DNA of 64,000 nucleotides from Natrialba swarupiae (GTDB lineage Archaea; Halobacteriota; Halobacteria; Halobacteriales; Natrialbaceae). A program made the position numbers and the translations under genes. Every line of letters starts with the position of its first letter. Position 1 is the first letter of the stretch. Of the stretch, positions 1-64,000 are shown piece by piece. The DNA lies in assembly GCF_008245225.1 (NCBI RefSeq), contig NZ_VTAW01000005.1, positions 1 to 64,000 on the forward strand, given 5' to 3'. The notes under the pieces were generated by a model. That model saw only the letters and a program-made list of their open reading frames with translations. It made no database searches and was not told where the DNA came from.

Positions 1-605
1 CCCTCCTAGTTACTTACTATTTAGCGGACGCTCTCACGAACAGCTCAGTGTCGTCAAGTTGCTTTGTGAAGTACTGAAGATACGTTACTGTTCACGGCTG
101 AGCGAATTGCAAGGGTGTTCGATTGCCACACGTGAAAATCGAGGCTCTGCCCCGCACAGTATTTCGAATATATCCATATATCGAGGATGTTTTAGACGCC
201 TTTTCACCGAATATCGCAGGTGGATGGGAATTACCCCAACAAGTAGATTTATTATTAGACGGTTCGACAATACGGTTGTCGGTGCTGTAACCGACCTCGT
301 GACGAACTGCCAGACAACTACCCCTGTAAGCGCCGGTGGATCACTCGTGCTCGTACCGACGCTTGCGGCCACTCGTGGCTGTGTGGCCGCTCCTGTGATC
401 CTTTTGTGCCGTCTTCAGATCGAGGCCCATCACCAACCTTCCGTTCGAGTCCGAGGCGAGCTGATCGAGAGAAGTGAAGAACGTGGTGACCGTCAATCGG
501 CGCGGAAACGCGTCGGGAGCGTACCGGTCCCGTCTCTCCCCCCATACGGACTGCGATGTATCGGTCCCGGCCGATCGCTCGCCGATCTGCGGTCGACCGG
601 CAATC
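1..605. other. Gene-free leading region
   Basis: I see no convincing gene on either strand. The short open frames here lack the acidic, Ala/Val-rich composition of the real genes in this window. The first 300 bases are AT-richer than the rest. The region ends in the palindromic repeat at 606-686. Confidence 0.5.
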
Positions 606-686
606 ATACGGTCTGCTGTAAATCGTTGCCGGTGAAACCACAGATGGCTCGTGGTTTCACCGGTAAACCGTTACAGCAATCCGTAT
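606..686 (-). repeat. Stop-codon-linked palindromic repeat, copy 1
   Basis: This is an 81-bp imperfect palindrome. The outer arms read ATACGGTCTGCTGTAA and, on the other side, TTACAGCAATCCGTAT. The inner stem is CCGGTGAAACCAC / GTGGTTTCACCGG. Read on the minus strand, its first base is the last base of the TGA stop codon of the HExxH protease gene (TGATACGG). Related copies lie at 11617-11698, 16478-16557, 49858-49938 and 56323-56401. Confidence 0.85.
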
Positions 687-1117
687 CAGTCATCGCAAAC
701 CGTATCAAGCAGTCGGTGCGCGTAGAAGGCGACGGAGAAATCCTGTGGGCTCGGAATCGAACAGCCGAGGATCCCGATCGCCATCGCCGTCGCGACCGGC
801 GACTCGAGGCTGACGAAATCGAACCCCACGAGTCCGAAGACGAGAGCTGCGAGCGCGAGCGGCGCGAGTGCCGAAGCGCGGAATACCAACGGCGACTCCT
901 CCCCAGTCGGATACGGCTGGACCAGCGCCCAGGGGCAACTGGCGATCAACCCGACGATTCCGCCGGTCCGATCGGGCCCGTAGACGACGGTGTACTCGAC
1001 GCGTGCCAGTCGAAGTACCAGCGCGTGTAATCCCTCGTGTACCACCAGTCCGACGACCACCGCGAGAACGAGACTGACTCCAGCAACCACCACGTTCGCC
1101 TCGAGTATTTCCCACAT
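686..1117 (-). CDS. Small membrane zinc metalloprotease (HExxH)
   Basis: This 143-residue protein has three to four hydrophobic segments. The first carries HEGLH (about residues 25-29), an HExxH zinc-binding signature inside a membrane helix, as in site-2-protease-like and DUF3267 families. A later QDF near the C-terminus could supply a third ligand, as the second conserved motif does in those families, but this is inference. I chose the ATG at 1117 (MWEILEAN); an in-frame GTG at 1129 is an alternative. The gene stands alone, and its stop codon is embedded in the hairpin repeat just downstream. Its substrate is unknown. The membrane location and metalloprotease motif are well supported; the precise family is less so. 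Confidence 0.7.
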   Translation of the reverse strand: MWEILEANVVVAGVSLVLAVVVGLVVHEGLHALVLRLARVEYTVVYGPDRTGGIVGLIASCPWALVQPYPTGEESPLVFRASALAPLALAALVFGLVGFDFVSLESPVATAMAIGILGCSIPSPQDFSVAFYAHRLLDTVCDD

Positions 1118-1424
1118 CCGAATACACACCCGGTCTGTCAGTACACACCTGTTTTGTCGTCGTTCTCGGCTCGTGCGGCCCGTTCGTGCTCAACGTCGGG
1201 ACGACCGCAACCCATCTACGGTGTCCCGAAGCGACCGGTGGCAGACCGTATCGCTCGACGCAGGTGATCGAACGAACGCGGGACGGAAGTTCTCGCGGCT
1301 TCACGCATCGAGACATTAAGTACCTATTACCGAACGACAGCCACGGCAGTTTCCGTCGGTTGCTCCGATCCGCGATAGAAACCTGCTGAGAAAGGTTAAG
1401 TTTCGTGCGACGCCAGTACACGCC
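1118..1424. other. Divergent intergenic region with promoter
   Basis: This 307-bp gap separates the divergent protease and acetyltransferase genes. A TATA-like GGTTAAG at about 1395-1401 sits roughly 27 nt before the ATG at 1425, which suggests a leaderless transcript for the acetyltransferase. I see nothing else in it. Confidence 0.4.
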
Positions 1425-2162
1425 ATGGAAAGCAACGAAACGCTCGAGTTCGGTCACGCGGATCGAAAGCGGATCTACGAGTTCGTCGAGCACCGGGGTT
1501 CGATCGACCCGGAGACGGCGAGGGACCGTCTCGAGATCGAACCGAGTGCGTTTCGACACCACGTCGCGGTTCTCAGGCGAGACGGCCGTCTCACTGAGGA
1601 CCACGGCACGCTTCGAGTGACGGTCGACGCCGGTGTCGAAGAGGAGTTCATCTCCGAGAATTTCGAATTTTACATTCGTCCGGCAAGACAGGAGGACCTG
1701 ACGGGAATCGTTGGCGCGATTCGTCAGGTCGTCCAGGAGCGAACCTATATCGAGGCCGAAAGCGTCGCCGACGAAGTCGACCACGACGAAGCCCTCCTTC
1801 GGCACAACGAACTCGAGTCGCGGATGTTCTTCGTCGCGACCGTCGACAACGAGGTCGTCGGCTGGGTCCACCTCCACGCGCCCGAAGCCGAGAAGTTAAG
1901 CCACACCGCCGAACTCACCGTCGGCGTCTTAGAGGAGTATCGCGGTCACGAAATCGGTTCGCAGTTGCTCGCTCGCGGTCTCCAGTGGGCCGGCGCGAAC
2001 GGTTACGAAAAGGTCTACCAGAGCGTTCCCTCGGTCAACGAGGAGGCGATCGCCTTCCTCGAGGAACACGACTGGACGATCGAGGCGGTCCGCAAGGACC
2101 ACTACAAGCTCGACGGGCGATACGTCGACGAACTGATGATGGCAGTCGAACTGGACCGGTGA
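1425..2162 (+). CDS. Winged-helix / GNAT acetyltransferase fusion
   Basis: This 245-residue cytosolic protein has two parts. Residues about 8-65 look like a winged helix-turn-helix (RKRIYEFVEHRGSIDPETA, then a recognition-helix segment AFRHHVAVLRRDGRL). Residues about 80-240 form a GNAT N-acetyltransferase domain, with the acetyl-CoA loop region VGVLEEYRGHEIGSQLL matching the V-x-x-x-x-R-G-x-G/A pattern. The Q/RxxGxG/A site reads RGHEIG, a mild variant. It may acetylate a protein or small molecule and bind DNA; the acceptor cannot be read from the sequence. Promoter spacing supports a leaderless start at 1425. Confidence 0.8.
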   Translation: MESNETLEFGHADRKRIYEFVEHRGSIDPETARDRLEIEPSAFRHHVAVLRRDGRLTEDHGTLRVTVDAGVEEEFISENFEFYIRPARQEDLTGIVGAIRQVVQERTYIEAESVADEVDHDEALLRHNELESRMFFVATVDNEVVGWVHLHAPEAEKLSHTAELTVGVLEEYRGHEIGSQLLARGLQWAGANGYEKVYQSVPSVNEEAIAFLEEHDWTIEAVRKDHYKLDGRYVDELMMAVELDR

Positions 2163-2299
2163 GCACGACGACACTGTGACGTTGACCGGTGTTCGCCGTC
2201 GAGAGCAGGCGGGGACGCTCTCCGCAACGGCGTCGGCGAGTGTCGGCCGCGGGGGTCCGAATCGAAAGACAGTTTGAGCGAAAGGCGTTACGGAACGTC

Positions 2300-3478
2300 A
2301 TGCTCTCGATCGCGCTTGCTGGGAAGCCAAACGCCGGCAAGTCCACGTTCTACACGGCGGCGACGATGGCAGAGGTGGACGTCGCCAACTACCCCTTTAC
2401 GACCATCGACGCCAACCGGGGGGTGAGCTACGTCCGCACCGACTGTCCCTGCCTCGAGCGCGACCAGCGGTGTAACGCCGACAACTGCGAGGACGGCAAG
2501 CGCTACGTCCCGATCGAACTGTTAGACGTCGCGGGCCTGGTTCCTGGCGCACACGAGGGGAAAGGACTCGGGAATCAGTTTCTCGACGAACTCACGAACG
2601 CCGACGTAATTATCAACGTGATCGACGCCTCCGGCGGCACGAACGAAAAGGGCGAACCCGTCGACATCGGCGCACACGATCCGCTCGAGGACATCGACTT
2701 CGTCGAGGAGGAGATGGACCTCTGGCTGGCCGGCATCGTCGAGCGTAACTGGGAGTCCGTCGAACGCAAGTCCCGCTCGCCCGACTTCGACATCGACGAC
2801 GCGCTGGCGGACATGCTCTCGGGCTTTGGTGCATCGCCGAAACAGATCGCGACCGTCCTCCGGGAACTCGAGTACCCCGAGGATCCGATCCAGTGGGAAG
2901 ACGACCACCGCGAGGAACTCGCACGACTGGTTCGCGAGCGGACGAAGCCAATCGTCGTCGCGGCGAACAAAATCGACGTCGCGCCCGAGGAGAACGTCGA
3001 GAAACTCCTCGAGCTCGACAAACCTGTGATCCCCACGACGGCGGAGGGCGAACTCGCGCTCCGGCGGGCCGCCGACAACGACCTGGTCGACTACGATCCC
3101 GGCGACCAGACCCTCGAGATCAGCGCCGAGGTCAACGACGCCCAGCGCGAGGCTCTCGAGGGGCTCCGCGAGACGATGGGCGAATGGAAAGGGACGGGCG
3201 TTCAGGGCGCGCTCAACTACGCGGTCTACGAGCTACTCGAGCATATTACAGCGTATCCGGTCGAGGACGCGGCGAAGTGGTCCGACGGCAGCGGGAATAT
3301 TTTGCCCGACGCTCACCTCTTGCCTACGGGCTCGACGCCCGTCGATCTGGCCTACGCCGTCCACTCAGACATCGGCGACGGCTATCTCCACGCCGTGAAC
3401 GCGAAGTCGAGTCGGGAGGTCGGTGAGGAGTACGAACTCGAGGAGGGTGACGTGATCAAGATCGTCAGCACTAATTAA
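2300..3478 (+). CDS. YchF/Obg-family redox-regulated GTPase
   Basis: This 392-residue ribosome-associated P-loop NTPase belongs to the YchF/Obg-related group. The motifs are clear: G1 GKPNAGKST at residues 8-16, G3 DVAGLVPGAHEGKG, G4 AANKID, and a C-terminal TGS-like domain ending in VHSDIGDGYLHAV...EGDVIKIV. The open frame extends upstream to 2189, but homologues begin at the P-loop strand, so the ATG at 2300 (MLSIALAGK) is the natural start. A cysteine-rich insertion (CPCLERDQRCNADNC) follows the switch I region, as in archaeal members. The gene is monocistronic. Confidence 0.92.
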   Translation: MLSIALAGKPNAGKSTFYTAATMAEVDVANYPFTTIDANRGVSYVRTDCPCLERDQRCNADNCEDGKRYVPIELLDVAGLVPGAHEGKGLGNQFLDELTNADVIINVIDASGGTNEKGEPVDIGAHDPLEDIDFVEEEMDLWLAGIVERNWESVERKSRSPDFDIDDALADMLSGFGASPKQIATVLRELEYPEDPIQWEDDHREELARLVRERTKPIVVAANKIDVAPEENVEKLLELDKPVIPTTAEGELALRRAADNDLVDYDPGDQTLEISAEVNDAQREALEGLRETMGEWKGTGVQGALNYAVYELLEHITAYPVEDAAKWSDGSGNILPDAHLLPTGSTPVDLAYAVHSDIGDGYLHAVNAKSSREVGEEYELEEGDVIKIVSTN

Positions 3479-3690
3479 AGAAAATCTTCGGTGTGAGATC
3501 GAAGGTATTCGAGGGGGTTCGTTTCGTCGACGATTGCCTGATCGGTGCCGAACTGCTCGAGAATCGTCTCGATTACGTCGTTGTAGGTGAACCGATACCC
3601 GTCGAGGGAATCAGAATCTCGAGGCCCTGGTCTTGGAGGATCTTGCGTCTCAAACGAGAGAGCGTTCCAGTCCGTGTCAAGAAACGTCGC
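3475..3690 (-). pseudogene. Remnant coding segment without start codon
   Basis: This is a 71-codon open stretch with haloarchaeal-looking composition, ending LEYLRSHTEDFL and TAA. It has no ATG, GTG or TTG after the preceding in-frame stop at 3691-3693. It includes SLDGYRFTYNDVIETILEQF. It overlaps the end of the PPOX gene by 14 nt and the last bases of the convergent GTPase gene by 4 nt. I do not recognise the family. The most likely reading is the C-terminal relic of a gene lost by deletion; a sequencing frameshift is the alternative. Confidence 0.4.
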
Positions 3691-4126
3691 TCATTCGCTC
3701 GGTATAGTCCCAGCTGTAGATTCGATTAGGTTCGATCAGAATTCGAACCTCCTCTCGGTCGTCGTCGAGAAGCCGTTCTGCGAGGGCTGAATCCGTTCCA
3801 TCGAGGTATCGGTCGATGAGTTCCCGCAACACAGTCGAATCCTCGTCCGCCGTGAGCGTCGCCGTTCCACTCCCCCGCACGCCGCGGTATGGGATTTCGT
3901 TCGTCGATACGTCGAACCCGACGTCCGAGTTGGCGCGCAGAAACTCCACGAGATGGGCGTTTGCTCCGGTCGCACACTCGAAGCACCCGTCGCGGTAGCG
4001 GTACCAGAGGGGGACGATCCAGAGCGATCCGTCCGGTTTGCGAGTCGCAAGGCGAATTGGAACTCTCACGTCCTGAAGAAACGTTTCAACGTCGTCACCG
4101 GTCCACGGACCGCGAAACTCGATCAT
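3677..4126 (-). CDS. PPOX-family FMN-binding split-barrel protein
   Basis: This 149-residue protein is of the pyridoxamine-5'-phosphate-oxidase-like class. It begins MIEFRGPWTGDDVETFL and contains the typical PIRLATRKPDGSLWIVPLWY strand pair and YRYRDGCFECATG. The C-terminus ends with ILIEPNRIYSWDY, the usual family ending. Such proteins bind FMN or F420; the true substrate is not predictable here. The upstream in-frame ATG at 4171 would add 15 residues without family character, so I prefer 4126. Confidence 0.8.
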   Translation of the reverse strand: MIEFRGPWTGDDVETFLQDVRVPIRLATRKPDGSLWIVPLWYRYRDGCFECATGANAHLVEFLRANSDVGFDVSTNEIPYRGVRGSGTATLTADEDSTVLRELIDRYLDGTDSALAERLLDDDREEVRILIEPNRIYSWDYTERMSDVS

Positions 4127-4383
4127 ACCGCATGGTTCGCTACCCAGGATGTAAAATGATTCACCCACCAACGAGACCGGTCGGTTACGGAGAACGAATT
4201 CGACCGCCCGGTCGACGGCATCACACAGAGCGAAGAGAACACAGATATCAGCTCACAGAGTAGCCGGCAGTCGAAAAGCGCCCAACTGACCAATTCACCA
4301 CCGCAACGCGACGCAGCCTCGGACGCGGGGGCCACTGGCACACTCGAGGGGCTGTGCGTCGTCGACCCGCCCCCGAGTCGCGC

Positions 4384-5271
4384 TCACCCGACTCTCGAGA
4401 GCGGTTCGAACCACACCGCTGCGACCAGGACCGCGAGGAAGACGTACGAGCCGCGGATGAGCAACATCGTCGCGAGTTCCGGGCCGGCCCGGCGTGCGAC
4501 TGCGGCGACCGCGGCGAACGCGAGCGCGGCCACCACGGCGCCGGGCGGGAAGACGCGAGCGGCGACGAGCGCGACGACGACGAGCAGGGCGACGATCATC
4601 AGCCCGTAGGCGACGCCGTACGCACGCGCCGGTCCGACGACGACGGCGACCGTCCGTTTGGCGATCGAGCGGTCGTACTCGTAGTCCTGGGCGTCGTCGA
4701 TCACTTTGATCCCGGAGAGCAAGACGAGGAAAACGAGCGCGAAGCCCACCGGAACCGGTGTCAACGTTCCGGTCTGGGCCCCAAAGCCGCCAAGAACCGC
4801 CAGCGCGATGCCGAGCGGGTAGCCCGTCGTCGCCGAGAGCGGGTGCATATCGAGCTGTGGCGCGTGATGATAGGCGATCACCCACGTCGGGGCCGTGAGC
4901 GCGACCGCGAGCAGATCGGCCAGCGCGGCGAGCAGGAGACAGCAACCGGCGAACGCAGCCGTCGAGGCGACGAGGCCGACCCGACAGCCCCGTTCGGTCA
5001 GTGGGTGATCGTCGTCCTCCCCCCGAACGTGGAAGTCGACGTAGCCGTCCTTGAGGTGTGCGGTGTAGACCGCCGTGAACATCGCGCCGACGTGGACGGC
5101 GGCGACCGGCGGATCGACTGATCCGGCGAGGATCGCCCCGAACAGCGACGCCGCAAGCGGCGGGAGCATGAACACGGGGTGGACCTGCGACCAGAACGCC
5201 CGCGCCGTCGCCTCGAGACCGGAGCCGCCACGAACCAGGGACATACCAGTCGTGACGACGAGGTGAGACAT
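4384..5271 (-). CDS. UbiA-family prenyltransferase (copy A)
   Basis: This integral membrane protein of up to 295 residues has about eight hydrophobic helices. UbiA enzymes transfer isoprenoid chains using two Asp-rich motifs. The second is clear: KVIDDAQDYEYDRSIAKRT (DDxxDxxxD). The first region is HLKDGYVDFHVRGEDDDH, between helices 2 and 3. The acceptor could be a quinone head group, a lipid or haem; sequence alone does not decide. The methionine at residue 10 (MSLVRGG) is a plausible alternative start. A second, shorter UbiA homologue is at 23674-24540. Confidence 0.85.
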   Translation of the reverse strand: MSHLVVTTGMSLVRGGSGLEATARAFWSQVHPVFMLPPLAASLFGAILAGSVDPPVAAVHVGAMFTAVYTAHLKDGYVDFHVRGEDDDHPLTERGCRVGLVASTAAFAGCCLLLAALADLLAVALTAPTWVIAYHHAPQLDMHPLSATTGYPLGIALAVLGGFGAQTGTLTPVPVGFALVFLVLLSGIKVIDDAQDYEYDRSIAKRTVAVVVGPARAYGVAYGLMIVALLVVVALVAARVFPPGAVVAALAFAAVAAVARRAGPELATMLLIRGSYVFLAVLVAAVWFEPLSRVG

Positions 5272-5436
5272 AAATCACACAGGAGAAATCAGCCACCGTG
5301 TCACGAGCGGACCACCCATCGTGCTCCGAGCGGGGGTTCCCAACGCCTCTACCGGAACCGGTCGCGTCGTCGACCGGAACTAACTTGGGAGATGGCCCAC
5401 GTTCTCTCATCGACGACGAACCCGCCCTCCCAACTC

Positions 5437-6327
5437 ATGCAATTCGATCGCGACCGCCGACCGACGGAATCACGGACGTCCAGGCGACGACTGCTCGAGC
5501 GACTCGGAGCCGCTGGCACGACGGGAGCCGTCGTCGCGCTGGCGGGCTGTCTCGCAAGCGCGGAGGTCGAGCCGGTGGAGTGTAACGGCTACACGGTCGA
5601 ACCGGAGGCCGACCTCTCGGGGGCCGACCTCTCCGATTGTGACCTCACCGGCGCCGATTTTACGGAAGCCGACCTCTCGGGGGCCGATCTCTCGGGAGCC
5701 GATCTCAGGGACGCGAACTTCTTCCTGGCGGACCTCGCCGGTACGGACCTCTCGAGGGCCGACCTCCGTGGGGCCGACCTCCTGGTGAGCGCCCTCTCGG
5801 CGGCGACACTCGAGGAGACGAACTACGGCGGAGCCGACCTCTCGGGGCGAAACTTCGTCGGCGACGACCTCTCGGGTGTGGTCCTCGAGGACGGCGATCT
5901 CTCCGGGTCGGATCTGACAGACGCCGACTTCTCGGGGACGGACCTCTCCGATTGCGACCTCTCGGACGCCACGCTGTCCGGGACCGACTTCACCGACGCC
6001 ACGCTGTCGGATGCGACCGTCGAGGACGCGGTGATCGAAGACGTGACGTTCGCCGGAATCACCGCGAGACGCGTCGACCTCTCCGAGGTCGATTTCTCCG
6101 GCATGGAGATGCCGGGCGTCGACCTCGCCGAGAGCGATTTCACGAGGGCGGAGTTCTCCGAGTCGAACGTCTCGGGTGCGAACTTCGAGGGGGCCGATCT
6201 CTCGGTCGCGGATTTCACCGACGCTGATCTCTCCGGGGCGAACCTCGAGAACGCGAACCTCAGGAGTACGACAACGTCGGGTGCCGATCTCTCCGGGGCG
6301 ACGTGGCACGACGGCTCCGAGTGGTAG
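5437..6327 (+). CDS. Tat-exported pentapeptide-repeat lipoprotein
   Basis: This 296-residue protein starts MQFDRDRRPTES. It has a twin-arginine stretch (SRRRLLERLG, residues 15-24) and a lipobox LAGC with the lipidated Cys at about residue 38. From about residue 55 to 290 nearly the whole protein is A(D/N)LSGxDLSxA pentapeptide repeats, over 40 units, which predict a right-handed quadrilateral beta-helix held on the outer face of the membrane. Pentapeptide proteins are mostly structural or protein-binding. No enzymatic domain is present. In-frame ATGs at 5392 and further upstream would disrupt the Tat signal, so 5437 is preferred. Confidence 0.85.
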   Translation: MQFDRDRRPTESRTSRRRLLERLGAAGTTGAVVALAGCLASAEVEPVECNGYTVEPEADLSGADLSDCDLTGADFTEADLSGADLSGADLRDANFFLADLAGTDLSRADLRGADLLVSALSAATLEETNYGGADLSGRNFVGDDLSGVVLEDGDLSGSDLTDADFSGTDLSDCDLSDATLSGTDFTDATLSDATVEDAVIEDVTFAGITARRVDLSEVDFSGMEMPGVDLAESDFTRAEFSESNVSGANFEGADLSVADFTDADLSGANLENANLRSTTTSGADLSGATWHDGSEW

Positions 6328-6336
6328 CCGAGACGC

Positions 6337-7791
6337 TCACCGACCGCCGCCTCGGTCGGCCTCGCCGACGACGCCCCCGTCACGAACTCGCTCGCCCTCG
6401 AGCGTCTCGGGGAAGATCTTTCCGGGGTTGAGCGTGTCCGTCGGGTCGAACGCGCGCTTGACCGCGCGCATGGCGTCGACCGCGCCGTCCCCGTGTTCGA
6501 CCTCTAGGTACTCGCGTTTTCCCTCGCCGATGCCGTGTTCGCCGGTGACGGTGCCGCCCATCTCGAGCGCTCGTTCGACGACGGCCCGGTAGACGATTTT
6601 CCCGCGCTCGACGGAGTCAGGGTCGTCGTAGTCGACGAGGGGGCTGTAGTGGAGGTTCCCGTCGCCCGCGTGGCCGTAGCAGGGCGTGAGAACGTCGTGT
6701 GCCTCGGAAATTCGTTTCGTCTCGCGAACGATCTCGGGGTAGGCGCTGATCGGTACCGTCACGTCGCCGGGGTGGAAGGGGACGAGGTCGGGATCGTAGC
6801 TATCGACGGCGAAGGCGATCTCCCGGCGGGCCTCCCAGAGGTCGGCCATCTCGCTGGGGTCGGCGCTCGTCTCGACGCGCTCGGCGCCGTTCTCCTCGAA
6901 GATCGTCCGACAGAGTGCGATCTCCTCGTCGATACCGTGATTGGCGTGAAACTCGAGAAAGACCGTCGGCGCGTCCGGCAAGCCGGTGTCGAGGTAGGCG
7001 TTGGTCATCCGGGCACTGAGGGCGTCGAGCAGTTCGATCCGGGCGACGTCGACCTCGGTGCGGATCGCCTCGGCGATCGCCCCGGTCGCGTCCTCGACCG
7101 ACTCGAACACGGCCCGGCCGCCGCGGATCTGTTCCGGACGACCGGCGAGTTCGAGCGTCGCCTCGGTGACGACCGCGAGCGTGCCCTCGCTGCCGACCAG
7201 GAGGTCGGTGAGGTTGTAGCCACTCGAGGTCTTCGCCGCCCGCGTGCCGGTCTCGATCACGGTCCCGTCGGCGAGCACCGCCTCGAGGCCGAGCACCCAG
7301 TCGGCGACCTCGCCGTATTTGACCGTCTGCATGCCGCTGGCGTCGGTCGCGATCATCCCGCCGATCGTGGAGATATCGCCGGAGGACGGAAGCGGCGGAA
7401 AGAAGAGGCCGTCACGGGCGACGTGCTCGTCGACGTCGTCGCCGATAATGCCGGGACCGACGTCGATCTGGAAGTCCTCGGGCCGGTAGTCGACGACGGC
7501 GTCCATCCGCGTGAGATCGAGGCTCACGCCGCCGTGGGCCGGCACCGCGTTTCCCTCGAGTCCCGTCCCGGCTGCGTAGGGCGTCACCGGGACGTCGCGG
7601 TCGGTCGCCGCCGAAAGGACCGCTGAGACGTCTGCGGTCGACTCCGGCCAGACGACCGCGTCCGGCACCACGGCCCGACCCTGTTGTTCTGCCCCCCAGT
7701 CGGCGGCGTGTGTCTCTCGTCTCGTCTCGGTGAACGATAGCTGGTCGTCTGCGAGGTCGAGATCCTCGAGGAACGAACAGTCGTATTTCAT
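6337..7791 (-). CDS. FAD-linked oxidase, GlcD / D-lactate dehydrogenase type
   Basis: This 484-residue cytosolic flavoenzyme begins MKYDCSFLEDL. It has the FAD-binding PCMH region (PVTPYAAGTGLEGNA, then GGMIATDASGMQTVKYG and GSEGTLAVVTEATL) and the C-terminal FAD-linked oxidase motifs CYGHAGDGNLHY, TVTGEHGIGEGKREYL and FDPTDTLNPGKIFP. The family oxidises D-2-hydroxyacids such as D-lactate or glycolate and passes electrons to quinone or another acceptor. The GlcE/GlcF partners are not adjacent, so a stand-alone D-lactate dehydrogenase is the more likely role. The 20 residues upstream of the chosen ATG at 7791 show no family character. Confidence 0.88.
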   Translation of the reverse strand: MKYDCSFLEDLDLADDQLSFTETRRETHAADWGAEQQGRAVVPDAVVWPESTADVSAVLSAATDRDVPVTPYAAGTGLEGNAVPAHGGVSLDLTRMDAVVDYRPEDFQIDVGPGIIGDDVDEHVARDGLFFPPLPSSGDISTIGGMIATDASGMQTVKYGEVADWVLGLEAVLADGTVIETGTRAAKTSSGYNLTDLLVGSEGTLAVVTEATLELAGRPEQIRGGRAVFESVEDATGAIAEAIRTEVDVARIELLDALSARMTNAYLDTGLPDAPTVFLEFHANHGIDEEIALCRTIFEENGAERVETSADPSEMADLWEARREIAFAVDSYDPDLVPFHPGDVTVPISAYPEIVRETKRISEAHDVLTPCYGHAGDGNLHYSPLVDYDDPDSVERGKIVYRAVVERALEMGGTVTGEHGIGEGKREYLEVEHGDGAVDAMRAVKRAFDPTDTLNPGKIFPETLEGERVRDGGVVGEADRGGGR

Positions 7792-7903
7792 AGCGGACCG
7801 TTGTGGAGGACACGTATCAAACGTTCGCGTCGGACTGCGAGGGCAGCTCACGATACCATCAGTAAACCAGAGTCAATACCGCTGCACGGAGCGTCGTTAC
7901 TGG

Positions 7904-8560
7904 TTATTTGTCCAACATTTCACAATGGTGCACCGTGGGGAGGTTCCAGTTGTACGTGACCGCAACCAGCCGAGTCACGACGGTCACGACCGCACACACG
8001 ACCGCAGCCGTACTCTCGGCACCTCCGATCGATCCAACGAGCCAGTAAGCGCTTCCGCCCAAGACTGCACAGGTTGCATAGAAATCCTCGAAGAGGATAA
8101 ACGGAGCGCGGTCGAGAAGAATGTCCGCAAACGCGCCACCACCGACGGCGTTGATCGTTGCAATCGCAACGACACCAAACGCGGAAACACCCACCTCAGT
8201 TGCGACAATCGCACCAGTCGTAGCGAAGGCGGCGAGCCCGATAGCGTCGGAGACGAGCGTTACCGGATGGCGTTCCGGCGACGACAGCACGACGCTCAGG
8301 ACGATCGCCAATCCAACTCCGAGTAGCCCGAGACTGATTTCGATCGGCGACTGCAGTGCCAGTGGAACTCGCATCACGAGGAGATCGCGCGTGACGCCAC
8401 CGGCAAACGCCATCGCCAGTCCGACGATGGCAACTCCGAACAGGTCGAACTCCTCACGGATCGCCTTCGACGAACCGACGAGTGCGAACGCGACCAACCC
8501 GATCGTGTTCATCACGGCGAATGGATCACCGAATAGTACGGTGAACGCGTCCTGACTCAC
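7904..8560 (-). CDS. TRIC-type cation channel family membrane protein (UPF0126)
   Basis: This 218-residue, seven-helix membrane protein consists of two related halves. Each half has the glycine-rich signature of the family: AFAGGVTRDLL in the first and INAVGGGAFADILLDR in the second. These glycine kinks are conserved in TRIC/UPF0126 proteins, which form trimeric potassium-permeable channels. Gene length matches the family. It sits alone between convergent or divergent neighbours with no obvious partner. Confidence 0.88.
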   Translation of the reverse strand: MSQDAFTVLFGDPFAVMNTIGLVAFALVGSSKAIREEFDLFGVAIVGLAMAFAGGVTRDLLVMRVPLALQSPIEISLGLLGVGLAIVLSVVLSSPERHPVTLVSDAIGLAAFATTGAIVATEVGVSAFGVVAIATINAVGGGAFADILLDRAPFILFEDFYATCAVLGGSAYWLVGSIGGAESTAAVVCAVVTVVTRLVAVTYNWNLPTVHHCEMLDK

Positions 8561-8766
8561 TGCGTTGGCCTATGAGGCAGCGTTCCTTGAGCGCTACGCA
8601 TTTGAGGACGCTGTATCGGTGCAATCGTCTCGTGGGCGCCGTCGCACCCGAACAGAGGGACACCAGACCGTAGCGGTGGATACTGTCAGACTCAACCGGA
8701 GATGCCGCCACAGCGCTACGTCTGCCGAGAGAAAACCTCAGGCCCATCGAACCCGTAGTCGATGGC

Positions 8767-9054
8767 GTGACCGAGGACGCGACGCCGCTCGAGCACCAAG
8801 TTAACACCGTTCACGAGCACCTGTCCGCGACCGCCGAGTTGCCCGTAGAACGCGACGCGAGTCGCTGGCTCGGCGAGGCGGAAGCGGTCGCCAGCGACGC
8901 CGCGGCAGGTGACCTCGAGGCCGAGACGATCCGTAAACGGATCGGGCAGGTCGACCGGCTGCTCTCGGAAGTCGACGGGACGGGCCACGAGGAAGCCGAC
9001 GATCACGTCGAGGCAGCTCGTCGAATCTGCCGGGAGATTCTCGAGGAGCGTTAG
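8767..9054 (+). CDS. Small acidic helical protein, haloarchaeal type
   Basis: This 95-residue soluble protein (GTG start at 8767, MTEDATPLEHQVNTVHEHL) is predicted to be mostly alpha-helical with alternating acidic and hydrophobic residues. It has no cysteines or recognisable catalytic motif. Composition and codon use fit a genuine gene. I do not recognise its function. It is convergent with the quinone oxidoreductase gene, with 35 bp between them. Confidence 0.65.
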   Translation: MTEDATPLEHQVNTVHEHLSATAELPVERDASRWLGEAEAVASDAAAGDLEAETIRKRIGQVDRLLSEVDGTGHEEADDHVEAARRICREILEER

Positions 9055-9089
9055 CGACTTCGAGGAACCGTCGTAGGTCGGGAAGCGGA

Positions 9090-10055
9090 TCAGGGCTCGA
9101 GGACGAGTTTCCCGAGGAAACTCTCGGTCATCACGTCGCGGTGGGCGTCGGCCGCTTCTTCGAGGTCGTACTCTCTCGAGACGTCGATCGAGAGCGCGCC
9201 GACGTCCATCAGATGGGCGACGCTCCGCAGCGGCACCCGCAGATCCGGCGTGTTGAACATACTCATAAACTGGTAGGAGACGTCCTTCGAGCGGGCGACA
9301 CCGTCGTTCGTAAACGCCGGGTCGGGACTGTTCTCGCCGATGCCCACGACGCGCGCGCCGGTTGTGGCCACGTCCGCGTCGAACTGGAGGTAGTCGTCGA
9401 GGCGGTGGTCGAGGATCACGTCGACGCCGCCGTTGGAGGCCTCGAGCACCGCGTCAGCGAGGTCGTCCCGGCCGTAGTCGAGGACCGTCTCGGCGCCCAG
9501 CGCCTCGAGATCGTCGTGGTACTCCTCGGCGGCCGTCGTGATGACGCGCGCGCTCACGGCGTTTGCGATCTGAACGGCCGCGTGTCCCACGCCGCCCGAG
9601 CCGCCGTGGACGAGACAGTACTCTGCGGGCTCGAGGTCGGCGTGGTCGATCAGCGCCCGCCAGGCGGTGACGGCGGCGACACCCGCACCGCCGGCTTCGG
9701 TCAGATCCGCGCCGTCGGGCAGGTGGACGACGCGATCCGTAGGGATCGTCGCGTACTCGGCGTAGGCGCCCTGCTCGGTGGCGTTTCCGATCCCGGTTCC
9801 GTACACCCGGTCACCGGTCTCGAAGTCCTCGACCTCGGCCCCGAGGTCGGTGACGACTCCGGCGACGTCGACGCCGGGCGTGAAGGGGAGTGAAACGGGT
9901 TCGTACGACCCGTCCCGGAAGTAGGTGTCGACGGGGTTGACCCCCGCCGCGGCCACCTCGAGGAGGAGTTCGTCCTCGCCGGGTTCCGGCCGATCGATCT
10001 CGTCGACTCCCAGTACGTCCGCATCGCCGTGCTCGTGGAGGCGTACAGCGCGCAT
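9090..10055 (-). CDS. NAD(P)-dependent quinone oxidoreductase (MDR superfamily)
   Basis: This 321-residue enzyme of the zinc-independent quinone oxidoreductase group starts MRAVRLHEHGDADVL. Typical segments are EVAAAGVNPVDTYFRDG, TPGVDVAGVVTDLG and the Rossmann motif VHGGSGGVGHAAVQIA, followed by a nucleotide-binding acidic strand and LDYGRDDL. The structural-zinc cysteines of alcohol dehydrogenases are absent. It probably reduces quinones or enones with NADPH. The open frame runs upstream to 10214; ATG 10085 (MPTESVSPND) is an alternative start, but family alignment favours 10055. Confidence 0.88.
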   Translation of the reverse strand: MRAVRLHEHGDADVLGVDEIDRPEPGEDELLLEVAAAGVNPVDTYFRDGSYEPVSLPFTPGVDVAGVVTDLGAEVEDFETGDRVYGTGIGNATEQGAYAEYATIPTDRVVHLPDGADLTEAGGAGVAAVTAWRALIDHADLEPAEYCLVHGGSGGVGHAAVQIANAVSARVITTAAEEYHDDLEALGAETVLDYGRDDLADAVLEASNGGVDVILDHRLDDYLQFDADVATTGARVVGIGENSPDPAFTNDGVARSKDVSYQFMSMFNTPDLRVPLRSVAHLMDVGALSIDVSREYDLEEAADAHRDVMTESFLGKLVLEP

Positions 10056-10279
10056 GTCGTTCGGGGAGACGGATTCCGTCGGCATAAGAATACGTGCACT
10101 CGTCGACGGGTCGATCACCAGCCGGAGCCACGACGACCTCGAGGCAGTCTGCGAGACGACCCGCGAGGAGTTCCTCACGGCGGGCCGATAACACCACTGA
10201 GAGGGGCTACACACAGGATATCTGAAAGAAATTAACCGACAGCACCCGTTGTTTTTACCGGAAACCTGGTGTGTGGCTG

Positions 10280-11401
10280 CTACCGAACGGCGGTCGTCGC
10301 GTCGTCGATGATCTCGAGGGCCTCCTTGAGGTCCTCCGTACTGGTGGCATACGAGAGACGGGCGTATCCCTCGCCGTTTGCACCGAAGGCGTCGCCGGGG
10401 ACGACGACCACGCCACGCTCGAGGACCTCGTCACACCAGCCGTCGGGAACCTTCGGCATGACGTAGAACGCCCCCGACGGTGTCGGAACCTCGAGGCCGG
10501 CATCATCGAGGCCGTCGAGGACGAGATCGCGTCTGCGCTCGAAGGTGTCGACCATCTCGTCGACGGGCTCGTGCGGGCCAGTCAGGGCTGCCTCGGCGGC
10601 GTACTGGGCGGGCGCGGAGGCACAGGCCTGTCCGTACTGGTGGACCCGGAGCATGCGCTCGATCCGCCGATTCGATCCAGCTACCCAGCCGAGTCGCCAG
10701 CCGGTCATCGAGTACGTCTTCGAGCAGGCGCTGACGACGACGACGTTGTCCGTCTCGGCGAACGCCATCGGCGAGTGGTGTTCACCCTCGAAGACGATAT
10801 GTTCGTACACTTCGTCGGAGAGACAGAGCACGTCGTGTTCATCGGCGATGCGGGCGAACTCGCGCATATCCGCTTCGCTCTGGACGGCCCCCGTCGGGTT
10901 CGCGGGGCTGTTGACGACGAAAACCGCCGTGTCGTCGGTGATCGCCTCCTCGACGGTCGCCGGATCGAGCGTCAGATCGTCCCGCAGCGGGACCGGTTTC
11001 GGCGTCCCACCGGCAATGTGGGTCAGCGCGTCGTAGGAGACGAATCCCGGATCGGGGATGATCACTTCCTGGCCCGGATCGACGTGGGCCTCGAGAACGA
11101 GGTGTAACGCCTCACTGCCGCCCGACGTGGCGATCACGTCTTCGGGATCGATCTCGAGGCTGTACTCCCGATCGTACTTCGTAGAGATGGCCTCCCGAAG
11201 GCTCTGTGTCCCTTTGTTCGACGTGTAAGCGTCGGCCCGACCGTTTTCGATCGCCTCGATCGCCGCCTGCCGAGCGTGTGAAGGCGTTGGGAAATCGGGT
11301 TGGCCGATACCGAGGTTGATCGCGTCCTCGCCCGCAGCCTCGAACACTTCCCGAATACCGCTGATCGATACCTGCTCGACCCGGTTGGCAAACTCCGTCA
11401 T
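10280..11401 (-). CDS. Class I/II PLP-dependent aminotransferase
   Basis: This 373-residue fold-type I aminotransferase of the aspartate/aromatic group has INLGIGQPDFPTP near the N-terminus, VNSPANPTGAV with the substrate-binding Asn-Pro, CLSDEVYEHIVF with the cofactor Asp and Tyr, and the Schiff-base lysine in SACSKTYSMTGWRLGW. The C-terminal part (ARLSYATSTEDLKEAL) contains the conserved arginine for the substrate carboxylate. Likely substrates are aspartate, aromatic amino acids or alanine paired with 2-oxoglutarate. It is monocistronic. Confidence 0.9.
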   Translation of the reverse strand: MTEFANRVEQVSISGIREVFEAAGEDAINLGIGQPDFPTPSHARQAAIEAIENGRADAYTSNKGTQSLREAISTKYDREYSLEIDPEDVIATSGGSEALHLVLEAHVDPGQEVIIPDPGFVSYDALTHIAGGTPKPVPLRDDLTLDPATVEEAITDDTAVFVVNSPANPTGAVQSEADMREFARIADEHDVLCLSDEVYEHIVFEGEHHSPMAFAETDNVVVVSACSKTYSMTGWRLGWVAGSNRRIERMLRVHQYGQACASAPAQYAAEAALTGPHEPVDEMVDTFERRRDLVLDGLDDAGLEVPTPSGAFYVMPKVPDGWCDEVLERGVVVVPGDAFGANGEGYARLSYATSTEDLKEALEIIDDATTAVR

Positions 11402-11616
11402 GCTTAGATGAGTGTGGCCAACCCCGATAACTTTTGATGTGTCTAACGCCCATCCGAGCGCATCGATTCACAACGGTTGTGTGGTTTGTTCCCAACACGT
11501 ACGACAATAATACAATCGGATTAGCGAACCGTGCATGCTTCGGGTGCAACGGCTGTGAATCGTCGTCGAGAGAATCAGTCGCGAACTCGGTAAGAATCGA
11601 GTCGGCGGGCCGCCTC

Positions 11617-11698
11617 ATACGGTTAACTGTACGTCAGTTCCGGCGCAACCGCGACCCGAGCGACGGTTGCGCCGGTACATCGTTACAGCAATCCGTAT
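11617..11698 (-). repeat. Stop-codon-linked palindromic repeat, copy 2
   Basis: This 82-bp palindrome lies directly after korB; the minus-strand sequence starts TGATACGGATTGCTGTAACG, with TGA as the korB stop. The inner stem is CCGGCGCAACCG / CGGTTGCGCCGG, which differs from copy 1 by paired, compensating changes. The outer arms are shared with copy 1. The remaining 215 bp up to the aminotransferase start at 11401 hold nothing else that I can identify. Confidence 0.88.
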
Positions 11699-12561
11699 CA
11701 GTAGAACTCGCGGACGAGGTCCATCGCGTCCTCGGGCGCGCCGTCGGGGATCTCGGCCATGTTCTCGGTGACGCCGTGTTGTTCGTGGTACGGAACCGAG
11801 TTCTCGTCTCTGTACATCACGCCCTGGTACTCCTTATCGTTGTCGAGGATCACTTCCTTTGCGGCCTCGTAGTCGTTCGGATCGTGGCCCTCCTCTTTCA
11901 GGTCGACCAGCGAGTCGCGGAAGTAGTCGTACGTGTCGACGTCGTTGAACGTGACACAGGGGCTGAAGACGTTGACGAAGCCGAAGCCGTCGTGTTCGAT
12001 CGCCTTCTGAACGATCTCCTGGTGGCGAAGCGCGTCGGACGCAAAGGACTGGGCGATGAAGGAAGCACCCGATGCGAGCGCGAGGGCGAGCGGGTTGACC
12101 GGGGGCTGTTTCGGTCCTTCGGGCGTCGTGGAGGTCTCGAAGTCCGACCGCGAGGTCGGCGAGGCCTGTCCCTTCGTTAGCCCGTAGATGCGGTTGTCCA
12201 TGACGACGTAGGACATGTCGACGTTCCGGCGGACGGCGTGGACGAAGTGACCGGCACCGATCGAGTAACCGTCACCGTCTCCGCCGGCGGCCATGACCTC
12301 GATGTCCGGACGGGCCATCTTCACGCCCGTCGCGACCGGCAGCGCACGTCCGTGAACGCCGTGGAGCGCGTAGGAGTGCATGTAGGTCCCGATCTTTCCC
12401 GAACAGCCGATCCCGGCGACGACGAACGTGTTGTCCGGATCGTTGCCGGTTTCGGCTAAGGCTTTCATCATGCCGTTCATCGTCCCGAAGTCACCACAGC
12501 CGGGACACCAGGTCGGTTGCTTGTCGGATTTGAAGTCGGTAAATCGAACGTCGGAGCTCAT
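11698..12561 (-). CDS. korB: 2-oxoacid:ferredoxin oxidoreductase, beta subunit
   Basis: This 287-residue TPP-binding subunit pairs with the alpha subunit encoded just upstream. It has WCPGCGDFG near the N-terminus (cofactor and cluster region), the TPP/Mg motif GGDGDGYSIG, and NRIYGLTKGQASPT. It catalyses oxidative decarboxylation of a 2-oxoacid to acyl-CoA with ferredoxin as acceptor. In haloarchaea this two-subunit enzyme replaces the 2-oxoglutarate or pyruvate dehydrogenase complex; 2-oxoglutarate is the likelier substrate given sucCD in the same region, but that is inference. It overlaps korA by one base (TAATG), so translation is coupled. Confidence 0.92.
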   Translation of the reverse strand: MSSDVRFTDFKSDKQPTWCPGCGDFGTMNGMMKALAETGNDPDNTFVVAGIGCSGKIGTYMHSYALHGVHGRALPVATGVKMARPDIEVMAAGGDGDGYSIGAGHFVHAVRRNVDMSYVVMDNRIYGLTKGQASPTSRSDFETSTTPEGPKQPPVNPLALALASGASFIAQSFASDALRHQEIVQKAIEHDGFGFVNVFSPCVTFNDVDTYDYFRDSLVDLKEEGHDPNDYEAAKEVILDNDKEYQGVMYRDENSVPYHEQHGVTENMAEIPDGAPEDAMDLVREFY

Positions 12562-14315
12562 TATGCTGGTACCTCCTCGGAGAGTTTTTCGGTAATCTCT
12601 ACTGCGAGTTCGTCCGCCTTGAAACGGACACCCGTGTACTTGTTGATCCGTTTTACGCGTTCGAGGACGTCGTGTTCGATGATATCCGCGAACTGGCCGG
12701 TCGCGTTACATTCGACGACGATCGTCTCGTCGGCAGCCTGGATCTCCTCGGTGAGATCCGGACGGGGGAAGATGTACGGAACCGAAATGATGCGCACGTC
12801 GATCCCTTCGTCCTCGAGATACTCGAGAGCTTCGACGAGCGCCCCTTCGTTCGACCCCCACGAGATGACGAGGTTGTCCGCGTCTTCGTCGCCGAACTCG
12901 CGGTAATCCCACTCCTCTTGCTCTTTGGCCGTCTCGACCTTTCGATTGCGCTTGTCGACCTGCCGGACCCGCTCGTCTTCGTCTTCCGTCCGGCGACCGA
13001 GTTCGTCGTGCTCCAAGCCGGTGGACATGTGTGCACCGTCGGTCGTGCCGGGAATCGCACGCGGACTGACGCCGTCGTCGGTGACAGCATGGGCCCGGAA
13101 CCGATCCTGTGCGTCGAGCCACTCGGCGACGCTGTCGTCGTCGACGAGTTTGCCGCGATCGATCTCGACGGCGTCCATATCGAAGGTCTCGGGTTCGAAG
13201 GTCTGTTCGGTAACCGACATCGCCAGATCGGAGATCAGGAAGACCGGTGTCTGATACTTCTCGGCGACGTTGAACGCTTCGATGGTCTTCCAGAAACACT
13301 CCGGAATGGTTGTCGGCGTAATGACGAACCGTGGGACTTCACCGTGACCACCGTATAGCGCCATATTCAGGTCGCCTTGCTCCTGTTTCGTCGGCATCCC
13401 AGTCGAGGGGCCGGAGCGTTGCACGTCGGTGATGACCAGCGGCGTCTCGCTGGTCGCGACCAGCCCGAACGTCTCGGTCATGAGATCGATCCCGGCCCCG
13501 GAGGTTGCGGTCATCGCTCTGGCACCGGCTCGAGCGCCGCCGAGTGCCATGTTGATCGCCGACAACTCGTCTTCTGCCTGGACGACGTGACCACCGTACT
13601 CTTCGATCCGTCCGGTCAGATACTCCATGATAGAGGTCGCAGGGGTGATCGGATACCCCGCGTAGAACCGGCAACCAGCAGCGATCGCACCCATTCCGAT
13701 CGCTTCGTTACCGTTGAGGAGAACGTAATCGTTGTCGGTCGTCTCGAGGTCGTACTCGAGATGAGAGAGATCGTAGTTCTCCTGGACGTACTCCTGGCCC
13801 AGCCGGGCCGCCTGTTTGTTGTTCTCGACGATCTTCGTGCCTTTTCCGCCGAAGCGCTTCTCGAGGGCCTCGTCCAAGTACTCGACGTCGAAGCCGACGA
13901 GTTCACACGCCGCCCCGAGCGCGACGACGTTGAGCATGATCGCCCCGCCCGCGTCCTCCGCGAGCGATTTGAGAGGGACGTCGACCGCGGTGATTTCGTC
14001 GGGAATCTCTGCCTCCCACGAACGCTCGCCGTCGTAGATGACGGCACTTCCCTCGTGGAGTTCGTCGAGATTCTCGTCGATGGTTCGCTGGGTCAACGCG
14101 ACCAGGATGTCCAGGCGATCGACGACGCTCTGGACGTCCTCGACCGAGGTCCTGATCTTGTAGGCGGTGTAGCCGCCGCGGATCCGTGAGGCGAAGTCTT
14201 TCGACGTGAACACGTGCCGTCCGGCTCGGGAAAGGGCCTGAGCGAAAATCTTTCCGGTGGAGTCGATACCGTCGCCAGCCTCGCCTCCGATCGCCCAGTT
14301 GAGATCCTCAGCCAT
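12561..14315 (-). CDS. korA: 2-oxoacid:ferredoxin oxidoreductase, alpha subunit (gamma-alpha fusion)
   Basis: This 584-residue subunit starts MAEDLNWAIGGEAGDGID. Residues about 8-190 are the gamma-type domain (GEAGDGIDSTGKIFAQAL, IRTSVEDVQS, GAACELVGFD). The alpha domain begins near LLNGNEAIGMGAIAAGC, with FYAGYPITPATSIMEYL and the pyruvate/2-oxoacid-binding region GARAMTATSGAGIDLMTE. The two domains are fused, as in other haloarchaea. A TATA-like sequence about 25 nt before the ATG at 14315 suggests a leaderless operon promoter; the open frame upstream to 14450 is probably untranslated. Confidence 0.92.
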   Translation of the reverse strand: MAEDLNWAIGGEAGDGIDSTGKIFAQALSRAGRHVFTSKDFASRIRGGYTAYKIRTSVEDVQSVVDRLDILVALTQRTIDENLDELHEGSAVIYDGERSWEAEIPDEITAVDVPLKSLAEDAGGAIMLNVVALGAACELVGFDVEYLDEALEKRFGGKGTKIVENNKQAARLGQEYVQENYDLSHLEYDLETTDNDYVLLNGNEAIGMGAIAAGCRFYAGYPITPATSIMEYLTGRIEEYGGHVVQAEDELSAINMALGGARAGARAMTATSGAGIDLMTETFGLVATSETPLVITDVQRSGPSTGMPTKQEQGDLNMALYGGHGEVPRFVITPTTIPECFWKTIEAFNVAEKYQTPVFLISDLAMSVTEQTFEPETFDMDAVEIDRGKLVDDDSVAEWLDAQDRFRAHAVTDDGVSPRAIPGTTDGAHMSTGLEHDELGRRTEDEDERVRQVDKRNRKVETAKEQEEWDYREFGDEDADNLVISWGSNEGALVEALEYLEDEGIDVRIISVPYIFPRPDLTEEIQAADETIVVECNATGQFADIIEHDVLERVKRINKYTGVRFKADELAVEITEKLSEEVPA

Positions 14316-14732
14316 GTTAAGGCGAACTTGCCCCCAGTAAATGAAAAGGCTTCTGAAACCCCAATCGACGACCGCAATTATTTCTGATACGTCGATCGAG
14401 AATCGGAGCGTTCGATCTCGCTGTAACAGTTGATCTAGACGCCACCACATCCTCGCACAACAACCGAAGCACGGGCAGTTTCGAAATGGATCCCGTGTAT
14501 ATCTGCAGTATATAAGCTGGGTAGAATGTCGTTCCCGTCAGTTTCATTCGAGTCAGCGACGGGATAGACACGTCGTTCGTAGCGACCGTTCGTAGTCGGT
14601 AAGAACGATCACTCATCGATCGCACTCGAGCGCACTAGCAGCCTCTCGAGCAGCGTACAACGCCGTTCGACGACTGGCACGGTCCACTATGATCCGTCCC
14701 GACCGATCACAGACGGAACCCGATCGACTCGA

Positions 14733-15986
14733 TCAGGGGAGTCCAACCCGTTCGCTGGCGTCCTGGAGTGTCTCGAGACAGGCGACGATGTCATCCCGGT
14801 CGTGTGTTGCCATGGGAACGAGTCGGACGACGGACTGTGCGTCGGCGCGGTCGGCTGTCGTTGGCCCTGTGGGCGGTCGAACCACCGGTGGAACGACGAT
14901 GCCGTGCTCGGTAAGCTCTCTGACGAGTGCGTGTGCATCCTCGTGGTCGGCGAGAGTGACCGGAAGAATCTGTGACTCTCCGGATACCGAGAACCCCATC
15001 GTCTCGAGTCCGTCTCGCAGGTGGGAGACGTTCTCCCAGAGTCGTTCGCGTGCGTCGCTGTGGCGCGCGAGGTGCAACGCTTCACTCGCAGCCGCCGCCG
15101 CCGGCGGTGCTAGCCCCGTCGAGTGAACGAACGGGCGCGCACGAGCGAGTACGTACTCGATCAGTGCGTCGCTTCCAGCGATGTACCCACCCTGGCTGGC
15201 CAGCGCCGCCGAGAGGACACCCATCTGAACGTGAACCTGATCCTCGAGACCCTCTGCCTGGACGATGCCACCGCCGTCGACGTACAAGCCCGTCGCGTGG
15301 GCCTCGTCGACCATCACCCACGCGCCGAACTCCGTCGCGAGGTCAGAGATCGTCTCGAGGGGTGCGACCGAGCCGTCGGCGGCGAAGACGGAATCGGTAA
15401 GAATCAGCCAGGATTCGTCGCCGCCATCGGTGACGACCCCGTCGGGCTGTTCGACTCGCTCGACCAGTTTCGATCGCAAGTCGTCGACGTCACAGTGGTC
15501 GTATACGATCGTCTCACAGCCCGCGAGCCGACAGCCGTCGACGAGACTCGCGTGGTTGGACTCGTCGGCGAAGACGACGTCCGGCTCGAGGGCTGTAATC
15601 GTCCCGACGTTCGCCGCGTATCCGGACGGAAACGCAAGCGCCCGTTCGCAGCCGTTTGCCTCCGCGAGAAGCCGCTCGACGTCACGGTGGACCATCGTAT
15701 CACCGGTCACGTGTCGACTCGCACCGGCACCGGTCCCGACCGTCGCAGCGGCCTGTCTGGCTGCGTCCTGTACGCGCTGGTCGTCGGTCAGGCCCAAATA
15801 GTTGTTCGAACCGAACACCAGCGCCTCCGCCGACTCGAGCACCGGAAGTTCGCCGCCGGTGGGCTCCGCGAAGTACCCCCGTTCGGCGACCCTGTCGGCG
15901 GGCGATAGCCTCCGTTTTTCCCCGAGGTCAGCCAGCCGATCCTCGAGGTCAAACCCGCGGTCTTCCATTCGGGTAAACGGAGTCAT
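14733..15986 (-). CDS. bioF: 8-amino-7-oxononanoate synthase homologue lacking the PLP lysine
   Basis: This 417-residue protein of the alpha-oxoamine synthase family matches BioF along its length: SNNYLGLTDD, GTGAGASRHVTGD, MVDEAHATGLYVDGGG, FVHSTGLAPPAAAA. BioF condenses pimeloyl thioester with alanine in biotin synthesis. The PLP-binding segment, normally TLSKALGSQGG in the family, reads VLSAALASQGGY here: the Schiff-base lysine is Ala260 (codon GCG, 15207-15209 on the plus strand). The neighbouring bioB is a fragment and no bioD is seen. By family knowledge the protein should be inactive as a synthase. It may be a pseudoenzyme or a recently inactivated gene whose frame is still open. Confidence 0.85.
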   Translation of the reverse strand: MTPFTRMEDRGFDLEDRLADLGEKRRLSPADRVAERGYFAEPTGGELPVLESAEALVFGSNNYLGLTDDQRVQDAARQAAATVGTGAGASRHVTGDTMVHRDVERLLAEANGCERALAFPSGYAANVGTITALEPDVVFADESNHASLVDGCRLAGCETIVYDHCDVDDLRSKLVERVEQPDGVVTDGGDESWLILTDSVFAADGSVAPLETISDLATEFGAWVMVDEAHATGLYVDGGGIVQAEGLEDQVHVQMGVLSAALASQGGYIAGSDALIEYVLARARPFVHSTGLAPPAAAAASEALHLARHSDARERLWENVSHLRDGLETMGFSVSGESQILPVTLADHEDAHALVRELTEHGIVVPPVVRPPTGPTTADRADAQSVVRLVPMATHDRDDIVACLETLQDASERVGLP

Positions 15987-16032
15987 CGCCGCCGTTTCAC
16001 TTTCACGGTTCCGATCGAGCGGGCGGGATCCG

Positions 16033-16362
16033 TCAATCGTCGTCCGAGGATGCGGCCCCTCGCGCCCGTATCTCGTCGGGGTCGAACGCGTTCACCTCCC
16101 GGTTTGGCTCGAGACCCGCACGGTCGACGACCTCGAGATCCGCTACCGCGGACTGTCCGCCGGTCGTGAGATAATCGCCGGTGAGAAGGCCGTCGGAACC
16201 GGCCTCGAGGATGTTCTCCGGTCCGAGAAAGCCGTGGGTGTCGACGCCGGTGTCGAAGTGAACCGACTGGGCACAAAAGCCACAGCCCTCGGCGCAGTTC
16301 CCCGCCTTCGCGTTAACGATCGAACAGGCGTCGACCGTCTCGTTTCCCGTTTCGTAAACCAC
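16033..16362 (-). pseudogene. bioB: Biotin synthase remnant with in-frame internal deletions
   Basis: About 109 codons remain of a gene normally near 350. The start (GTG at 16362, VVYETGNETVDA) resembles the BioB N-terminus. It runs directly into SIVNAKAGNCAEGCGFCAQS, which holds the radical-SAM CxxxCxxC motif usually found some 50-60 residues later, then HFDTGVDTHGFLGPENILEA. The frame next jumps to what looks like the extreme C-terminus (GDYLTTGGQSAVADLEVV). The SAM-binding barrel is therefore missing, and the product cannot be a functional biotin synthase. It lies 46 bp upstream of bioF in the same orientation. The deletions are inferred from remembered family order. Confidence 0.75.
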
Positions 16363-16477
16363 GTCAGAGTGTACCGTTGACGACGATACAATTGTTGGCG
16401 TTGTGGACTGTCTCGTCAAGTGGTTGATCCTCCCGTACCCGACGGACGAACCGTCGATCGCCGGACAGAGCGCACTC

Positions 16478-16557
16478 ATGGGGGTTGTTGGAACAATTTA
16501 CGGCGAAACCACGAGCCACCTGTGATTTCACCGGTACCGACTGACAACAGTCCCCAT
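16478..16557 (-). repeat. Stop-codon-linked palindromic repeat, copy 3 (variant ends)
   Basis: This 80-bp palindrome follows the TGA of the lipoprotein gene. Its outer arms are altered to ATGGGGGTTGTTGGAACAA and TGACAACAGTCCCCAT, but they keep pairing with each other. The inner stem retains ACCGGTGAAATCACAGG opposite CGTGGTTTCGCCG. The bases between it and the bioB fragment (16363-16477) show no gene. Confidence 0.7.
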
Positions 16558-17561
16558 CACTCCTCGAGATCGCGCGTCGAAACGGCGTACGTCTCGCCCT
16601 CGTACTCGTAGTGGCCGTCCTCATACCAGACGTATGAACTCGCGTCTGATTCCTCGAGTCGAACCCGGCCAGCGTCGTATTCACGCGATAACGCGACGGC
16701 GTCGCGCAGCCGATCGTCCCGCAGAAGCGTTTCGGTGATCACCGGCTCTCCAACCACGTCGTCGTCCGTCCGAACCAGTTCGAAGGCGATAGGCGCGCCC
16801 TCATCCCGTGCTCGATCCGGATTCGCAACGAGGGTATCGCCCTCCCACTCGACGTCCGTGAGCTCGTCGGTTGCCGTGAGCTCGAGGTCGTCTGCCTCGA
16901 GTTCGAACCGGGCAGAAAACCCGATGGACCCGTCGTACGTGTCGCCGACGAAACCGCCACGCGTTCCGAAGGCGTACTCCCCACCGCCGAGACCCACGAG
17001 CGGGTCGCGTTCGATCGTTCCGGGTTTACCGATCGAACGGCCGTTGTCGACCGCGTCGTTTTCGATCCTCAGTTCCCAACTCCGCGATTCGTCCGGATCG
17101 AGCCTGGACTCCGGTTCCGGAAACTCCCGCGGACCAACGTAAAACCACCCTCCGTCAACGAGTTTGTGGACTATCCACCGATACGGGTTGTGGGAGAACC
17201 GGTGGGCCGATCGGTTGTGCAGTTCGAACGTAACCCGATCGCCTTCCTCGACCGTTTCGGCCGACGGCTCGAGGAAGATCGCCGTCTCGTCGGGGTCGAT
17301 CTCGTCGAACGCCACCAGTCGGTCGACCCCGTAGTCGGGATAACCGTCCGGCGCGGTTCCCGCAGGCGGAAGCGAACGGTCGTCCGCGTCGCCGGAACCG
17401 TATTCGTCGTTTTCCGGCTCGGGGACGTCCGTGTCGTCGATTGCGCCACCGGAGCCCGGACGGGAGTCGTCCGTGGGAGAACCACCATCGGCATCGAAAC
17501 AGCCAGCGAGGACGATTCCACCGGTTGCTGTGAGGAAGGCACGACGAGGAGGGCGACGCAT
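16557..17561 (-). CDS. Tat-type lipoprotein with Ig-like domain
   Basis: This 334-residue exported protein begins MRRPPRRAFLTATGG. The twin-arginine signal ends at a lipobox VLAGC with Cys21. A Ser/Asp-rich linker (about residues 22-75) precedes a domain at about 90-220 resembling the Ig-like folds of other secreted halophile proteins (SAETVEEGDRVTFELHNRS, then SRSWELRIENDA). The function is unknown; substrate binding or a structural surface role is possible. An ISH6-type element sits 34 bp upstream of the ATG, within the promoter. An in-frame ATG at 17579 is possible but breaks the usual Tat spacing. Confidence 0.8.
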   Translation of the reverse strand: MRRPPRRAFLTATGGIVLAGCFDADGGSPTDDSRPGSGGAIDDTDVPEPENDEYGSGDADDRSLPPAGTAPDGYPDYGVDRLVAFDEIDPDETAIFLEPSAETVEEGDRVTFELHNRSAHRFSHNPYRWIVHKLVDGGWFYVGPREFPEPESRLDPDESRSWELRIENDAVDNGRSIGKPGTIERDPLVGLGGGEYAFGTRGGFVGDTYDGSIGFSARFELEADDLELTATDELTDVEWEGDTLVANPDRARDEGAPIAFELVRTDDDVVGEPVITETLLRDDRLRDAVALSREYDAGRVRLEESDASSYVWYEDGHYEYEGETYAVSTRDLEE

Positions 17562-17586
17562 ACCGATGCTCCTGGCCAAACGGGTA

Positions 17587-19044
17587 AATGTTTTGGTCCC
17601 GTCCCAAAGTCGTCTAGAGTTCGCCTCTGGTAGCTTCAGTTGACACCTCCATTGTGATGGCTGTTTTGGCTGAGCGCTCGAGCAGTTCGTCGGCGAACGC
17701 CGCGAACTGCTCGGGATCGGCGTACTGCACCAGATTCAACCAGAGAAGCGACTCTAACCCCGCTTCTGACCACCGCATCCATTGATTCTTACACCGTTTC
17801 GAAACTTCACCCATCGCTCGTTCGACTACGTTTGATGTCCACGGAACCTGCTGTTGGTCAAGCGCGAATTCCGCGAACGTCACGGTTGCTTCCGCCCATT
17901 CCCGGAGGTACACCGCTGCTTTCGGGGAGTCTTGGCGCTCTAACCTCCAGGCTTCTTTCTGAAGGTTCTCGAGCGTTTGGTCGATCCGCTCGCGGATCGC
18001 CAAACGCTCATCCCCCGGTGCATGGAATGCGACAGAGTTCTTCAGATGGAAGAGATCATTCGTAACGCCAGAGACGATCGCTTTCCGCTCTCCGAGCGGA
18101 AACGCATCGTCTTGCCAGAGCTTGTACCCGAGCGTTCGACCAACGTGAACAAGGTCAAGCTGGTGAGATCGGTCACCATTCTCGAACGCATCGACGAGCG
18201 CGTTCTCGGCGTCACTGACGACCGTCGCGTCGTCAGTGATCGCCCCGGTCTCCTCGAGAGTCGCTGCTGTTTCATCCCAAGAATCGTTGAGATTGACGTC
18301 TAGAAGCGTCGTTTCCGTGTCTTCCTCGGTGGTCTGTCCGAGGGTGACGTTGACGTCGTGGTACGTGCAGTGATCGTCCTGGCTATGACACTTCGTTCCG
18401 TCAGGAACGACAGTGTCTGCGTTCGTTCCAGGAAGCCGATCACGAACGAAGTCACCGAGTTTGCTGCCGTACTCGCGGACTCGCCGGTTGATCGTGGTTC
18501 TCGAAGGCATCGGAGTGAAGCCGTCGCCGTGGGCGACGGCATCACGAAAGCTGAGCGACGTAGCGAGGTCGGTACTCTGGAGCGAAACATCCTCTTGATA
18601 GATACGTTGTCCGTCGAATTCGACGAGATCCTCGAGTGGCCGGAAGTAGGTTGGATCGTCCTCAGTAGCAGCGGTATCTTTGACGTGGTGGAGCGTGAAT
18701 TCGTGTTCTCCAGCAGTTGTAACGGCTGTTCGTGTCGTGGTGCCAGCGCGCTGGAAACGGCGGTCGCCGTTTCCGCGCGCGTGTTTCTCCCCGCAATACG
18801 CCTCGACGAGCGTCTCGTCGAGGCTTCTGACGATCTCCTCGAGGATAGTGGCCTCGAGCTGAATCTCGGTAAGAGATTCAGCGAGCGTGGCAAGCGGTAG
18901 CGTTTTGTCTGGGTCGAGACTAACTGTGAACTGCGCGTCGATTGTGGCGTGCATGGGTCACTTCGGGGTAGGTACCAGAGGTGACCCTGTTTCCACAGGA
19001 GTCAGTTACGACTCTAGACGAGCTTGGGACACGACCAATGTTTT
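17587..19044. mobile_element. ISH6-type insertion sequence with 8-bp target duplication
   Basis: The element spans 17595-19036 (1442 bp) and encodes one transposase. The left end reads GGTCCCGTCCCAAAGTCGTC and the right end, reverse-complemented, reads GGTCGTGTCCCAAGCTCGTC. These imperfect terminal inverted repeats continue into a shared CTAGAG. It is flanked by direct repeats AATGTTTT at 17587-17594 and 19037-19044, the expected 8-bp target-site duplication. The intact ends and open transposase frame suggest a recent and possibly still active insertion. The site is just upstream of the lipoprotein gene at 16557-17561. Confidence 0.92.
17614..18954 (-). CDS. ISH6-family transposase
   Basis: This 446-residue, full-length transposase starts MHATIDAQFTVSLDPDKTL. 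A cysteine- and histidine-bearing N-terminal part (EAYCGEKHARGNGDRRFQRAG) is followed by a catalytic region with candidate acidic residues in VPDGTKCHSQDD, TVVSDAENALVDAF and TSNVVERAMGEVSKRCKN, the Asp-Asp-Glu pattern of a DDE transposase in the Mutator/ISH6 style. There is no frameshift or internal stop. It occupies nearly the whole element. Confidence 0.9.
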   Translation of the reverse strand: MHATIDAQFTVSLDPDKTLPLATLAESLTEIQLEATILEEIVRSLDETLVEAYCGEKHARGNGDRRFQRAGTTTRTAVTTAGEHEFTLHHVKDTAATEDDPTYFRPLEDLVEFDGQRIYQEDVSLQSTDLATSLSFRDAVAHGDGFTPMPSRTTINRRVREYGSKLGDFVRDRLPGTNADTVVPDGTKCHSQDDHCTYHDVNVTLGQTTEEDTETTLLDVNLNDSWDETAATLEETGAITDDATVVSDAENALVDAFENGDRSHQLDLVHVGRTLGYKLWQDDAFPLGERKAIVSGVTNDLFHLKNSVAFHAPGDERLAIRERIDQTLENLQKEAWRLERQDSPKAAVYLREWAEATVTFAEFALDQQQVPWTSNVVERAMGEVSKRCKNQWMRWSEAGLESLLWLNLVQYADPEQFAAFADELLERSAKTAITMEVSTEATRGEL

Positions 19045-19488
19045 GTCGTCAATCGAGGATGCTGGACGAGCGCATGGACGACTACAGTGTTCCCCGCCCG
19101 AGCATCGGTCTCGAGCCGACGGAAATTCGCGTTCCCGCATTTCGGACCGAGCGTGCCTCGAGATAGTACTCGATGAACCGACCCGCTCCGCTCACACTCG
19201 AGTGGCTAGAACGATCAGTTGGCCGTTGGTTCGCGAGCGCGAGTGCAATGACGAAAACCAACTCCGATCGCTGGCTCGTCGCCACCGACCGACCGCGACC
19301 GATCGTTGCACGCCCGTATCCGGCGTATGATACAGGAAACTGCCGAAAAGTGGTCGTTTGTCAACTAGTATTCGGTCGAGAATCCGAAATCGGCCGACAC
19401 GTTAATACACTCCGTCTCTCAGGTAACGTGACTGAAAAAATTCCAAAACTTAATTATCTGTGATAATGTAGTGGTAGAGAGCGAGTCC
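19045..19488. other. Intergenic region flanking the IS
   Basis: Before the insertion this 444-bp region was the upstream DNA of the lipoprotein gene. The last 70 bp are AT-rich and contain a TATA-like CTTAATTATC at about 19449-19458, which fits a promoter for the acidic protein gene starting at 19489. I see no gene. Confidence 0.4.
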
Positions 19489-20424
19489 ATGACCGACAGT
19501 ACGATCGAAAACAAACCGGGCGACGGCGGGTTCGACATCGGCTCGAGCGCCGACGAACTGTTCGGGGAGATCGCGGAGGAGCCCCTCGAGACCGACGTCG
19601 ACCGAGACGAAGACGGCGAGTCCGAGGACGACCAGGGCGTCGAAGACCAGACCGCCGCGACGGTCTTCGGACAGCTCAAAGACGAAGTCGATCGCTCCGG
19701 AACCGACGAGTTGCTCGCCGACGAGAGTCCCGAGGACATCATCGCGAGCGCGGACGAACCCGAACCCGAGCCGGAGGTCGACGACGAGTTGCTCGCCGAC
19801 GAGGAGGCGTTGACGAACCTCCTGTTGACCGAGCGAACGAAAGGTGAGGAGTTCCTCTGGATCGACGCCGGCGACTCCGCCGGCGTGAACGACTCGGACG
19901 ACTCCCCGTCGGACGCACCCCCTTCGACCGACGACCGATCGGCGGAGTCGACAGCCGAGGGCGACGTGGCCGAAGACGCCGCAGGTGCGACCGAGTCCAC
20001 GGACTCGAACGACGAGCCCGCAACCGAGACCCAGCGGTCGGTCCTCGAGACGAACGCCAGACCCGATGAGGGCGATCGAGCGATCAGTTCTGACGATGCC
20101 TCGACGGACTCGAGCGAGTCGAGCCCGTTCGCAGCCGACGAGTCGGAAGACGAACCGGACGAGCCCGATCTGGGTGAAATCGAACCCGCCGAGCCGGAGT
20201 TTTCGGACATCGAACCCGAAGGGATCGGGTTCGCGGACAGCGACCCCGAGGAGACAACCAGATCCACCAGATCGGAAGTCAACGCCGACCCGACGGAGAC
20301 GGACGAATCGGATGGCGACTCGACCAGCGAGCCCAGTACCGAATCCGACTCGCCGGAGGGCGCAAACGACGTCCCGACGGGCTTTTTCGGTCGACTCCGC
20401 GCGAAGCTCGCGAGCCTCTTTTAG
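19489..20424 (+). CDS. Highly acidic protein with C-terminal basic amphipathic tail
   Basis: This 311-residue protein (MTDSTIENKPGDGGFDIG) is dominated by Asp, Glu, Ser and Thr. It has no signal peptide or transmembrane helix. A short ordered N-terminal part contains SADELFGEIAEE and TVFGQLKDEVDRSGTDELL, which could be helical. The long centre is low-complexity and acidic. It ends in FFGRLRAKLASLF, a basic amphipathic segment that could bind membrane or a protein partner. I do not recognise a function. The overlapping in-frame ATG at 19471 adds only six residues. Confidence 0.7.
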   Translation: MTDSTIENKPGDGGFDIGSSADELFGEIAEEPLETDVDRDEDGESEDDQGVEDQTAATVFGQLKDEVDRSGTDELLADESPEDIIASADEPEPEPEVDDELLADEEALTNLLLTERTKGEEFLWIDAGDSAGVNDSDDSPSDAPPSTDDRSAESTAEGDVAEDAAGATESTDSNDEPATETQRSVLETNARPDEGDRAISSDDASTDSSESSPFAADESEDEPDEPDLGEIEPAEPEFSDIEPEGIGFADSDPEETTRSTRSEVNADPTETDESDGDSTSEPSTESDSPEGANDVPTGFFGRLRAKLASLF

Positions 20425-20600
20425 GCCCCACCGGTCATGGACGACGGGGCCGCCCCGACCCTGCTCGAATCCCTCTCGTGAACGTCGTTGACACTCCATC
20501 GTAGCCACCAAAAACCAGACTCGAGTACCGAGAGAGCCTACCGACTGGGATCGATCGGACGTCGACGGCGTGAAAGAAGAACACGAGCGTCGTCGGGCGT

Positions 20601-21473
20601 CTACGAGAGGAACTCTTCGATGTGGTCGGCGACCTCCTCGGGAGTGTCACCGACGGGGACGCCAGCGTCGTTGAGCGCCGAAATCTTGCTCTCTGCGGTG
20701 CCGGTCCCGGAGCCGGAGACGATCGCACCGGCGTGACCCATACGCTTGCCCGGCGGCGCGGTTCGGCCGGCGATGAAGCCAGCGACGGGCGTGTCGACGT
20801 GTTCGTCGATGAACGCGGCCGCTTCCTCTTCGTCTTCGCCGCCGATCTCACCGCACATGACGATGGCTTCGGTCTCGTCGTCGTTTTCGAACAACTCGAG
20901 GGCGTCGACGAAGTCGGTGCCGATGATCGGGTCGCCGCCGATACCGATCGCGGTCGTCTGGCCGATGCCGCGATTGGTGAGATTGTCGACGACCTGATAG
21001 GTCAGCGTCCCCGAACGGGAGACCAGCCCGACGTTGCCGTCGGCGAAGATGTTGCCGGGGAGAATGCCGAGTTTCGCCTCGCCGGGCGTGATGAGCCCGG
21101 GACAGTTCGGGCCGATGAGTCGCGTGTCGGTCTCGGTGAGACGTTTGTTCACCCGAGCCATGTCCTGGGTTGGAATACCCTCCGTGATCGCGACCGCCAG
21201 CTCGAGGTCGGTGTCGAGTGCCTCGAAGATGGCGTCGCCTGCAAACGCCGGCGGGACGAAGATGACGGAAGTGTCGGCGTCCTCCGCTTCGACGGCCTCG
21301 TCGACGGTGTCGTACACCGGAACGCCGGCGGCTTCCTGCCCGCCCTTGCCGGGGACCGCGCCGGCCACGACGTTGGTGCCGTACTCGATCATCTGTTCGG
21401 CGTGGAACTTGCCTTCCCCGCCGGTGATACCCTGTACCACGACGCGCGTCTCGTCGTCGACTAACACACTCAT
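20601..21473 (-). CDS. sucD: Succinate-CoA ligase, alpha subunit
   Basis: This 290-residue alpha subunit has the CoA-binding N-terminus ([18 protein letters not shown]), [20 protein letters not shown], and the active-site phosphohistidine region in [16 protein letters not shown], where His is phosphorylated during succinyl-CoA to succinate conversion with ATP/GTP synthesis. It overlaps sucC by four bases (ATGA), so the two subunits are translationally coupled. The length is typical. It acts in the TCA cycle downstream of 2-oxoglutarate oxidoreductase. Confidence 0.95.
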
Positions 21474-22618
21474 GCTTCCACCTCCGCAGCGTACTCGACG
21501 GCACGCTGAACTGCATCCTCGAGGGTCTGTTCGACCGTCACGAGGTCCTCGTTGAGAATCTCCATCCCTTCTTCCCAGTTCGTCCCAGCGAGGCGGACGA
21601 CGACCGGCTTCGGAATCTCGTCGAACTGCTCGAGTGCCTCGTTGATCCCCTTGGCGACCTCGTCGCCGCGGGTGATGCCGCCGAAGATGTTGAAGACGAC
21701 GCTATCCACGTTGTCATCCGAGAACACCATATCGAGCGCGTTCGCGATTCGGTCCGCTTTCGCGCCGCCACCGACGTCCAAGAAGTTCGCGGGTTCGCCG
21801 CCGTAGTGGTCGACGAGGTCGAGCGTCGTCATGACGAGTCCCGCACCGTTACCGATGATACCCGTGTTCCCCTCGAGGCGAACGTAGTCGAAGTCGTACT
21901 CGTCGGCTTTCTGCTCGAGTTCGTCGCCGCTCGCGGCCTCCTCTTCCATTTCCGCTAACTCGGGCTGGCGGAACAGCGCGTCTTCGTCGATGTTCATCAC
22001 GGCGTCGGCCGCGATGACCTCATCGTCGTCGGTGACCATCAGCGGGTTGATCTCGGCGTCGGAGCCGTCGCGGCTCGTCCAGAGATCGTAGAGCGTGGTG
22101 AGCACGCTCGAGACGTCACGAGCGACGGCGCTGTCGACGCCGGCATCGTAGACGGCTTTCCGCGCCTGGTAGGGATGCATGCCGAAGGACGGGTCGATGT
22201 GTTCCTGTGCGATCGCGTCAGGATCTTCCTCGGCGACCTCCTCGATGTCGACGCCACCTTTGGTCGAGACCATCGCCACGGGTTTCCCCGCGCCGCGGTC
22301 CATCGTGATCCCCACGTAGAGTTCGTCGGTGAAGTCGACCGCTTCCTCGACGAGGACCTGTCCGACGTGATAGCCCTTGAGATCCATCCCGAGGATGGTG
22401 TCGGCCGCCTCGCGTGCTTCGTCTTCGTCGTCGACGAGTTCGATGCCGCCGGCCTTCCCACGGCCGCCGACCTGTACTTGCGCTTTGATCGCGACTGGAT
22501 ACCCGATTTCCTCGGCCGCGGCGACGACGCCGTCGACGTCGGAGGCGAGTGCTGACGCCGGCGTCGGAATCCCGGCGTCGGCGAAGACATCTTTCGCCTG
22601 ATATTCGTGGAGTTTCAT
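21470..22618 (-). CDS. sucC: Succinate-CoA ligase, beta subunit
   Basis: This 382-residue ATP-grasp subunit starts [18 protein letters not shown]. Conserved elements are [16 protein letters not shown] (nucleotide-binding lysine and glycine loop), [22 protein letters not shown] (Mg site), and [20 protein letters not shown] with [16 protein letters not shown] near the C-terminus. A TATA-like TTTAAGC at about 22644-22650 lies 26-30 nt upstream of the possible starts 22624 (MAMKLHEY) and 22618, which implies a leaderless operon. First gene of sucCD. Confidence 0.95.
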
Positions 22619-22624
22619 AGCCAT

Positions 22625-22958
22625 TCGAACGGCGGTTCCCACCTTGCTTAAATCCTGTTAGTTTCCACTCGCTTTCCGATTCAGCCGCCGAGTCTCAACT
22701 CCGATACCGACATCTGTGCGAACAATCACGACTATTCGGGCGGTTCCAAACAGTATTTCAACGTCGACGGGACAAACGCGCCCAGTCGTCCGGACTCATC
22801 GGTATCTCCCGGCCGAATCCGATAGGGAGTATCGTCGCTAACCGACGGGTTCTGTTCCCCGTCTGTCGTCGCTGTCTCTCGATTCGGCACAGAAACACGA
22901 TAAACGCAGACGAGAACCGTATAGAACCGAAGACGGTCCGAAGCACAAGCGCGGCTGG
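22625..22958. other. Intergenic region upstream of sucC
   Basis: This stretch contains the sucC promoter near 22644-22650. The rest (about 300 bp, up to the helix-turn-helix regulator's stop codon) shows no supported gene. One 62-codon frame on the minus strand lacks haloarchaeal composition and I left it out. Confidence 0.35.
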
Positions 22959-23477
22959 CTACGAACCGGGGGTCTCGAGTCGCGCAACGTTGAGCAAGAC
23001 GTGGTTTCGAGACGGTTCGACTGCCTCGATTTCGCCGGCGATCAACAGACCGACGTGGGGTATCGCTCCGATCGCGATCGCATCACCCTCCCCGAGCGTC
23101 TGAACCGACTCCTGAAATCGAATTCTCGCTCGACAGAGCTCCGGGTGATGGACGTTCGTAAACGTGATACCGTCGACGACCGCATCGACTCGGTCGAACT
23201 CGCGCGCGAGAACCGCCGTTTCGGGGTCGTCGACCGGACGTCGATCGAGGATATCGTAGGCCGCGTCGGTCGGCTCGTACCCGCCGTGTGGGCCGGGAAC
23301 TCCCTCGACGAGTCCGAGCGAGTTCAGACTCGACATCTGATTGCGGACGGTTCGCGGTTCGCGATCGACCGTCTCGGCGATCGTCTTCGCCGGCACGGGA
23401 GACCCCTCACCCTGATAATCGTTGACCAGCGCGGTGAGGATCGCTCGCTGGCTGGACGTCAGATCGATCGTTACCAT
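22959..23477 (-). CDS. Winged helix-turn-helix transcriptional regulator
   Basis: This 172-residue protein starts MVTIDLTSSQRAILTALVNDY. Residues 5-70 form a winged helix (VPAKTIAETVDREPRTVRNQMSSL, a probable recognition helix, then LGLVEGVPGPHGGYEPT as the wing), resembling Rrf2/IclR-like archaeal regulators. The C-terminal half (RIRFQESVQTLGEGDAIAIG, HVGLLIAGEIEAVE) is predicted to be beta-rich and may bind a small ligand; the wording resembles CBS-free archaeal regulators. The target is unknown. It is divergent from the UbiA gene at 23674, which it might control. Confidence 0.8.
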   Translation of the reverse strand: MVTIDLTSSQRAILTALVNDYQGEGSPVPAKTIAETVDREPRTVRNQMSSLNSLGLVEGVPGPHGGYEPTDAAYDILDRRPVDDPETAVLAREFDRVDAVVDGITFTNVHHPELCRARIRFQESVQTLGEGDAIAIGAIPHVGLLIAGEIEAVEPSRNHVLLNVARLETPGS

Positions 23478-23673
23478 CTTGTCGATAATTCGTGGTCCGC
23501 GGTAAAGAGTCCGGCGCAGGGACAACATAATTGCCAAGTCCGTTCAGCCGCTAGTGGCGTTCCAAGCCTGCACTGCGAGGTCGAACCGACTCACGCCACC
23601 GAGTTCGGCCCGGCAGCCGACGCTTGGGAGGGTACTACGTGATCGAACGGAACCGACCACGGACAGAACCGAC

Positions 23674-24540
23674 GTGACAACGCCAAATGGTGGACCTCGG
23701 TCGCGGTGGCCATCGTCGATACGGACCGTACTCCGCACGCTGGTCCATACGAACGTCTTCATCTCGCTCGCGACAGTCAGCGTCGCGATTACGACGGTCT
23801 CGCTCACGGACCTGCCGTTCGATCCCTTCCCGCTGTTTATCGTCTTCGCCGCGACGATGTTCGTCTACAGCATCAACCGAATCACCGATCTCGAGGAAGA
23901 CGAACGAAACGTTCCGGCGCGTGCATCGTTTACGAAACGGTACGGTCGGCTCTGGCTCGCGGTCGGGTCGGTTCTCTACGTCGGTGCGATCGCGGTCGCC
24001 GTCGTCCTCGGAATATCCGGTGCGGTGTACTTGCTCCTCCCGGCCGCGGTAGCAGTCGCCTACTCGGTCGGCATCAAACGCGTCTTCCTCGTCAAGAACT
24101 GTTTTGTCGGATTCGCTTGGGCGGTGATCCCGCTCGGCGTCGGCTACTACTACGGGCAGCTCCCGAGCGTCGAGATCCTCTTTCTCGCCGGGTACGTCGG
24201 CGTGATGATCACCATCGCGGCGGTCGTCTTCGACGTCAAAGACATCGCGGGCGACCGCGCGGAGGGGATCGCAACCGTCCCCAACACGGTCGGTCCCCGT
24301 CGAACACGTCTCCTCTCGGCGGCCGCAACCGTCGTCGTCGCCGCGGCAGTCCTCGCCCTCGTCGCGGCGAGTGTGCTCTCGAGTCGGTACCTCGTCGTTC
24401 TCGCGATGAACGGCTATGTCCTCTGTTACGTTCCGTTCGCGACACCGGATCGCGGGCCGCTGTTCTACGGGTTCGTCGTCGACGGCGAACACGTCTTTCT
24501 CGCCGCGGTCGTCCTCGTCTGCGAGTGGCTCGTCTGGTAG
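23674..24540 (+). CDS. UbiA-family prenyltransferase (copy B)
   Basis: This protein of about 288 residues (GTG start at 23674; the frame stays open to 23554) has eight or nine hydrophobic helices. The first Asp-rich motif is YSINRITDLEEDERNVP (NxxxDxxxD) and the second is VFDVKDIAGDRAEGIATVPN (DxxxD). Both match UbiA enzymes. It differs clearly from copy A at 4384-5271, so the two probably use different acceptors. One may act in menaquinone or archaeal lipid synthesis, but I cannot assign which. Confidence 0.85.
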   Translation: MTTPNGGPRSRWPSSIRTVLRTLVHTNVFISLATVSVAITTVSLTDLPFDPFPLFIVFAATMFVYSINRITDLEEDERNVPARASFTKRYGRLWLAVGSVLYVGAIAVAVVLGISGAVYLLLPAAVAVAYSVGIKRVFLVKNCFVGFAWAVIPLGVGYYYGQLPSVEILFLAGYVGVMITIAAVVFDVKDIAGDRAEGIATVPNTVGPRRTRLLSAAATVVVAAAVLALVAASVLSSRYLVVLAMNGYVLCYVPFATPDRGPLFYGFVVDGEHVFLAAVVLVCEWLVW

Positions 24541-24548
24541 CCGGTAGA

Positions 24549-24797
24549 TCAGTCTCGATCGGTGTCGCTCCACGAACAGTCCTGGCACTTCTGGCCGACG
24601 ACGAAGGCGGTGACCGAGGGCATGTACCCCACCGATAGAACGTCACCGCCGCAATCCGGGCAGTCGCGGTCGGCTTCCGAGATCGATTCGGCCTCCATCA
24701 CCGGCTCACCCTCGATCAGTTCGGCGAGCGTCTCTGCGGTAACCATTCGACCCTGAACGACGCGATTTTCGCTCACGAGTCGTACTGCGAACGCCAT
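24549..24797 (-). CDS. Small zinc-ribbon protein
   Basis: This 82-residue protein (MAFAVRLVSENRVVQGRMV) has four cysteines in two pairs, DCPDCGGD and KCQDCSW, separated by about 20 residues, forming a predicted zinc ribbon. An N-terminal helical region precedes it. Such haloarchaeal CPxCG proteins are usually nucleic-acid or protein adaptors of unknown role. I recall a haloarchaeal DUF of this form but cannot name it securely. It is convergent with the UbiA gene, 8 bp away. Confidence 0.75.
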   Translation of the reverse strand: MAFAVRLVSENRVVQGRMVTAETLAELIEGEPVMEAESISEADRDCPDCGGDVLSVGYMPSVTAFVVGQKCQDCSWSDTDRD

Positions 24798-24851
24798 CTC
24801 CCTAAGCGTTTCCAGGGAGACGCGGGTCGGTCCGTCGGTGAGAACCCCGAG

Positions 24852-25100
24852 CTATTCGATCGTCACGACGGCCGTGGTTCCGAACTCGACCGTGACGTCG
24901 TATCCCGCGTACCGAAACGCGACCCGGCCACTCCGGTCGGTTCCGCGTCGCGTCTCCGCGAAGACCGACGACAGTGCATCGGGATCGATCGTCCGGTAAA
25001 GCGGCGGGAGCACGATGGGGTCGACGCCCTCGAGTTTCGCGACTTCGACGACGATCCGGTCACAGATCCCGACGGACTCGAGTTCGAAGACCCGTTTCAT
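24852..25100 (-). CDS. HalOD1 output-domain protein
   Basis: This 82-residue stand-alone HalOD1 domain starts MKRVFELESVGICDRIVVEV. It shows the family pattern DPIVLPPLYRTIDPDALSSVF followed by a short beta-hairpin (GRVAFRYAGYDVTVEFGTTAV). HalOD1 domains are found as output modules of haloarchaeal signalling proteins or as single-domain proteins of unknown molecular role. ATG 25100 is preferred to 25118. Confidence 0.82.
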   Translation of the reverse strand: MKRVFELESVGICDRIVVEVAKLEGVDPIVLPPLYRTIDPDALSSVFAETRRGTDRSGRVAFRYAGYDVTVEFGTTAVVTIE

Positions 25101-25198
25101 TGCCACCCATCGCCACACGCCGAGTTAATAGATTTCGATATCGTTTTGCATCGGGACGACCCCTCGTCGCGACCACACTCCGACGAGATCGTCCCGGA

Positions 25199-26914
25199 TC
25201 AATCAGCACCCTCGCCGGCGGTCACATCGGGCCCAACGGGACCGGAACCGGGACCGGACGGTGTCTCCACACCCTCATCGCCGGCCAGCATCCCCTCGAC
25301 GTCTACGGCCAGTCGATTGACGACCGAACGCCCATCCCGTTCGCGTTCGACGAGACCGTCCTCCTCGAGACGCTCGAGGTGGTGAGTCACGGTGCTCGGA
25401 TCACGATCGAGCGTCTCTGCCAGACCGCTAACCGAATCTGGCCCTTCGGTAGCCAACGCATGGAGGACGGCGGCCGTCGGCTCGTCGTTGAGCGCGGCGT
25501 CGAGTTCGTCCGACTCGGATCCGATCGGGAAGTAGCGGCGACGGCCCCGGATGTTCTTTCGCGAGATCAGATTCTCGAACTCGAGAATTCTGAGGTGGTA
25601 TCGCGCGGTCTGCATCGGGACGTCCGTCTCCTCGCCAATTTCCGCGAGATACGTGCCAGGAGAGTCCCGAACGTGGTCGTAGATCGCCGAACGCGTCTCG
25701 TGCTCGAGGGGATCGTCGTCGCTGAACCGTTGATAGCCAAGCAGGGCGAACAGTCGCGTCGCCCACTCACGAAGCACCGCCGTCGCCGTCGAGAGCAGTG
25801 ATCCACCCCCACCGCCGACCGAGCCCGCCGAAAGGAGTGCAGTCGTCCCCACTCGTCGAGCCACGAGGGCAGCGCCCGCTGCTCCGGCACCGATCGCGAC
25901 GCCAGCACCGGCGCCAGAGCTGGGAACTGATCCGCCCCCAGAGTCGTCGTCGCTCGGTTCGGACGCCGTCCAGTCCGTCGACTCGTCGGCGGTATCCGTC
26001 CGTTTGGATGCAGTGGATTCCAGTCGTTCGCTGTCGGCGTCGGCACTCGTCGTGGCGTTCAGTTCGGCGTCCACGGACGACGGGTGTTCAATCGATCCGT
26101 TCGCCGAAATCGACCCCTCGATCGAGACGTTGACACGATCGCCCTCCGAGAGCGTCCCCGAAACGTCGACTCGATCCACCTCCGAAAGCAACTCGTCGAC
26201 CGCCGTCCGAATCGCCTCGTCGGTTTCGTTCGTACTCTCGCTCGAAAGGATCTGCTCGAGGTCGGTCTCGAGTTCTTCGGCGGTTCGGTTCGCACTCTCG
26301 TTCGAGAGAATCGCCTCGAGGTCGGCCTCGAGTGCCCCGATCGTCTCGTCGACGTCGTCGCTCTCACTGGTCGCTATCGAATCGGAGTCGTCGTCAATCG
26401 TCGAATCGATGGGGTCGAGACCCGAACCGTCGGTAGCGGCTGCATCCGTCGTCCCGGAGGAGTCGGTATCCGTGTCGTCCGTATCACCGGCGGCCGTATC
26501 GGTGTCTCCCGCATCCGTGGTGTCGGAATTACTGTCGTCAGTGTCGCCGTTTGTGACGGTATCCGTACCAGCGTCGGTGTCACCGTCCGTATCAGCGTCA
26601 GTGTCGACATCGTCGGAGTCAGTATCTACGTCGTCCGTTCCACTATCGGTATCGTCGGAACCGGCCTCGGTATCGAAGTCGTCCGTATCACTGCCGATCT
26701 CGGTATCGAAGTCGTCCGTATCTCCGTCGGTATCCGTGTCGTCAGTGTCTGTATCGTCGATATCACCGTCGTCCGTCGCGACCGTGTCGTCCTCGTCAGT
26801 GACGTCACTCGTCTCGAGCGACGCGACGCCCGCCTGCGCTCCGAACGTACTCGCTGGAGCGGCGAAGAGAAGGCAAATAACTGATGCAATAACGAGTGTT
26901 TGGGTTACTCGCAT
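25199..26914 (-). CDS. Membrane-anchored winged-helix regulator with Asp/Thr-rich outer domain
   Basis: This 571-residue protein has an N-terminal signal peptide (MRVTQTLVIASVICLLFAAP). Residues about 35-190 are Asp/Thr/Gly/Ser low-complexity sequence (repeats such as DTDDTDTDGDTDD). A region with paired segments ETDLEQILSSES and EADLEAILSNES follows (about residues 195-260). A hydrophobic, Ala/Gly-rich segment near residues 360-395 should span the membrane. The cytoplasmic C-terminus carries two winged-helix domains: HETRSAIYDHVRDSPG...QTARYHLRILE, and EPTAAVLHALATEG...STVTHHLERLEEDGLVERE. It may be a one-component transmembrane transcription regulator. The sensed signal is unknown. Confidence 0.8.
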   Translation of the reverse strand: MRVTQTLVIASVICLLFAAPASTFGAQAGVASLETSDVTDEDDTVATDDGDIDDTDTDDTDTDGDTDDFDTEIGSDTDDFDTEAGSDDTDSGTDDVDTDSDDVDTDADTDGDTDAGTDTVTNGDTDDSNSDTTDAGDTDTAAGDTDDTDTDSSGTTDAAATDGSGLDPIDSTIDDDSDSIATSESDDVDETIGALEADLEAILSNESANRTAEELETDLEQILSSESTNETDEAIRTAVDELLSEVDRVDVSGTLSEGDRVNVSIEGSISANGSIEHPSSVDAELNATTSADADSERLESTASKRTDTADESTDWTASEPSDDDSGGGSVPSSGAGAGVAIGAGAAGAALVARRVGTTALLSAGSVGGGGGSLLSTATAVLREWATRLFALLGYQRFSDDDPLEHETRSAIYDHVRDSPGTYLAEIGEETDVPMQTARYHLRILEFENLISRKNIRGRRRYFPIGSESDELDAALNDEPTAAVLHALATEGPDSVSGLAETLDRDPSTVTHHLERLEEDGLVERERDGRSVVNRLAVDVEGMLAGDEGVETPSGPGSGPVGPDVTAGEGAD

Positions 26915-27088
26915 TCGTTTCACCCGATGTTCTTCCTCGTGAGGGGAAATTGCGTTCCAACGGAAAGTCGTTTTTGGACGAATCAGTAACACGTAGACCA
27001 AAATCGAAGTGAGAAGTTCGTCGAGTGACAGGGATAACAGTTCATACGGAGCGGGTCGATCCCACGATTCGGGGTGAGTGTGGGGGCG

Positions 27089-28213
27089 TCACCCGCTCGT
27101 GTGGGTCCAAGTCTCTCCCTCGGTCTCGCTCGTCGCCGACGCGTCCTCGTCGTTCTCGTCCTCGTCGGCACCATCGTCGCTACCAACCTCGAGGTTACCC
27201 TCGCTTTCGGTCTCGGAGTCGACGTCAACTCCGTCGCCGTCGGACTCGCCGCTTACGTCGACGCTCGAGGAGCCGCTGGCTTCAGCCGAGGATCCGTCAT
27301 CAGCGCCTTCGTCACTGTCTCTCTCGTCTTCGTCTGCGTCGCCGGTGCTGACCTCGACGCTGGTTTCGCTCTCGGCTTCCGTACTGACTCCGTCGTCGAC
27401 GTCTACATCGACGTCTGCGCTCGAGGAGCCACCGGCTTCGGCCGAGGATCCGTCGTCACTTCGGTCCTCGTCATCGTCGGAAGCCCCGTCGCTAGCCTCG
27501 TCGGCACCCGACTCGACAGATGCGCTGCTTTCGGCGTCCGCCTCAGCCGATCCGCTCGAGGTGAAGACGCTGACCGTGCTCTGGAACGTCGAGGCGATCC
27601 AGGCGGCGAAGCCACCGTCTTCGTCGACCTCGTCGGCCTGTGATTCGTCGGAGTCGCCGTTGTCGTCGTTCTCCGACTCGTCTGCTTCGGTCTCGTCTTC
27701 GGACTCATCGACGTCGTCACTTCCCGACTCATCGGCGTCGTCGCTCTCCGATTCGTCGGACTCGTCAGCGTCGTCGGATGCCTCATCGTCGTCGTTCCCT
27801 GCCTCGCTCGAGGCGGAGCCTTCGCTCTCGAGTTCGATGGTGATCGTACGCTCCTCGCCGTGGTAGGCGGACAGCGTCACGACGCCCGAGACGGCGGCAT
27901 CGTCGGTCTCGATCTCGAACGCGACCGTCTCGTCGACGTCGGGGGTCGGCAGGACGACGGTCCCTTCGGCGTCGGACTCGTACGTTCCGGCCGCTTCAGC
28001 GCTTCCGTTACCGACCGCGGAAACGGTGACATCCGCACCGGTGGCGGCCGAGCCGGACCGTTCGATCGTTGCCAGCGTCTGCTCTTCGGTCGTTTCGATC
28101 GTGACCGTCATCGATTCCTCGGCGGTCGCCTCGCCGGCCGCCGCAGCGGGTCCAACGGCGGCAATCACGAGCACCAATGCAAGTGCGACTGCGGGTAGTT
28201 TGTTCCGGATCAT
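27089..28213 (-). CDS. Secreted Asp/Glu/Ser-rich protein
   Basis: This 374-residue protein starts MIRNKLPAVALALVLVIAAV, a Sec signal peptide with cleavage likely after AAA. Residues about 30-130 appear to be a small beta-rich domain (TVTIETTEEQTLATIERSG, ETVAFEIETDDAAVSGVV). The remainder is acidic low-complexity sequence with one hydrophobic patch (FAAWIASTFQSTVSVFTSSG) and two copies of an SSAEAxGSSSxDV motif. It lacks a PGF-CTERM and a clear C-terminal anchor. It lies directly upstream of the membrane-anchored regulator, in the same direction, so the two may be functionally linked. The function is unknown. Confidence 0.7.
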   Translation of the reverse strand: MIRNKLPAVALALVLVIAAVGPAAAAGEATAEESMTVTIETTEEQTLATIERSGSAATGADVTVSAVGNGSAEAAGTYESDAEGTVVLPTPDVDETVAFEIETDDAAVSGVVTLSAYHGEERTITIELESEGSASSEAGNDDDEASDDADESDESESDDADESGSDDVDESEDETEADESENDDNGDSDESQADEVDEDGGFAAWIASTFQSTVSVFTSSGSAEADAESSASVESGADEASDGASDDDEDRSDDGSSAEAGGSSSADVDVDVDDGVSTEAESETSVEVSTGDADEDERDSDEGADDGSSAEASGSSSVDVSGESDGDGVDVDSETESEGNLEVGSDDGADEDENDEDASATSETEGETWTHTSG

Positions 28214-28492
28214 TGCACTCGAAGCATGACCGAGGTATTGAAAGAGGGTTCTCACAGATCCGTCCAAACGTTCCCCATCCGTCAGCATGCCAAGATAAAT
28301 CGACGGCGACAGCGTTCTCGAGGGGCGGTCCGGCGTTCACATCGGCGGCGACCGACGGCAACCCGTCCGCGATCGATCCACTTCCCGACCGCGGGGACAG
28401 CCGGTACCACCACGGAACGGACCGGAATCACTTCGAGAGTAACAAACAAAATATCATACTGGGTAGGTGATCGGATGTATTTGAAGTTGGTC

Positions 28493-30442
28493 CTACCAGA
28501 ACAAAACAGTCGGTCGCTTCGATGCATCCGCAACCGTCTGGTCTGCCTCTATCGCTGGCAGACGAATAGTCGCACAGGAACCAGTACCGTCCTTCGGATG
28601 AACCTCGAACGAGCCCCCGTATCGAGTCACACACCAATTCACCAACCAGAGTCCGAGGCCGGATCCGTGTTCTAGATCGTGTTCTTCGCCGTGGGAAATC
28701 ACGTCGGCTTCCATTTCGTCGATGCCAGGCCCGTTGTCCTCGACGGACAGGATAATCCACTCGTCATCGGCGACGAGTTCGATTTCGACGCGAGGCTCCC
28801 GGGAAGTGTTGTGCTTTACTGCATTCTCCACGAGCTCCGAAACTGCACTGGTGATTTCACTACCAGCACAGATATCCTTCTCAGTGTGCACGTCCGTGTC
28901 GATGACGACGCGTGGGAATTGCTCCCGATACGATGAGACGATCTTTGCCAGCAACGAGTCTGGATCGAGTCGTGACGGTTTCACGTCCCGTGAAGCTGCG
29001 TCTTCCAGTTCTCGTGCGCGTTCGCCGAGTTCGATCGACTCCTCGCCGACGTTTCGAATGTCGTTTCCGATTTCGGCGGGCGTCGTATCGTCATCGGTTT
29101 CGAGGAGGCGAGTGAGACCGGTAATCACCTGCATGTCGTTGCGAAGGTTGTGACGAAGCACTCGATTGAGTACTCTGACCAGGTGCTCTTGCCGTCTCCG
29201 ACCAGTAACGTCGTTCTGAATGCCGAGGAAATGTGTCACATCTCCCGCCTCGTTTTTGACCGGCGCAACCCGAACCTCGTTCCAAAACGGAACTCCGTCC
29301 TTGCGGTAATTTACGAGTTCCACGACGGTTGGCTCACACGCTTCGATGCTCTCTCGTAGCTCCGTCACCACTGTGGGATCGGTTTGTTCACCCTGCAGAA
29401 AGCGATAACTCCGACCAGTTACGTCGGCGGGATCGTAGCCCGTTATTTGCTCGAATCCTCGGTTCGCATACACGATCGGATTTCCCGGCTGCTGGGCATC
29501 GGCGATGGTGATCCCGACGTGTGCCTCGTCGATCGCTTTGTTTTTGAGTTCGAGCTCGCGTTGGGAGCTCTTCTGTTGGGTAATGTCACGTCCAACACCA
29601 TGTACACCGACGATTTCTCCACCTTCCGTTTCTGGAGTCCCATTGACTTCGAGCACGACCGTCTCGCCCGTTGCCGTGGTTAGTTCGAGTTCGACAGCGT
29701 CGATATCGTCTCCCTCGAGAAGAGATTCGAACGCAGCCAGCGCACGCTCGGCCGATCGCTCGGTGTTGAACGTTGTAAACGGCTCACCGATCATCTCCTC
29801 GGGCTCGTAACCCAAAATTCGCTCGGACGCAGACGAGACGTAGGTGAACTGTCCCTCGAGGTCGAATCTAAAGAGGAGGTCGGAGGTTGTATCCGCGATC
29901 GCTTTGAACCGATCCCGTTCACGTTCGAGATGGCGACTCCGTGCCTCCAGTTCCTGTTCGTATCGTTTTTGTTCAATCCGTTGCCCAGCCAGTCGAGCAA
30001 CTAGTTCGACGAACGTTTTCTCTGCAGTATCGAACTTGGTCTCGCGTTTTGTATCGCCAGCAAAGCAAACGGTGCCGTACACGTCGTCTCTGACGAGGAC
30101 TTTCGATCCAATATACGCCTCGAGGCCGAACGTTCGTACTGCCTCATCAGTGATCGTCTCCGACTGTGATGCACACTCTATTGCCAACGCACTGTCTTCG
30201 GTTATCGTTTGTTGACAGTATGCCTTCTCGAGCGGACAGCTCGCCCCTTCCTCAATCGGTTCGTGGTCAGCCACGACGTGAACGAACGTCTGTGAGCCCT
30301 GGGAGACCTCCGTGAGAAAACCGATCGGAAGCTCCAAATATTCACAGCCGAGCCGGAGTGCCGCCTCGATGGCGGGTTCGAGTTCACGGTTCGAATCAAA
30401 AAACGTCTGATAGAGTCGCTCACGATACTGTTCTACAGTCAC
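28493..30442 (-). CDS. Sensor histidine kinase, GAF-PAS-PAS-HisKA-HATPase
   Basis: This 649-residue soluble kinase has, in order, a GAF domain (about 20-160, PIGFLTEVSQGSQTFVHVV), a PAS domain (about 178-290, LLFRFDLEGQFTYVS), and a second PAS with LOV-like features (about 295-415). The latter has GRSYRFLQGEQTDP where photoactive LOV domains have GxNCRFLQ; the photoactive Cys is Tyr here, so blue-light chemistry is not expected. The HisKA motif VLNRVLRHNLRNDM (phospho-His about residue 425) is followed by N-box ENAVKHN, G1 DNGPGI and G2 GSGLGLWLV. There is no membrane segment and no cognate regulator next to it. Confidence 0.9.
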   Translation of the reverse strand: MTVEQYRERLYQTFFDSNRELEPAIEAALRLGCEYLELPIGFLTEVSQGSQTFVHVVADHEPIEEGASCPLEKAYCQQTITEDSALAIECASQSETITDEAVRTFGLEAYIGSKVLVRDDVYGTVCFAGDTKRETKFDTAEKTFVELVARLAGQRIEQKRYEQELEARSRHLERERDRFKAIADTTSDLLFRFDLEGQFTYVSSASERILGYEPEEMIGEPFTTFNTERSAERALAAFESLLEGDDIDAVELELTTATGETVVLEVNGTPETEGGEIVGVHGVGRDITQQKSSQRELELKNKAIDEAHVGITIADAQQPGNPIVYANRGFEQITGYDPADVTGRSYRFLQGEQTDPTVVTELRESIEACEPTVVELVNYRKDGVPFWNEVRVAPVKNEAGDVTHFLGIQNDVTGRRRQEHLVRVLNRVLRHNLRNDMQVITGLTRLLETDDDTTPAEIGNDIRNVGEESIELGERARELEDAASRDVKPSRLDPDSLLAKIVSSYREQFPRVVIDTDVHTEKDICAGSEITSAVSELVENAVKHNTSREPRVEIELVADDEWIILSVEDNGPGIDEMEADVISHGEEHDLEHGSGLGLWLVNWCVTRYGGSFEVHPKDGTGSCATIRLPAIEADQTVADASKRPTVLFW

Positions 30443-30564
30443 GAGTTCGAATACTTACGTTCGAACTAAAGACATTCTGTTTCCCCCACCAGCTTGCCAC
30501 AGATACCACTCACTGTATGCCTGTACAGCCACGAACGACAGGAGACGCTCTCCCACGATCACCG

Positions 30565-32787
30565 TCAGTATTCAGTTCTGGCCTCCCCACCGAACCCAAC
30601 ACCTGAGAACTCGAATCGGACACCACCAGCAGTTCCATCAGTTATGTCGAGATTCCAGCCGTGTGCCTCGGCGATCGTCTGAACGATCGAAAGTCCGTAG
30701 CCGGTTCCGTCCGGTGACGACGAATAGCCGGCTTCGAACACGTGCTCTCGTGTCGCTTCCGGAATTCCTGGGCCGTCGTCCTCGACGTAGAACCCATCGT
30801 CCAGCACACCGACATCAACGGTGACGTCCGATCCACCGTGTTGAATCGCGTTCCGAAACAGGTTCTCGAACAGTTGCTGGAGTCGGTCTGGATCGGCCTC
30901 GATTGTTCGATCGACGCTCCCGACCAACCGTGCCTCCTTCGTATCGACGTGTCTCCACGCATCCTCGACGGTGTAAGCGAGATCGACCCGACGTGTCTCG
31001 CCGATTTCGCGCCCTTCACGCGCTAGCCAGAGCAGATTCTGGATGATTCGCTCCATGCGATCGTGAGATTGCTCGACCTCCTCGAGGTGTGTCTCGTCGC
31101 CGGTATCTCGAGCGAGTTCGAGATGTCCCCGGGCAACCGAGAGTGGATTTCGCAGATCGTGTGAAACGACGTTAGCGAACTCCTCGAGGCGGCTGTTCCG
31201 TTCCGCGAGTTCTCCCTCTCGCTCGATCCGGCTGAGCACTTCTGTAAGTGCCGACGAGAGCACTTTGGCGAGGGTCTCGTCGGTGTCGTCGAACGCGCTG
31301 GGCTCTTTCGACCCGATCAACAAGACGCCGTGACCTCCGAGCGGAAGCACCAGCTCACTCCGTATCTCGGTGTCGGGATTGTACACGTCCGGGTGCTCTC
31401 GAACGTCATCACATCGCTCTGCGTTACCCGATTCGAATACCGTCCACACGATTCCTTCGCCTTCCTCGAACTCGGGGAAGTCATCGAGTACAACATCCGC
31501 GTGCTCCGAGGTGACGACTGACTGCAGCGTGTGAGTCGACTCGTCGTACAGACAAAACCCGTGCAGGTCGAACTCCAGGAGATCGGTCAGCTGGGTGCTC
31601 ACCAACTCGTAGACGTCGTCTTTCGATTCGGCGTCCAGCCATTCGGTTGTCGCCGTGTACAGTGCCTGCAACTGGCGCTCACGACGCTTTTGCTCGGTGA
31701 TTTCGGCATTGACGGCGACGAAGCGAACGATCTCTCCCATCTCGTCCGTGATAGGGGCGATGGTCTGATTGACGACGTAGCGGCTCCCGTCTTTGCGCTC
31801 GTTGATCAGTTCGTTCTGCCAGTCTTCGCCAGCGAGGATCGTCTCCCACAGCTGGTCGTAAAACTCGTCGTCGTGCTCGCCGGACTGGAGGAGCCGTGGC
31901 GTACGACCGATTGCCTCGTCTGCAGTATAACCGGTAACCTCTTCGAACGCCGGGTTCACGTAGAGGATCTCCTCGTCAGAATCCGTGATGTAGATCGAGT
32001 GCCCAGCGTGTTCGACCGCTTCACGGAACGCTTTCAACTCCTGTTCGCGGTGTTTTTCCTCGGTGATGTCGCGGATGAGCGCGATTACCCGATCCCGCCC
32101 GTTGATGGTGGCAGGCTTCAGCCGGACGTCGGCTCGGAACTGCATGCCATCGCTGGTTTCACACACCCACTCGACACGTTGTGGGCCCTCTTCGGCAGTT
32201 CGGCGGACCCATTCGCGGGCAGTTCGTTCCGACGCTGGCTGGACGGCTGCACTCAACTCTTCGATGGCACACTCACACGCTTGCTCGTGGGAGTACCCCC
32301 AGTGCTCACAGACCGCTCGATTGACGTCGACGACGTCCCCGGTCTCGGGATCGTGGACGATAATCGCGTCACCGATCGCCTCGAACAGGTCTCGGTAGCC
32401 AGTTCGCGAGTGGTATCGGTCGATTGCGTCGTCGATACGAGCGGCCAGCAGATCGAACTGTTCGTCGCCTCCCTTCTGAACGTATTCGGAGACACCGGAA
32501 GCGATTGCTTCACTCGCGACAGTTTCCGATCCCGCGGCGGTAAAGAGAATAAACGGGAGGTCGGGATGGGTATCACGGACGTACTCGAGAAACTCCAGTC
32601 CATCCATCCCCGACAGCTGATACGCGCTCACGATGCAATCGAGCGTTCGATCGGCACAGATTTCGAGCCCCTCGCTCGCGGTCGCTGCCGTGATCAGGTC
32701 CACACCGGGCAGCTCTCGTGTACAGTACTCTCTCAGCGCATCACGGCTCGACGGAGTGTCGTCGACGTAGAGGACGCGTCGTCTCAT
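30565..32787 (-). CDS. Hybrid histidine kinase with degenerate receiver (REC-PAS-PAS-GAF-HK)
   Basis: This 740-residue protein begins with a receiver domain (1-125), followed by PAS (about 130-245), PAS (about 250-375), GAF (about 380-535), HisKA with FANVVSHDLRNPLSVARGHL, and HATPase with FRNAIQHGG, EDDGPGIPE and GTGYGLSIV. The kinase core looks intact. In the receiver the acid pair VDD (8-10), Thr83 and Lys105 are kept, but the phospho-acceptor position is Ala55 (CIVSAYQLSGMDG; family SDYQxPGMDG). The receiver should not be phosphorylated and may act only as a dimerisation or protein-binding module. Same strand as the kinase at 28493-30442, with 122 bp between them. Confidence 0.88.
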   Translation of the reverse strand: MRRRVLYVDDTPSSRDALREYCTRELPGVDLITAATASEGLEICADRTLDCIVSAYQLSGMDGLEFLEYVRDTHPDLPFILFTAAGSETVASEAIASGVSEYVQKGGDEQFDLLAARIDDAIDRYHSRTGYRDLFEAIGDAIIVHDPETGDVVDVNRAVCEHWGYSHEQACECAIEELSAAVQPASERTAREWVRRTAEEGPQRVEWVCETSDGMQFRADVRLKPATINGRDRVIALIRDITEEKHREQELKAFREAVEHAGHSIYITDSDEEILYVNPAFEEVTGYTADEAIGRTPRLLQSGEHDDEFYDQLWETILAGEDWQNELINERKDGSRYVVNQTIAPITDEMGEIVRFVAVNAEITEQKRRERQLQALYTATTEWLDAESKDDVYELVSTQLTDLLEFDLHGFCLYDESTHTLQSVVTSEHADVVLDDFPEFEEGEGIVWTVFESGNAERCDDVREHPDVYNPDTEIRSELVLPLGGHGVLLIGSKEPSAFDDTDETLAKVLSSALTEVLSRIEREGELAERNSRLEEFANVVSHDLRNPLSVARGHLELARDTGDETHLEEVEQSHDRMERIIQNLLWLAREGREIGETRRVDLAYTVEDAWRHVDTKEARLVGSVDRTIEADPDRLQQLFENLFRNAIQHGGSDVTVDVGVLDDGFYVEDDGPGIPEATREHVFEAGYSSSPDGTGYGLSIVQTIAEAHGWNLDITDGTAGGVRFEFSGVGFGGEARTEY

Positions 32788-33344
32788 CTGACGGAGCTAG
32801 CTCTCGAGGTCGTCTCGAAACGGTCATCGTCGACGCTTCCCGCAGGCTGGAAACTGGATAGACCGCATCTCACCGCATATCCAGCGGGCACCGGGACAGA
32901 AGACGTATCCGAGTGATTGCCTGGTAGCGTCCGAGATCCGCACTGTAGGGTCGAATTCGGTGGCGTGAGTCGAGTCGATCCTGCAGTCGGCCCGTGGGTG
33001 GGTACTGTGCCCACGACGCCGTTGCCCTGCTGGTCAGCGAACTGATCAACTCCGATAATGTCACCTTCGTGTCGACTTCTCGTCTCTATTCGTCTTCCCA
33101 CTGTTGCCCCCCGATTTCCAAGAACTGATTCGTGCGAAGACTCATTGATCCGTGTACTCGTTGCTCACTCTTAGGATTTCTGAGAACCACCACCCATCAC
33201 TATTAGTATCACCACATTCGGCAGTCCCCATGCCGAATCGTTTTACTGTCTATTTACGTTCACTACCGGCTTAGATTACGCGACGGAACGAGTCGATCCG
33301 TATACGCTCATCAATCCACACTCATCTACTCTGACCCGCGAGAG
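32788..33344. other. Gene-poor region upstream of the hybrid kinase
   Basis: No convincing gene. A short perfect hairpin ATTCGGCA / TGCCGAAT at 33216-33238 with a 7-nt loop is followed by GTTTT. The hybrid kinase promoter should lie in the first 100 bp, but I cannot pick a clear TATA box. Confidence 0.35.
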
Positions 33345-33420
33345 AAATGCTTCGTCTGGGGTTTGACTCACGCCCAGACGTGCGCTCCGCTGCGTGGGCT
33401 GGTCTAATTCAAACCCAGGG
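33345..33420. repeat. Degenerate duplicate of tRNA-Glu 3' end (possible att remnant)
   Basis: AAATGCTTCGTCTGGGGTTT at 33345 onward matches the tRNA-Glu 3' end and downstream bases AAATGCTCCGTCTGGGATTT at 33454 onward, 22 of the first 25 positions. A second fragment with TTCAAACCCAGGG lies at about 33402-33414. CGTCTGGG at 33353-33360 also pairs with CCCAGACG at 33373-33380. This could be a remnant attachment site from an element that integrated at the tRNA, or a decayed tRNA copy. Confidence 0.45.
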
Positions 33421-33425
33421 TTACA

Positions 33426-33455
33426 TTTTCGGCTCACGAGTTTGTTCGCCGAAAA
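33426..33455 (-). terminator. Hairpin after tRNA-Glu
   Basis: Immediately 3' of the tRNA on the minus strand, TTTTCGGC and GCCGAAAA form an 8-bp perfect stem with a 14-nt loop. The T-rich first arm could serve as the archaeal oligo-T termination signal. Confidence 0.45.
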
Positions 33456-33456
33456 A

Positions 33457-33531
33457 TGCTCCGTCTGGGATTTGAACCCAGGTCATCGGCTCGAAAGGCC
33501 GAAATGATTGGCCGGACTACACCAACGGAGC
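33457..33531 (-). tRNA. tRNA-Glu (anticodon UUC)
   Basis: This is a 75-nt cloverleaf. The acceptor stem GCTCCGT pairs with ACGGAGC and is followed by discriminator A; CCA is not encoded. The T arm reads CCTGGGTTCAAATCCCAG. The anticodon stem TCGGC / GCCGA encloses loop CTTTCGA, giving anticodon TTC. There is no intron. Confidence 0.93.
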
Positions 33532-33566
33532 GTGCGTTCGTACGCACTCACAGGTTGCCGAGGGCT

Positions 33567-33575
33567 AATAAAAAG
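33567..33575 (-). promoter_or_regulatory. TATA box of tRNA-Glu
   Basis: On the minus strand CGGAACGCTTTTTATTAG contains a purine-rich BRE-like sequence followed by the TATA element TTTTTATTA. It lies about 36 nt upstream of the mature tRNA 5' end, consistent with a short 5' leader removed by RNase P. Confidence 0.55.
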
Positions 33576-33711
33576 CGTTCCGTTCCAGAGGCGTCGTGAC
33601 ACGCACCGACACACCCGAGCCGAACGATAGCCGTCCGTCGAAGCGTCGACTCGAGACGGGGACACCACCGCCATCTCAACGCTTTTCACGCCGGCGACGC
33701 ATCACTCGGTC

Positions 33712-34449
33712 ATGAAATACGTCCGATTTCGCGATCCGGCCGGCGCGATTCGCCGCGGCGAGTACGAGAACGGCCACGTCCAGTTCGCGGACGAACGCTA
33801 CAGCCTCGAGAGCGACGAGATCGACGTCCTGGCGCCGTCCGAACCGTCGAAGGTCGTCTGCATCGGCCGCAACTACGCCGCTCACATCGACGAGATGGGC
33901 TCCGAGACGCCGGATCGGCCACTACTGTTTCTCAAGGGACCGAACGCCGTCGCCGGTCACGGGGATACCGTTACCGCCCCCGCCGGAAAGGATCGGATCG
34001 ACCACGAGGCCGAACTGGGCGTCGTCATCGGCGAGCAGTGTCGCCACGTTCCCGAATCCGAGGCGATGGACGTCGTCGAGGGGTTTACCTGCGTCAACGA
34101 CCTCTCGAACCGCGACGACCAGGAGCAAGAACAGAACTGGATCCGCGGCAAGGCGTTCGACGGCGCCGCGCCGATGGGGCCCGTCCTCGCGACGCCCGAC
34201 GAGGTACCCGACGACGCGACCGTCGGTGCACGCGTCAACGGCGACCGCAAACAGGACGGCTCGCTCGCACAACTCATCTTCACCATCCCGGAACTGATTG
34301 CCGAGATTACGACCTATCTCACCCTCGAACCCGGCGACGTCATCGCGACCGGCACCCCGGAGGGTGTCAGTCCGCTTTCCGACGGCGACACGGTCGAGAT
34401 CGAAATCGAGGGCGTCGGGACGCTCGAGAACACGGTTCGGGTTCCGTAG
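33712..34449 (+). CDS. Fumarylacetoacetate hydrolase family protein
   Basis: This 245-residue protein has the FAH fold. The short N-terminal domain precedes KVVCIGRNYAAHIDEMG. The metal ligands sit in DHEAELGVVIG (two Glu of the E-x-E motif) with a downstream Asp in GFTCVNDLSNRDDQ. The C-terminal motif VIATGTPEGVSPLSDGD is conserved in 2-hydroxyhepta-2,4-diene-1,7-dioate isomerase/decarboxylase and acylpyruvase relatives. It probably handles an acylpyruvate or oxaloacetate-type substrate. Confidence 0.9.
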   Translation: MKYVRFRDPAGAIRRGEYENGHVQFADERYSLESDEIDVLAPSEPSKVVCIGRNYAAHIDEMGSETPDRPLLFLKGPNAVAGHGDTVTAPAGKDRIDHEAELGVVIGEQCRHVPESEAMDVVEGFTCVNDLSNRDDQEQEQNWIRGKAFDGAAPMGPVLATPDEVPDDATVGARVNGDRKQDGSLAQLIFTIPELIAEITTYLTLEPGDVIATGTPEGVSPLSDGDTVEIEIEGVGTLENTVRVP

Positions 34450-34477
34450 GCCACGTCCGGATCGGTCGACGGCCCGT

Positions 34478-34765
34478 CTACGCCACCGTGAACAGGTGCC
34501 CCTCCGTGGGCACGTCGAACAGACCGACACGAGCGCCCGCATCGAGCCACGCGTGACCGTAGGAAAACGACGCGAGTGCGTTGACGAGGTCGTCGTTCTC
34601 CCGGAAGTGTTCGCCGTCGCTCAGGTAGGAGTCGGCCATCTCGTAACACTCCGCGGCAGCCTCGGCCATCGGCGTTCCCTCGGGCGGGGCGATCGTCGCC
34701 TCCGCGAGCGCCTCCGCGAGTAGTTCGCCGTAGCGGTCCGTCTTCTCCTCGAGATCGGCGGTCAT
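34478..34765 (-). CDS. DUF357 family protein
   Basis: This 95-residue, all-helical protein matches the archaeal DUF357 pattern: ETDRYGELLAEAL-like helix (here KTDRYGELLAEALAEA), CYEMADSYLSDGEHFRENDD, and ALASFSYGHAWLDAGARVGLF. The function is not established; structures suggest a four-helix bundle. It is convergent with the FAH-family gene. Confidence 0.85.
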   Translation of the reverse strand: MTADLEEKTDRYGELLAEALAEATIAPPEGTPMAEAAAECYEMADSYLSDGEHFRENDDLVNALASFSYGHAWLDAGARVGLFDVPTEGHLFTVA

Positions 34766-35146
34766 ATCGGACCATCGACGCTCGAGTGCGTAAAACCGTC
34801 GTCACGGCCCCACGAGTACACGCGAACACAGCTCTGAAGAAAGTACCGCGACCGAGGTCAGCCTCTCGGACGTGCAGTGAGACGGGTTGTGAGGACTGAT
34901 TGCCGGGCGATCGCCGACGGTTCAACGATCGACCGGGCGGGACCCATCGCAGTTCGTACGAGGCCACCGTATCGACCACGATACCGCCCAGACAGGAGTC
35001 ACTGGGAACATTAACGACCTTGTACTCGAGCGAGATCAGCGGACGACAGGGCGGGCGAACTGGCCTCCTGTCCACCGGGAATTACACCCTCATCTGCAGG
35101 GAACGCAACTCGTATACGCTCCGTATCCCTACACGAATTCAGACAG
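34766..35146. other. Divergent intergenic region
   Basis: This 381-bp gap has no supported gene. A TATA-like CGTATACG about 38 nt before the ATG at 35147 may be the promoter of the reductase gene. I see no repeat copy here. Confidence 0.35.
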
Positions 35147-36466
35147 ATGAGCGACCAGCCTCGCGTCGAGATCTATACGAAAGAGAACTGTCCGTACTGC
35201 GACAAGGCCAAGGACCTCTTCGACAGCAAGGGAATCGAGTACGAGGAGTACAACGTTACCGGTGACGAGCAGCTGTTCTCCGAGATGGTCGACCGCGCCG
35301 AAGGCCGCAAGACCGCCCCCGAAGTGTTCGTCGACGACGAGCTGATCGGCGGCTGGGACGACACCAGCGCGCTCGAGGAGACCGGCGAACTCGACGAGAA
35401 ACTCGGGATCGCCGACGACGAGACGGACGACGCCGTCGAACACCGAAAACTCATCATCGCTGGAACCGGCATCGCCGGCCTCACCGCGGCGATCTACGCC
35501 GGCCGCGGCGACAACGAGCCGCTCGTGATCGAGGGCGACGAACCCGGCGGCCAGCTCACCCTCACCACGGACGTCGCGAACTATCCCGGCTTCCCCGACG
35601 GGATCAGCGGCCCCGAGCTCGTCAACAACATGAAAGAACAGGCCCGTCAGTTCGGTGCCGAGTTGAAAAACGGCATCGTCGACTCCGTTGACGACTCGAG
35701 TCGCCCGTTCCGCGTCGAACTCACGAACGGCGACGTCTACACGGCCGACGCGATCATCGCCGCCTCCGGCGCGAGCGCCCGAACGCTCGGGATTCCCGGC
35801 GAGGACGAACTCATGGGCTACGGCCTCTCGACGTGTGCGACCTGTGACGGCGCGTTTTTCCGCGACGAGGACATGCTCGTCGTCGGCGGCGGCGACGCCG
35901 CGATGGAGGAGGCAACCTTCCTCACCAAGTTCGCCGACACGGTCTACATCGCCCACCGCCGCGAGGAGTTCCGCGCCGAACAGTACTGGGTCGACCGCGT
36001 CCACGAAAAGGTCGCCGAGGGCGAGATCGAGATCATGAAAAACACCGAACTGATCGAGATCCACGGCTCCCAGGCCGAGGGCGTCGATTACGTCACCCTC
36101 GTCGAAAACGAGAAGGGCCACCCCACAGACCGCCTCGAGGACCCCGAAACCGAGGAGTTCGAGTTCGACGTCGGCGCAGTCTTCTTTGCGATCGGTCACA
36201 CGCCGAACACCAGCTACCTCGAGGACACCGGCGTCGAGATGGACGACGAGGGCTATCTGCGCACCCAGGGCGGCGACGGCGGCGGCCAGACCGAAACCGA
36301 CGTCCCCGGCATCTTCGGCGCCGGCGACGTCGTCGACTACCACTACCAGCAGGCGGTCACCGCGGCCGGCATGGGCTCGAAAGCCGCCCTCGACGTCGAC
36401 GAGTATCTGGAAGACGTCGAGCGCGCCGACGCCGCCGGTATGGAAGCCGCCGCGGCCGACGACTAA
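35147..36466 (+). CDS. trxB: Glutaredoxin-thioredoxin reductase fusion
   Basis: This 439-residue flavoenzyme carries an N-terminal glutaredoxin domain (residues 1-82) with active site NCPYCDKA and the cis-Pro region KTAPEVFVDDELIGG. A short linker leads to a complete low-molecular-weight thioredoxin reductase: FAD motif IIAGTGIAGLTAAIYAGRG, redox-active CATCDGAFF, NAD(P) motif VVGGGDAAMEEATFL and C-terminal GIFGAGDVVDYHYQQAVTAAG. The linked glutaredoxin probably receives electrons directly from the reductase dithiol. The first FAD glycine motif has GTGIAG where GSGPAG is usual. It is monocistronic. Confidence 0.92.
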   Translation: MSDQPRVEIYTKENCPYCDKAKDLFDSKGIEYEEYNVTGDEQLFSEMVDRAEGRKTAPEVFVDDELIGGWDDTSALEETGELDEKLGIADDETDDAVEHRKLIIAGTGIAGLTAAIYAGRGDNEPLVIEGDEPGGQLTLTTDVANYPGFPDGISGPELVNNMKEQARQFGAELKNGIVDSVDDSSRPFRVELTNGDVYTADAIIAASGASARTLGIPGEDELMGYGLSTCATCDGAFFRDEDMLVVGGGDAAMEEATFLTKFADTVYIAHRREEFRAEQYWVDRVHEKVAEGEIEIMKNTELIEIHGSQAEGVDYVTLVENEKGHPTDRLEDPETEEFEFDVGAVFFAIGHTPNTSYLEDTGVEMDDEGYLRTQGGDGGGQTETDVPGIFGAGDVVDYHYQQAVTAAGMGSKAALDVDEYLEDVERADAAGMEAAAADD

Positions 36467-36712
36467 GAGCGGTTAGGGCACCGACGTCCGGCAGTTCCCA
36501 GCCGGTCTGTTCTCGGATAACACCACCACGACCGCAGACGGGTCGCGGATCTGCCAGTATCCTGGGTCGGACGACTCTCTCGAGGCAATCTGACTTTTCG
36601 TTTCGTTCCTGCTCGAGGGAGTACTGACCGATGAAACATTCAGTGACCACTGAATGTCGATTCTCCCGACTCAGCTTCCGCCGATAGCGTGTCGCCTCGA
36701 GACGGGCCGCAC
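36467..36712. promoter_or_regulatory. Orphan inverted repeat in intergenic DNA
   Basis: ACATTCAGTG at 36636-36645 and CACTGAATGT at 36648-36657 form a perfect 10-bp inverted repeat around AC. It has the size and symmetry of a TetR-type operator, but no divergent promoter or regulator gene is beside it. The rest of this 246-bp gap between convergent genes is featureless. Confidence 0.45.
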
Positions 36713-36931
36713 TTAGCGTGGCCCGTCCCGGCGACGACCGCCGAGTCTCGTTTCGAACGCGACGGGACGGCCGAGGACCGCCGGCGAGACGCGACAGCCA
36801 CACGGGATCGCCACCCCCTCGAGCGGGTCGCGCACGGAGACGACCGAGACGCCCGCCCCACAGACCGGACACGACGGCAGGCGGGCCTCACGTCTCGCGT
36901 CGCTCTCGAGTGTGAATCCCCCGTCGCTCAT
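36713..36931 (-). CDS. Small CPxCG zinc-finger protein
   Basis: This 72-residue protein (MSDGGFTLESDARREARLPS) carries SCPVCGAG and IPCGCRVSP, a four-cysteine pattern typical of the small CPxCG zinc fingers common in haloarchaea. Two in-frame starts exist (36937 and 36931). The latter overlaps the stop codon of the tiny upstream ORF in an ATGA junction, which suggests coupled translation. The function is unknown. Confidence 0.6.
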   Translation of the reverse strand: MSDGGFTLESDARREARLPSCPVCGAGVSVVSVRDPLEGVAIPCGCRVSPAVLGRPVAFETRLGGRRRDGPR

Positions 36932-37041
36932 CGCCATCCCCCGCAGGCGCAAGCGACTCCAATCGCGGACTCGAGTGTGCGTCGCTCGAGGGCGAGATCG
37001 CGTTGCTCGAAGTCGCGTGGCTCGTCGATGTCCCGTCGCAT
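36928..37041 (-). CDS. Tiny 37-residue ORF coupled to the zinc-finger gene
   Basis: The peptide runs MRRDIDEPRDFEQRDLALER through a short segment to VACACGGWR. It is too short for routine gene calling. The composition fits the organism, it holds two cysteines, and its TGA overlaps the next start codon (ATGA). It could be a leader peptide or a micro-protein. I cannot name it. Confidence 0.45.
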   Translation of the reverse strand: MRRDIDEPRDFEQRDLALERRTLESAIGVACACGGWR

Positions 37042-37056
37042 TAGGAGTTGCCACGA

Positions 37057-37858
37057 TTGCAGAGCTATCGCGGTCGCTGTCGGTCGAACGCGGGTCCTCG
37101 GCCGTGCGGGACGTTTATGTCCCGATGGAATGTACGCAATCATGGCAACCAAGCCGCTGGTTTGGAAGCCACGTCTCGGGTGCTCCACCACCCGGGGCAT
37201 TTGTGCGTAGCCCCTGACGACGCGTAGAGCGTGGCTTCCGGTCGAAATTACCGCGTAGAGCGGCTTATATCTACTGGTGATTGTTCGAAGTAAACACTCC
37301 TTCGTGCGTTCGTCCAGTGACGACATCCACGATCGGGTCGTTCTCTCATCAAACCATAGGGAGTGACACTCTCACGAGCGACGCCAGGGAGCGATGGTGT
37401 CCCAGCCGACCCGACCGCCCGAGTGTCTCACCAGCGCACCACTCGGCCGGGGAAACGTCTGCCCGGTTGAATGTCTGGCCGGGGAACGTTTGGCCGGGAA
37501 CGCGACTCGAGTATCTCGAGAGCCGCGTGACTCGGCGAAAGAGCAAGCTCTTTCGAGCATCGCGGAAGCAAGCTTCCGCTCAACGGGGGAGGGCAGGCTG
37601 CTGTGCGGTGCCTGGTGGACTAAAAGGGCGAGTCGGGGTCGCGATCCCTGTGGCGGCCCTATCCGACCGTAGGGAGGATATCCGTCACAGCGGACGCGAG
37701 CGCGGCGAGGGCTTTCGTGGTGAGACCGGGAGCTGAGACGACAACGATGGGGTTGGCCGTACGACAACCCCTGATTCACCCAACTAGCAGGCCCACTGCC
37801 CGCGCTATTCACCGGCGAGGAATCGAACGCAATTTCATGTGAACACCCTGTGCCAGTT
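37057..37858. other. Hairpin-rich region without a recognised gene; possible structured RNA
   Basis: About 800 bp with no convincing protein gene. A promoter-like CGGCTTATATCT at 37261-37272 stands at the left. Two adjacent perfect hairpins follow: CGAAAGAGC / GCTCTTTCG at 37536-37555 and GCGGAAGC / GCTTCCGC at 37562-37579, both with AA loops. Next come GC-rich segments including GTGGACTAAAAGGGCGAG (37615-37632), GAGGATATCCGTCACAGCGG (37674-37693) and ACCCCTGATTCACCCAAC. I recall similar word order in intergenic DNA of other haloarchaea, but cannot verify this. A 22-codon ORF starts at 37142 (MATKPLVWKP). I found no RNase P or SRP RNA signature. Confidence 0.4.
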
Positions 37859-38116
37859 CTATGCGTCCGAACGAGATCGATCGCAGTCGGGTAGTCGGAT
37901 CCCGAGCTCCGGGACGTCGTCGACCGAATCGGCTTCGACCGTGATATCCCCGCTCACCTCGAGCGACGAATTACCGTATACCGGGTTCACTGTACGCAGA
38001 CGATCACGCGACTCGAGTCCGTGAGAGTTCCGAACTGACTCGTCCGTGAGCGCTCCACGTCGAGTCGAGAACAGCGTCAGTAACGATTCACTCGTCGACT
38101 CGAGCGGGTCGGGCAA
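37859..38116 (-). CDS. Doubtful small ORF downstream of the S-layer gene
   Basis: An 85-codon frame that stays open further upstream (to about 38150 without a start). It includes SSLEVSGDITVEADSVDDVP, which looks haloarchaeal, but I recognise no family. It could be a relic of an exported protein or chance coding in GC-rich DNA. Low confidence. Confidence 0.25.
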   Translation of the reverse strand: MPDPLESTSESLLTLFSTRRGALTDESVRNSHGLESRDRLRTVNPVYGNSSLEVSGDITVEADSVDDVPELGIRLPDCDRSRSDA

Positions 38117-38156
38117 CTGTACGAAATCGACGCTGTCGCTACCTGCGTAGCGTCGC

Positions 38157-38195
38157 GAAAAATAAACTGCAAACGAACGGCCGGACGAAGTCCGG
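38157..38195 (-). terminator. Terminator of the 960-aa S-layer gene
   Basis: Read on the minus strand just after the stop, CCGGAC-TTC-GTCCGG forms a tight hairpin (38181-38195). The T-rich tail TTCGTTTGCAGTTTATTTTT follows immediately. Confidence 0.65.
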
Positions 38196-38209
38196 TGGTT
38201 AGCTACCGA

Positions 38210-41092
38210 TTAGTTCTGACGGCGGAGTGCCAGCATCGCGGCTGCGAGCAGCGCGACGAGGGCGACAGCAACGCCGAATCCGGGGATGTCGTCATCCTCG
38301 GCAGGCGGCTCGTCGTCGGTGTCGTCAGTTTCTGGCGGCTCCTCGTCAGTGTCGTCGGTTTCTGGCGGCTCCTCGTCAGTGTCGTCGGTTTCTGGCGGCT
38401 CCTCGTCAGCGTCGTCGTCAGCTTCGTCAGCGTCGTCGTCAGTCACGACTTCGTCGACGAAGATACCGTCGGTGGAGTCAACCGTGCTACCGCCGACGCG
38501 GTAGTTGACGATCGTCTCGGTGTCGGTCGAGCGCTCGCTGAAGTCGGTCGACTCGGCGGTGAAGCTACCGTCGCTGTCGATTTCGACGTCAGGGTCGTAG
38601 ACGAAGCTCGACTCGCCTGGCTGGTTCGAGATTCGGAGGTGACCGTCGGTGCCGGGTGCAACGTTGGTCGTACCGGTGATCTCGAAGTCGTCGCTGGCTT
38701 CGATCTGGACGAGTTCGTCCTCATCGAGGTGGTCGAAGACAGCCTCCGCGTCCTCGAGAGTGAACGTCGTCGAGACCGACTGCGTGGAGTCAGCCTGGTA
38801 GTACGGGAACGCTGCGGCGTCCGTGTCACCGCCAGCGCCACCCTGCCAGCTACGTTCGTTCGTGTCTTCATCGAAGCGGAAGCGGTCGTCACCGTCGGTC
38901 TCGTACTCGAGCTCGACGTTGAACTCGTCACCGTTTTCGATGGAGCGGTCGAACGGCTCGTCGCTCGTGTCGACGATGATGAAGAGTTCACCAGCGTCGT
39001 TGTCGACGAGCACGTAGACGTCGCTTTCGTCAGCGGTCAGGTCAATCTGGTTCGGGTCCTGGTTGCCGTGGGCAACCTGGTCCTCGATGACCATGTTCAC
39101 ACCCTCACCGTCGTCCTCGAGGAGCTCGTTGAGCACTGCGACTTCGTAGCCGTCCTCGAGTCCGTCGTTGAGGTCGTTGCTGTTCTCTGCGTAGTCGACT
39201 GCGGCGAGGTATCCGTAGATACCCTCGGCCTCAGCGTTGATGACGAGCTGGTCGTCGATCGCGACGTTCTCGCGCTCGGTCAGCTTGTCCTGCAGGTCTT
39301 CAACGTTGGTCTCCTCGTCAGCCGAGTCGCTCGGTCCGACCCACGTCGAGACGGAGTTGAGCTGCGGTTCGACGAGGTCGAGGATGGCGTGACCGATCTC
39401 GTTGTTGACATCGGATTCGCCGTCCTCGACGATGAAGTGACCGTCGCTGTCGACAGTCATGTCGTAGTCAGTTCCCCACTGGAGCGGTCGTGGGAGCTGA
39501 TCGAATCCGTCCTCACCGTCGCCTTCGTCGATCAGGTCGAGTTCGTCGAGGTACTCCTCGTACGTGAGGTACTCCTCGTCGACGTCATCTGCCCAGAAGT
39601 GTGGGCCGTCAGCGTCGTCGAAGCCACCACTGTGGAGGTAGCTCTCGACGATGTCGTCGTCGGAGTAGACGACCTGGTCGTGTTCGGCGTCTGCAGCGCC
39701 GATCGTTCGGGTGTTGACCGTGAACGTCACTTCGCCGTTGTCGCTGTCGTCTTCGATGTAGAAGACGTCGACGAAGCTGCTGTCCTCGTCACCGAACTGG
39801 ATGTAGGCGTCGTCGGTGTCCTCGAGTTCGACGGTGAACTCGACGAGGTCACCGGACGACTGCGTGTAGACGCTGTCGTCGAAGTTCGCTTCAGCGTCGG
39901 ACTCCGTGACGGTGATGTTCGCCGTCGCGGTTGCTTCCGTGTCCGTCTCTTCGAACTCGAACTCGTAGTCGTCCTCGCCGATGTCGGCGAAGTCGACGTC
40001 GTATTCGTCAGTGTCCGAGATGCCGGAGAACCGGATCATCTCGTCGTAGTCGTCCTCGTCTTCGTCGAGGAGCATGACGTTGAGCTCACCGTGCTCTTCG
40101 TCGAGGTCTCCATCGCTACGGAGGTAGTCGACGATGTCCTCGTAGGTAACGCCTTCGGTGTCGTCGATGTCGTCATCGTTGGCGACAACATCCTGAGCGA
40201 GGTCATTGGTGGCCTCGTCGCCGACAAAGATACCGAACAGTTCGTAGTCTTCGAGATCGCCGTCAGCGGTGACGTCGATGCTGTAGAAACCACGTTCGGT
40301 CTCGATCTCGAACTCGGTCACCGAGTTCGGACCGGCGTCGGTGACGGAGTCGTCGTCGAAGGCCGCGTCAACGTCGAGGACGTTGACGTAGAACGTGTTC
40401 TCCTCGGATTCGTCGACGCCGTCGATGTCGACGAAGTAGTAACCGGTGTCGAGGCTACCGGTGTCAACGACGATCTCGCCGTCGTTGTTGGAGGTAACCT
40501 GACGGACGCGCTCGGTGCCGTCGAAGTCGCCGTCGTCGAAGCCGTCGACAGCGATCAGGTTGTAGGCCTCGTTCGCGTCGATCGCGGTACCGGTGAGGGT
40601 TACTTCTTCACCCTGCCATGGGTCGTGGTTGCTGATCTCGAGTTCAGCAGGTGCGCCACCGTTGCCCGGTGCGGGGTCAGTGTCTGCGTCAACCGTTACG
40701 GTGAAGGTTTCCGAAGAAGCCTGATCGTTGACGACCGAGACGGTTTCAGAGTCACCATCTTCGGCACCATCAGCCGGGATGAGCGTGAACGAAACCGAGC
40801 GATCTGCTCGGTCGCTACCCCAGTCCCAGTTAACTTCGTTAGTGTTTTCGAAGTAATCTCCGCCGTCGGAGATGTCCTCTGCAGTCCAACCGTCAGGGAG
40901 GACTACGTTAATCGATGCTGTATCTGAAGAGCTCAGTTCCACCGTGGAACCGTCCTCGTGAACGTCTTGATCTTCAACGCTGATCTCCTGTGCTGCCGCG
41001 GGAGCGGCAAACGCTGCACTCACGGCAACAACCGAGAGTACCATGAGTACAGCCATGAAGACCGCGTTTACTTTCTTCTTTGTTTCTGTCAT
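38210..41092 (-). CDS. S-layer-type surface glycoprotein with PGF-CTERM (960 aa)
   Basis: The protein starts MTETKKKVNAVFMAVLMVLS with a signal peptide ending near AAAQE. The ectodomain is strongly acidic and beta-rich, with a BGTF-like first domain (DPWQGEEVTLTGTAID). A Pro/Glu/Thr/Asp linker with three 10-residue repeats of DTDEEPPETD type precedes the PGF-CTERM tail DDDIPGFGVAVALVALLAAA ending LRRQN. PGF-CTERM is the archaeosortase A signal for cleavage and lipid attachment. It is paralogous over most of its length to the 817-aa protein at 53365-55818 but has about 110 extra N-terminal residues. It is a probable major S-layer component. ATG 41092 gives the natural signal peptide. Confidence 0.9.
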   Translation of the reverse strand: MTETKKKVNAVFMAVLMVLSVVAVSAAFAAPAAAQEISVEDQDVHEDGSTVELSSSDTASINVVLPDGWTAEDISDGGDYFENTNEVNWDWGSDRADRSVSFTLIPADGAEDGDSETVSVVNDQASSETFTVTVDADTDPAPGNGGAPAELEISNHDPWQGEEVTLTGTAIDANEAYNLIAVDGFDDGDFDGTERVRQVTSNNDGEIVVDTGSLDTGYYFVDIDGVDESEENTFYVNVLDVDAAFDDDSVTDAGPNSVTEFEIETERGFYSIDVTADGDLEDYELFGIFVGDEATNDLAQDVVANDDDIDDTEGVTYEDIVDYLRSDGDLDEEHGELNVMLLDEDEDDYDEMIRFSGISDTDEYDVDFADIGEDDYEFEFEETDTEATATANITVTESDAEANFDDSVYTQSSGDLVEFTVELEDTDDAYIQFGDEDSSFVDVFYIEDDSDNGEVTFTVNTRTIGAADAEHDQVVYSDDDIVESYLHSGGFDDADGPHFWADDVDEEYLTYEEYLDELDLIDEGDGEDGFDQLPRPLQWGTDYDMTVDSDGHFIVEDGESDVNNEIGHAILDLVEPQLNSVSTWVGPSDSADEETNVEDLQDKLTERENVAIDDQLVINAEAEGIYGYLAAVDYAENSNDLNDGLEDGYEVAVLNELLEDDGEGVNMVIEDQVAHGNQDPNQIDLTADESDVYVLVDNDAGELFIIVDTSDEPFDRSIENGDEFNVELEYETDGDDRFRFDEDTNERSWQGGAGGDTDAAAFPYYQADSTQSVSTTFTLEDAEAVFDHLDEDELVQIEASDDFEITGTTNVAPGTDGHLRISNQPGESSFVYDPDVEIDSDGSFTAESTDFSERSTDTETIVNYRVGGSTVDSTDGIFVDEVVTDDDADEADDDADEEPPETDDTDEEPPETDDTDEEPPETDDTDDEPPAEDDDIPGFGVAVALVALLAAAMLALRRQN

Positions 41093-41458
41093 TATGTTTA
41101 TTTTGGGATTACTGCGTCGTTTCTGTCTGTTGATTCCCAAGGCGGGACAGTCAAGGGTACAGACCAACACGGTAAATATTTTCTGTTACTGTTAGCCAGC
41201 CTTGACGACCTCACCTGGGTCCATTTGGTGCAAGGCCTACGGGTGGGTATATGTTTTCTGGTGTGGATCAATGGGTGATTGGGTTTCGGTAGCATCAGAT
41301 TATCAGCTAACTTAGCAGCCTGAGTTTAGACTCGAGAGTTCGGATACGAACAACGAGCAAAGAACAGCATAGAGTGATCGTTATCCCTCTCGACCTATCC
41401 CGGCCGAGACAGCTATCGTGGGGTAATCAAACGATACAACCAGATTTGAGGGAACGAA
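41093..41458 (-). promoter_or_regulatory. Promoter and 5' leader of the S-layer gene
   Basis: On the minus strand AAATATTTACC at 41171-41181 is a good TATA box, which places the transcript start near 41149 and gives a leader of about 56 nt. The bases GTACCCTTGAC at 41160-41150 lie at this predicted start and resemble the GTACCCCTACC found at the 5' ends of two other surface genes. The remainder up to the protease stop shows no gene. Confidence 0.5.
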
Positions 41459-41623
41459 TCAGCCAAGCAAGTATCCACGCAGTCGCGTATAGTCGGCACC
41501 AGTTACGGTAACGCCATCGATCACGTTATTGCCATCGAGGAGTGCACCACGAAGCTGTGTCAGATCGGCACCGGTTACGCTGGTATCGTCAAACCCGCTA
41601 ACGCCGGCAACAGCGTCGTACAC
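41459..41623 (-). repeat. VTG-LRG dockerin-like module in the subtilase
   Basis: Codes for the last 54 residues: VYDAVAGVSG, repeat 1 VTGADLTQLRGALLDGNN, repeat 2 VTGADYTRLRGYLLG. It resembles the duplicated F-hand of dockerins but with shortened acidic loops. Confidence 0.8.
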
Positions 41624-43543
41624 GGGTTTGTCAACTGGATATTCGCTCCCGACGGTCAGCTCGATCGTCGTCGAGTCGTCATCGGTTTCGACGACGAGAT
41701 CGTGTTCACCAGATTCGAGACCGTCTGCGAACGTAAACGTCACCTGGTCGGTCTCACCCGGTTCGAGAGTGATGTACGTACTGTCGGTAGCATGATCGAC
41801 AGAAGCGACGATCTCCTGTGTATCGGATTTAGCGCCAGTGTTTGTAACAGCCACCTGGACGGTAAACGAGTCACCCTCGAAAATCGAGCCCACAGAGATG
41901 ACGTCCGTAATTTCAAAGGCGGCTCCCTGTGATTCCACTGTGCTACTAGCGTCGATCATTCCCTCTCCCACGTCGTGTCGTGGGTCGGTCGCTGGTTCGT
42001 CGACCCGGCTGAAGTCGACCGAGTTCGGGTTCGAGCCGTCACGGATCCGGTCAGCAGTTTCGTCCGCATCGAGCGACGGGTCGGCTCCTCGAACGAGGGC
42101 TGCGAGGCCCCCGACGTGCGGTGCAGCTGCGGACGTTCCCGCATACCCCCTTGAGCCGTACGCCGTGGTCGATACACTGGTCGGTGCGGCAACATCGATA
42201 CCGTCGCGCCCATCGAGTGTTGGGCCGCGGGAGCTATACGACGCGAGCGAACTATCGTAGTAGTTCACCGCTGCGACGGACATCGTGCTGTGTCCGACCG
42301 CGGGAGAGGTAACGCTCGAGGCAGGTGTCGTGTACACCGGTCGGCCGCCGCTCGCGAACAACTGTATTTCGTGGTCACCACCAGCGCCGACGTCGGCGAC
42401 GGCGACGGCATACGTTCCGGTTACGGGAGCCGGGAGCGAGATTTGTTCAGTCGGTGTTCCGGAGAGGTGGCTCGTCGACGATTCTTCGACGACGGCCCAG
42501 TTGCTTCCATCGTACACCAGCAACAGGAGGTTGTAGTGGTCGTTCGTGTACTCCCAGTCGTCCCACGTAAGCGTCGCCTGGATCCGTTGCCCAGCAGACA
42601 CCGAGAACCCGTTATTCAGGGGGTTGACGTTGCTTTCCCCGTCAAAATAGTGCAGTTTCGTTCCCCGATCATCGAACGATCCGAGATAATGTTCATCTCG
42701 GCTGTTTCCAGCGGCGTTGACCCAGACGACGTCGTCGTCTTCGACCGCTTCGTCCGCGACGCTCGCGATAAATCCACTTCCGTCGTTTGGTTGGGCGTAG
42801 AACCCAGCCGACATCACGATGACGTCGACGTCCGATTCGACGAGCCACTCAACTGCGTTCGCGTACCCGACCTCGGTTTCCATCCGGGCGAGATACAGAT
42901 CCGCATCCGGTGCAACGTCGGTGACGATCTCCGCGGTTGCGGTCCCGTGGTCGTTGTCGCCGCCGTTGTGTACCGTTCCCTCCGTGAACGATCGTGCATC
43001 GACGACGTTGTCGGCGATTTCGTCGTTTTCGACGTCGAACCCGGTTGGATCGAGGACTCCGACCGTAACGCCATCACCAGTCACGCCGTCGGCGTGTACC
43101 TCGTCGGCCTTGATCGTCTCGACGCCTTCGCTCTCGGTTCCGGGAGTCGCAATCGACGTCGGACGAACGCCGACCACCCACTCGATCGCTGCGATCGGCT
43201 CGGCAACGTCGTCGTCGACCTCGAGTTCTACGCGATCACCGTGCGTGTCACGAACGTCGCCGTACTCCTCGAGGCGCGTCGTTCGTTCGTCGGTCACCGC
43301 CGTCAGTTCGACGACCAGTTGTTCCGACTCGTCGTTGGAGTCGGCGTCGAAGGTGTCGGCCTCGACAGTGGCCGTCGACGGCTCTGCGTCGGGCAGTTCG
43401 TGGTCGACTTCGATCGTCTCGACGAGTTCCGACTCGTTGATCGACGGGCCGTCGTCGGCTGCAGCGGGCGATACGCCGACGGCGACCAGCCCGATGCAGG
43501 CGATCGCAATCAGGAGGATGGCAACCGAGAAGCGACGGTTCAT
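41459..43543 (-). CDS. Secreted subtilisin-like protease with dockerin-like tail
   Basis: This 694-residue protein has a Sec signal peptide (1-29), an N-terminal propeptide-like region (about 30-145), and an S8 peptidase domain with Asp165 (VGVLDPTGFDV), His199 (GGDNDHGTATAE), Asn280 (VNAAGNS) and Ser471 (YAGTSAAAPHVGG). The domain carries a jelly-roll insertion of about 100 residues between Asn and Ser. A CARDB-like beta domain follows (about 545-635), then a 54-residue C-terminal module with two VTGADxTxLRGxLL repeats, shared with three other proteins nearby. There is no PGF-CTERM. Its start overlaps the stop of the upstream gene (ATGA). Confidence 0.9.
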   Translation of the reverse strand: MNRRFSVAILLIAIACIGLVAVGVSPAAADDGPSINESELVETIEVDHELPDAEPSTATVEADTFDADSNDESEQLVVELTAVTDERTTRLEEYGDVRDTHGDRVELEVDDDVAEPIAAIEWVVGVRPTSIATPGTESEGVETIKADEVHADGVTGDGVTVGVLDPTGFDVENDEIADNVVDARSFTEGTVHNGGDNDHGTATAEIVTDVAPDADLYLARMETEVGYANAVEWLVESDVDVIVMSAGFYAQPNDGSGFIASVADEAVEDDDVVWVNAAGNSRDEHYLGSFDDRGTKLHYFDGESNVNPLNNGFSVSAGQRIQATLTWDDWEYTNDHYNLLLLVYDGSNWAVVEESSTSHLSGTPTEQISLPAPVTGTYAVAVADVGAGGDHEIQLFASGGRPVYTTPASSVTSPAVGHSTMSVAAVNYYDSSLASYSSRGPTLDGRDGIDVAAPTSVSTTAYGSRGYAGTSAAAPHVGGLAALVRGADPSLDADETADRIRDGSNPNSVDFSRVDEPATDPRHDVGEGMIDASSTVESQGAAFEITDVISVGSIFEGDSFTVQVAVTNTGAKSDTQEIVASVDHATDSTYITLEPGETDQVTFTFADGLESGEHDLVVETDDDSTTIELTVGSEYPVDKPVYDAVAGVSGFDDTSVTGADLTQLRGALLDGNNVIDGVTVTGADYTRLRGYLLG

Positions 43544-44181
43544 CGAACCGCAACACCCCTACGACCGGCTCGCTGGATCGAATACGCCAGCACCAGAGCG
43601 ATCGTCGCGATCGCCGGCGTCCAGCTGCCGAGCGCATCGTCGTTCGAGTCGGTGTCCGCTTCGTCACGAGCCGGGTCGGATTCGGCGTCAGGGTCCACCT
43701 CGATCGACTCCGTCTCGAGGTCGTTGGACGTATCGGTGCCGTCGGATTCGGTCGACGGGTCGTCGTCGGCCATCGGGACGGCTTCCTGGGGTGGGCGGAC
43801 GTACTCGACGTCGTCGGCCGCCGCGAGGTCGCGGAGTTGATCGACGGGGACCGACGCTTCGATCAGGGTCTTGCCGCCTCCGCTGTACGATCGTTCGACC
43901 GTCGCGTCGTATCCCGAGGGAAGCTCTCGGTCGCCCTCGAGTTCGACGACGACGAGGACGCTACCGTTCTTGTATGTAATGTCATTCGCGTGCGCGTATA
44001 CCTCGGGATCGGACGCGTCAGTCAGATCGTGCAACACTGGTGCGAGTGATTTCGTCTCATTCATGGGCGAGGAATCGTGGGTAGACTCGTCGGCCACCGC
44101 GACGGGCGTCATGGCGACTGTCGTCACGGTCGCGGTCATCACGGAGAAGATGAGGATCTTCCAGACGAGACTATCTGCCAT
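43540..44181 (-). CDS. Membrane-anchored propeptide-like protein coupled to the subtilase
   Basis: This 213-residue protein starts MADSLVWKILIFSVMTATVT (signal peptide). Residues about 40-125 form a compact domain (YKNGSVLVVVELEGDRELPS, KTLIEASVPVDQLRDLAAAD, DVEYVRPPQEAVP) that resembles the I9-type propeptide/inhibitor region preceding subtilisin-like domains. An acidic Ser/Thr linker and a C-terminal transmembrane helix (WTPAIATIALVLAYSIQ) follow. The stop overlaps the protease start in ATGA, and a TATA element at 44203-44211 is placed for leaderless transcription from 44181. It may be a membrane-bound chaperone or inhibitor of the protease; this is inference. Confidence 0.75.
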   Translation of the reverse strand: MADSLVWKILIFSVMTATVTTVAMTPVAVADESTHDSSPMNETKSLAPVLHDLTDASDPEVYAHANDITYKNGSVLVVVELEGDRELPSGYDATVERSYSGGGKTLIEASVPVDQLRDLAAADDVEYVRPPQEAVPMADDDPSTESDGTDTSNDLETESIEVDPDAESDPARDEADTDSNDDALGSWTPAIATIALVLAYSIQRAGRRGVAVR

Positions 44182-44330
44182 ACCGACCAGTAGCGATGTC
44201 GAGGATAAATACGTACTGACCGAGCGATCGCTCGAGGTTCGATGCTCGAGACGGCTCGAGAGGGTGTGGACAGACGACTCTGCCGGTATACGGTGGGCTC
44301 GAACCAAGTGCGAGAGCTATCGCTGGCCGG

Positions 44331-44378
44331 TGAAAAATAAAGAAAGTGGAAACACGACGCCGACGGTCGGAGTCGTGT
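44331..44378 (-). terminator. Terminator of the 1097-aa surface gene
   Basis: On the minus strand ACACGAC-T-CCGAC-C-GTCGG-C-GTCGTGT forms a long, nearly perfect hairpin (44352-44378). It is followed by a T-rich run with TTTCTTTATTTTT. Confidence 0.7.
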
Positions 44379-44390
44379 GGTTAGCGTGCG

Positions 44391-44558
44391 TTAGTTCGCC
44401 AGTTCGCCACGCAGGAGCGTGAAGTCGTTACCAGTAACGGTAACACCGTCTTCAAGCTCGTTGTCACCGTCGATGAGGTGACCACGGAGCACAGTCAGGT
44501 CGTTACCAGTGACGCCGTCGTCGGCGTCGCCGGTGAGACTAGCAACTGCGTTGTAGAC
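44391..44558 (-). repeat. VTG-LRG dockerin-like module in the giant surface protein
   Basis: Codes for the last 55 residues: VYNAVASLTG, repeat 1 VTGNDLTVLRGHLIDGDN, repeat 2 VTGNDFTLLRGELAN. Confidence 0.8.
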
Positions 44559-47500
44559 GTCTTCGTCAACGACGGGGTCGTCGTTGCCGTCGTCCTCGGA
44601 GACGGTCAGCGTACCGGTTGCGGAATCGTCGTCGGAGTGGACGCTGAATTCGTGTTCACCCTCTTCGTCGGGTGCTTCCATGGTGAATTCAACAACTTCG
44701 TATTCTCCATCGACGAGTTCGACTGGCTGCTCCGTCTGTGCGACGGTCACACCATCAACGCGGAGGTCAATGGTCTGAGAGTCGAGTTCGACACCAGTGT
44801 TCGTGACGTTTGCAGAGACAGTCACGTCTTCACCGGGTGCGGCCGTAGCGGTTTCGGGTTCGAGGTCTTCAACTGCGAAGAAGGCCTCCTCAATCACAAC
44901 TTCGGTGAGCACCACGTCAGCGTTGGTGGTACCTGGCGTAAGTTCGTTAGTGGTTGCGAACCCGTCTTCGCCATCGAACTCAGCCGTCACTCGGTACTCC
45001 TGTTCGGTTGGGAGGTCAACGTACGAGTACGATCCGTCGGGACCGGTGGTACGCGTGTCGTCGTAGTCATCGAACAGGTTGGATTCATCGAGGCTGAGCC
45101 ACTCTTCGTTGTTAGCGTCCCAGACCTGAAGCGTGACGGTGGCACCGGGGATGTTGTTGTCCTCGGCGTCCACAACGTCACCAGTCAGCTGTGCCGTGGT
45201 GAAGACACCGACGTTAGCCTGGCTGGAGTGGTTGTTTAGGTCGTTTCGCTCGCCTTCGTCATCTGCAGTGACGTAGTCGTCGTGGTCGCTGTTCGTCGTC
45301 CAAGCCGTTACGTTGGTGTTGGACAGTCCAGCGCCAAGCGATTCAATTGTTTCAGTGTCGTTAGCGACGAAGGTGAACTCGACGATACCGTCATCGCCGG
45401 AGTTACCAGTCGCAACGCCGTCTTCATCAGCTTCGAGGATGTGACCTGGGTGGTGGTCGATCAGTTCAGCACTGACATCCTGGTTCTGTGCCGGGGTGAA
45501 GTCCTCGGCATCGGAGCCAACCGAAGCGGAGGTCACGTTGACCTCAATCGTTGCGGACTCACTTGCTTCGACGTTCGCGTATTTCTGCTCGTCAACGGTC
45601 ACGTCGAGGTCGTAGTCCTGTGGTGGCTGGTCAAGGACGAACGAAACGTCACCGATACTCGTTCCTTGCGTGGAACGGTCGTTCGTCGTGAGGTCGAGTC
45701 GGTAGTCAGCGACCAACTCTTCGAGCGACGTGCTCGGGTTGTCGCTCAGGTCCTCAGTGTTGTATCCGTTAGCCTTGACGTAGACGTTGAAGTCCTGGTC
45801 GCCATCGTCACCGGCGAGTCCGGTGATGGTGAAGCGAGCGTCCTCATCGTTAGGGTTGTCGTGGAGGAACGCGTCGCCGTCGGCCTGGAACTGCTGTGCG
45901 GCGTCGAGGCTCTGGTCTGCGTCGTCGTAGGCAACCCAGACGTCGACGTCGTCACCGGAGAGTTCGTTGCCGTCCATGTCGACAATCTCGCCGGTGATCT
46001 TCTGGTCACCCTGCAGGAAGTAGGTGACGTTGTTGTAATCTCGGTCGTCGGTCGAGAGCGGATCACCGCTCTGGTTCGTCGCCGTTGCAGTGAACCGCTC
46101 GGTGACGATCGGTTCTTCGAGGGTCGTGTCGTTCGCGAACTCCGACGTCACGTCGAAGGTTGCGTAGCTGAGTGCGCCTTCGGGTGCGTCGCCGTCAGGG
46201 TTCTGGATGTGATCGGAACCTTCCAGATCCTCGACGTCGATCACGTCGTCGCCGTCGATCGTAACGGTAAGGGAGCGAACGGCTTCGTCATCGCCTTCTT
46301 CGTCTTCACCAGCGAAGGTACCAGGTGCTTCAGCTTCAGGTGGTTCACCGGCTGCTTCGTGGAAGTCCGAATTGATGTCGCCAGTCAGCGGGAATTCCTC
46401 ACCGTCAAGGAACGTAAACTCGAGTTCGACCTCGAGGTCGCCATTAATGCCCGAGTCCTGCTGGTTCTGGGTTACGACAGCGAATTCGGCGTTGTTATCG
46501 AACTCGCCGTTCGCGAACAGCGTTGCGTCTTCGCCAACGACTTCGTAGTCGCCGTCATCTTCGTCGATTTGGACGACGTCAATGTACTGCGCATCAAGCG
46601 CAGAGTCGAGCGTCAAGGTCTCGGTGGGGCCCTCCTGGTTCGGCGTGTGGAGCGAGACCTGCGTCGTATCGGAGCTGAAGTCGCGCTCCTCATTCTCTGC
46701 TCGGAGGACGTAGTTGACGTAATTACTGGGGTCGTCAGAGGTACCTACAGCAAGGCCTTCAAAGGTATGGGTGTTACTTCCTTCGCCAGTAGTAGCGGTA
46801 GCAACTGGCTCCGCACCGGCACCATAGCCATCTGCAGTGTAGAGTTCAACTGACGAGTCTGGGATACCGTCACCTTCTCTGTCTTGGACCTGAACCGTGA
46901 TCTGACCCTCAACGTCGAGACCAACCTCGAAGGTCACATCTCCTTCATTTGCACCATCAATGCCAGCTTCAGTCGCATCGGTAGTAATGGTGAGTTGGGC
47001 GGTGTTAACATTATCGTCATCCACAACACCATCAATTTGAGCGGTGTCGACATCTTCGAATGTGACCTCGCCATCGCCATCGGCAGTGGCAGTCACATCA
47101 TAGTCGACGCCATCACTCAGAGTGATGGTCTCTTCATTGTCGTAAGGACCAAGGTTTTCGACAGTCGCCGTGATGTCAACCACCTGTCCATAGTAGGCAG
47201 GGGCTGGTTCTTCGACTTCAACAATGCTGTACGCGGTGTGGTAGACTTCCGCATTAGCATCGTCAATTACCTCGCCAGCGGTACCATCATAATTCTCGTC
47301 ACCAACGCTGACAGTACCACTGTTACTATCTGCAAGGGTGTATGCGTTGTAAGTAACGGAAGACTCGTCCGTCTGAAGATCTCCCGTCAGTTCAATATCG
47401 GATTCCTGATCCTCAGGAACACCCTCTTCAACTGCAACAACAAGATCATCGTTGTCCGTTACGACAACCGTTGCAGAATCATCTGTCGTATCAGTACCGA

Positions 47501-47684
47501 GATCAACGACGATCTCGTCATCGCTTGACAACACTTGATCTTCTACAGTGATGTCAATATCTTCAGCATCTGCCACCGCCGAGCCCACGAATGCCGTGGA
47601 CATGGCGATGACAGACAGTACCATAATCGCTGCGAGGAACGCTGCACGTCCCTTCTCGCGATAAGTTATGTCGTCTCTTGTCAT
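44391..47684 (-). CDS. Giant surface protein (1097 aa) with dockerin-like tail
   Basis: The protein starts MTRDDITYREKGRAAFLAAI with a signal peptide ending near AVADA, very similar to that of the 817-aa S-layer protein. The ectodomain contains many beta domains: a CARDB-like unit (ITATVENLGPYDNEETITLS), a carboxypeptidase-regulatory-like unit (LTGDVVDAEDNNIPGATVTL) and another CARDB near the C-terminus (VSANVTNTGVELDSQTIDLR). N-glycosylation sequons such as NVT, NDT and NHS are present. It ends in the 55-residue VTG-LRG module, not in a PGF-CTERM. It is a probable S-layer-associated or alternative S-layer protein. A long 5' leader of about 130 nt is predicted. Confidence 0.88.
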   Translation of the reverse strand: MTRDDITYREKGRAAFLAAIMVLSVIAMSTAFVGSAVADAEDIDITVEDQVLSSDDEIVVDLGTDTTDDSATVVVTDNDDLVVAVEEGVPEDQESDIELTGDLQTDESSVTYNAYTLADSNSGTVSVGDENYDGTAGEVIDDANAEVYHTAYSIVEVEEPAPAYYGQVVDITATVENLGPYDNEETITLSDGVDYDVTATADGDGEVTFEDVDTAQIDGVVDDDNVNTAQLTITTDATEAGIDGANEGDVTFEVGLDVEGQITVQVQDREGDGIPDSSVELYTADGYGAGAEPVATATTGEGSNTHTFEGLAVGTSDDPSNYVNYVLRAENEERDFSSDTTQVSLHTPNQEGPTETLTLDSALDAQYIDVVQIDEDDGDYEVVGEDATLFANGEFDNNAEFAVVTQNQQDSGINGDLEVELEFTFLDGEEFPLTGDINSDFHEAAGEPPEAEAPGTFAGEDEEGDDEAVRSLTVTIDGDDVIDVEDLEGSDHIQNPDGDAPEGALSYATFDVTSEFANDTTLEEPIVTERFTATATNQSGDPLSTDDRDYNNVTYFLQGDQKITGEIVDMDGNELSGDDVDVWVAYDDADQSLDAAQQFQADGDAFLHDNPNDEDARFTITGLAGDDGDQDFNVYVKANGYNTEDLSDNPSTSLEELVADYRLDLTTNDRSTQGTSIGDVSFVLDQPPQDYDLDVTVDEQKYANVEASESATIEVNVTSASVGSDAEDFTPAQNQDVSAELIDHHPGHILEADEDGVATGNSGDDGIVEFTFVANDTETIESLGAGLSNTNVTAWTTNSDHDDYVTADDEGERNDLNNHSSQANVGVFTTAQLTGDVVDAEDNNIPGATVTLQVWDANNEEWLSLDESNLFDDYDDTRTTGPDGSYSYVDLPTEQEYRVTAEFDGEDGFATTNELTPGTTNADVVLTEVVIEEAFFAVEDLEPETATAAPGEDVTVSANVTNTGVELDSQTIDLRVDGVTVAQTEQPVELVDGEYEVVEFTMEAPDEEGEHEFSVHSDDDSATGTLTVSEDDGNDDPVVDEDVYNAVASLTGDADDGVTGNDLTVLRGHLIDGDNELEDGVTVTGNDFTLLRGELAN

Positions 47685-47803
47685 GTGTTATTAATTATGT
47701 TCGTGTTCCTTTCGCCGGGGCGGCCACGCTCGAGTTCCGATCGGTAACGTAATGTTGAACGTCCGGATGGACGATCACCGATCGTACTTACTTGCCTGAC
47801 CAT

Positions 47804-47846
47804 GGGTAGGGGTACGGCACGTATGTTCAGAGTCGTGTCTTATATA
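47804..47846 (-). promoter_or_regulatory. Promoter and 5'-end motif of the giant surface gene
   Basis: A TATA element (TATATAA on the minus strand) lies at 47840-47846. The predicted transcript start, about 27 nt downstream, coincides with GTACCCCTACCC at 47815-47804. The same motif occupies the same place in the 817-aa S-layer gene. Confidence 0.55.
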
Positions 47847-48618
47847 GTTTGTTGTCTTTCTCTGCAAATCATATGATCGGTATCGAATACGTAATGAGGT
47901 GTTTCCACCCGTCGTCGAAATTCGTCTCCGGGATTTTCCGTGCCCTGGGTTACTCGAGGCCGATTCGAGTGGAGCCGCGAGATCGCTCGAGTTCGTATCA
48001 CAGGTACGGTAATACTGGGCTTTTACGAACTGGTACGGCGGACATACACCAATTGTCTGACTTCTCGAACTCGATCGGCTTGAATTGGATCAACTCGAGG
48101 AACGTCGACCCTTCGTGGCCCGGCCGGGAAAACGGCGTTCCTACCGTGCGGTAGCGAGGGTAACAGTGTCCATACCACGGGCCAAGACAACAGTGACCTC
48201 ACCATGGAACAATCAGTACAGCGACGTCGCCGATCCACACCACCCATCTTTCTCTGAAAACCGCAGGGAGTACCAGTTACGAGTTTGTGACAAGAGACGA
48301 CTGGTACTGTCACCGAAAGGCGGATGGTTACCGGTAGCTCGCCCTGGTACCCCTACCCACTACGGCGGGGATCGGCGAAACGCGGGAGAGCAGGGCGGTA
48401 CCCCATCCGTCCCCGCCACCGAAGCGTTAGTAACCACTGCTTATCAACTTGTTTAATTCCTGTAATGAAAGTCAGGATTTCCTAGGAGTCGTGGAGAAAT
48501 CGGGACCTACTCGAGCGTTCGTCGAATAGCTGCCGCGAGAATAATTCAATCATGAACGAGTTTCACAGACTGATGACTGTCGGTAGCTCTTACACGTTCG
48601 TCGTGATCCGATGACAGT
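47847..48618. other. Intergenic region between divergent surface genes
   Basis: About 770 bp without a supported gene. It contains an inverted repeat AGTACCAGT / ACTGGTACT at about 48269-48309 and the motif GGTACCCCTACCC at 48346-48358, in the same orientation relative to the beta-helix gene as in the other surface genes. A related CGGTACCCCATCC occurs near 48398. Short frames here have unconvincing composition. Confidence 0.4.
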
Positions 48619-49713
48619 ATGTCGTCGAAACGGGGGCACACAGAGCGAATCGGCCGGCGGACGTATCTGGCGGGACTCGGCGCGACCGTCCTCGGGGCGA
48701 GCGCGACCACCACCGCCGCGGCGTCGGCGTACGATACCGTCACCGTCGAGAAGGGAACCCGCCACGTCCACGAGATCGATGCGGGCGAAACCCTCGAGAA
48801 CACGGTGTTCGACGTCACCGCACCCGGCGCGGGCGTGACGATCATCGCGAGAGAAACCGACTGGACGATCCGGAACGTCGCCGTCGAGGGGACAGTCGAC
48901 ATGGGCAACGCCACGATCCTCGGCGTCGCCGACACCGACGGCGGCACCTCACACATCGAGAACGTCTACCTCGGCGACGGCTCCGTCTACGAGGAGAAGG
49001 GCGCGACCGGCGTCTGGGTCGACCCCGACCACGACGGCCACCTCGAGATCGACCGGGTAAACGTCCAAGAGATGAGCGACAACGCCTTCTACTGTTCCGC
49101 GCCGGGCACCGACTGGGGACGCGGCGGGACGGTCGCCTTACGCGACTGTTACGCCGCGAACTCCTGGGTCTCTCAGTACCGGGTCGCCGAGGGGAGCCTC
49201 GAGAACTGCGTCGCTGCCGTCACCGACGACCGGGAGTACCGCCGCGGCCGAGGCCTCTGGGCGTGGTCACCCGGCCCCGTCGACGTCGACGGATGCCAGT
49301 TCGCGATGAACGGCCACCACTACTCGTTCGTCGCGGGTGCGAACGAGGAGGGAAGCCGGATCGACGTCCGCGACACCGAGTGGGACGACGAGTTCCACGG
49401 TGGGTGGAACACGTACGGCGACGGAACCGTGAACTTCAAGTCCGGCAACGGCAACGATCCACGAAACGTGGTTCCCAAAAAGTGTCCGAGTTCGGTCGAA
49501 GACGCCCTCGAGACGAGCGACGAGTCACCAGTCGACGACGACGTCTACGACGCGGTGGCCGGCCTCAGCGGTGGAGACGACGATCGGGTGACCGGCGCCG
49601 ATCTGACGTTACTCCGTGGCAGGCTCATCGACGGCGACAACGAGATCGACGGCGTCACGGTGACCGGATCGGATCTCACGCTGTTGCGTGGCTATCTGCT
49701 CGATCGATCCTAG
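48619..49713 (+). CDS. Tat-exported beta-helix surface protein with dockerin-like tail
   Basis: This 364-residue protein has a Tat signal (IGRRTYLAGLGATVLGAS) with cleavage near AAASA. Residues about 40-285 read as a right-handed parallel beta-helix (ENTVFDVTAPGAGVTIIA, TIRNVAVEGTVDMGNATILG, LEIDRVNVQEMSDNAFYCS), a fold found in pectate-lyase-like and carbohydrate-binding proteins. No classical lyase motif is visible. A short Ser/Asp linker leads to the 56-residue VTG-LRG module at the C-terminus, almost identical to that of the neighbouring beta-propeller protein. It is probably displayed at the cell surface or bound to it. Confidence 0.85.
   Translation: MSSKRGHTERIGRRTYLAGLGATVLGASATTTAAASAYDTVTVEKGTRHVHEIDAGETLENTVFDVTAPGAGVTIIARETDWTIRNVAVEGTVDMGNATILGVADTDGGTSHIENVYLGDGSVYEEKGATGVWVDPDHDGHLEIDRVNVQEMSDNAFYCSAPGTDWGRGGTVALRDCYAANSWVSQYRVAEGSLENCVAAVTDDREYRRGRGLWAWSPGPVDVDGCQFAMNGHHYSFVAGANEEGSRIDVRDTEWDDEFHGGWNTYGDGTVNFKSGNGNDPRNVVPKKCPSSVEDALETSDESPVDDDVYDAVAGLSGGDDDRVTGADLTLLRGRLIDGDNEIDGVTVTGSDLTLLRGYLLDRS
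49543..49713 (+). repeat. VTG-LRG dockerin-like module in the beta-helix protein
   Basis: Codes for the last 56 residues: VYDAVAGLSG, repeat 1 VTGADLTLLRGRLIDGDN, repeat 2 VTGSDLTLLRGYLLDRS. The 35 nt at 49621-49655 are identical to 51609-51643. Confidence 0.85.
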
Positions 49714-49857
49714 ACTCGAGGGAGCGACGGATGGTCGGTCGCATCCGTCCGTCGAACAGTAACGTCACGTGACACTTGTTCGCTGAGCTAGCTGTTTCGT
49801 TCACCCACACATAGCTGGGGAGTAACGGAGATTGAGAGCAGGCAGATATGCTGACAG

Positions 49858-49938
49858 ATACGGTTTACTGTCGATCAGTTCCGGTGAGACCGCGATCCGG
49901 GCGGCGGTCTCATCGGTGAAAAGCGACAGTAATCGTAT
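49858..49938. repeat. Palindromic repeat, copy 4 (free-standing)
   Basis: An 81-bp palindrome with outer arms ATACGGTTTACTGTCG / CGACAGTAATCGTAT and inner stem CCGGTGAGACCGC / GCGGTCTCATCGG. Unlike the other four copies it does not touch a stop codon; it lies 144 bp after the beta-helix gene. The remaining sequence between 49714 and 50093 shows only the promoter of the next gene. Confidence 0.8.
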
Positions 49939-50062
49939 GAGGAACTGGTTCGTCGCTAACCGACTTTCCTGAGTTGTAGCCGTTTTCCGGCGGTTTCTCG
50001 AGTCACCGGGGTATGCTAATGAGTCGAAAGTAACCTACACACTTACTTCACTCTTGCTGAAG

Positions 50063-50071
50063 AATTATAAG
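50063..50071 (+). promoter_or_regulatory. TATA box of the beta-propeller gene
   Basis: AATTATAAG at about 50063-50071 lies some 26 nt before the ATG at 50094, the spacing of a leaderless haloarchaeal promoter. This favours 50094 over the internal ATG at 50229. Confidence 0.55.
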
Positions 50072-50093
50072 AGATCTCTGACAGATTTTGAGT

Positions 50094-51695
50094 ATGGCTA
50101 TTTCAAATAGTCGACGTGATGGGGCGGAAACAGAAACGTGCGGGGAGGACAACAATGGTACGGCGTCCGAGCGGAGTGGTGCGGCAACTGGAGACCGAGC
50201 GAAAGCGTCATCGATAGGCGACCTCAGGATGGACCGCCGAACGATGTTGCAGACGGCTGTCGCTGGACTCGTCGGCCTGGGGACGGTGTCGGGAACGGCG
50301 AGCGCGGGCAGAAATGTGACGACGACCGCGAGCAACGGACCGCTCGTGTACGTCGGAACCTCACTCAGCTACAACGCGTACGACGCGACGACAGGAGACC
50401 ACGTGTGGACGTTTCCGACGGAAGGGAGTTCGTGGTCGTCACCGACCGTAGTCGATGGGATTCTCTACGCCGGTGACAACGGCGACGACGACGATGACGC
50501 GACGCTCTATGCGGTCGACGCGACCACCGGCGACGAAATCTGGTCCTTCACGGATCCCGGTGACTGGGTGTGGTCCTCTCCTACCGTGGTCGACGGAACA
50601 GTCTACGTGGGCGAGGGTGGCGGATCTGCGACCGATGGGTGGGATTACTCGGTGTTCGCAATCGATGCGGAAACCGGAGATCTGGTCTGGGAGTTCGACG
50701 AGGTCGAAGACCGCGTCCAATCCTCGCCTCACGTAGTCGACGGAACCGTTTACGTCGGCTCCCACGACAGTCACCTTTACGCGCTCGACGCCGAAACGGG
50801 TGACGAGGAGTGGTCCGTCCAGCCAGCGACGGGACGGATCAGCGCGTCGCCGACCGTGGTCGACGACACCGTCTACGTCGGCGTAGACCATTCGGGTCTG
50901 TACGCGTTCGACACCGACACGGGCGACGAACAGTGGTCGGTCACGGATAAAATCCAGGGAGTTCAGTCGTCGCCGACCGTGGTCGACGGAATCGTCTACT
51001 TCGGTGAGGGCAACACCTCGACTCACACCGGCGCCTTGCACGCCGCCGACGCGACAACGGGGGATCACGAGTGGACGTTTTCCGAACCAGATGCACCGGT
51101 CACGTCGTCACCGACCGTCTCCAATGGAACTGTCTTCGTCGGTGAGGGACACCACGAATACAAAGACATATCGAACGATGGTGACGTATACGCCGTCGAC
51201 GCAGCGACGGGCGAGCACCAGTGGACCTTCACTAATCCTGCCGACAGTCCGGTCTGGTCTTCGCCCACTGTGTACGATGGGACGCTATACGTGGGTATCA
51301 GTCCCGGGGGATTGTTCGCGATTGACGCCGATACGGGCGATAAGTTGTGGTCTACGGACGATGGGGTAGGCCGCTCGTCACCAACCGTCGTAGCCGACCC
51401 CGAGAACGGCAACAGCGTGGACTCACGAATCCACCTGGGTACGCTTGGGCATCACCACGAGTGGATGGGTGTGATGCCCGACAGTGGTGGAGACGACGAT
51501 AGGACTGATGATCCACCAGTCGATGACGACGTCTACGACGCAGTTGCGACTCTCAGCGCCGATGATAGTGATCAGGTGACAGGTGCGGATCTAACGATCC
51601 TCCGCGGGAGGCTCATCGACGGCGACAACGAGATCGACGGCGTTACCGTTACTGGTGGAGATTACACGTTATTGCGCGGACATCTCTTCAATTGA
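50094..51695 (+). CDS. PQQ-type beta-propeller surface protein with dockerin-like tail
   Basis: This 533-residue protein has an unusually long N-terminal extension (about 45 residues) before a Tat signal (MDRRTMLQTAVAGLVGLGTV). The body is seven or eight repeats of the form SSPTVVDGTVYVGxxDxxLYALDAETGDExWSV, the BamB/PQQ-like beta-propeller. Such proteins scaffold or bind at the surface; the quinoprotein catalytic residues are not evident. The VTG-LRG module forms the last 54 residues. An ATG at 50229 would give a standard Tat signal, but the promoter position supports 50094. Confidence 0.85.
   Translation: MAISNSRRDGAETETCGEDNNGTASERSGAATGDRAKASSIGDLRMDRRTMLQTAVAGLVGLGTVSGTASAGRNVTTTASNGPLVYVGTSLSYNAYDATTGDHVWTFPTEGSSWSSPTVVDGILYAGDNGDDDDDATLYAVDATTGDEIWSFTDPGDWVWSSPTVVDGTVYVGEGGGSATDGWDYSVFAIDAETGDLVWEFDEVEDRVQSSPHVVDGTVYVGSHDSHLYALDAETGDEEWSVQPATGRISASPTVVDDTVYVGVDHSGLYAFDTDTGDEQWSVTDKIQGVQSSPTVVDGIVYFGEGNTSTHTGALHAADATTGDHEWTFSEPDAPVTSSPTVSNGTVFVGEGHHEYKDISNDGDVYAVDAATGEHQWTFTNPADSPVWSSPTVYDGTLYVGISPGGLFAIDADTGDKLWSTDDGVGRSSPTVVADPENGNSVDSRIHLGTLGHHHEWMGVMPDSGGDDDRTDDPPVDDDVYDAVATLSADDSDQVTGADLTILRGRLIDGDNEIDGVTVTGGDYTLLRGHLFN
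51531..51695 (+). repeat. VTG-LRG dockerin-like module in the beta-propeller protein
   Basis: Codes for the last 54 residues: VYDAVATLSA, repeat 1 VTGADLTILRGRLIDGDN, repeat 2 VTGGDYTLLRGHLFN. Confidence 0.85.
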
Positions 51696-51926
51696 CAGCT
51701 GGGCTCGAGCGAAACCGACGGACGAATATTCACTAACCCCGGTACGTCGAGTACTGCCGGGTTGCCCGAGTTGTGGTCCGCCAAGATAACGTTTCGGGCC
51801 TCGAGTTGTGAGAGTGCGATGCAAACCAGTCGTTGTCATCCCGATTCCAAAGCTGACCACAACTTGTCCGTCGATCGGCCCACGAATAATATGGTTCGAA
51901 AAGAGCCGAGAGGTCGGGTGTAGCCG

Positions 51927-52245
51927 TTAACTCTGCCGACGAAGCGCCACCATAACGGCCGCGAGTAGCCCAACGAGTGCGACCGTGACGTCGAATCCGG
52001 GAGCGCTGTCGTCGGTTTCAGTCGGGTCGTCGTCGGTCTCGACAGGTTCGCCGGTAGATCCTTCGAGAACGTCACAGTGACCAGCAAGAACGGTCACCAT
52101 CGTGGTCGGTCGGCGACGCCGTGTCGATCAGTGTGATACCGAAGACTGCCCCACCGGCCATTCGTAGCACGGATCGACGGCCCAGTTGCCCGTTGCCATA
52201 CCCCCACGGAGCACAATGAATCGATACACGTTCTACGACGGCCAT
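51927..52245 (-). pseudogene. Relic of an exported PGF-CTERM surface protein
   Basis: Two ends of a surface protein survive next to each other in different frames. At 52072-52245 a frame holds a Tat-like signal (LGRRSVLRMAGGAVFGITL). At 51927-52100 a 57-codon frame runs from VLEGSTGEPVETDDDPTETD to the sorting tail PGFDVTVALVGLLAAVM...LRRQS. VLEGS and the DEP-rich linker match the 817-aa S-layer protein (DVLEGSDDEPAEGDD). The whole ectodomain is missing and the two parts are out of frame, so this is a deletion-derived pseudogene. Confidence 0.75.
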
Positions 52246-52285
52246 CAACACGTGTAAATCAGTTTTACAGTGGTTGAGTTGAATC

Positions 52286-52795
52286 CTAGAACTCCGCAAA
52301 AAGAGCGGCCCGATCCGAAGCAGCGAATCGATAGTTATCGCGGTCGGCAAGTGCATCGAGGATTGTTCTGAGTTCGTTTTCACTTGTGATCGCGTCGACT
52401 CGAATCGCTGCCGTAAGAACGAGCGTGAGGTCCCAAATTGACACGTCACAGTGAGATCCAACCGTTCCGACGTGAGCATCGTCGGTTACAAGCCGACGAT
52501 CGCGTTTGGCTGCTATCGCGAGACACTGCGCATCGGTTGTCGACAGTGCATGATCACGAATCTCGTTTGCCAACTCGAGTTCGGATGCTGTTGGAGAAAG
52601 GATGTTCAACCAGCCATCGTTGTAGGCTTTGATTGTATCGATTCGAGAGACGAAGCCGTAGCCTGCAGCGTCGGCACGATCGAGTTCGGTGACGACTGCT
52701 GTCGGTGTTCCAATTGTGTCGAGAACCGCCGGTAACAACGAGAGTCGCTCGATCTTCGCGAGTGCACTCAAAACATTGTTGTCGACGATCGTCAT
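52286..52795 (-). CDS. PIN-domain toxin (VapC-like)
   Basis: This 169-residue PIN-fold ribonuclease has the acidic metal-binding residues Asp5 (TIVDNNVLSAL), Glu37 (AVVTELDRA), Asp88 (LSTTDAQCLAIA) and Asp105/Asp106 (LVTDDAHVG), the full VapC set. Such toxins cleave tRNA or rRNA unless held by the antitoxin. It follows the UPF0175 gene by 11 bp on the same strand. The length is slightly above the usual 130-150 residues owing to a C-terminal helix extension. Confidence 0.85.
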   Translation of the reverse strand: MTIVDNNVLSALAKIERLSLLPAVLDTIGTPTAVVTELDRADAAGYGFVSRIDTIKAYNDGWLNILSPTASELELANEIRDHALSTTDAQCLAIAAKRDRRLVTDDAHVGTVGSHCDVSIWDLTLVLTAAIRVDAITSENELRTILDALADRDNYRFAASDRAALFAEF

Positions 52796-52806
52796 CGATG
52801 TGAAAG

Positions 52807-53103
52807 CTACCCACGAAACTCGTCCAACGCCGCCTCCCGATCGTCGTGCTCGAGGAACCCTGCGTCACGATGAATCCCACGGTCAGAGAGTTCACCCTTA
52901 AACTCCTCGGCTGACATCCCTGCCAGTTCGGCGGCTCGGTTCAAACTGACGTCTCCCCCACGGTACTTTTCTACTGCAAGGGAGATCCGAAGTTCCGGAC
53001 GGCGACGTAACAGTTCGCGAACGGCATCCTCGAGGACGTCCTCCGCGTCGTCGTATCCGCCAACAGCTGCGATCGTATCGACATCGTCAGCCAGGCCGGT
53101 CAT
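52807..53103 (-). CDS. UPF0175-family antitoxin
   Basis: This 98-residue protein has the helical UPF0175 pattern (DDVLEDAVRELLRRRPELRI-like region, then SLAVEKYRGGDVSLNRAAEL and AGMSAEEFKGELSDRGI). The central segment is a DNA-binding helix-turn-helix. Paired with the PIN toxin it forms a toxin-antitoxin operon. GTTCGGCCGAAC, a perfect 12-bp palindrome at 53113-53124, lies between the TATA box and the start codon and is a good autoregulatory site. Confidence 0.82.
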   Translation of the reverse strand: MTGLADDVDTIAAVGGYDDAEDVLEDAVRELLRRRPELRISLAVEKYRGGDVSLNRAAELAGMSAEEFKGELSDRGIHRDAGFLEHDDREAALDEFRG

Positions 53104-53112
53104 TAGTCCCTA

Positions 53113-53138
53113 GTTCGGCCGAACCACAGATAAACACT
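53113..53138 (-). promoter_or_regulatory. Toxin-antitoxin promoter with palindromic operator
   Basis: On the minus strand GTGTTTATCT (53129-53138) serves as TATA, followed by the palindrome GTTCGGCCGAAC (53113-53124) and the ATG at 53103. The overlap of operator and transcript start suggests autorepression by the antitoxin complex. Confidence 0.55.
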
Positions 53139-53364
53139 GGGTCGGGTGGTGTCGAAATCCTCTCCGATCGCCTTGTCTCGCCACGAAGATAGTCGTCGAC
53201 GAGTGTCTTTACGGTAGACGCTCTCCCCTGACGAGCAGCATCGAGAGACGTTATTCCTCTCGAGCGCGCAGAGGTGTGGATACAGCGTTCCCAGAAATCG
53301 AAGTTGTGGTGTGCGAACGGGACGCGAGGCGTCTCGTCAACCCTGCTGAGTTTCTTGGACTGTT

Positions 53365-55818
53365 CTACTGTCGTCGCAACACCAACATCGCGGCCGCGAG
53401 CAACGCAACGAGCGCAACCGCAACGCCGAATCCGGGGATGCCGTCGTCGGTCTCGGTCGGTTCGTCGTCGCCTTCAGCCGGTTCGTCGTCCGTCTCAGCG
53501 GGTTCGTCATCGCCCTCCGCTGGTTCGTCGTCACTCTCGACCGGTTCGTCGTCGCCTTCAGCCGGCTCGTCGTCCGACCCCTCGAGTACGTCGACGAAGA
53601 TGCCGTCCGCGACGGTGATCGGCTCGGTGCCGACGCGGAGCTGGATCGACGTCTCGTCGTCGGCGGTCCGTTCGCTGACGTCGACGGGGTCCGTCTCGAG
53701 GTGGCCGTCGGCCTCGATCTCGGCGTCGGTGTTGATGAGGAACGACGCCGTCTTGCCCGCATCGGAGAGTCGAACCATCGCGTCCGAGCCGGGTGCGACG
53801 TTCGTCTCGCCGGTGAGGACGACCTCGTCGCCGATCTCGATCTGGACGCGATCGGTCTCGTCGACGTTGTGGAACGTCGCCGCGGGTTCGACGACGGCGA
53901 CCGTCGTGCTCACCGCCTGGTCGGCGTCGGTGGGCAGGGTCGGGAAGGCGGGGGCGTCCCCGCCGCCCGCGCCGCCGTCGAAGGCGTCGGAGCCGAACTC
54001 GTAGCGGTCGTCGGCGTCGGTCTCGTAGGCGACGTCGACGGCGAACTCGTCACCGACGTCGACCGAGCGGTCGAACGCCGAACTCGAGTCGGTGTCGACG
54101 ACGACGAACAACTCGCCGGCCTCGGGATCGACGAAAACGAAGACGTCCTCGTCGCCGGCCGTGAGATCGAGGGTGGCCGGGTTCTCGTTGCCCGTCGCGC
54201 CGAGAGCCTCGACGTCGAAGGCGACGCCCTCGCCCTCGAGTTCGGTAACTTCGTGGAGGGTGGTCGCCGAGAAGCCGTCCTCGAGTGCGTCCCAGTCGCC
54301 CTCGTGGGCGACCATGGCGCCGGAGAGGCCGGTGGCCTCGACTTCGATCACCAGTCGGTCGCCCTCGGCGACGTCCGCGCGCTCGGTGAGGCTGTCCCGA
54401 AGCTCGTCGAGGTCGTCCTCGTCGGCGGCGTCGCCGGGTGCGACGTGCGTACTGACGCTCTCGAGTTGTGGCTGGACCAACTCGAGGGTCGCGTAGCCGA
54501 TCTCGTCGTCGACGCTCGACTCGCCGTCCTCGACGACGAACGCGCCGGAGCCACTGGCCGTGAGGCTGTACTCCGTGGGCTGGAGCGGCCGGGTCAGCTG
54601 TTCGTCGGGGTCGTCACCGCTCTCGAGGAGATCGAGTTCCTCGAGGTACGCGGCGAACTCGCCCTCGAGTTCGTTCGCGGGATCGACCTCGTCCTCGTAG
54701 AACGCGGCGGACTCGACCTCGTCGCCGCCGCCGTGGACGAGGCTCTGGACGACGTCGTCCTCGGAGTGGACGACCTCGTCGACGGACGCCCCTGGAGCGC
54801 CGGCGGTGCGGGTGTTGAGCGCGAACGTGACGTCGCCGCTGTCGTCGTCGTCCTCGAGGTAGAGCACGTCGGCGTAACCCGCGTCTTCGTCGCCGAGCTG
54901 GAGGTACGTGCTGTCGGCGTCCTCGAGGTCGACGGTGAACTCGACGATATCGCCGGCGGCCTGCGTGTAGACGCTCTGGTCGAAAGCGGCACCGACGTCG
55001 TCGTCGGCGACCGTGATCGACGCGCCGGTCGCGGCCGCGCTGTCGACGGATTCGAACGCGAACTCGTATTCGCCGCCGTCGACGTCCGCGAAGGAGACCG
55101 CCTCCTCCGTATCCTGGACGTCGACGAGGACGATCGTCTCCTCGGCGTCGTCCTCGTCTGTGGCGTACAGCGACGCGCCGAACGGACCGAACTGGTTCTC
55201 GCCGGGGACGAGGTCGTCGCCCTCGACGGAGGTTCGGTTTTCGCTCTCCGTGGCCGCCTCGAGGTCGTCCTCGTCGGCGACGATCGCGAACAGTTCCTCG
55301 GCGTCGAGGTCGCCGTCGGCGCTGACGTTGACGGAGTAGAAGCCGCGGTTCGACTCGATCTCGAGGTCGGTCGTCGACTCGTCGCCGGCGTTCGTGACCT
55401 CGTCGGCGTCGAAGGATGCGCCGAGAACCTGGACGTCGAGGTGGAACGTGTGCTCTCGAACCGGCTCGACGCCGTCGACGCGGAGGGTGTAGTCGCCACC
55501 CTCGAGGTCGTCGGTGTCGATCGTGACGACGCCGTCGTCGTCGGCGACGACCTCCCTGACGAACGTCGTACTGGAGACATCGTCGCCGTCGAACTCGTCG
55601 ACTCGCTCGAGGCTGTACGCGGTGTTCGATTCGATGGCTGTACCCTGTACCGTGACGTCCTGGCCCTGCCAGGTGTCGTCGTGACTGTACTCGACGCCGT
55701 CCGACGCCACGGCAGCGCCGGCGAACGCGGAGGACATTGCAACGACCGAGAGGACCACGATCGCAGCGAGGAACGTCGCCCGTCCCGTCGTGCGATCCGA
55801 ACGTGAGTGTCGTGTCAT
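53365..55818 (-). CDS. S-layer-type surface glycoprotein with PGF-CTERM (817 aa)
   Basis: The protein starts MTRHSRSDRTTGRATFLAAI with a signal peptide ending AVASD. It is a paralogue of the 960-aa protein: BGTF-like first domain (DDTWQGQDVTVQGTAIESNT), SNRGFYSVNVSADGDLDAEE, and a C-terminal part with ETNVAPGSDAMVRLSD. The linker holds about seven DDEPAEG/DDEPVES-type repeats. The tail is DDGIPGFGVAVALVALLAAA with LRRQ, the archaeosortase PGF-CTERM signal. It lacks the extra N-terminal domain of the 960-aa protein. It is probably an S-layer subunit or a variant of it. Confidence 0.9.
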   Translation of the reverse strand: MTRHSRSDRTTGRATFLAAIVVLSVVAMSSAFAGAAVASDGVEYSHDDTWQGQDVTVQGTAIESNTAYSLERVDEFDGDDVSSTTFVREVVADDDGVVTIDTDDLEGGDYTLRVDGVEPVREHTFHLDVQVLGASFDADEVTNAGDESTTDLEIESNRGFYSVNVSADGDLDAEELFAIVADEDDLEAATESENRTSVEGDDLVPGENQFGPFGASLYATDEDDAEETIVLVDVQDTEEAVSFADVDGGEYEFAFESVDSAAATGASITVADDDVGAAFDQSVYTQAAGDIVEFTVDLEDADSTYLQLGDEDAGYADVLYLEDDDDSGDVTFALNTRTAGAPGASVDEVVHSEDDVVQSLVHGGGDEVESAAFYEDEVDPANELEGEFAAYLEELDLLESGDDPDEQLTRPLQPTEYSLTASGSGAFVVEDGESSVDDEIGYATLELVQPQLESVSTHVAPGDAADEDDLDELRDSLTERADVAEGDRLVIEVEATGLSGAMVAHEGDWDALEDGFSATTLHEVTELEGEGVAFDVEALGATGNENPATLDLTAGDEDVFVFVDPEAGELFVVVDTDSSSAFDRSVDVGDEFAVDVAYETDADDRYEFGSDAFDGGAGGGDAPAFPTLPTDADQAVSTTVAVVEPAATFHNVDETDRVQIEIGDEVVLTGETNVAPGSDAMVRLSDAGKTASFLINTDAEIEADGHLETDPVDVSERTADDETSIQLRVGTEPITVADGIFVDVLEGSDDEPAEGDDEPVESDDEPAEGDDEPAETDDEPAEGDDEPTETDDGIPGFGVAVALVALLAAAMLVLRRQ

Positions 55819-56322
55819 ACTGAGTCTATCTGGATGGTAGTTCGCGTGCTGTCGGCGCCCGATCGAGAGACCACCGGCTCTGTGGCCGATTCTCGATGCA
55901 GGGCACCTGGTAGGGGTACTCCGGGTTTTCGATCACCCCGGCATAAGTTTTCATTTCCGGACAGTCCCGTTTCGGATAGTAGTTGCGATCGACGAACGAC
56001 TCGGGCTCGAGGCGGAATCGATCGGGCCAGTTCTGTCCCGGCGTTGTGACGAGGGGGCGGCTGAACGAACGACAGCCGTGGACCACGAATCCGCGACTCG
56101 TCGCCCCAGCCTACTCCGTTCGCTCGTCTCGCTCGAGTAGTTCCCACGGCAGAGTCGCCCCGGAGAGTCGGTACTGACCGGTGGCGGTGTAACCGCTGTG
56201 CGGATCTGGCCTGGACGGAACCGAGAACACGCCAGACCCTACACCGGCGTGGTCAGACCGCTGTCCCGACGCGATGACAGAACGGATCGGGATCACACCG
56301 GGGACGACGGACAGCGGTCCGT
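55819..56322 (-). promoter_or_regulatory. Leader and promoter of the 817-aa S-layer gene, plus empty DNA
   Basis: A TATA-like AAAACTTATGC (minus strand, about 55940-55950) predicts transcription from near 55918. AGTACCCCTACC at 55920-55909 sits exactly there and matches the motif in the giant surface gene. The leader is about 100 nt. From 56000 to 56322 I see no supported gene, although one minus-strand frame ending at 56111 has moderately coding-like composition. Confidence 0.5.
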
Positions 56323-56401
56323 ATCGTACGGTCCGTGTAGTACCGCCGCACCCGGAGCCCGTTCTCCAGGTGTGCCAGTACACAGGGACAGCAATCCGTC
56401 T
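56323..56401 (-). repeat. Stop-codon-linked palindromic repeat, copy 5 (degenerate)
   Basis: Starting in the tetR stop codon the minus strand reads TGAGACGGATTGCTGTCCC. The opposite arm ends CACGGACCGTACGAT. The inner stem TACTGGCACACC / GGGTGCGGCGGTA pairs with mismatches. It is recognisable mainly by its position and the GACGGATTGCTGT end. Confidence 0.6.
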
Positions 56402-57039
56402 CAGTCGTCGTCGAAGAGCCGAACAGCCACGCCGTCGGCGTATACCTGCGTCTCGAGAAACGTCGCCAGTTCGGCGCGGACGTGTTCGATCCACGGCTGG
56501 TCCGTATCCTGTTGGGTCGCCCGACGCACCAGCGACCCGAACATCAACGTGTTGAGGATGACGGCGACGCGGTCGGGGTCGCGGTCCTGAAAGACTCCTT
56601 GGTCGATCCCCGCCCGGAGGATCGTCGCGAGGTGGCGTTCGAACACCCGATCGCTGCGGCTGAAGTGACGGCCGTAGTCGTCGTCGTGGACGGCCAGAGA
56701 GCGCAGTTCGACGAGCGACGCGATGAACTCGTCCTCCTCGTCCGAGAGGTCCTCGACGAGCCCCCATCCGAGAAACGACTCGAGACGGCACCGGGGGTCG
56801 GTGATCTCCTCGTCGGTGAACCGCGTCTCGAACTGATCGAGCATGTAGGAGAGACAGGCGAGGACGAGGTCGTCCTTGCTGTCGTAGTGGCGATAGACGA
56901 GCGACGGGCTCTTCTCGAACTCCTCGCCGATCGCGCTGATCGTGAGGTCGGCGTACCCGTGTCTCGAGAGTGCCCGGTAGGTCGCGGCGAGGATCTGTTC
57001 GCGGGTTCCCTCCGGATCCGAGAAGAACGGCTCCGACAC
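56401..57039 (-). CDS. TetR/AcrR-family transcriptional regulator
   Basis: This 212-residue regulator starts at a GTG (57039, VSEPFFSDPEGTREQILAAT). The helix-turn-helix is LTISAIGEEFEKSPSLVYRHYDSK (about residues 33-56), with the TetR signature Y-x-H/Y-F/Y. The helical C-terminal domain should bind a ligand. It is divergent from an exported protein and an RND/MMPL transporter, the usual arrangement for an efflux repressor. The palindrome at 57179-57200 is the probable operator. Confidence 0.88.
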   Translation of the reverse strand: MSEPFFSDPEGTREQILAATYRALSRHGYADLTISAIGEEFEKSPSLVYRHYDSKDDLVLACLSYMLDQFETRFTDEEITDPRCRLESFLGWGLVEDLSDEEDEFIASLVELRSLAVHDDDYGRHFSRSDRVFERHLATILRAGIDQGVFQDRDPDRVAVILNTLMFGSLVRRATQQDTDQPWIEHVRAELATFLETQVYADGVAVRLFDDD

Positions 57040-57178
57040 GGTTATCCCGGGTTTGTGGGCCGAACGGGAGTGGGCGGGGGCGAGGCGATTACCGAGGACG
57101 AACCGTCCCGGCGGAACGGCAGCGAGTAGCCTGACATACGTCTCTACGTCTGGTCTCGAGGGACATCCGGATAAACGA

Positions 57179-57200
57179 TGTGATTGAACGTTCAATCACA
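57179..57200. promoter_or_regulatory. Perfect 22-bp palindrome, probable TetR operator
   Basis: The half-sites TGTGATTGAAC and GTTCAATCACA are exact reverse complements. The palindrome lies between the divergent tetR and efflux genes, 140 bp upstream of the tetR start and about 130 bp before the efflux operon. A TATA-like AAGCTATAG follows at 57202-57210 for the plus-strand operon. Confidence 0.75.
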
Positions 57201-57328
57201 AAAGCTATAGGCCGACCGAAAGGATACACGATAATGAGCTACGTCGTCCCTGATACGTTCCGGCGGTCCGACCGCGCCCGTCCGGACGTGCTCTCCGTCG
57301 ACTCGTCCAGCGATTCCCGTACAGTGAG

Positions 57329-58969
57329 GTGTCGGCGGTGATCCCGGATCGACGGGCCGTCGGCGTGACCGCGGTGCTCGTCGTGGCCGTCTTCGGGATG
57401 ACCGTCGGTGTGACTGGCGTCGGTGCCCAGGAACTCCCGAGTTCCGGTGGAAGCGGCGGCGAACTGACACGCGGTGAGCCCGATATCGACGTCTTCCTTC
57501 CCGAACCAGAGCTCGCCGCCGGGACCGAAGAGGCCCTCGAGGTTCAGGTCCAGAACAAGGGGAAACTCCGCCTCGGGACGAACCGCGATCGAGTGACGAT
57601 CGCCCGCGGCGTCACCGTCGACGTCGTCGACGACGGCCCCTTCAACGTGAAATCCGATACGTCCGGTCTGGGGTCGGTACAGGAAGGACAGGTCGGAACG
57701 ACGACCAAGCGAGTCGAAGCGCCGGCCGACCTAGAGCCCGGATCGTACGACATCACGGTCGAGGTCGACTACTCCTACACGCGACAGGTCTCCGACGGCG
57801 GAAACGCCGCCCAGGAGCGGACCGGCAGCGAACGCGTCGACCTCACGATCGACGTCTCCGAGGAAGCCCGCTTCGAGATCACCGACGTCGAAACCGACGT
57901 CGAACCGGGCGGTGACGGGCCGGCGACCCTCGAGATCGAGAACGTCGGCTCCGAGACCGCCACTCAGGCCCGCGCGACGATCACCGGCGGCGGCGGGGTC
58001 GTCGTCGACGGCGAGGCGGCCGAGGAGGTCCTCGGCGACCTCGAGTCCGGCGACAGCACGACGGTAACGGTCGACGTCGACATCGCGGAGACGACCAGCG
58101 AGGGCCACAAACCACTCGAGGTCGCGGTCAGCTACCGCGACGAGTCGGGGATCGAACGCGAGGCACGCCCGGAGACGGCGAGTCTCGCACCCGCAGCCGA
58201 ACAGCGGTTCTCGATCGCGAACCTCGAGGACACGCTCTCGGTCGGCTACGACGGCGTCGTCACCGGCGAGATCACCAACGACGGGCCGCGGACGGTCGAC
58301 GACGCCGTGTTGATCGTCGAGCCGATGAGCGACTCGCTGCACGTCGAGGACACCCGCTACGCCCTCCCCACGTTCGAGCCCGGCGAGACCGTCGACTTTA
58401 GCTACCCGACGGACGTCAGCGGACAGGCCGACGCGGGTCCGCGCCAGCTTCGGTTCACCGTCGAGTACACGGGCGGCGACCGCTCGATGCTTACTGACGG
58501 ACCGATCTCCGAACGCGTCGTCGTCGACGACCGACAGGACGAGTTCTCGGTCGAGACCGTCTCGGCGACAGTCAGCCAGGGAGAGACGGCCGATTTCGTC
58601 CTCGAGATCACGAACGAACGCCCGGAGACGCTCTCGAACATCGACGCGAAACTGTACGCCGACAGTCCGCTCGATACGAGCAACGACGAGGCGTTCGTCC
58701 CGGAACTCGAGCCCGGCGAGTCCGCCACGATCACCTTCGACGTCTCCGCGGCCGACGACGCGCCGGCGGAAACCCACCCGGTCGAGCTCGACTTCCAGTA
58801 CGACACCGAACGCGGGGACACCGAGGTATCGGACACCTACACACAGCCCGTCGAGGTCGAATCCGTCTCCGACGACGGTGGATCGAGCCTCGGAACGATC
58901 GTCGTCCGTGGCATGGCCGCTCTCACCGTCGCCGGACTCGGCATCGGCCTGTGGGTTCGGAGACGGTAA
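57329..58969 (+). CDS. Exported CARDB/NEW3-domain protein, RND partner
   Basis: This 546-residue protein has a signal peptide (AVGVTAVLVVAVFGMTVGVT) and several beta-sandwich domains with the CARDB/NEW3 pattern (DIDVFLPEPELAAGTEEALE, RFEITDVETDVEPGGDGPAT, EFSVETVSATVSQGETADF). A C-terminal transmembrane helix (MAALTVAGLGIGLWV) ends in Arg residues. This matches COG1361-type S-layer-domain proteins encoded with archaeal RND transporters, where they may act as an outer adaptor. The start is GTG at 57329 or 57338. The transporter ATG lies 9 bp after its stop. Confidence 0.85.
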   Translation: MSAVIPDRRAVGVTAVLVVAVFGMTVGVTGVGAQELPSSGGSGGELTRGEPDIDVFLPEPELAAGTEEALEVQVQNKGKLRLGTNRDRVTIARGVTVDVVDDGPFNVKSDTSGLGSVQEGQVGTTTKRVEAPADLEPGSYDITVEVDYSYTRQVSDGGNAAQERTGSERVDLTIDVSEEARFEITDVETDVEPGGDGPATLEIENVGSETATQARATITGGGGVVVDGEAAEEVLGDLESGDSTTVTVDVDIAETTSEGHKPLEVAVSYRDESGIEREARPETASLAPAAEQRFSIANLEDTLSVGYDGVVTGEITNDGPRTVDDAVLIVEPMSDSLHVEDTRYALPTFEPGETVDFSYPTDVSGQADAGPRQLRFTVEYTGGDRSMLTDGPISERVVVDDRQDEFSVETVSATVSQGETADFVLEITNERPETLSNIDAKLYADSPLDTSNDEAFVPELEPGESATITFDVSAADDAPAETHPVELDFQYDTERGDTEVSDTYTQPVEVESVSDDGGSSLGTIVVRGMAALTVAGLGIGLWVRRR

Positions 58970-58978
58970 CCCCGACCG

Positions 58979-61672
58979 ATGACCGACTCCGACCGTTCGA
59001 TCCAAAGCGACAGCGATTCGGGCGATCGATCCCCCGAGACGGATCCACAGCACCGGTCCCCGAAGCGGTCCGGTGGTCGGTGGGACCGCCTCGACCCTCG
59101 TCGTCTGCTCCGTTCGCTCCGCGGAGAGGGGGGCGATTCCTCGAGCCGTGGCGATCGCGAACCCGGCGGTTCGGCCCGTGTCGACCGGGATAGCTCCGCG
59201 ACCGATACCGACACTGACCCCATCACCCGCCGCATCAACACCGTCGTCACGAACCGGCCGTGGACGGTCGTCGTCGTCTTCGTGCTCCTGACGGGCGTCT
59301 TCCTCGGCGGAGCCCTCGTTGGCGGCGGCGACCAGGAGGCCGGCACCGACCAGTTCACCGAGGATTCGGAGGCCCAACAGGCGTTCGACGACATGCAGGA
59401 GAACTTCGCCGACAACAGCCGAGACACCGGCGGAGACTCGGCGCAGTTGTTCGTCGAGGACGACCGAAACGTCCTCTCGAAGCCGAGCCTGTTACGGATG
59501 CTCGAGTTCCAGGATCGGGTCGAAAACGAGGGTGGACTGCGCGTCGAGTCGACGACGAGTCCGGCGTCGTTGACCGCCCAGCAGATCGATCCGACGGCCG
59601 AGACACCCGAGGAACAGTATCGGGTCATCGATCGCGCCTCCCAGCGCGAGATCGACGCCGCGATCGCAGCCGCCGACGAGCAAGCGGGACTGCCCGTGAG
59701 CACGGACTTTACGCGGAAGTCGGCGTCCGCCAGCGTCGCACAGATCGCGGTCACCTACGACACGGCGCCGATGGCGGATACGAGTGACAACGCACACCTC
59801 CAGTTCCAGACCCAGGAGATCGCGAACGACATCGACGGCTTCGACACCGACGAGAACGTCGTCATCTTCGCGGACGCGATCTTCGACGAGGAGATCCTCC
59901 AGTTGCTCGGCGACACCGCCATCGTCGTCTTCCCCGCGGCGATCATCCTGATCATGTTCTTCCTGATCGTCGCCTACCGGGATCCGATCGACCTCGGGCT
60001 CGGCGTCGCCGCGCTCGTGATGACGCTGATCTGGACGTTCGGCTTCATGGGATTCGCGAGAATCCCGTTCTCGGACTCGCTGATCACCGTCTTCCCGCTG
60101 TTGCTCGCGGTCGGGATCGACTTCGGCATCCACATCATCAACCGGTATCGCGAGGAGCGGGCCACCGGTAGGTCGATCGAGCAGTCGATGGGGATTACGA
60201 CGAACCAGCTCACGGCGGCTCTGTTGATCGTCACCATCACGACGGTCTTCAGCTTCGCCGCGAACATGGTCAGCGAGATAAACCGGGAGTTCGGACTCGT
60301 CGCCGCGGCGGGAATCGTCTTCACCTTCCTGCTGTTCGGCGTCTTTCTTCCCGCCGGGAAGGTCGGTTGCGACCGCCTCCGCGAGGGGACGCGGTTCCCC
60401 GAGTTCGGCACCTCGCCACTCGGCAGAGAGGACTCGTTTCTCGGCGATGTCCTCCCGATCGGCGTCAAGATCGCCCGCGCCGCACCCGCCGTGTTCCTCG
60501 TCGCGATGCTCGTCGTCGGCGGAAGCGCCGCCGTGTACGGAACCGGCGTCGACACCGAGTTCGACCAGGAAGCCTTCTTCCCCGATGAGGATCGGATCGA
60601 ACAGTACGAATCCCTCCCCGGACCGCTCGCTCCCGGCGAGTACACCTTCATGCAGGTCCTTGACCACATGGAGGAGGACTTCGAGATGAGTCTCGACGGG
60701 ACCGTGACCATATACGTCGAGGACAACGATCTCCGGTCCGACGGCGCGCTCCGGGAGATCGATCGGTCGCTCCAGGATCCGCCCGACGCGTTCCAGACCG
60801 ACGGGCGCCAGGCCGACGCCGACAGCATCCTCTCGGTCATCGACTCCCAGCGCGCAGCCGATCCCGACTTCGCGAGGACCGTCGAACGCTACGACTCGAG
60901 CGGCGACGGGATCCCGGACCGGGACGTCGACGTCGTCTACGACGACCTGTTCGCCACCGACGCCGGTGCCGAGAACCGGCTGACGACCGACCGGAGCGCG
61001 ACGCGCATCGACATCCCGATCGACGTCGACGCCGAACAGGACGAAGCCGTCGCCGACGGCCGCCAGATTGCCTCCGAGATAGAGATGGATGCGACGGCGA
61101 CCGGCCAACTGGTCATCTTCGAGGCGGTGATCGACGAGATGACCGACGCCGCCGTCCAGAGTCTCTTCGCGGCATTTCTCCTCACGACGGTCTTCCTGAT
61201 CCTCTCCTACTGGTGGCTCGAGGGCCGGGCGATCTACGGGGTGCTCAACCTCGTTCCGGTCCTGTTGTCGGTGGCGTTGCTCGCGGGGTCGATGCGGTTT
61301 TTCGACATTCCGCTTACGCCGATCAATGCGCCGATCCTCTCGGTGTCGATCGGACTCGGCGTCGACTACACGGTCCACTTCATGCACCGGTTCGTCGACG
61401 AGTACGAGGAGGGCAACGATGCCCACGACGCGTTGCTCGTCACGGTCCGGGGGACCGGCGGCGCGCTCACCGGCAGTATGCTCACGACGGTCTGTGGGCT
61501 CGGCGTGTTGTACTTCGCGTTGATCCCGCTGATCATGGAGTTCGGGATGTTGCTCGCACTCGGCGTCTTCTACGCCTGGCTCTGTTCGATCCTCGTCCTC
61601 CCCTCGACGGTCGTCGTCTGGGACCGCCTCGAGAACGAACACGCAACGACCGATCATCTTCCGTGGGCCTGA
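58979..61672 (+). CDS. RND/MMPL-family transporter
   Basis: This 897-residue membrane protein has two halves, each with one leading helix, a large extracytoplasmic domain and five clustered helices. Half one contains AVGIDFGIHIINRYREERATG and half two SIGLGVDYTVHFMHRFVDEYEEG, the RND proton-relay region with conserved Asp. An unusually long, charged cytoplasmic N-terminus (about 80 residues, Ser/Arg/Asp-rich) precedes the first helix. It probably exports hydrophobic compounds or lipids, driven by ion gradient. It forms an operon with the CARDB protein and is controlled by the adjacent TetR. Confidence 0.9.
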   Translation: MTDSDRSIQSDSDSGDRSPETDPQHRSPKRSGGRWDRLDPRRLLRSLRGEGGDSSSRGDREPGGSARVDRDSSATDTDTDPITRRINTVVTNRPWTVVVVFVLLTGVFLGGALVGGGDQEAGTDQFTEDSEAQQAFDDMQENFADNSRDTGGDSAQLFVEDDRNVLSKPSLLRMLEFQDRVENEGGLRVESTTSPASLTAQQIDPTAETPEEQYRVIDRASQREIDAAIAAADEQAGLPVSTDFTRKSASASVAQIAVTYDTAPMADTSDNAHLQFQTQEIANDIDGFDTDENVVIFADAIFDEEILQLLGDTAIVVFPAAIILIMFFLIVAYRDPIDLGLGVAALVMTLIWTFGFMGFARIPFSDSLITVFPLLLAVGIDFGIHIINRYREERATGRSIEQSMGITTNQLTAALLIVTITTVFSFAANMVSEINREFGLVAAAGIVFTFLLFGVFLPAGKVGCDRLREGTRFPEFGTSPLGREDSFLGDVLPIGVKIARAAPAVFLVAMLVVGGSAAVYGTGVDTEFDQEAFFPDEDRIEQYESLPGPLAPGEYTFMQVLDHMEEDFEMSLDGTVTIYVEDNDLRSDGALREIDRSLQDPPDAFQTDGRQADADSILSVIDSQRAADPDFARTVERYDSSGDGIPDRDVDVVYDDLFATDAGAENRLTTDRSATRIDIPIDVDAEQDEAVADGRQIASEIEMDATATGQLVIFEAVIDEMTDAAVQSLFAAFLLTTVFLILSYWWLEGRAIYGVLNLVPVLLSVALLAGSMRFFDIPLTPINAPILSVSIGLGVDYTVHFMHRFVDEYEEGNDAHDALLVTVRGTGGALTGSMLTTVCGLGVLYFALIPLIMEFGMLLALGVFYAWLCSILVLPSTVVVWDRLENEHATTDHLPWA

Positions 61673-61758
61673 TCGAAATCGCTCGATTCAGACGTTTTCA
61701 CCCCAACACCGTAGGCAATAGCCTACAGTTTTTATACGATAGTGCGGGTCGAATTAAT

Positions 61759-62853
61759 ATGGGCGTAAACCGCCGCGGTGTGCTCGGAGTAGTCGGAACG
61801 ATGGCGACGACGTCGACCAGTCTCGTCTCGGGCTGTCTGGACACGGCCGAACTCGACGACAGCGACAGTCGCGGCACCGACAGTCGCGGGTACGAACGAT
61901 GGATGCAACCGGACCACGGCAGGATCGACTTCGAGTACGTCGGCTGGGACTCGGTGAGGCCACTCGGGGACGTCACCGCTGGCTTCAGGAACGCGATGAT
62001 CGGCGGGACTGTCGATAGGGATCTGGCTCGGGAAGCGTTTGACTTCGTTCCCAAGCGGCCGATACGCACCCTCCAGATGCTTCCCCACGGGGTGGGTGTC
62101 GGGCTGTTTGGCACCGGGCTGGAAGGGATCGCGTACACCGCAGACGGGGCGAACGAGGGAACAGTCGAGTTCGGAGACGATTTCGGGGACGTCGAAGTCG
62201 AGATTCGATCGTTCGAGTCGACGGTCGACGGGCTGTTGCGAGTCGACGACGCGATGATTATCACGGGCGAATTCGACGTTGCGGAGGTCGGCGAGAGGAT
62301 AACCGACGACCCAAGCGACACGTCCGACGCAAAAGTCGAGTACGAACGCACGGACGATATCGGCGATTACGAGTGTTACGAGGTGGTCGATAGCAGCTAT
62401 CCCCTGGCGTCATCTCAAGAGCTACTCGCGGTCAGCGAGGAGGCGATCATCGGCAGTCAGTTTATCGACGCCGACAGCCGGGATGGGGTTCGAGAATCCG
62501 TCGGTGCAGTCGCCGAATCCGACGGGACGGCAATCGACGAGGAACTCGAGTTCCTCCTCGAGACCGCCCGACGCGGAGACGTCGTCGTCGGAAGTTACGA
62601 CCACGCGAAGTCCGCCGAGTTCCGGAACGGCGAGGACTGGATGGAGGAGACGAACAGCATCGTTATCTCACTCGAGTCGACGGATTCGACGGTCACGAAC
62701 GGAGCGTTCGCCGCAACGTTCGACGACCTCGACGACGAGACCGAAGCGGTGCTCGAATCCGATCTCGACACCGCCGACGGCGACGGCGACGTCGGTTTCG
62801 ACGACGACCGAGTAACGGCATCCGTCGTGTGGGACGAACCCGTCCTGGAGTGA
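61759..62853 (+). CDS. Tat-type lipoprotein of unknown function
   Basis: This 364-residue protein starts MGVNRRGVLGVVGTMATTST, with lipobox VSGC and Cys26. The mature part is acidic and mixed alpha/beta, with no recognised motif; a small core around EVVDSSYPLASSQELLAVSE could be a ligand-binding fold. A TATA element TTTTTATAC at about 61729-61737 is placed for a leaderless transcript at 61759. A long upstream open frame (from 61213) only overlaps the transporter gene and is not the true N-terminus. Confidence 0.75.
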   Translation: MGVNRRGVLGVVGTMATTSTSLVSGCLDTAELDDSDSRGTDSRGYERWMQPDHGRIDFEYVGWDSVRPLGDVTAGFRNAMIGGTVDRDLAREAFDFVPKRPIRTLQMLPHGVGVGLFGTGLEGIAYTADGANEGTVEFGDDFGDVEVEIRSFESTVDGLLRVDDAMIITGEFDVAEVGERITDDPSDTSDAKVEYERTDDIGDYECYEVVDSSYPLASSQELLAVSEEAIIGSQFIDADSRDGVRESVGAVAESDGTAIDEELEFLLETARRGDVVVGSYDHAKSAEFRNGEDWMEETNSIVISLESTDSTVTNGAFAATFDDLDDETEAVLESDLDTADGDGDVGFDDDRVTASVVWDEPVLE

Positions 62854-62968
62854 GGGCGTTCGAACCGTCGGTTTCAGTTGCTCGAGACCGGACGGTCGGG
62901 GACGACACAAAACGCGAGATTGGGGACGGCCGTGACTCGTACCCGGTCGGAAGCGCCTTCGGACGGCG

Positions 62969-63760
62969 TCAGAACGGGAACAACGACTCTGCGTCGGGGT
63001 CGCGCTCGAGCAGTTCGATCTCGTGGCCGTCCTGATCTTTCGTAAAGGCGTACATCTGGTCGTTACTCTCGGGGTCACGATAGTCCGCTGCCTCGCGGAT
63101 CAGCAGCTGGTCCCAGTCTTCTTCGAGGTCGTCGACGCGGACACAGAGATGTCCCCAGGCGTCGCCCATCTCGTAACTCCGGCCGTCGTAGTTGTAGGTG
63201 AGTTCGACGGCCATCTCTTCGTCGGCTGCCCCGTCGGGTTTCACGAAGTAATTCGAGAACGTGTCGGCCTCCCAGCGGCCGGTGTGTTCGTACTCGAACT
63301 TGCGCGTCCAGAAGCCAAGGGCCTCGTCGGCGTCCTCGACGCGGATCATCGTGTGATCGATCGACCACTCCGCACCGTAATCGCGTTTGACGATCTCGAT
63401 CTCGTGGCCGTCCGGATCCGTGACGAACGCGTAGTTGTAGTCACAGGACTCGGGATCGCGGTAGTCCTCGACGCCGTCGTCCATCAGTTGCTGGTAGCGC
63501 TCCTCGAGTTCGTCTTCGGGAACGCGGACGGCGATATGCCCCCAGGCGTCGCCGACCTCGAGGTCGTCTGCGCCCTCGTTGTGGGTCAACTCGAGCATCG
63601 CGCCGTCCTCGTGCATGTCTTCCGGCCCGAGGTAGACGATGGTGAAGCCGTCACCCTCGTACCGATCTTTCTCCTCGTACCCGAGGTGGGTCTGGTACCA
63701 CTCGAGAGACTCGTCCAGGTCAGTCACGCGAAGCATCACGTGGTCGAGCGTTCCGTCCAT
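62969..63760 (-). CDS. Two-domain VOC-family (glyoxalase-like) protein
   Basis: This 263-residue protein is a tandem duplication of the vicinal-oxygen-chelate domain. Domain one (MDGTLDHVMLRVTDLDESLE...DGHEIEIVKRD) and domain two (WSIDHTMIRVEDADEALGFW...DGHEIELLERD) share the LDH/IDH start, GDAWGHIAVRV / GDAWGHLCVRV centre and DPDGHEIE / DQDGHEIE end. The His and Glu residues fit metal ligands of lactoylglutathione lyase. Haloarchaea use gamma-glutamylcysteine, so a glutathione substrate is uncertain. Confidence 0.88.
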   Translation of the reverse strand: MDGTLDHVMLRVTDLDESLEWYQTHLGYEEKDRYEGDGFTIVYLGPEDMHEDGAMLELTHNEGADDLEVGDAWGHIAVRVPEDELEERYQQLMDDGVEDYRDPESCDYNYAFVTDPDGHEIEIVKRDYGAEWSIDHTMIRVEDADEALGFWTRKFEYEHTGRWEADTFSNYFVKPDGAADEEMAVELTYNYDGRSYEMGDAWGHLCVRVDDLEEDWDQLLIREAADYRDPESNDQMYAFTKDQDGHEIELLERDPDAESLFPF

Positions 63761-63843
63761 GGCCGAGGACACGCGCGCTCGAGCCAAAAACGTGGCGAAG
63801 CCGATGGTCTGGGGGCGGCGCAGTCCGGCCGAACGGGCGAGAG

Positions 63844-64000
63844 TTACGATTCTTCGTGTTGGGCAGACCCATCCTCCTGGAGGTGTTCGACGGCGTGGAG
63901 TTCGACGACCGGAACGAGTTTCGAGACGATTAGGAAAAACAGTGAAACCAGCCCAACGGTGCCGACCAGCGAGAGGAGTTCGATCGCACTCGGGAAGTAC
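63844..64000 (-). CDS. C-terminus of an NrfD/PsrC-like membrane subunit (partial)
   Basis: The window cuts this gene; the last 51 codons remain. They read YFPSAIELLSLVGTVGLVSL, a transmembrane helix, then a short soluble tail EHLQEDGSAQHEES. The pattern YxPSxxE followed by a helix and a second-half charged tail resembles the end of NrfD/polysulfide reductase membrane subunits. The assignment rests on this short segment only. Confidence 0.5.
   Translation of the reverse strand, partial: YFPSAIELLSLVGTVGLVSLFFLIVSKLVPVVELHAVEHLQEDGSAQHEES

Follow-up and report, generated by a model that had tools for sequence, protein, structure and literature searches.

A shared C-terminal module on four secreted proteins of Natrialba swarupiae and a candidate receptor domain on the adjoining S-layer glycoprotein

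The Natrialba swarupiae DNA analyzed here (the window, 64,000 nucleotides) encodes two S-layer glycoproteins and, between them, four secreted proteins that share a C-terminal tail. S-layer glycoprotein 1 (38210 to 41092, minus strand; likely start ATG 41092, longest ORF from 41170) matches TIGR04207 (E = 3e-9), NF045517 (E = 4e-18), and TIGR04126 (E = 4e-12) and carries a PGF-CTERM anchor. Straight after its signal peptide lies an extra N-terminal domain, R1 (40682 to 40993, minus strand), the candidate receptor for the tails of the window (type A). Its paralogue, S-layer glycoprotein 2 (53365 to 55818, minus strand; 47% identical), is without R1. The tail hosts are a secreted subtilase (41459 to 43543, minus strand; Peptidase_S8 PF00082, E = 3e-21; CARDB PF07705, E = 9e-6), a giant surface protein with a haloarchaeal surface-glycoprotein signal peptide (44391 to 47684, minus strand; TIGR04207, E = 6e-10), and two Tat-type secreted proteins on the plus strand, a beta-helix protein (48619 to 49713) and a PQQ beta-propeller protein (50229 to 51695, longest ORF from 50088; PF13360, E = 2e-47). 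A 255-residue protein with a signal peptide, a C-terminal membrane helix, and no Pfam family is encoded between the subtilase and the giant protein (43540 to 44307, minus strand; ORF table), its gene and the start of the subtilase gene sharing 4 nt. Pfam matches bear out an earlier note's description of the hosts as unrelated folds, with the beta-helix judged from its orthologues, which match Beta_helix.

The same note had described a common tail at the extreme C-terminus of all four proteins, and both the four-tail alignment (73% mean column identity) and the profile search agree. The tails lie at 41462 to 41635 (subtilase, minus strand; own-genome profile E = 8e-38), 44394 to 44570 (giant protein, minus strand; E = 1.5e-34), 49531 to 49704 (beta-helix protein, plus strand; E = 5.7e-39), and 51519 to 51692 (propeller protein, plus strand; E = 2.7e-37). 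The block spans 58 to 59 residues, rather than the 54 to 56 first given, once the leading VDxxVYxAVA helix is counted, and the acidic linker said to precede every tail is an overstatement for the subtilase, where only GSEYPVDKP follows CARDB. Since the profile matches exactly four places in the whole 4.2-Mb genome (E = 1e-34 to 6e-39), the sharing is far above chance. Pairwise dS between the copies ranges from 1.05 to saturation, which rules out recent duplication or gene conversion, and dN is 0.13 to 0.32; with dS near saturation and the protein conserved, the copies are old and under purifying selection.

With respect to fold, AlphaFold2, the kind of prediction that the earlier note had suggested, models the beta-helix copy as a confident three-helix module (pLDDT 90.7, pTM 0.73). 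As in dockerins, a loop-helix (F-hand) unit occurs twice in tandem, here as two VTGxDxTxLRGxL units, each of which starts a helix in the model (residues 22 to 33 and 46 to 57). Kinship with dockerins, also proposed earlier, has indirect support only, through the EF-hand-like and dockerin-like tails that occupy the homologous slot in other genomes. The type-A tails have no Pfam match at E ≤ 10 and none in NCBIfam, and Dockerin type I (PF00404) is matched neither by them nor anywhere in the genome. The dockerin calcium ligands (D/N at positions 1, 3, and 5; D at 12) are not conserved, with only D12 invariant in the repeats, positions 1, 3, and 5 variable in loop 1, and loop 2 modelled as a hairpin. 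A profile comparison with 30 haloarchaeal dockerins is marginal (hhalign, P = 0.007, equalled by 4 of 300 column shuffles). Foldseek returned no significant match and no dockerin for the type-A and type-B models, the type-A model finding nothing in the PDB at E ≤ 0.001 and only weak EF-hand entries in a search run with no positive-control model; PDB sequence searches with tail A, tail B, and the B-associated domain R2 (see below) gave nothing significant. We infer an EF-hand ancestry for the type-A tail and do not place it in Dockerin type I, even though its proposed mode of working is cohesin-dockerin-like.

Comparison among orthologues indicates that the tail is an appended unit whose slot can be refilled, and that its type is matched by genome across unrelated hosts and not by orthology. 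Beta-helix orthologues at 60 to 73% identity bear tail A (window), tail B (four genomes), or no tail (six genomes, all stopping within 3 residues of the core), with the gene of the window nesting among the B-tailed ones. Among giant-protein orthologues the slot holds tail A, tail B, tail C (EF-hand-like), or one that is dockerin-like, and a propeller paralogue in the same genome as the window, 67% identical, bears tail B. Tail similarity is 0.404 for different hosts in the same genome (permutation test, 0/5,000) compared with 0.203 for the same host in different genomes (0.62) and a background of 0.189. Between genomes G005 and G145 the two tails have been exchanged jointly although their hosts remain similar (77% identity for the giant cores, 76% for the helix cores), and the giant and helix tails agree within each genome. 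Tails B and C are homologous with a soft boundary, the G145 and G005 giant tails scoring alike against the B profile, whereas no sequence homology is found between A and B (hhalign, equalled by 279 of 300 shuffles), which have only helix order and slot in common.

The type-B modules show a similar placement on exported proteins. Internal homologues had been named as evidence against docking; we observe B modules at the C-terminus in 44 of 51 cases and just after the signal peptide in 6, sometimes in tandem, and their hosts have export signals. PGF-CTERM is found neither on the proteins bearing these 51 modules nor, as the earlier note had stated, on the four type-A hosts (no TIGR04126 match).

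We further observe that the type of the S-layer N-terminal domain co-varies with tail type, the R1 side of this pattern being represented by two genomes. These two, the window's genome and G214, are the only type-A genomes and form one N-domain group (Z = 22), R1 matching the G214 domain alone among the S-layer N-domains compared. G145, G092, G407, and G403, with B-like tails, form another group (Z = 8 to 22), and the domains of G005 and G204 (tail C) and of G413 (dockerin-like tail) stand apart. Between G005 and G145 the S-layer glycoprotein body is 62% identical, and the N-domains are unrelated. In these two genomes the giant tail lies next to the S-layer N-domain, so that a single recombination might account for both changes, and the beta-helix tail alone is clearly a distinct replacement event. 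G214 also has a lone B-tailed subtilase at its A locus, an exception explained by the gene just upstream, whose membrane-anchored product contains the B-type domain R2. R2 occurs in 16 proteins across 13 B-tail neighbourhoods and in none of 431 kb of control DNA, on proteins that are mostly membrane-anchored or themselves B-tailed, and in G033, G105, G255, and G046 its genes lie directly beside tail genes. It is absent from the examined surrounding DNA at 29 of 42 lone B-tail loci and from the vicinity of the three B tails in the window's own genome. The closest Pfam family of the candidate receptor domains is NPCBM_assoc/NEW3 (PF10633; R3, E = 7.5e-9; R2, 1.9e-3; R1, 2.6e-3), related to the CARDB and DUF11 beta-sandwiches; we know of no docking receptor among these families. 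Cohesin (PF00963) has no match among the N-domains. R2 aligns with cohesin over 81 columns (hhalign probability 53%, E = 1.3e-4, 0/200 shuffles), and PDB cohesins are among its weak matches; a likeness of the G413 N-domain to cohesin, noticed by eye, failed the profile test (13 of 200 shuffles as good).

Taken together, exchangeable tails, matching within genomes, and a candidate receptor that tracks tail type lend good support to the earlier proposal of a docking signal whose receptor on the cell surface is shared. We put at roughly 0.6 the probability that the tails tether secreted proteins non-covalently with R1 of the adjoining S-layer glycoprotein as receptor. The tail would be a small folded docking module of two EF-hand-like half-repeats and three helices, holding proteins without a membrane anchor at the cell surface; the receptor would most likely be the beta-sandwich R1, on a glycoprotein itself held by PGF-CTERM. 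Physical tail-receptor binding, and the S-layer as docking site, are our inference. A wider reading, in which families A, B, C, and dockerin-like are each paired with their own beta-sandwich domain, at the S-layer glycoprotein N-terminus or on other membrane-anchored proteins, and are replaced as matched sets between close relatives, has about even odds.

The clustering of the tail genes, the agreement of tails within a genome, and the adjacency of giant tail and N-domain in G005 and G145 would also fit a scheme in which tails bound each other or another tailed protein in surface self-assembly, the N-domain varying merely through a shared recombining locus. We consider this unlikely, as R2 on membrane-anchored proteins also turns up next to B-tailed genes that lie outside the S-layer locus (G033, G105, G255, G046, and G214) and in genomes with a single tail, G381 and G294 for example, that tail would be left without a partner. 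We find it less likely still that the tail acts with no protein partner, either as a general cap for folding or stability or as a binder of sugar or substrate: tail-less orthologues are intact at 60 to 65% identity, and subtype matching across unrelated hosts would be unexpected, even though C-terminal dockerin and dockerin-like domains of haloarchaea have been proposed as substrate binders (PMC10963439, PMC13260240).

Two further readings are about as improbable. The genome encodes a PGF-CTERM-anchored cohesin-domain protein (C25:54223-54573), for which the tail could be a canonical dockerin, and the marginal profile similarity to haloarchaeal dockerins would fit; against this stand the missing Dockerin_1 match and calcium ligands, and a cohesin distribution that does not track the tails. 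Cohesin (PF00963), the kind of co-occurring partner for which the earlier note had suggested a search, is present in most of the family (112 of 125 genomes), almost always where type-A tails are lacking, and is not detected in G407, which has seven B tails; the S-layer N-domain suits the role better, and we rejected cohesin as a discriminating receptor. A secretion or processing signal, comparable to a T9SS CTD or CTERM tag and recognised by a translocase or sortase of its own, would account for an extreme C-terminal position on unrelated cargo and for mutual exclusivity with PGF-CTERM. Such a signal is hard to reconcile with a tail modelled as a folded helical module with no hydrophobic segment and no basic end, with B modules in tandem or right after the signal peptide, and with neighbourhoods in which, where examined, no common processing enzyme is found.

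The proposed docking of tails on S-layer N-domains resembles the cohesin-dockerin systems of cellulosomes and their non-cellulosomal archaeal relatives in having a small duplicated helix-loop module, C-terminal and sometimes N-terminal, on diverse secreted proteins, a beta-sandwich partner on an anchored protein, and, as in anchoring and adaptor scaffoldins, partner-domain proteins that have a membrane anchor or carry a tail of their own. It differs in that type A lacks the Pfam match and calcium-loop consensus of dockerins and drew no fold match from Foldseek, the partner proposed here is NEW3-like and belongs to an S-layer glycoprotein, and types switch between close relatives. PGF-CTERM/archaeosortase A also attaches haloarchaeal exoproteins to the surface, but covalently and through a transmembrane tripartite signal, found here on the proposed receptor and not on the tailed proteins examined. 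SLH domains are likewise terminal modules attaching proteins to the prokaryotic cell envelope; they bind a cell-wall polymer and anchor the S-layer protein itself, whereas here the S-layer protein is the proposed receptor. Our literature search found no description of such tails. If correct, docking on R1 would be a surface-attachment mechanism new to archaea, would answer in part how haloarchaea retain secreted proteins without a lipid or PGF-CTERM anchor, would assign a function to the additional N-terminal domains that some S-layer proteins have, and could supply a tail-receptor pair stable in salt for archaeal surface display; coordinated subtype switching between close relatives would make specificity directly testable.

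The tail A profile has no match in the genome contig collection and none on plasmids, and weak class or family matches to tail A (E = 0.003 to 1) proved on inspection to be out-of-frame or unrelated. Tail B has no match among viral contigs; a DNA pattern search of those contigs returned 22 loci. The tail B profile finds one locus in the genome contig collection, in Natronococcus pandeyae, and three haloarchaeal plasmid records.

The four window proteins share a C-terminal tail, a detachable module under selection; its type agrees among the tails of one genome and varies together with a domain in the neighboring S-layer protein. Type A occupies the common C-terminal 58 to 59 residues of a subtilase (PF00082 plus a CARDB domain), a giant surface protein (1,097 aa, haloarchaeal surface-glycoprotein signal), and a beta-helix protein and a PQQ propeller, both Tat-type, aligning as VDxxVYxAVAxxxGxDDxxVTGxDLTxLRGxLIDGDNEIDGVTVTGxDxTLLRGxL. 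Its profile matches the whole genome (G000; 4.2 Mb, 99 contigs) in four places, exactly the window's four. Pairwise dS runs from 1.05 to saturated and dN from 0.13 to 0.32, showing that the copies are old and under selection at the protein level. Among 394 haloarchaeal genomes and every one of the 125 available from the family, which is probably Natrialbaceae given that Natronococcus pandeyae is a relative in its group, we found one further clear copy, in G214. It lies on the orthologue of the giant protein, whose locus is syntenic and also encodes thioredoxin reductase and an S-layer glycoprotein; weaker matches in these genomes proved on inspection to be noise.

The tail slot is exchangeable, and the same host proteins bear different tails. 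The giant protein ends in type A in the window and G214, type B in G092, type C in G005 and G204, a B-like form in G145 and a dockerin-like tail in G413, while the subtilase of the same G214 locus carries type B, also a two-repeat sequence (DxDGxVxTxGLRxAIDDWRxGxIDTxLLRDVIDAWRSG). Beta-helix orthologues (60-73% identity) end in type A in the window, in type B in G265, G294, G299 and G381, and without a tail in six others; the window gene clusters with the B-tailed ones in the tree (support 89/91), so that one tail probably replaced another. A propeller paralogue in G000, 67% identical, also ends in type B.

Type B is patchy, being present in 21 of the family's 125 genomes. G214 has 23 copies, G403 gives 13 matches, some of them from duplicated contigs, and G407 and G000 have 7 and 3. 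Among 51 modules read in context, 44 lie at the extreme C-terminus, six just after a signal peptide and one internally in tandem, and none of their proteins has PGF-CTERM. Those directly behind the signal peptide (loci L147, L129, L143, L125, L148 and L152) sit on secreted CAP-like, metallo-beta-lactamase-like and beta-helix proteins. The third tail, type C (YDTNDNGQIDINEVLTAIQDNNNGDIGTTEVLTVLQAYNTDQEV), is homologous to type B (hhalign E 2.6e-10), with a soft boundary between the two; its EF-hand loop is near-canonical, with Pfam EF-hand matches that stay below threshold, and it resembles haloarchaeal dockerins better than all shuffles do (0/300 as good). The tails of the giant protein and one subtilase of G413 are dockerin-like, matching a profile of haloarchaeal dockerins at E 3.5e-5 and 2e-7.

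AlphaFold2 modeling of the five type-A tails (pLDDT 90.7, pTM 0.73) predicts helices at 3-9, 22-33 and 46-57, each long helix beginning at VTGxD, and a short hairpin at 38-43, with no significant Foldseek match in the PDB. The type-B model (pLDDT 87; helices 5-9, 20-32 and 37-49) has the three helices in the same order, and profile comparison detects no similarity between A and B. Similarity of type A to haloarchaeal dockerins is marginal (4/300 shuffles as good), and since it neither matches the dockerin profile nor conserves the calcium-loop ligands, we do not class it as a dockerin.

Across 36 tails, similarity is 0.404 for different hosts in the same genome (0/5000 permutations), 0.203 for the same host in different genomes (permutation 0.62) and 0.189 otherwise. 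The clearest example is the pair G005 and G145, of one genus, where the cores are 77% (giant) and 76% (beta-helix) identical, yet both tails are replaced, and the two agree inside each genome.

An S-layer glycoprotein gene adjoins the tail clusters of the window, G214, G092, G407, G403, G005, G204, G145 and G413 (gene calls beyond the window come from a simple ORF picker by acidic composition). All these proteins carry an extra domain of ~100-140 residues directly behind the signal peptide, the candidate receptor for the tails, which the second S-layer paralogue of the window lacks. By shuffled-sequence Z, the domains fall into {window, G214} (Z 22; R1, known from two genomes), {G145, G092, G407, G403} (Z 8-22), G005/G204 and G413, the same groups as the tail types; the chance of an identical partition over eight genomes is ~0.002 by a hand calculation that counts G005/G204 once and ignores phylogeny. 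Within genus g2, tail type and S-layer domain switch together (G145, G092 and G403 versus G005 and G204), and outside this domain the S-layer proteins of G005 and G145 are 62% identical. In the latter pair, the giant tail and the S-layer domain are neighboring segments that may have been transferred jointly, and the beta-helix tail is separate from these two. The domains R1, R2 (linked to type B) and R3 are each similar to the NEW3 family (PF10633).

The R2 profile, trained on four of its 16 matched proteins, finds these in 13 of 50 B-tail neighborhoods (797 kb) and none in control DNA (431 kb in 23 stretches, taken mostly from genomes with tails); the enrichment holds for the 12 proteins outside the training set (conditional binomial p 0.006). 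Most R2 proteins either are anchored in the membrane, as S-layer proteins or through PGF-CTERM or a C-terminal helix, and have one to four copies of R2, or are themselves B-tailed. Their genes directly abut B-tailed genes in G033, a member of another family, in G105, at two loci of G255/G046 and in G214; in the last of these, R2 is encoded immediately upstream of the sole B-tailed gene in an otherwise type-A locus. At profile level R2 resembles haloarchaeal cohesins (53%, E 1.3e-4, 0/200 shuffles), and its weak PDB matches include cohesins. We infer that tail and S-layer domain bind, which would hold exported proteins without an anchor of their own on the S-layer, much as a cohesin-dockerin pair would work.

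Several further observations concern these loci. The three type-B tails of G000 (C26:322845, C45:14216 and C99:99437) have no R2 domain in the surrounding stretches examined. Adaptor-scaffoldin-like proteins, combining a receptor-like domain with a tail or dockerin, occur at L144:8376-10007, L150:12395-13405, L148:6298-7290, L162 and L182. One haloarchaeal genome, G209, encodes 30 cohesins and 13 dockerins, with a cluster at C1:77-110 kb (a similar one lies at C1:470-492 kb of G043); its 2,089-aa ORF at C1:81770-87256, with at least 13 cohesin (PF00963) matches, looks like a multi-cohesin scaffoldin, a type that archaea, according to PMC9012536, had not yielded in earlier surveys. In the window, the minus strand at 43540-44307 encodes a 255-aa protein that has a signal peptide, a membrane helix at the C-terminus and no Pfam match; the end of its gene shares 4 nt with the start of the subtilase. 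A subtilase-propeptide-like stretch, seen by eye, suggests a possible role as the subtilase's anchored chaperone or inhibitor. Gene remnants at 51836-52479 include a PGF-CTERM-like end (51933-52053), whose DNA is 70-75% identical to the 3' ends of both S-layer genes, and a Tat signal similar to the one on a 350-aa tailed protein of G413. A VapBC-like pair (52286-53103) adjoins them, and G413 likewise has such a pair beside its tailed genes.
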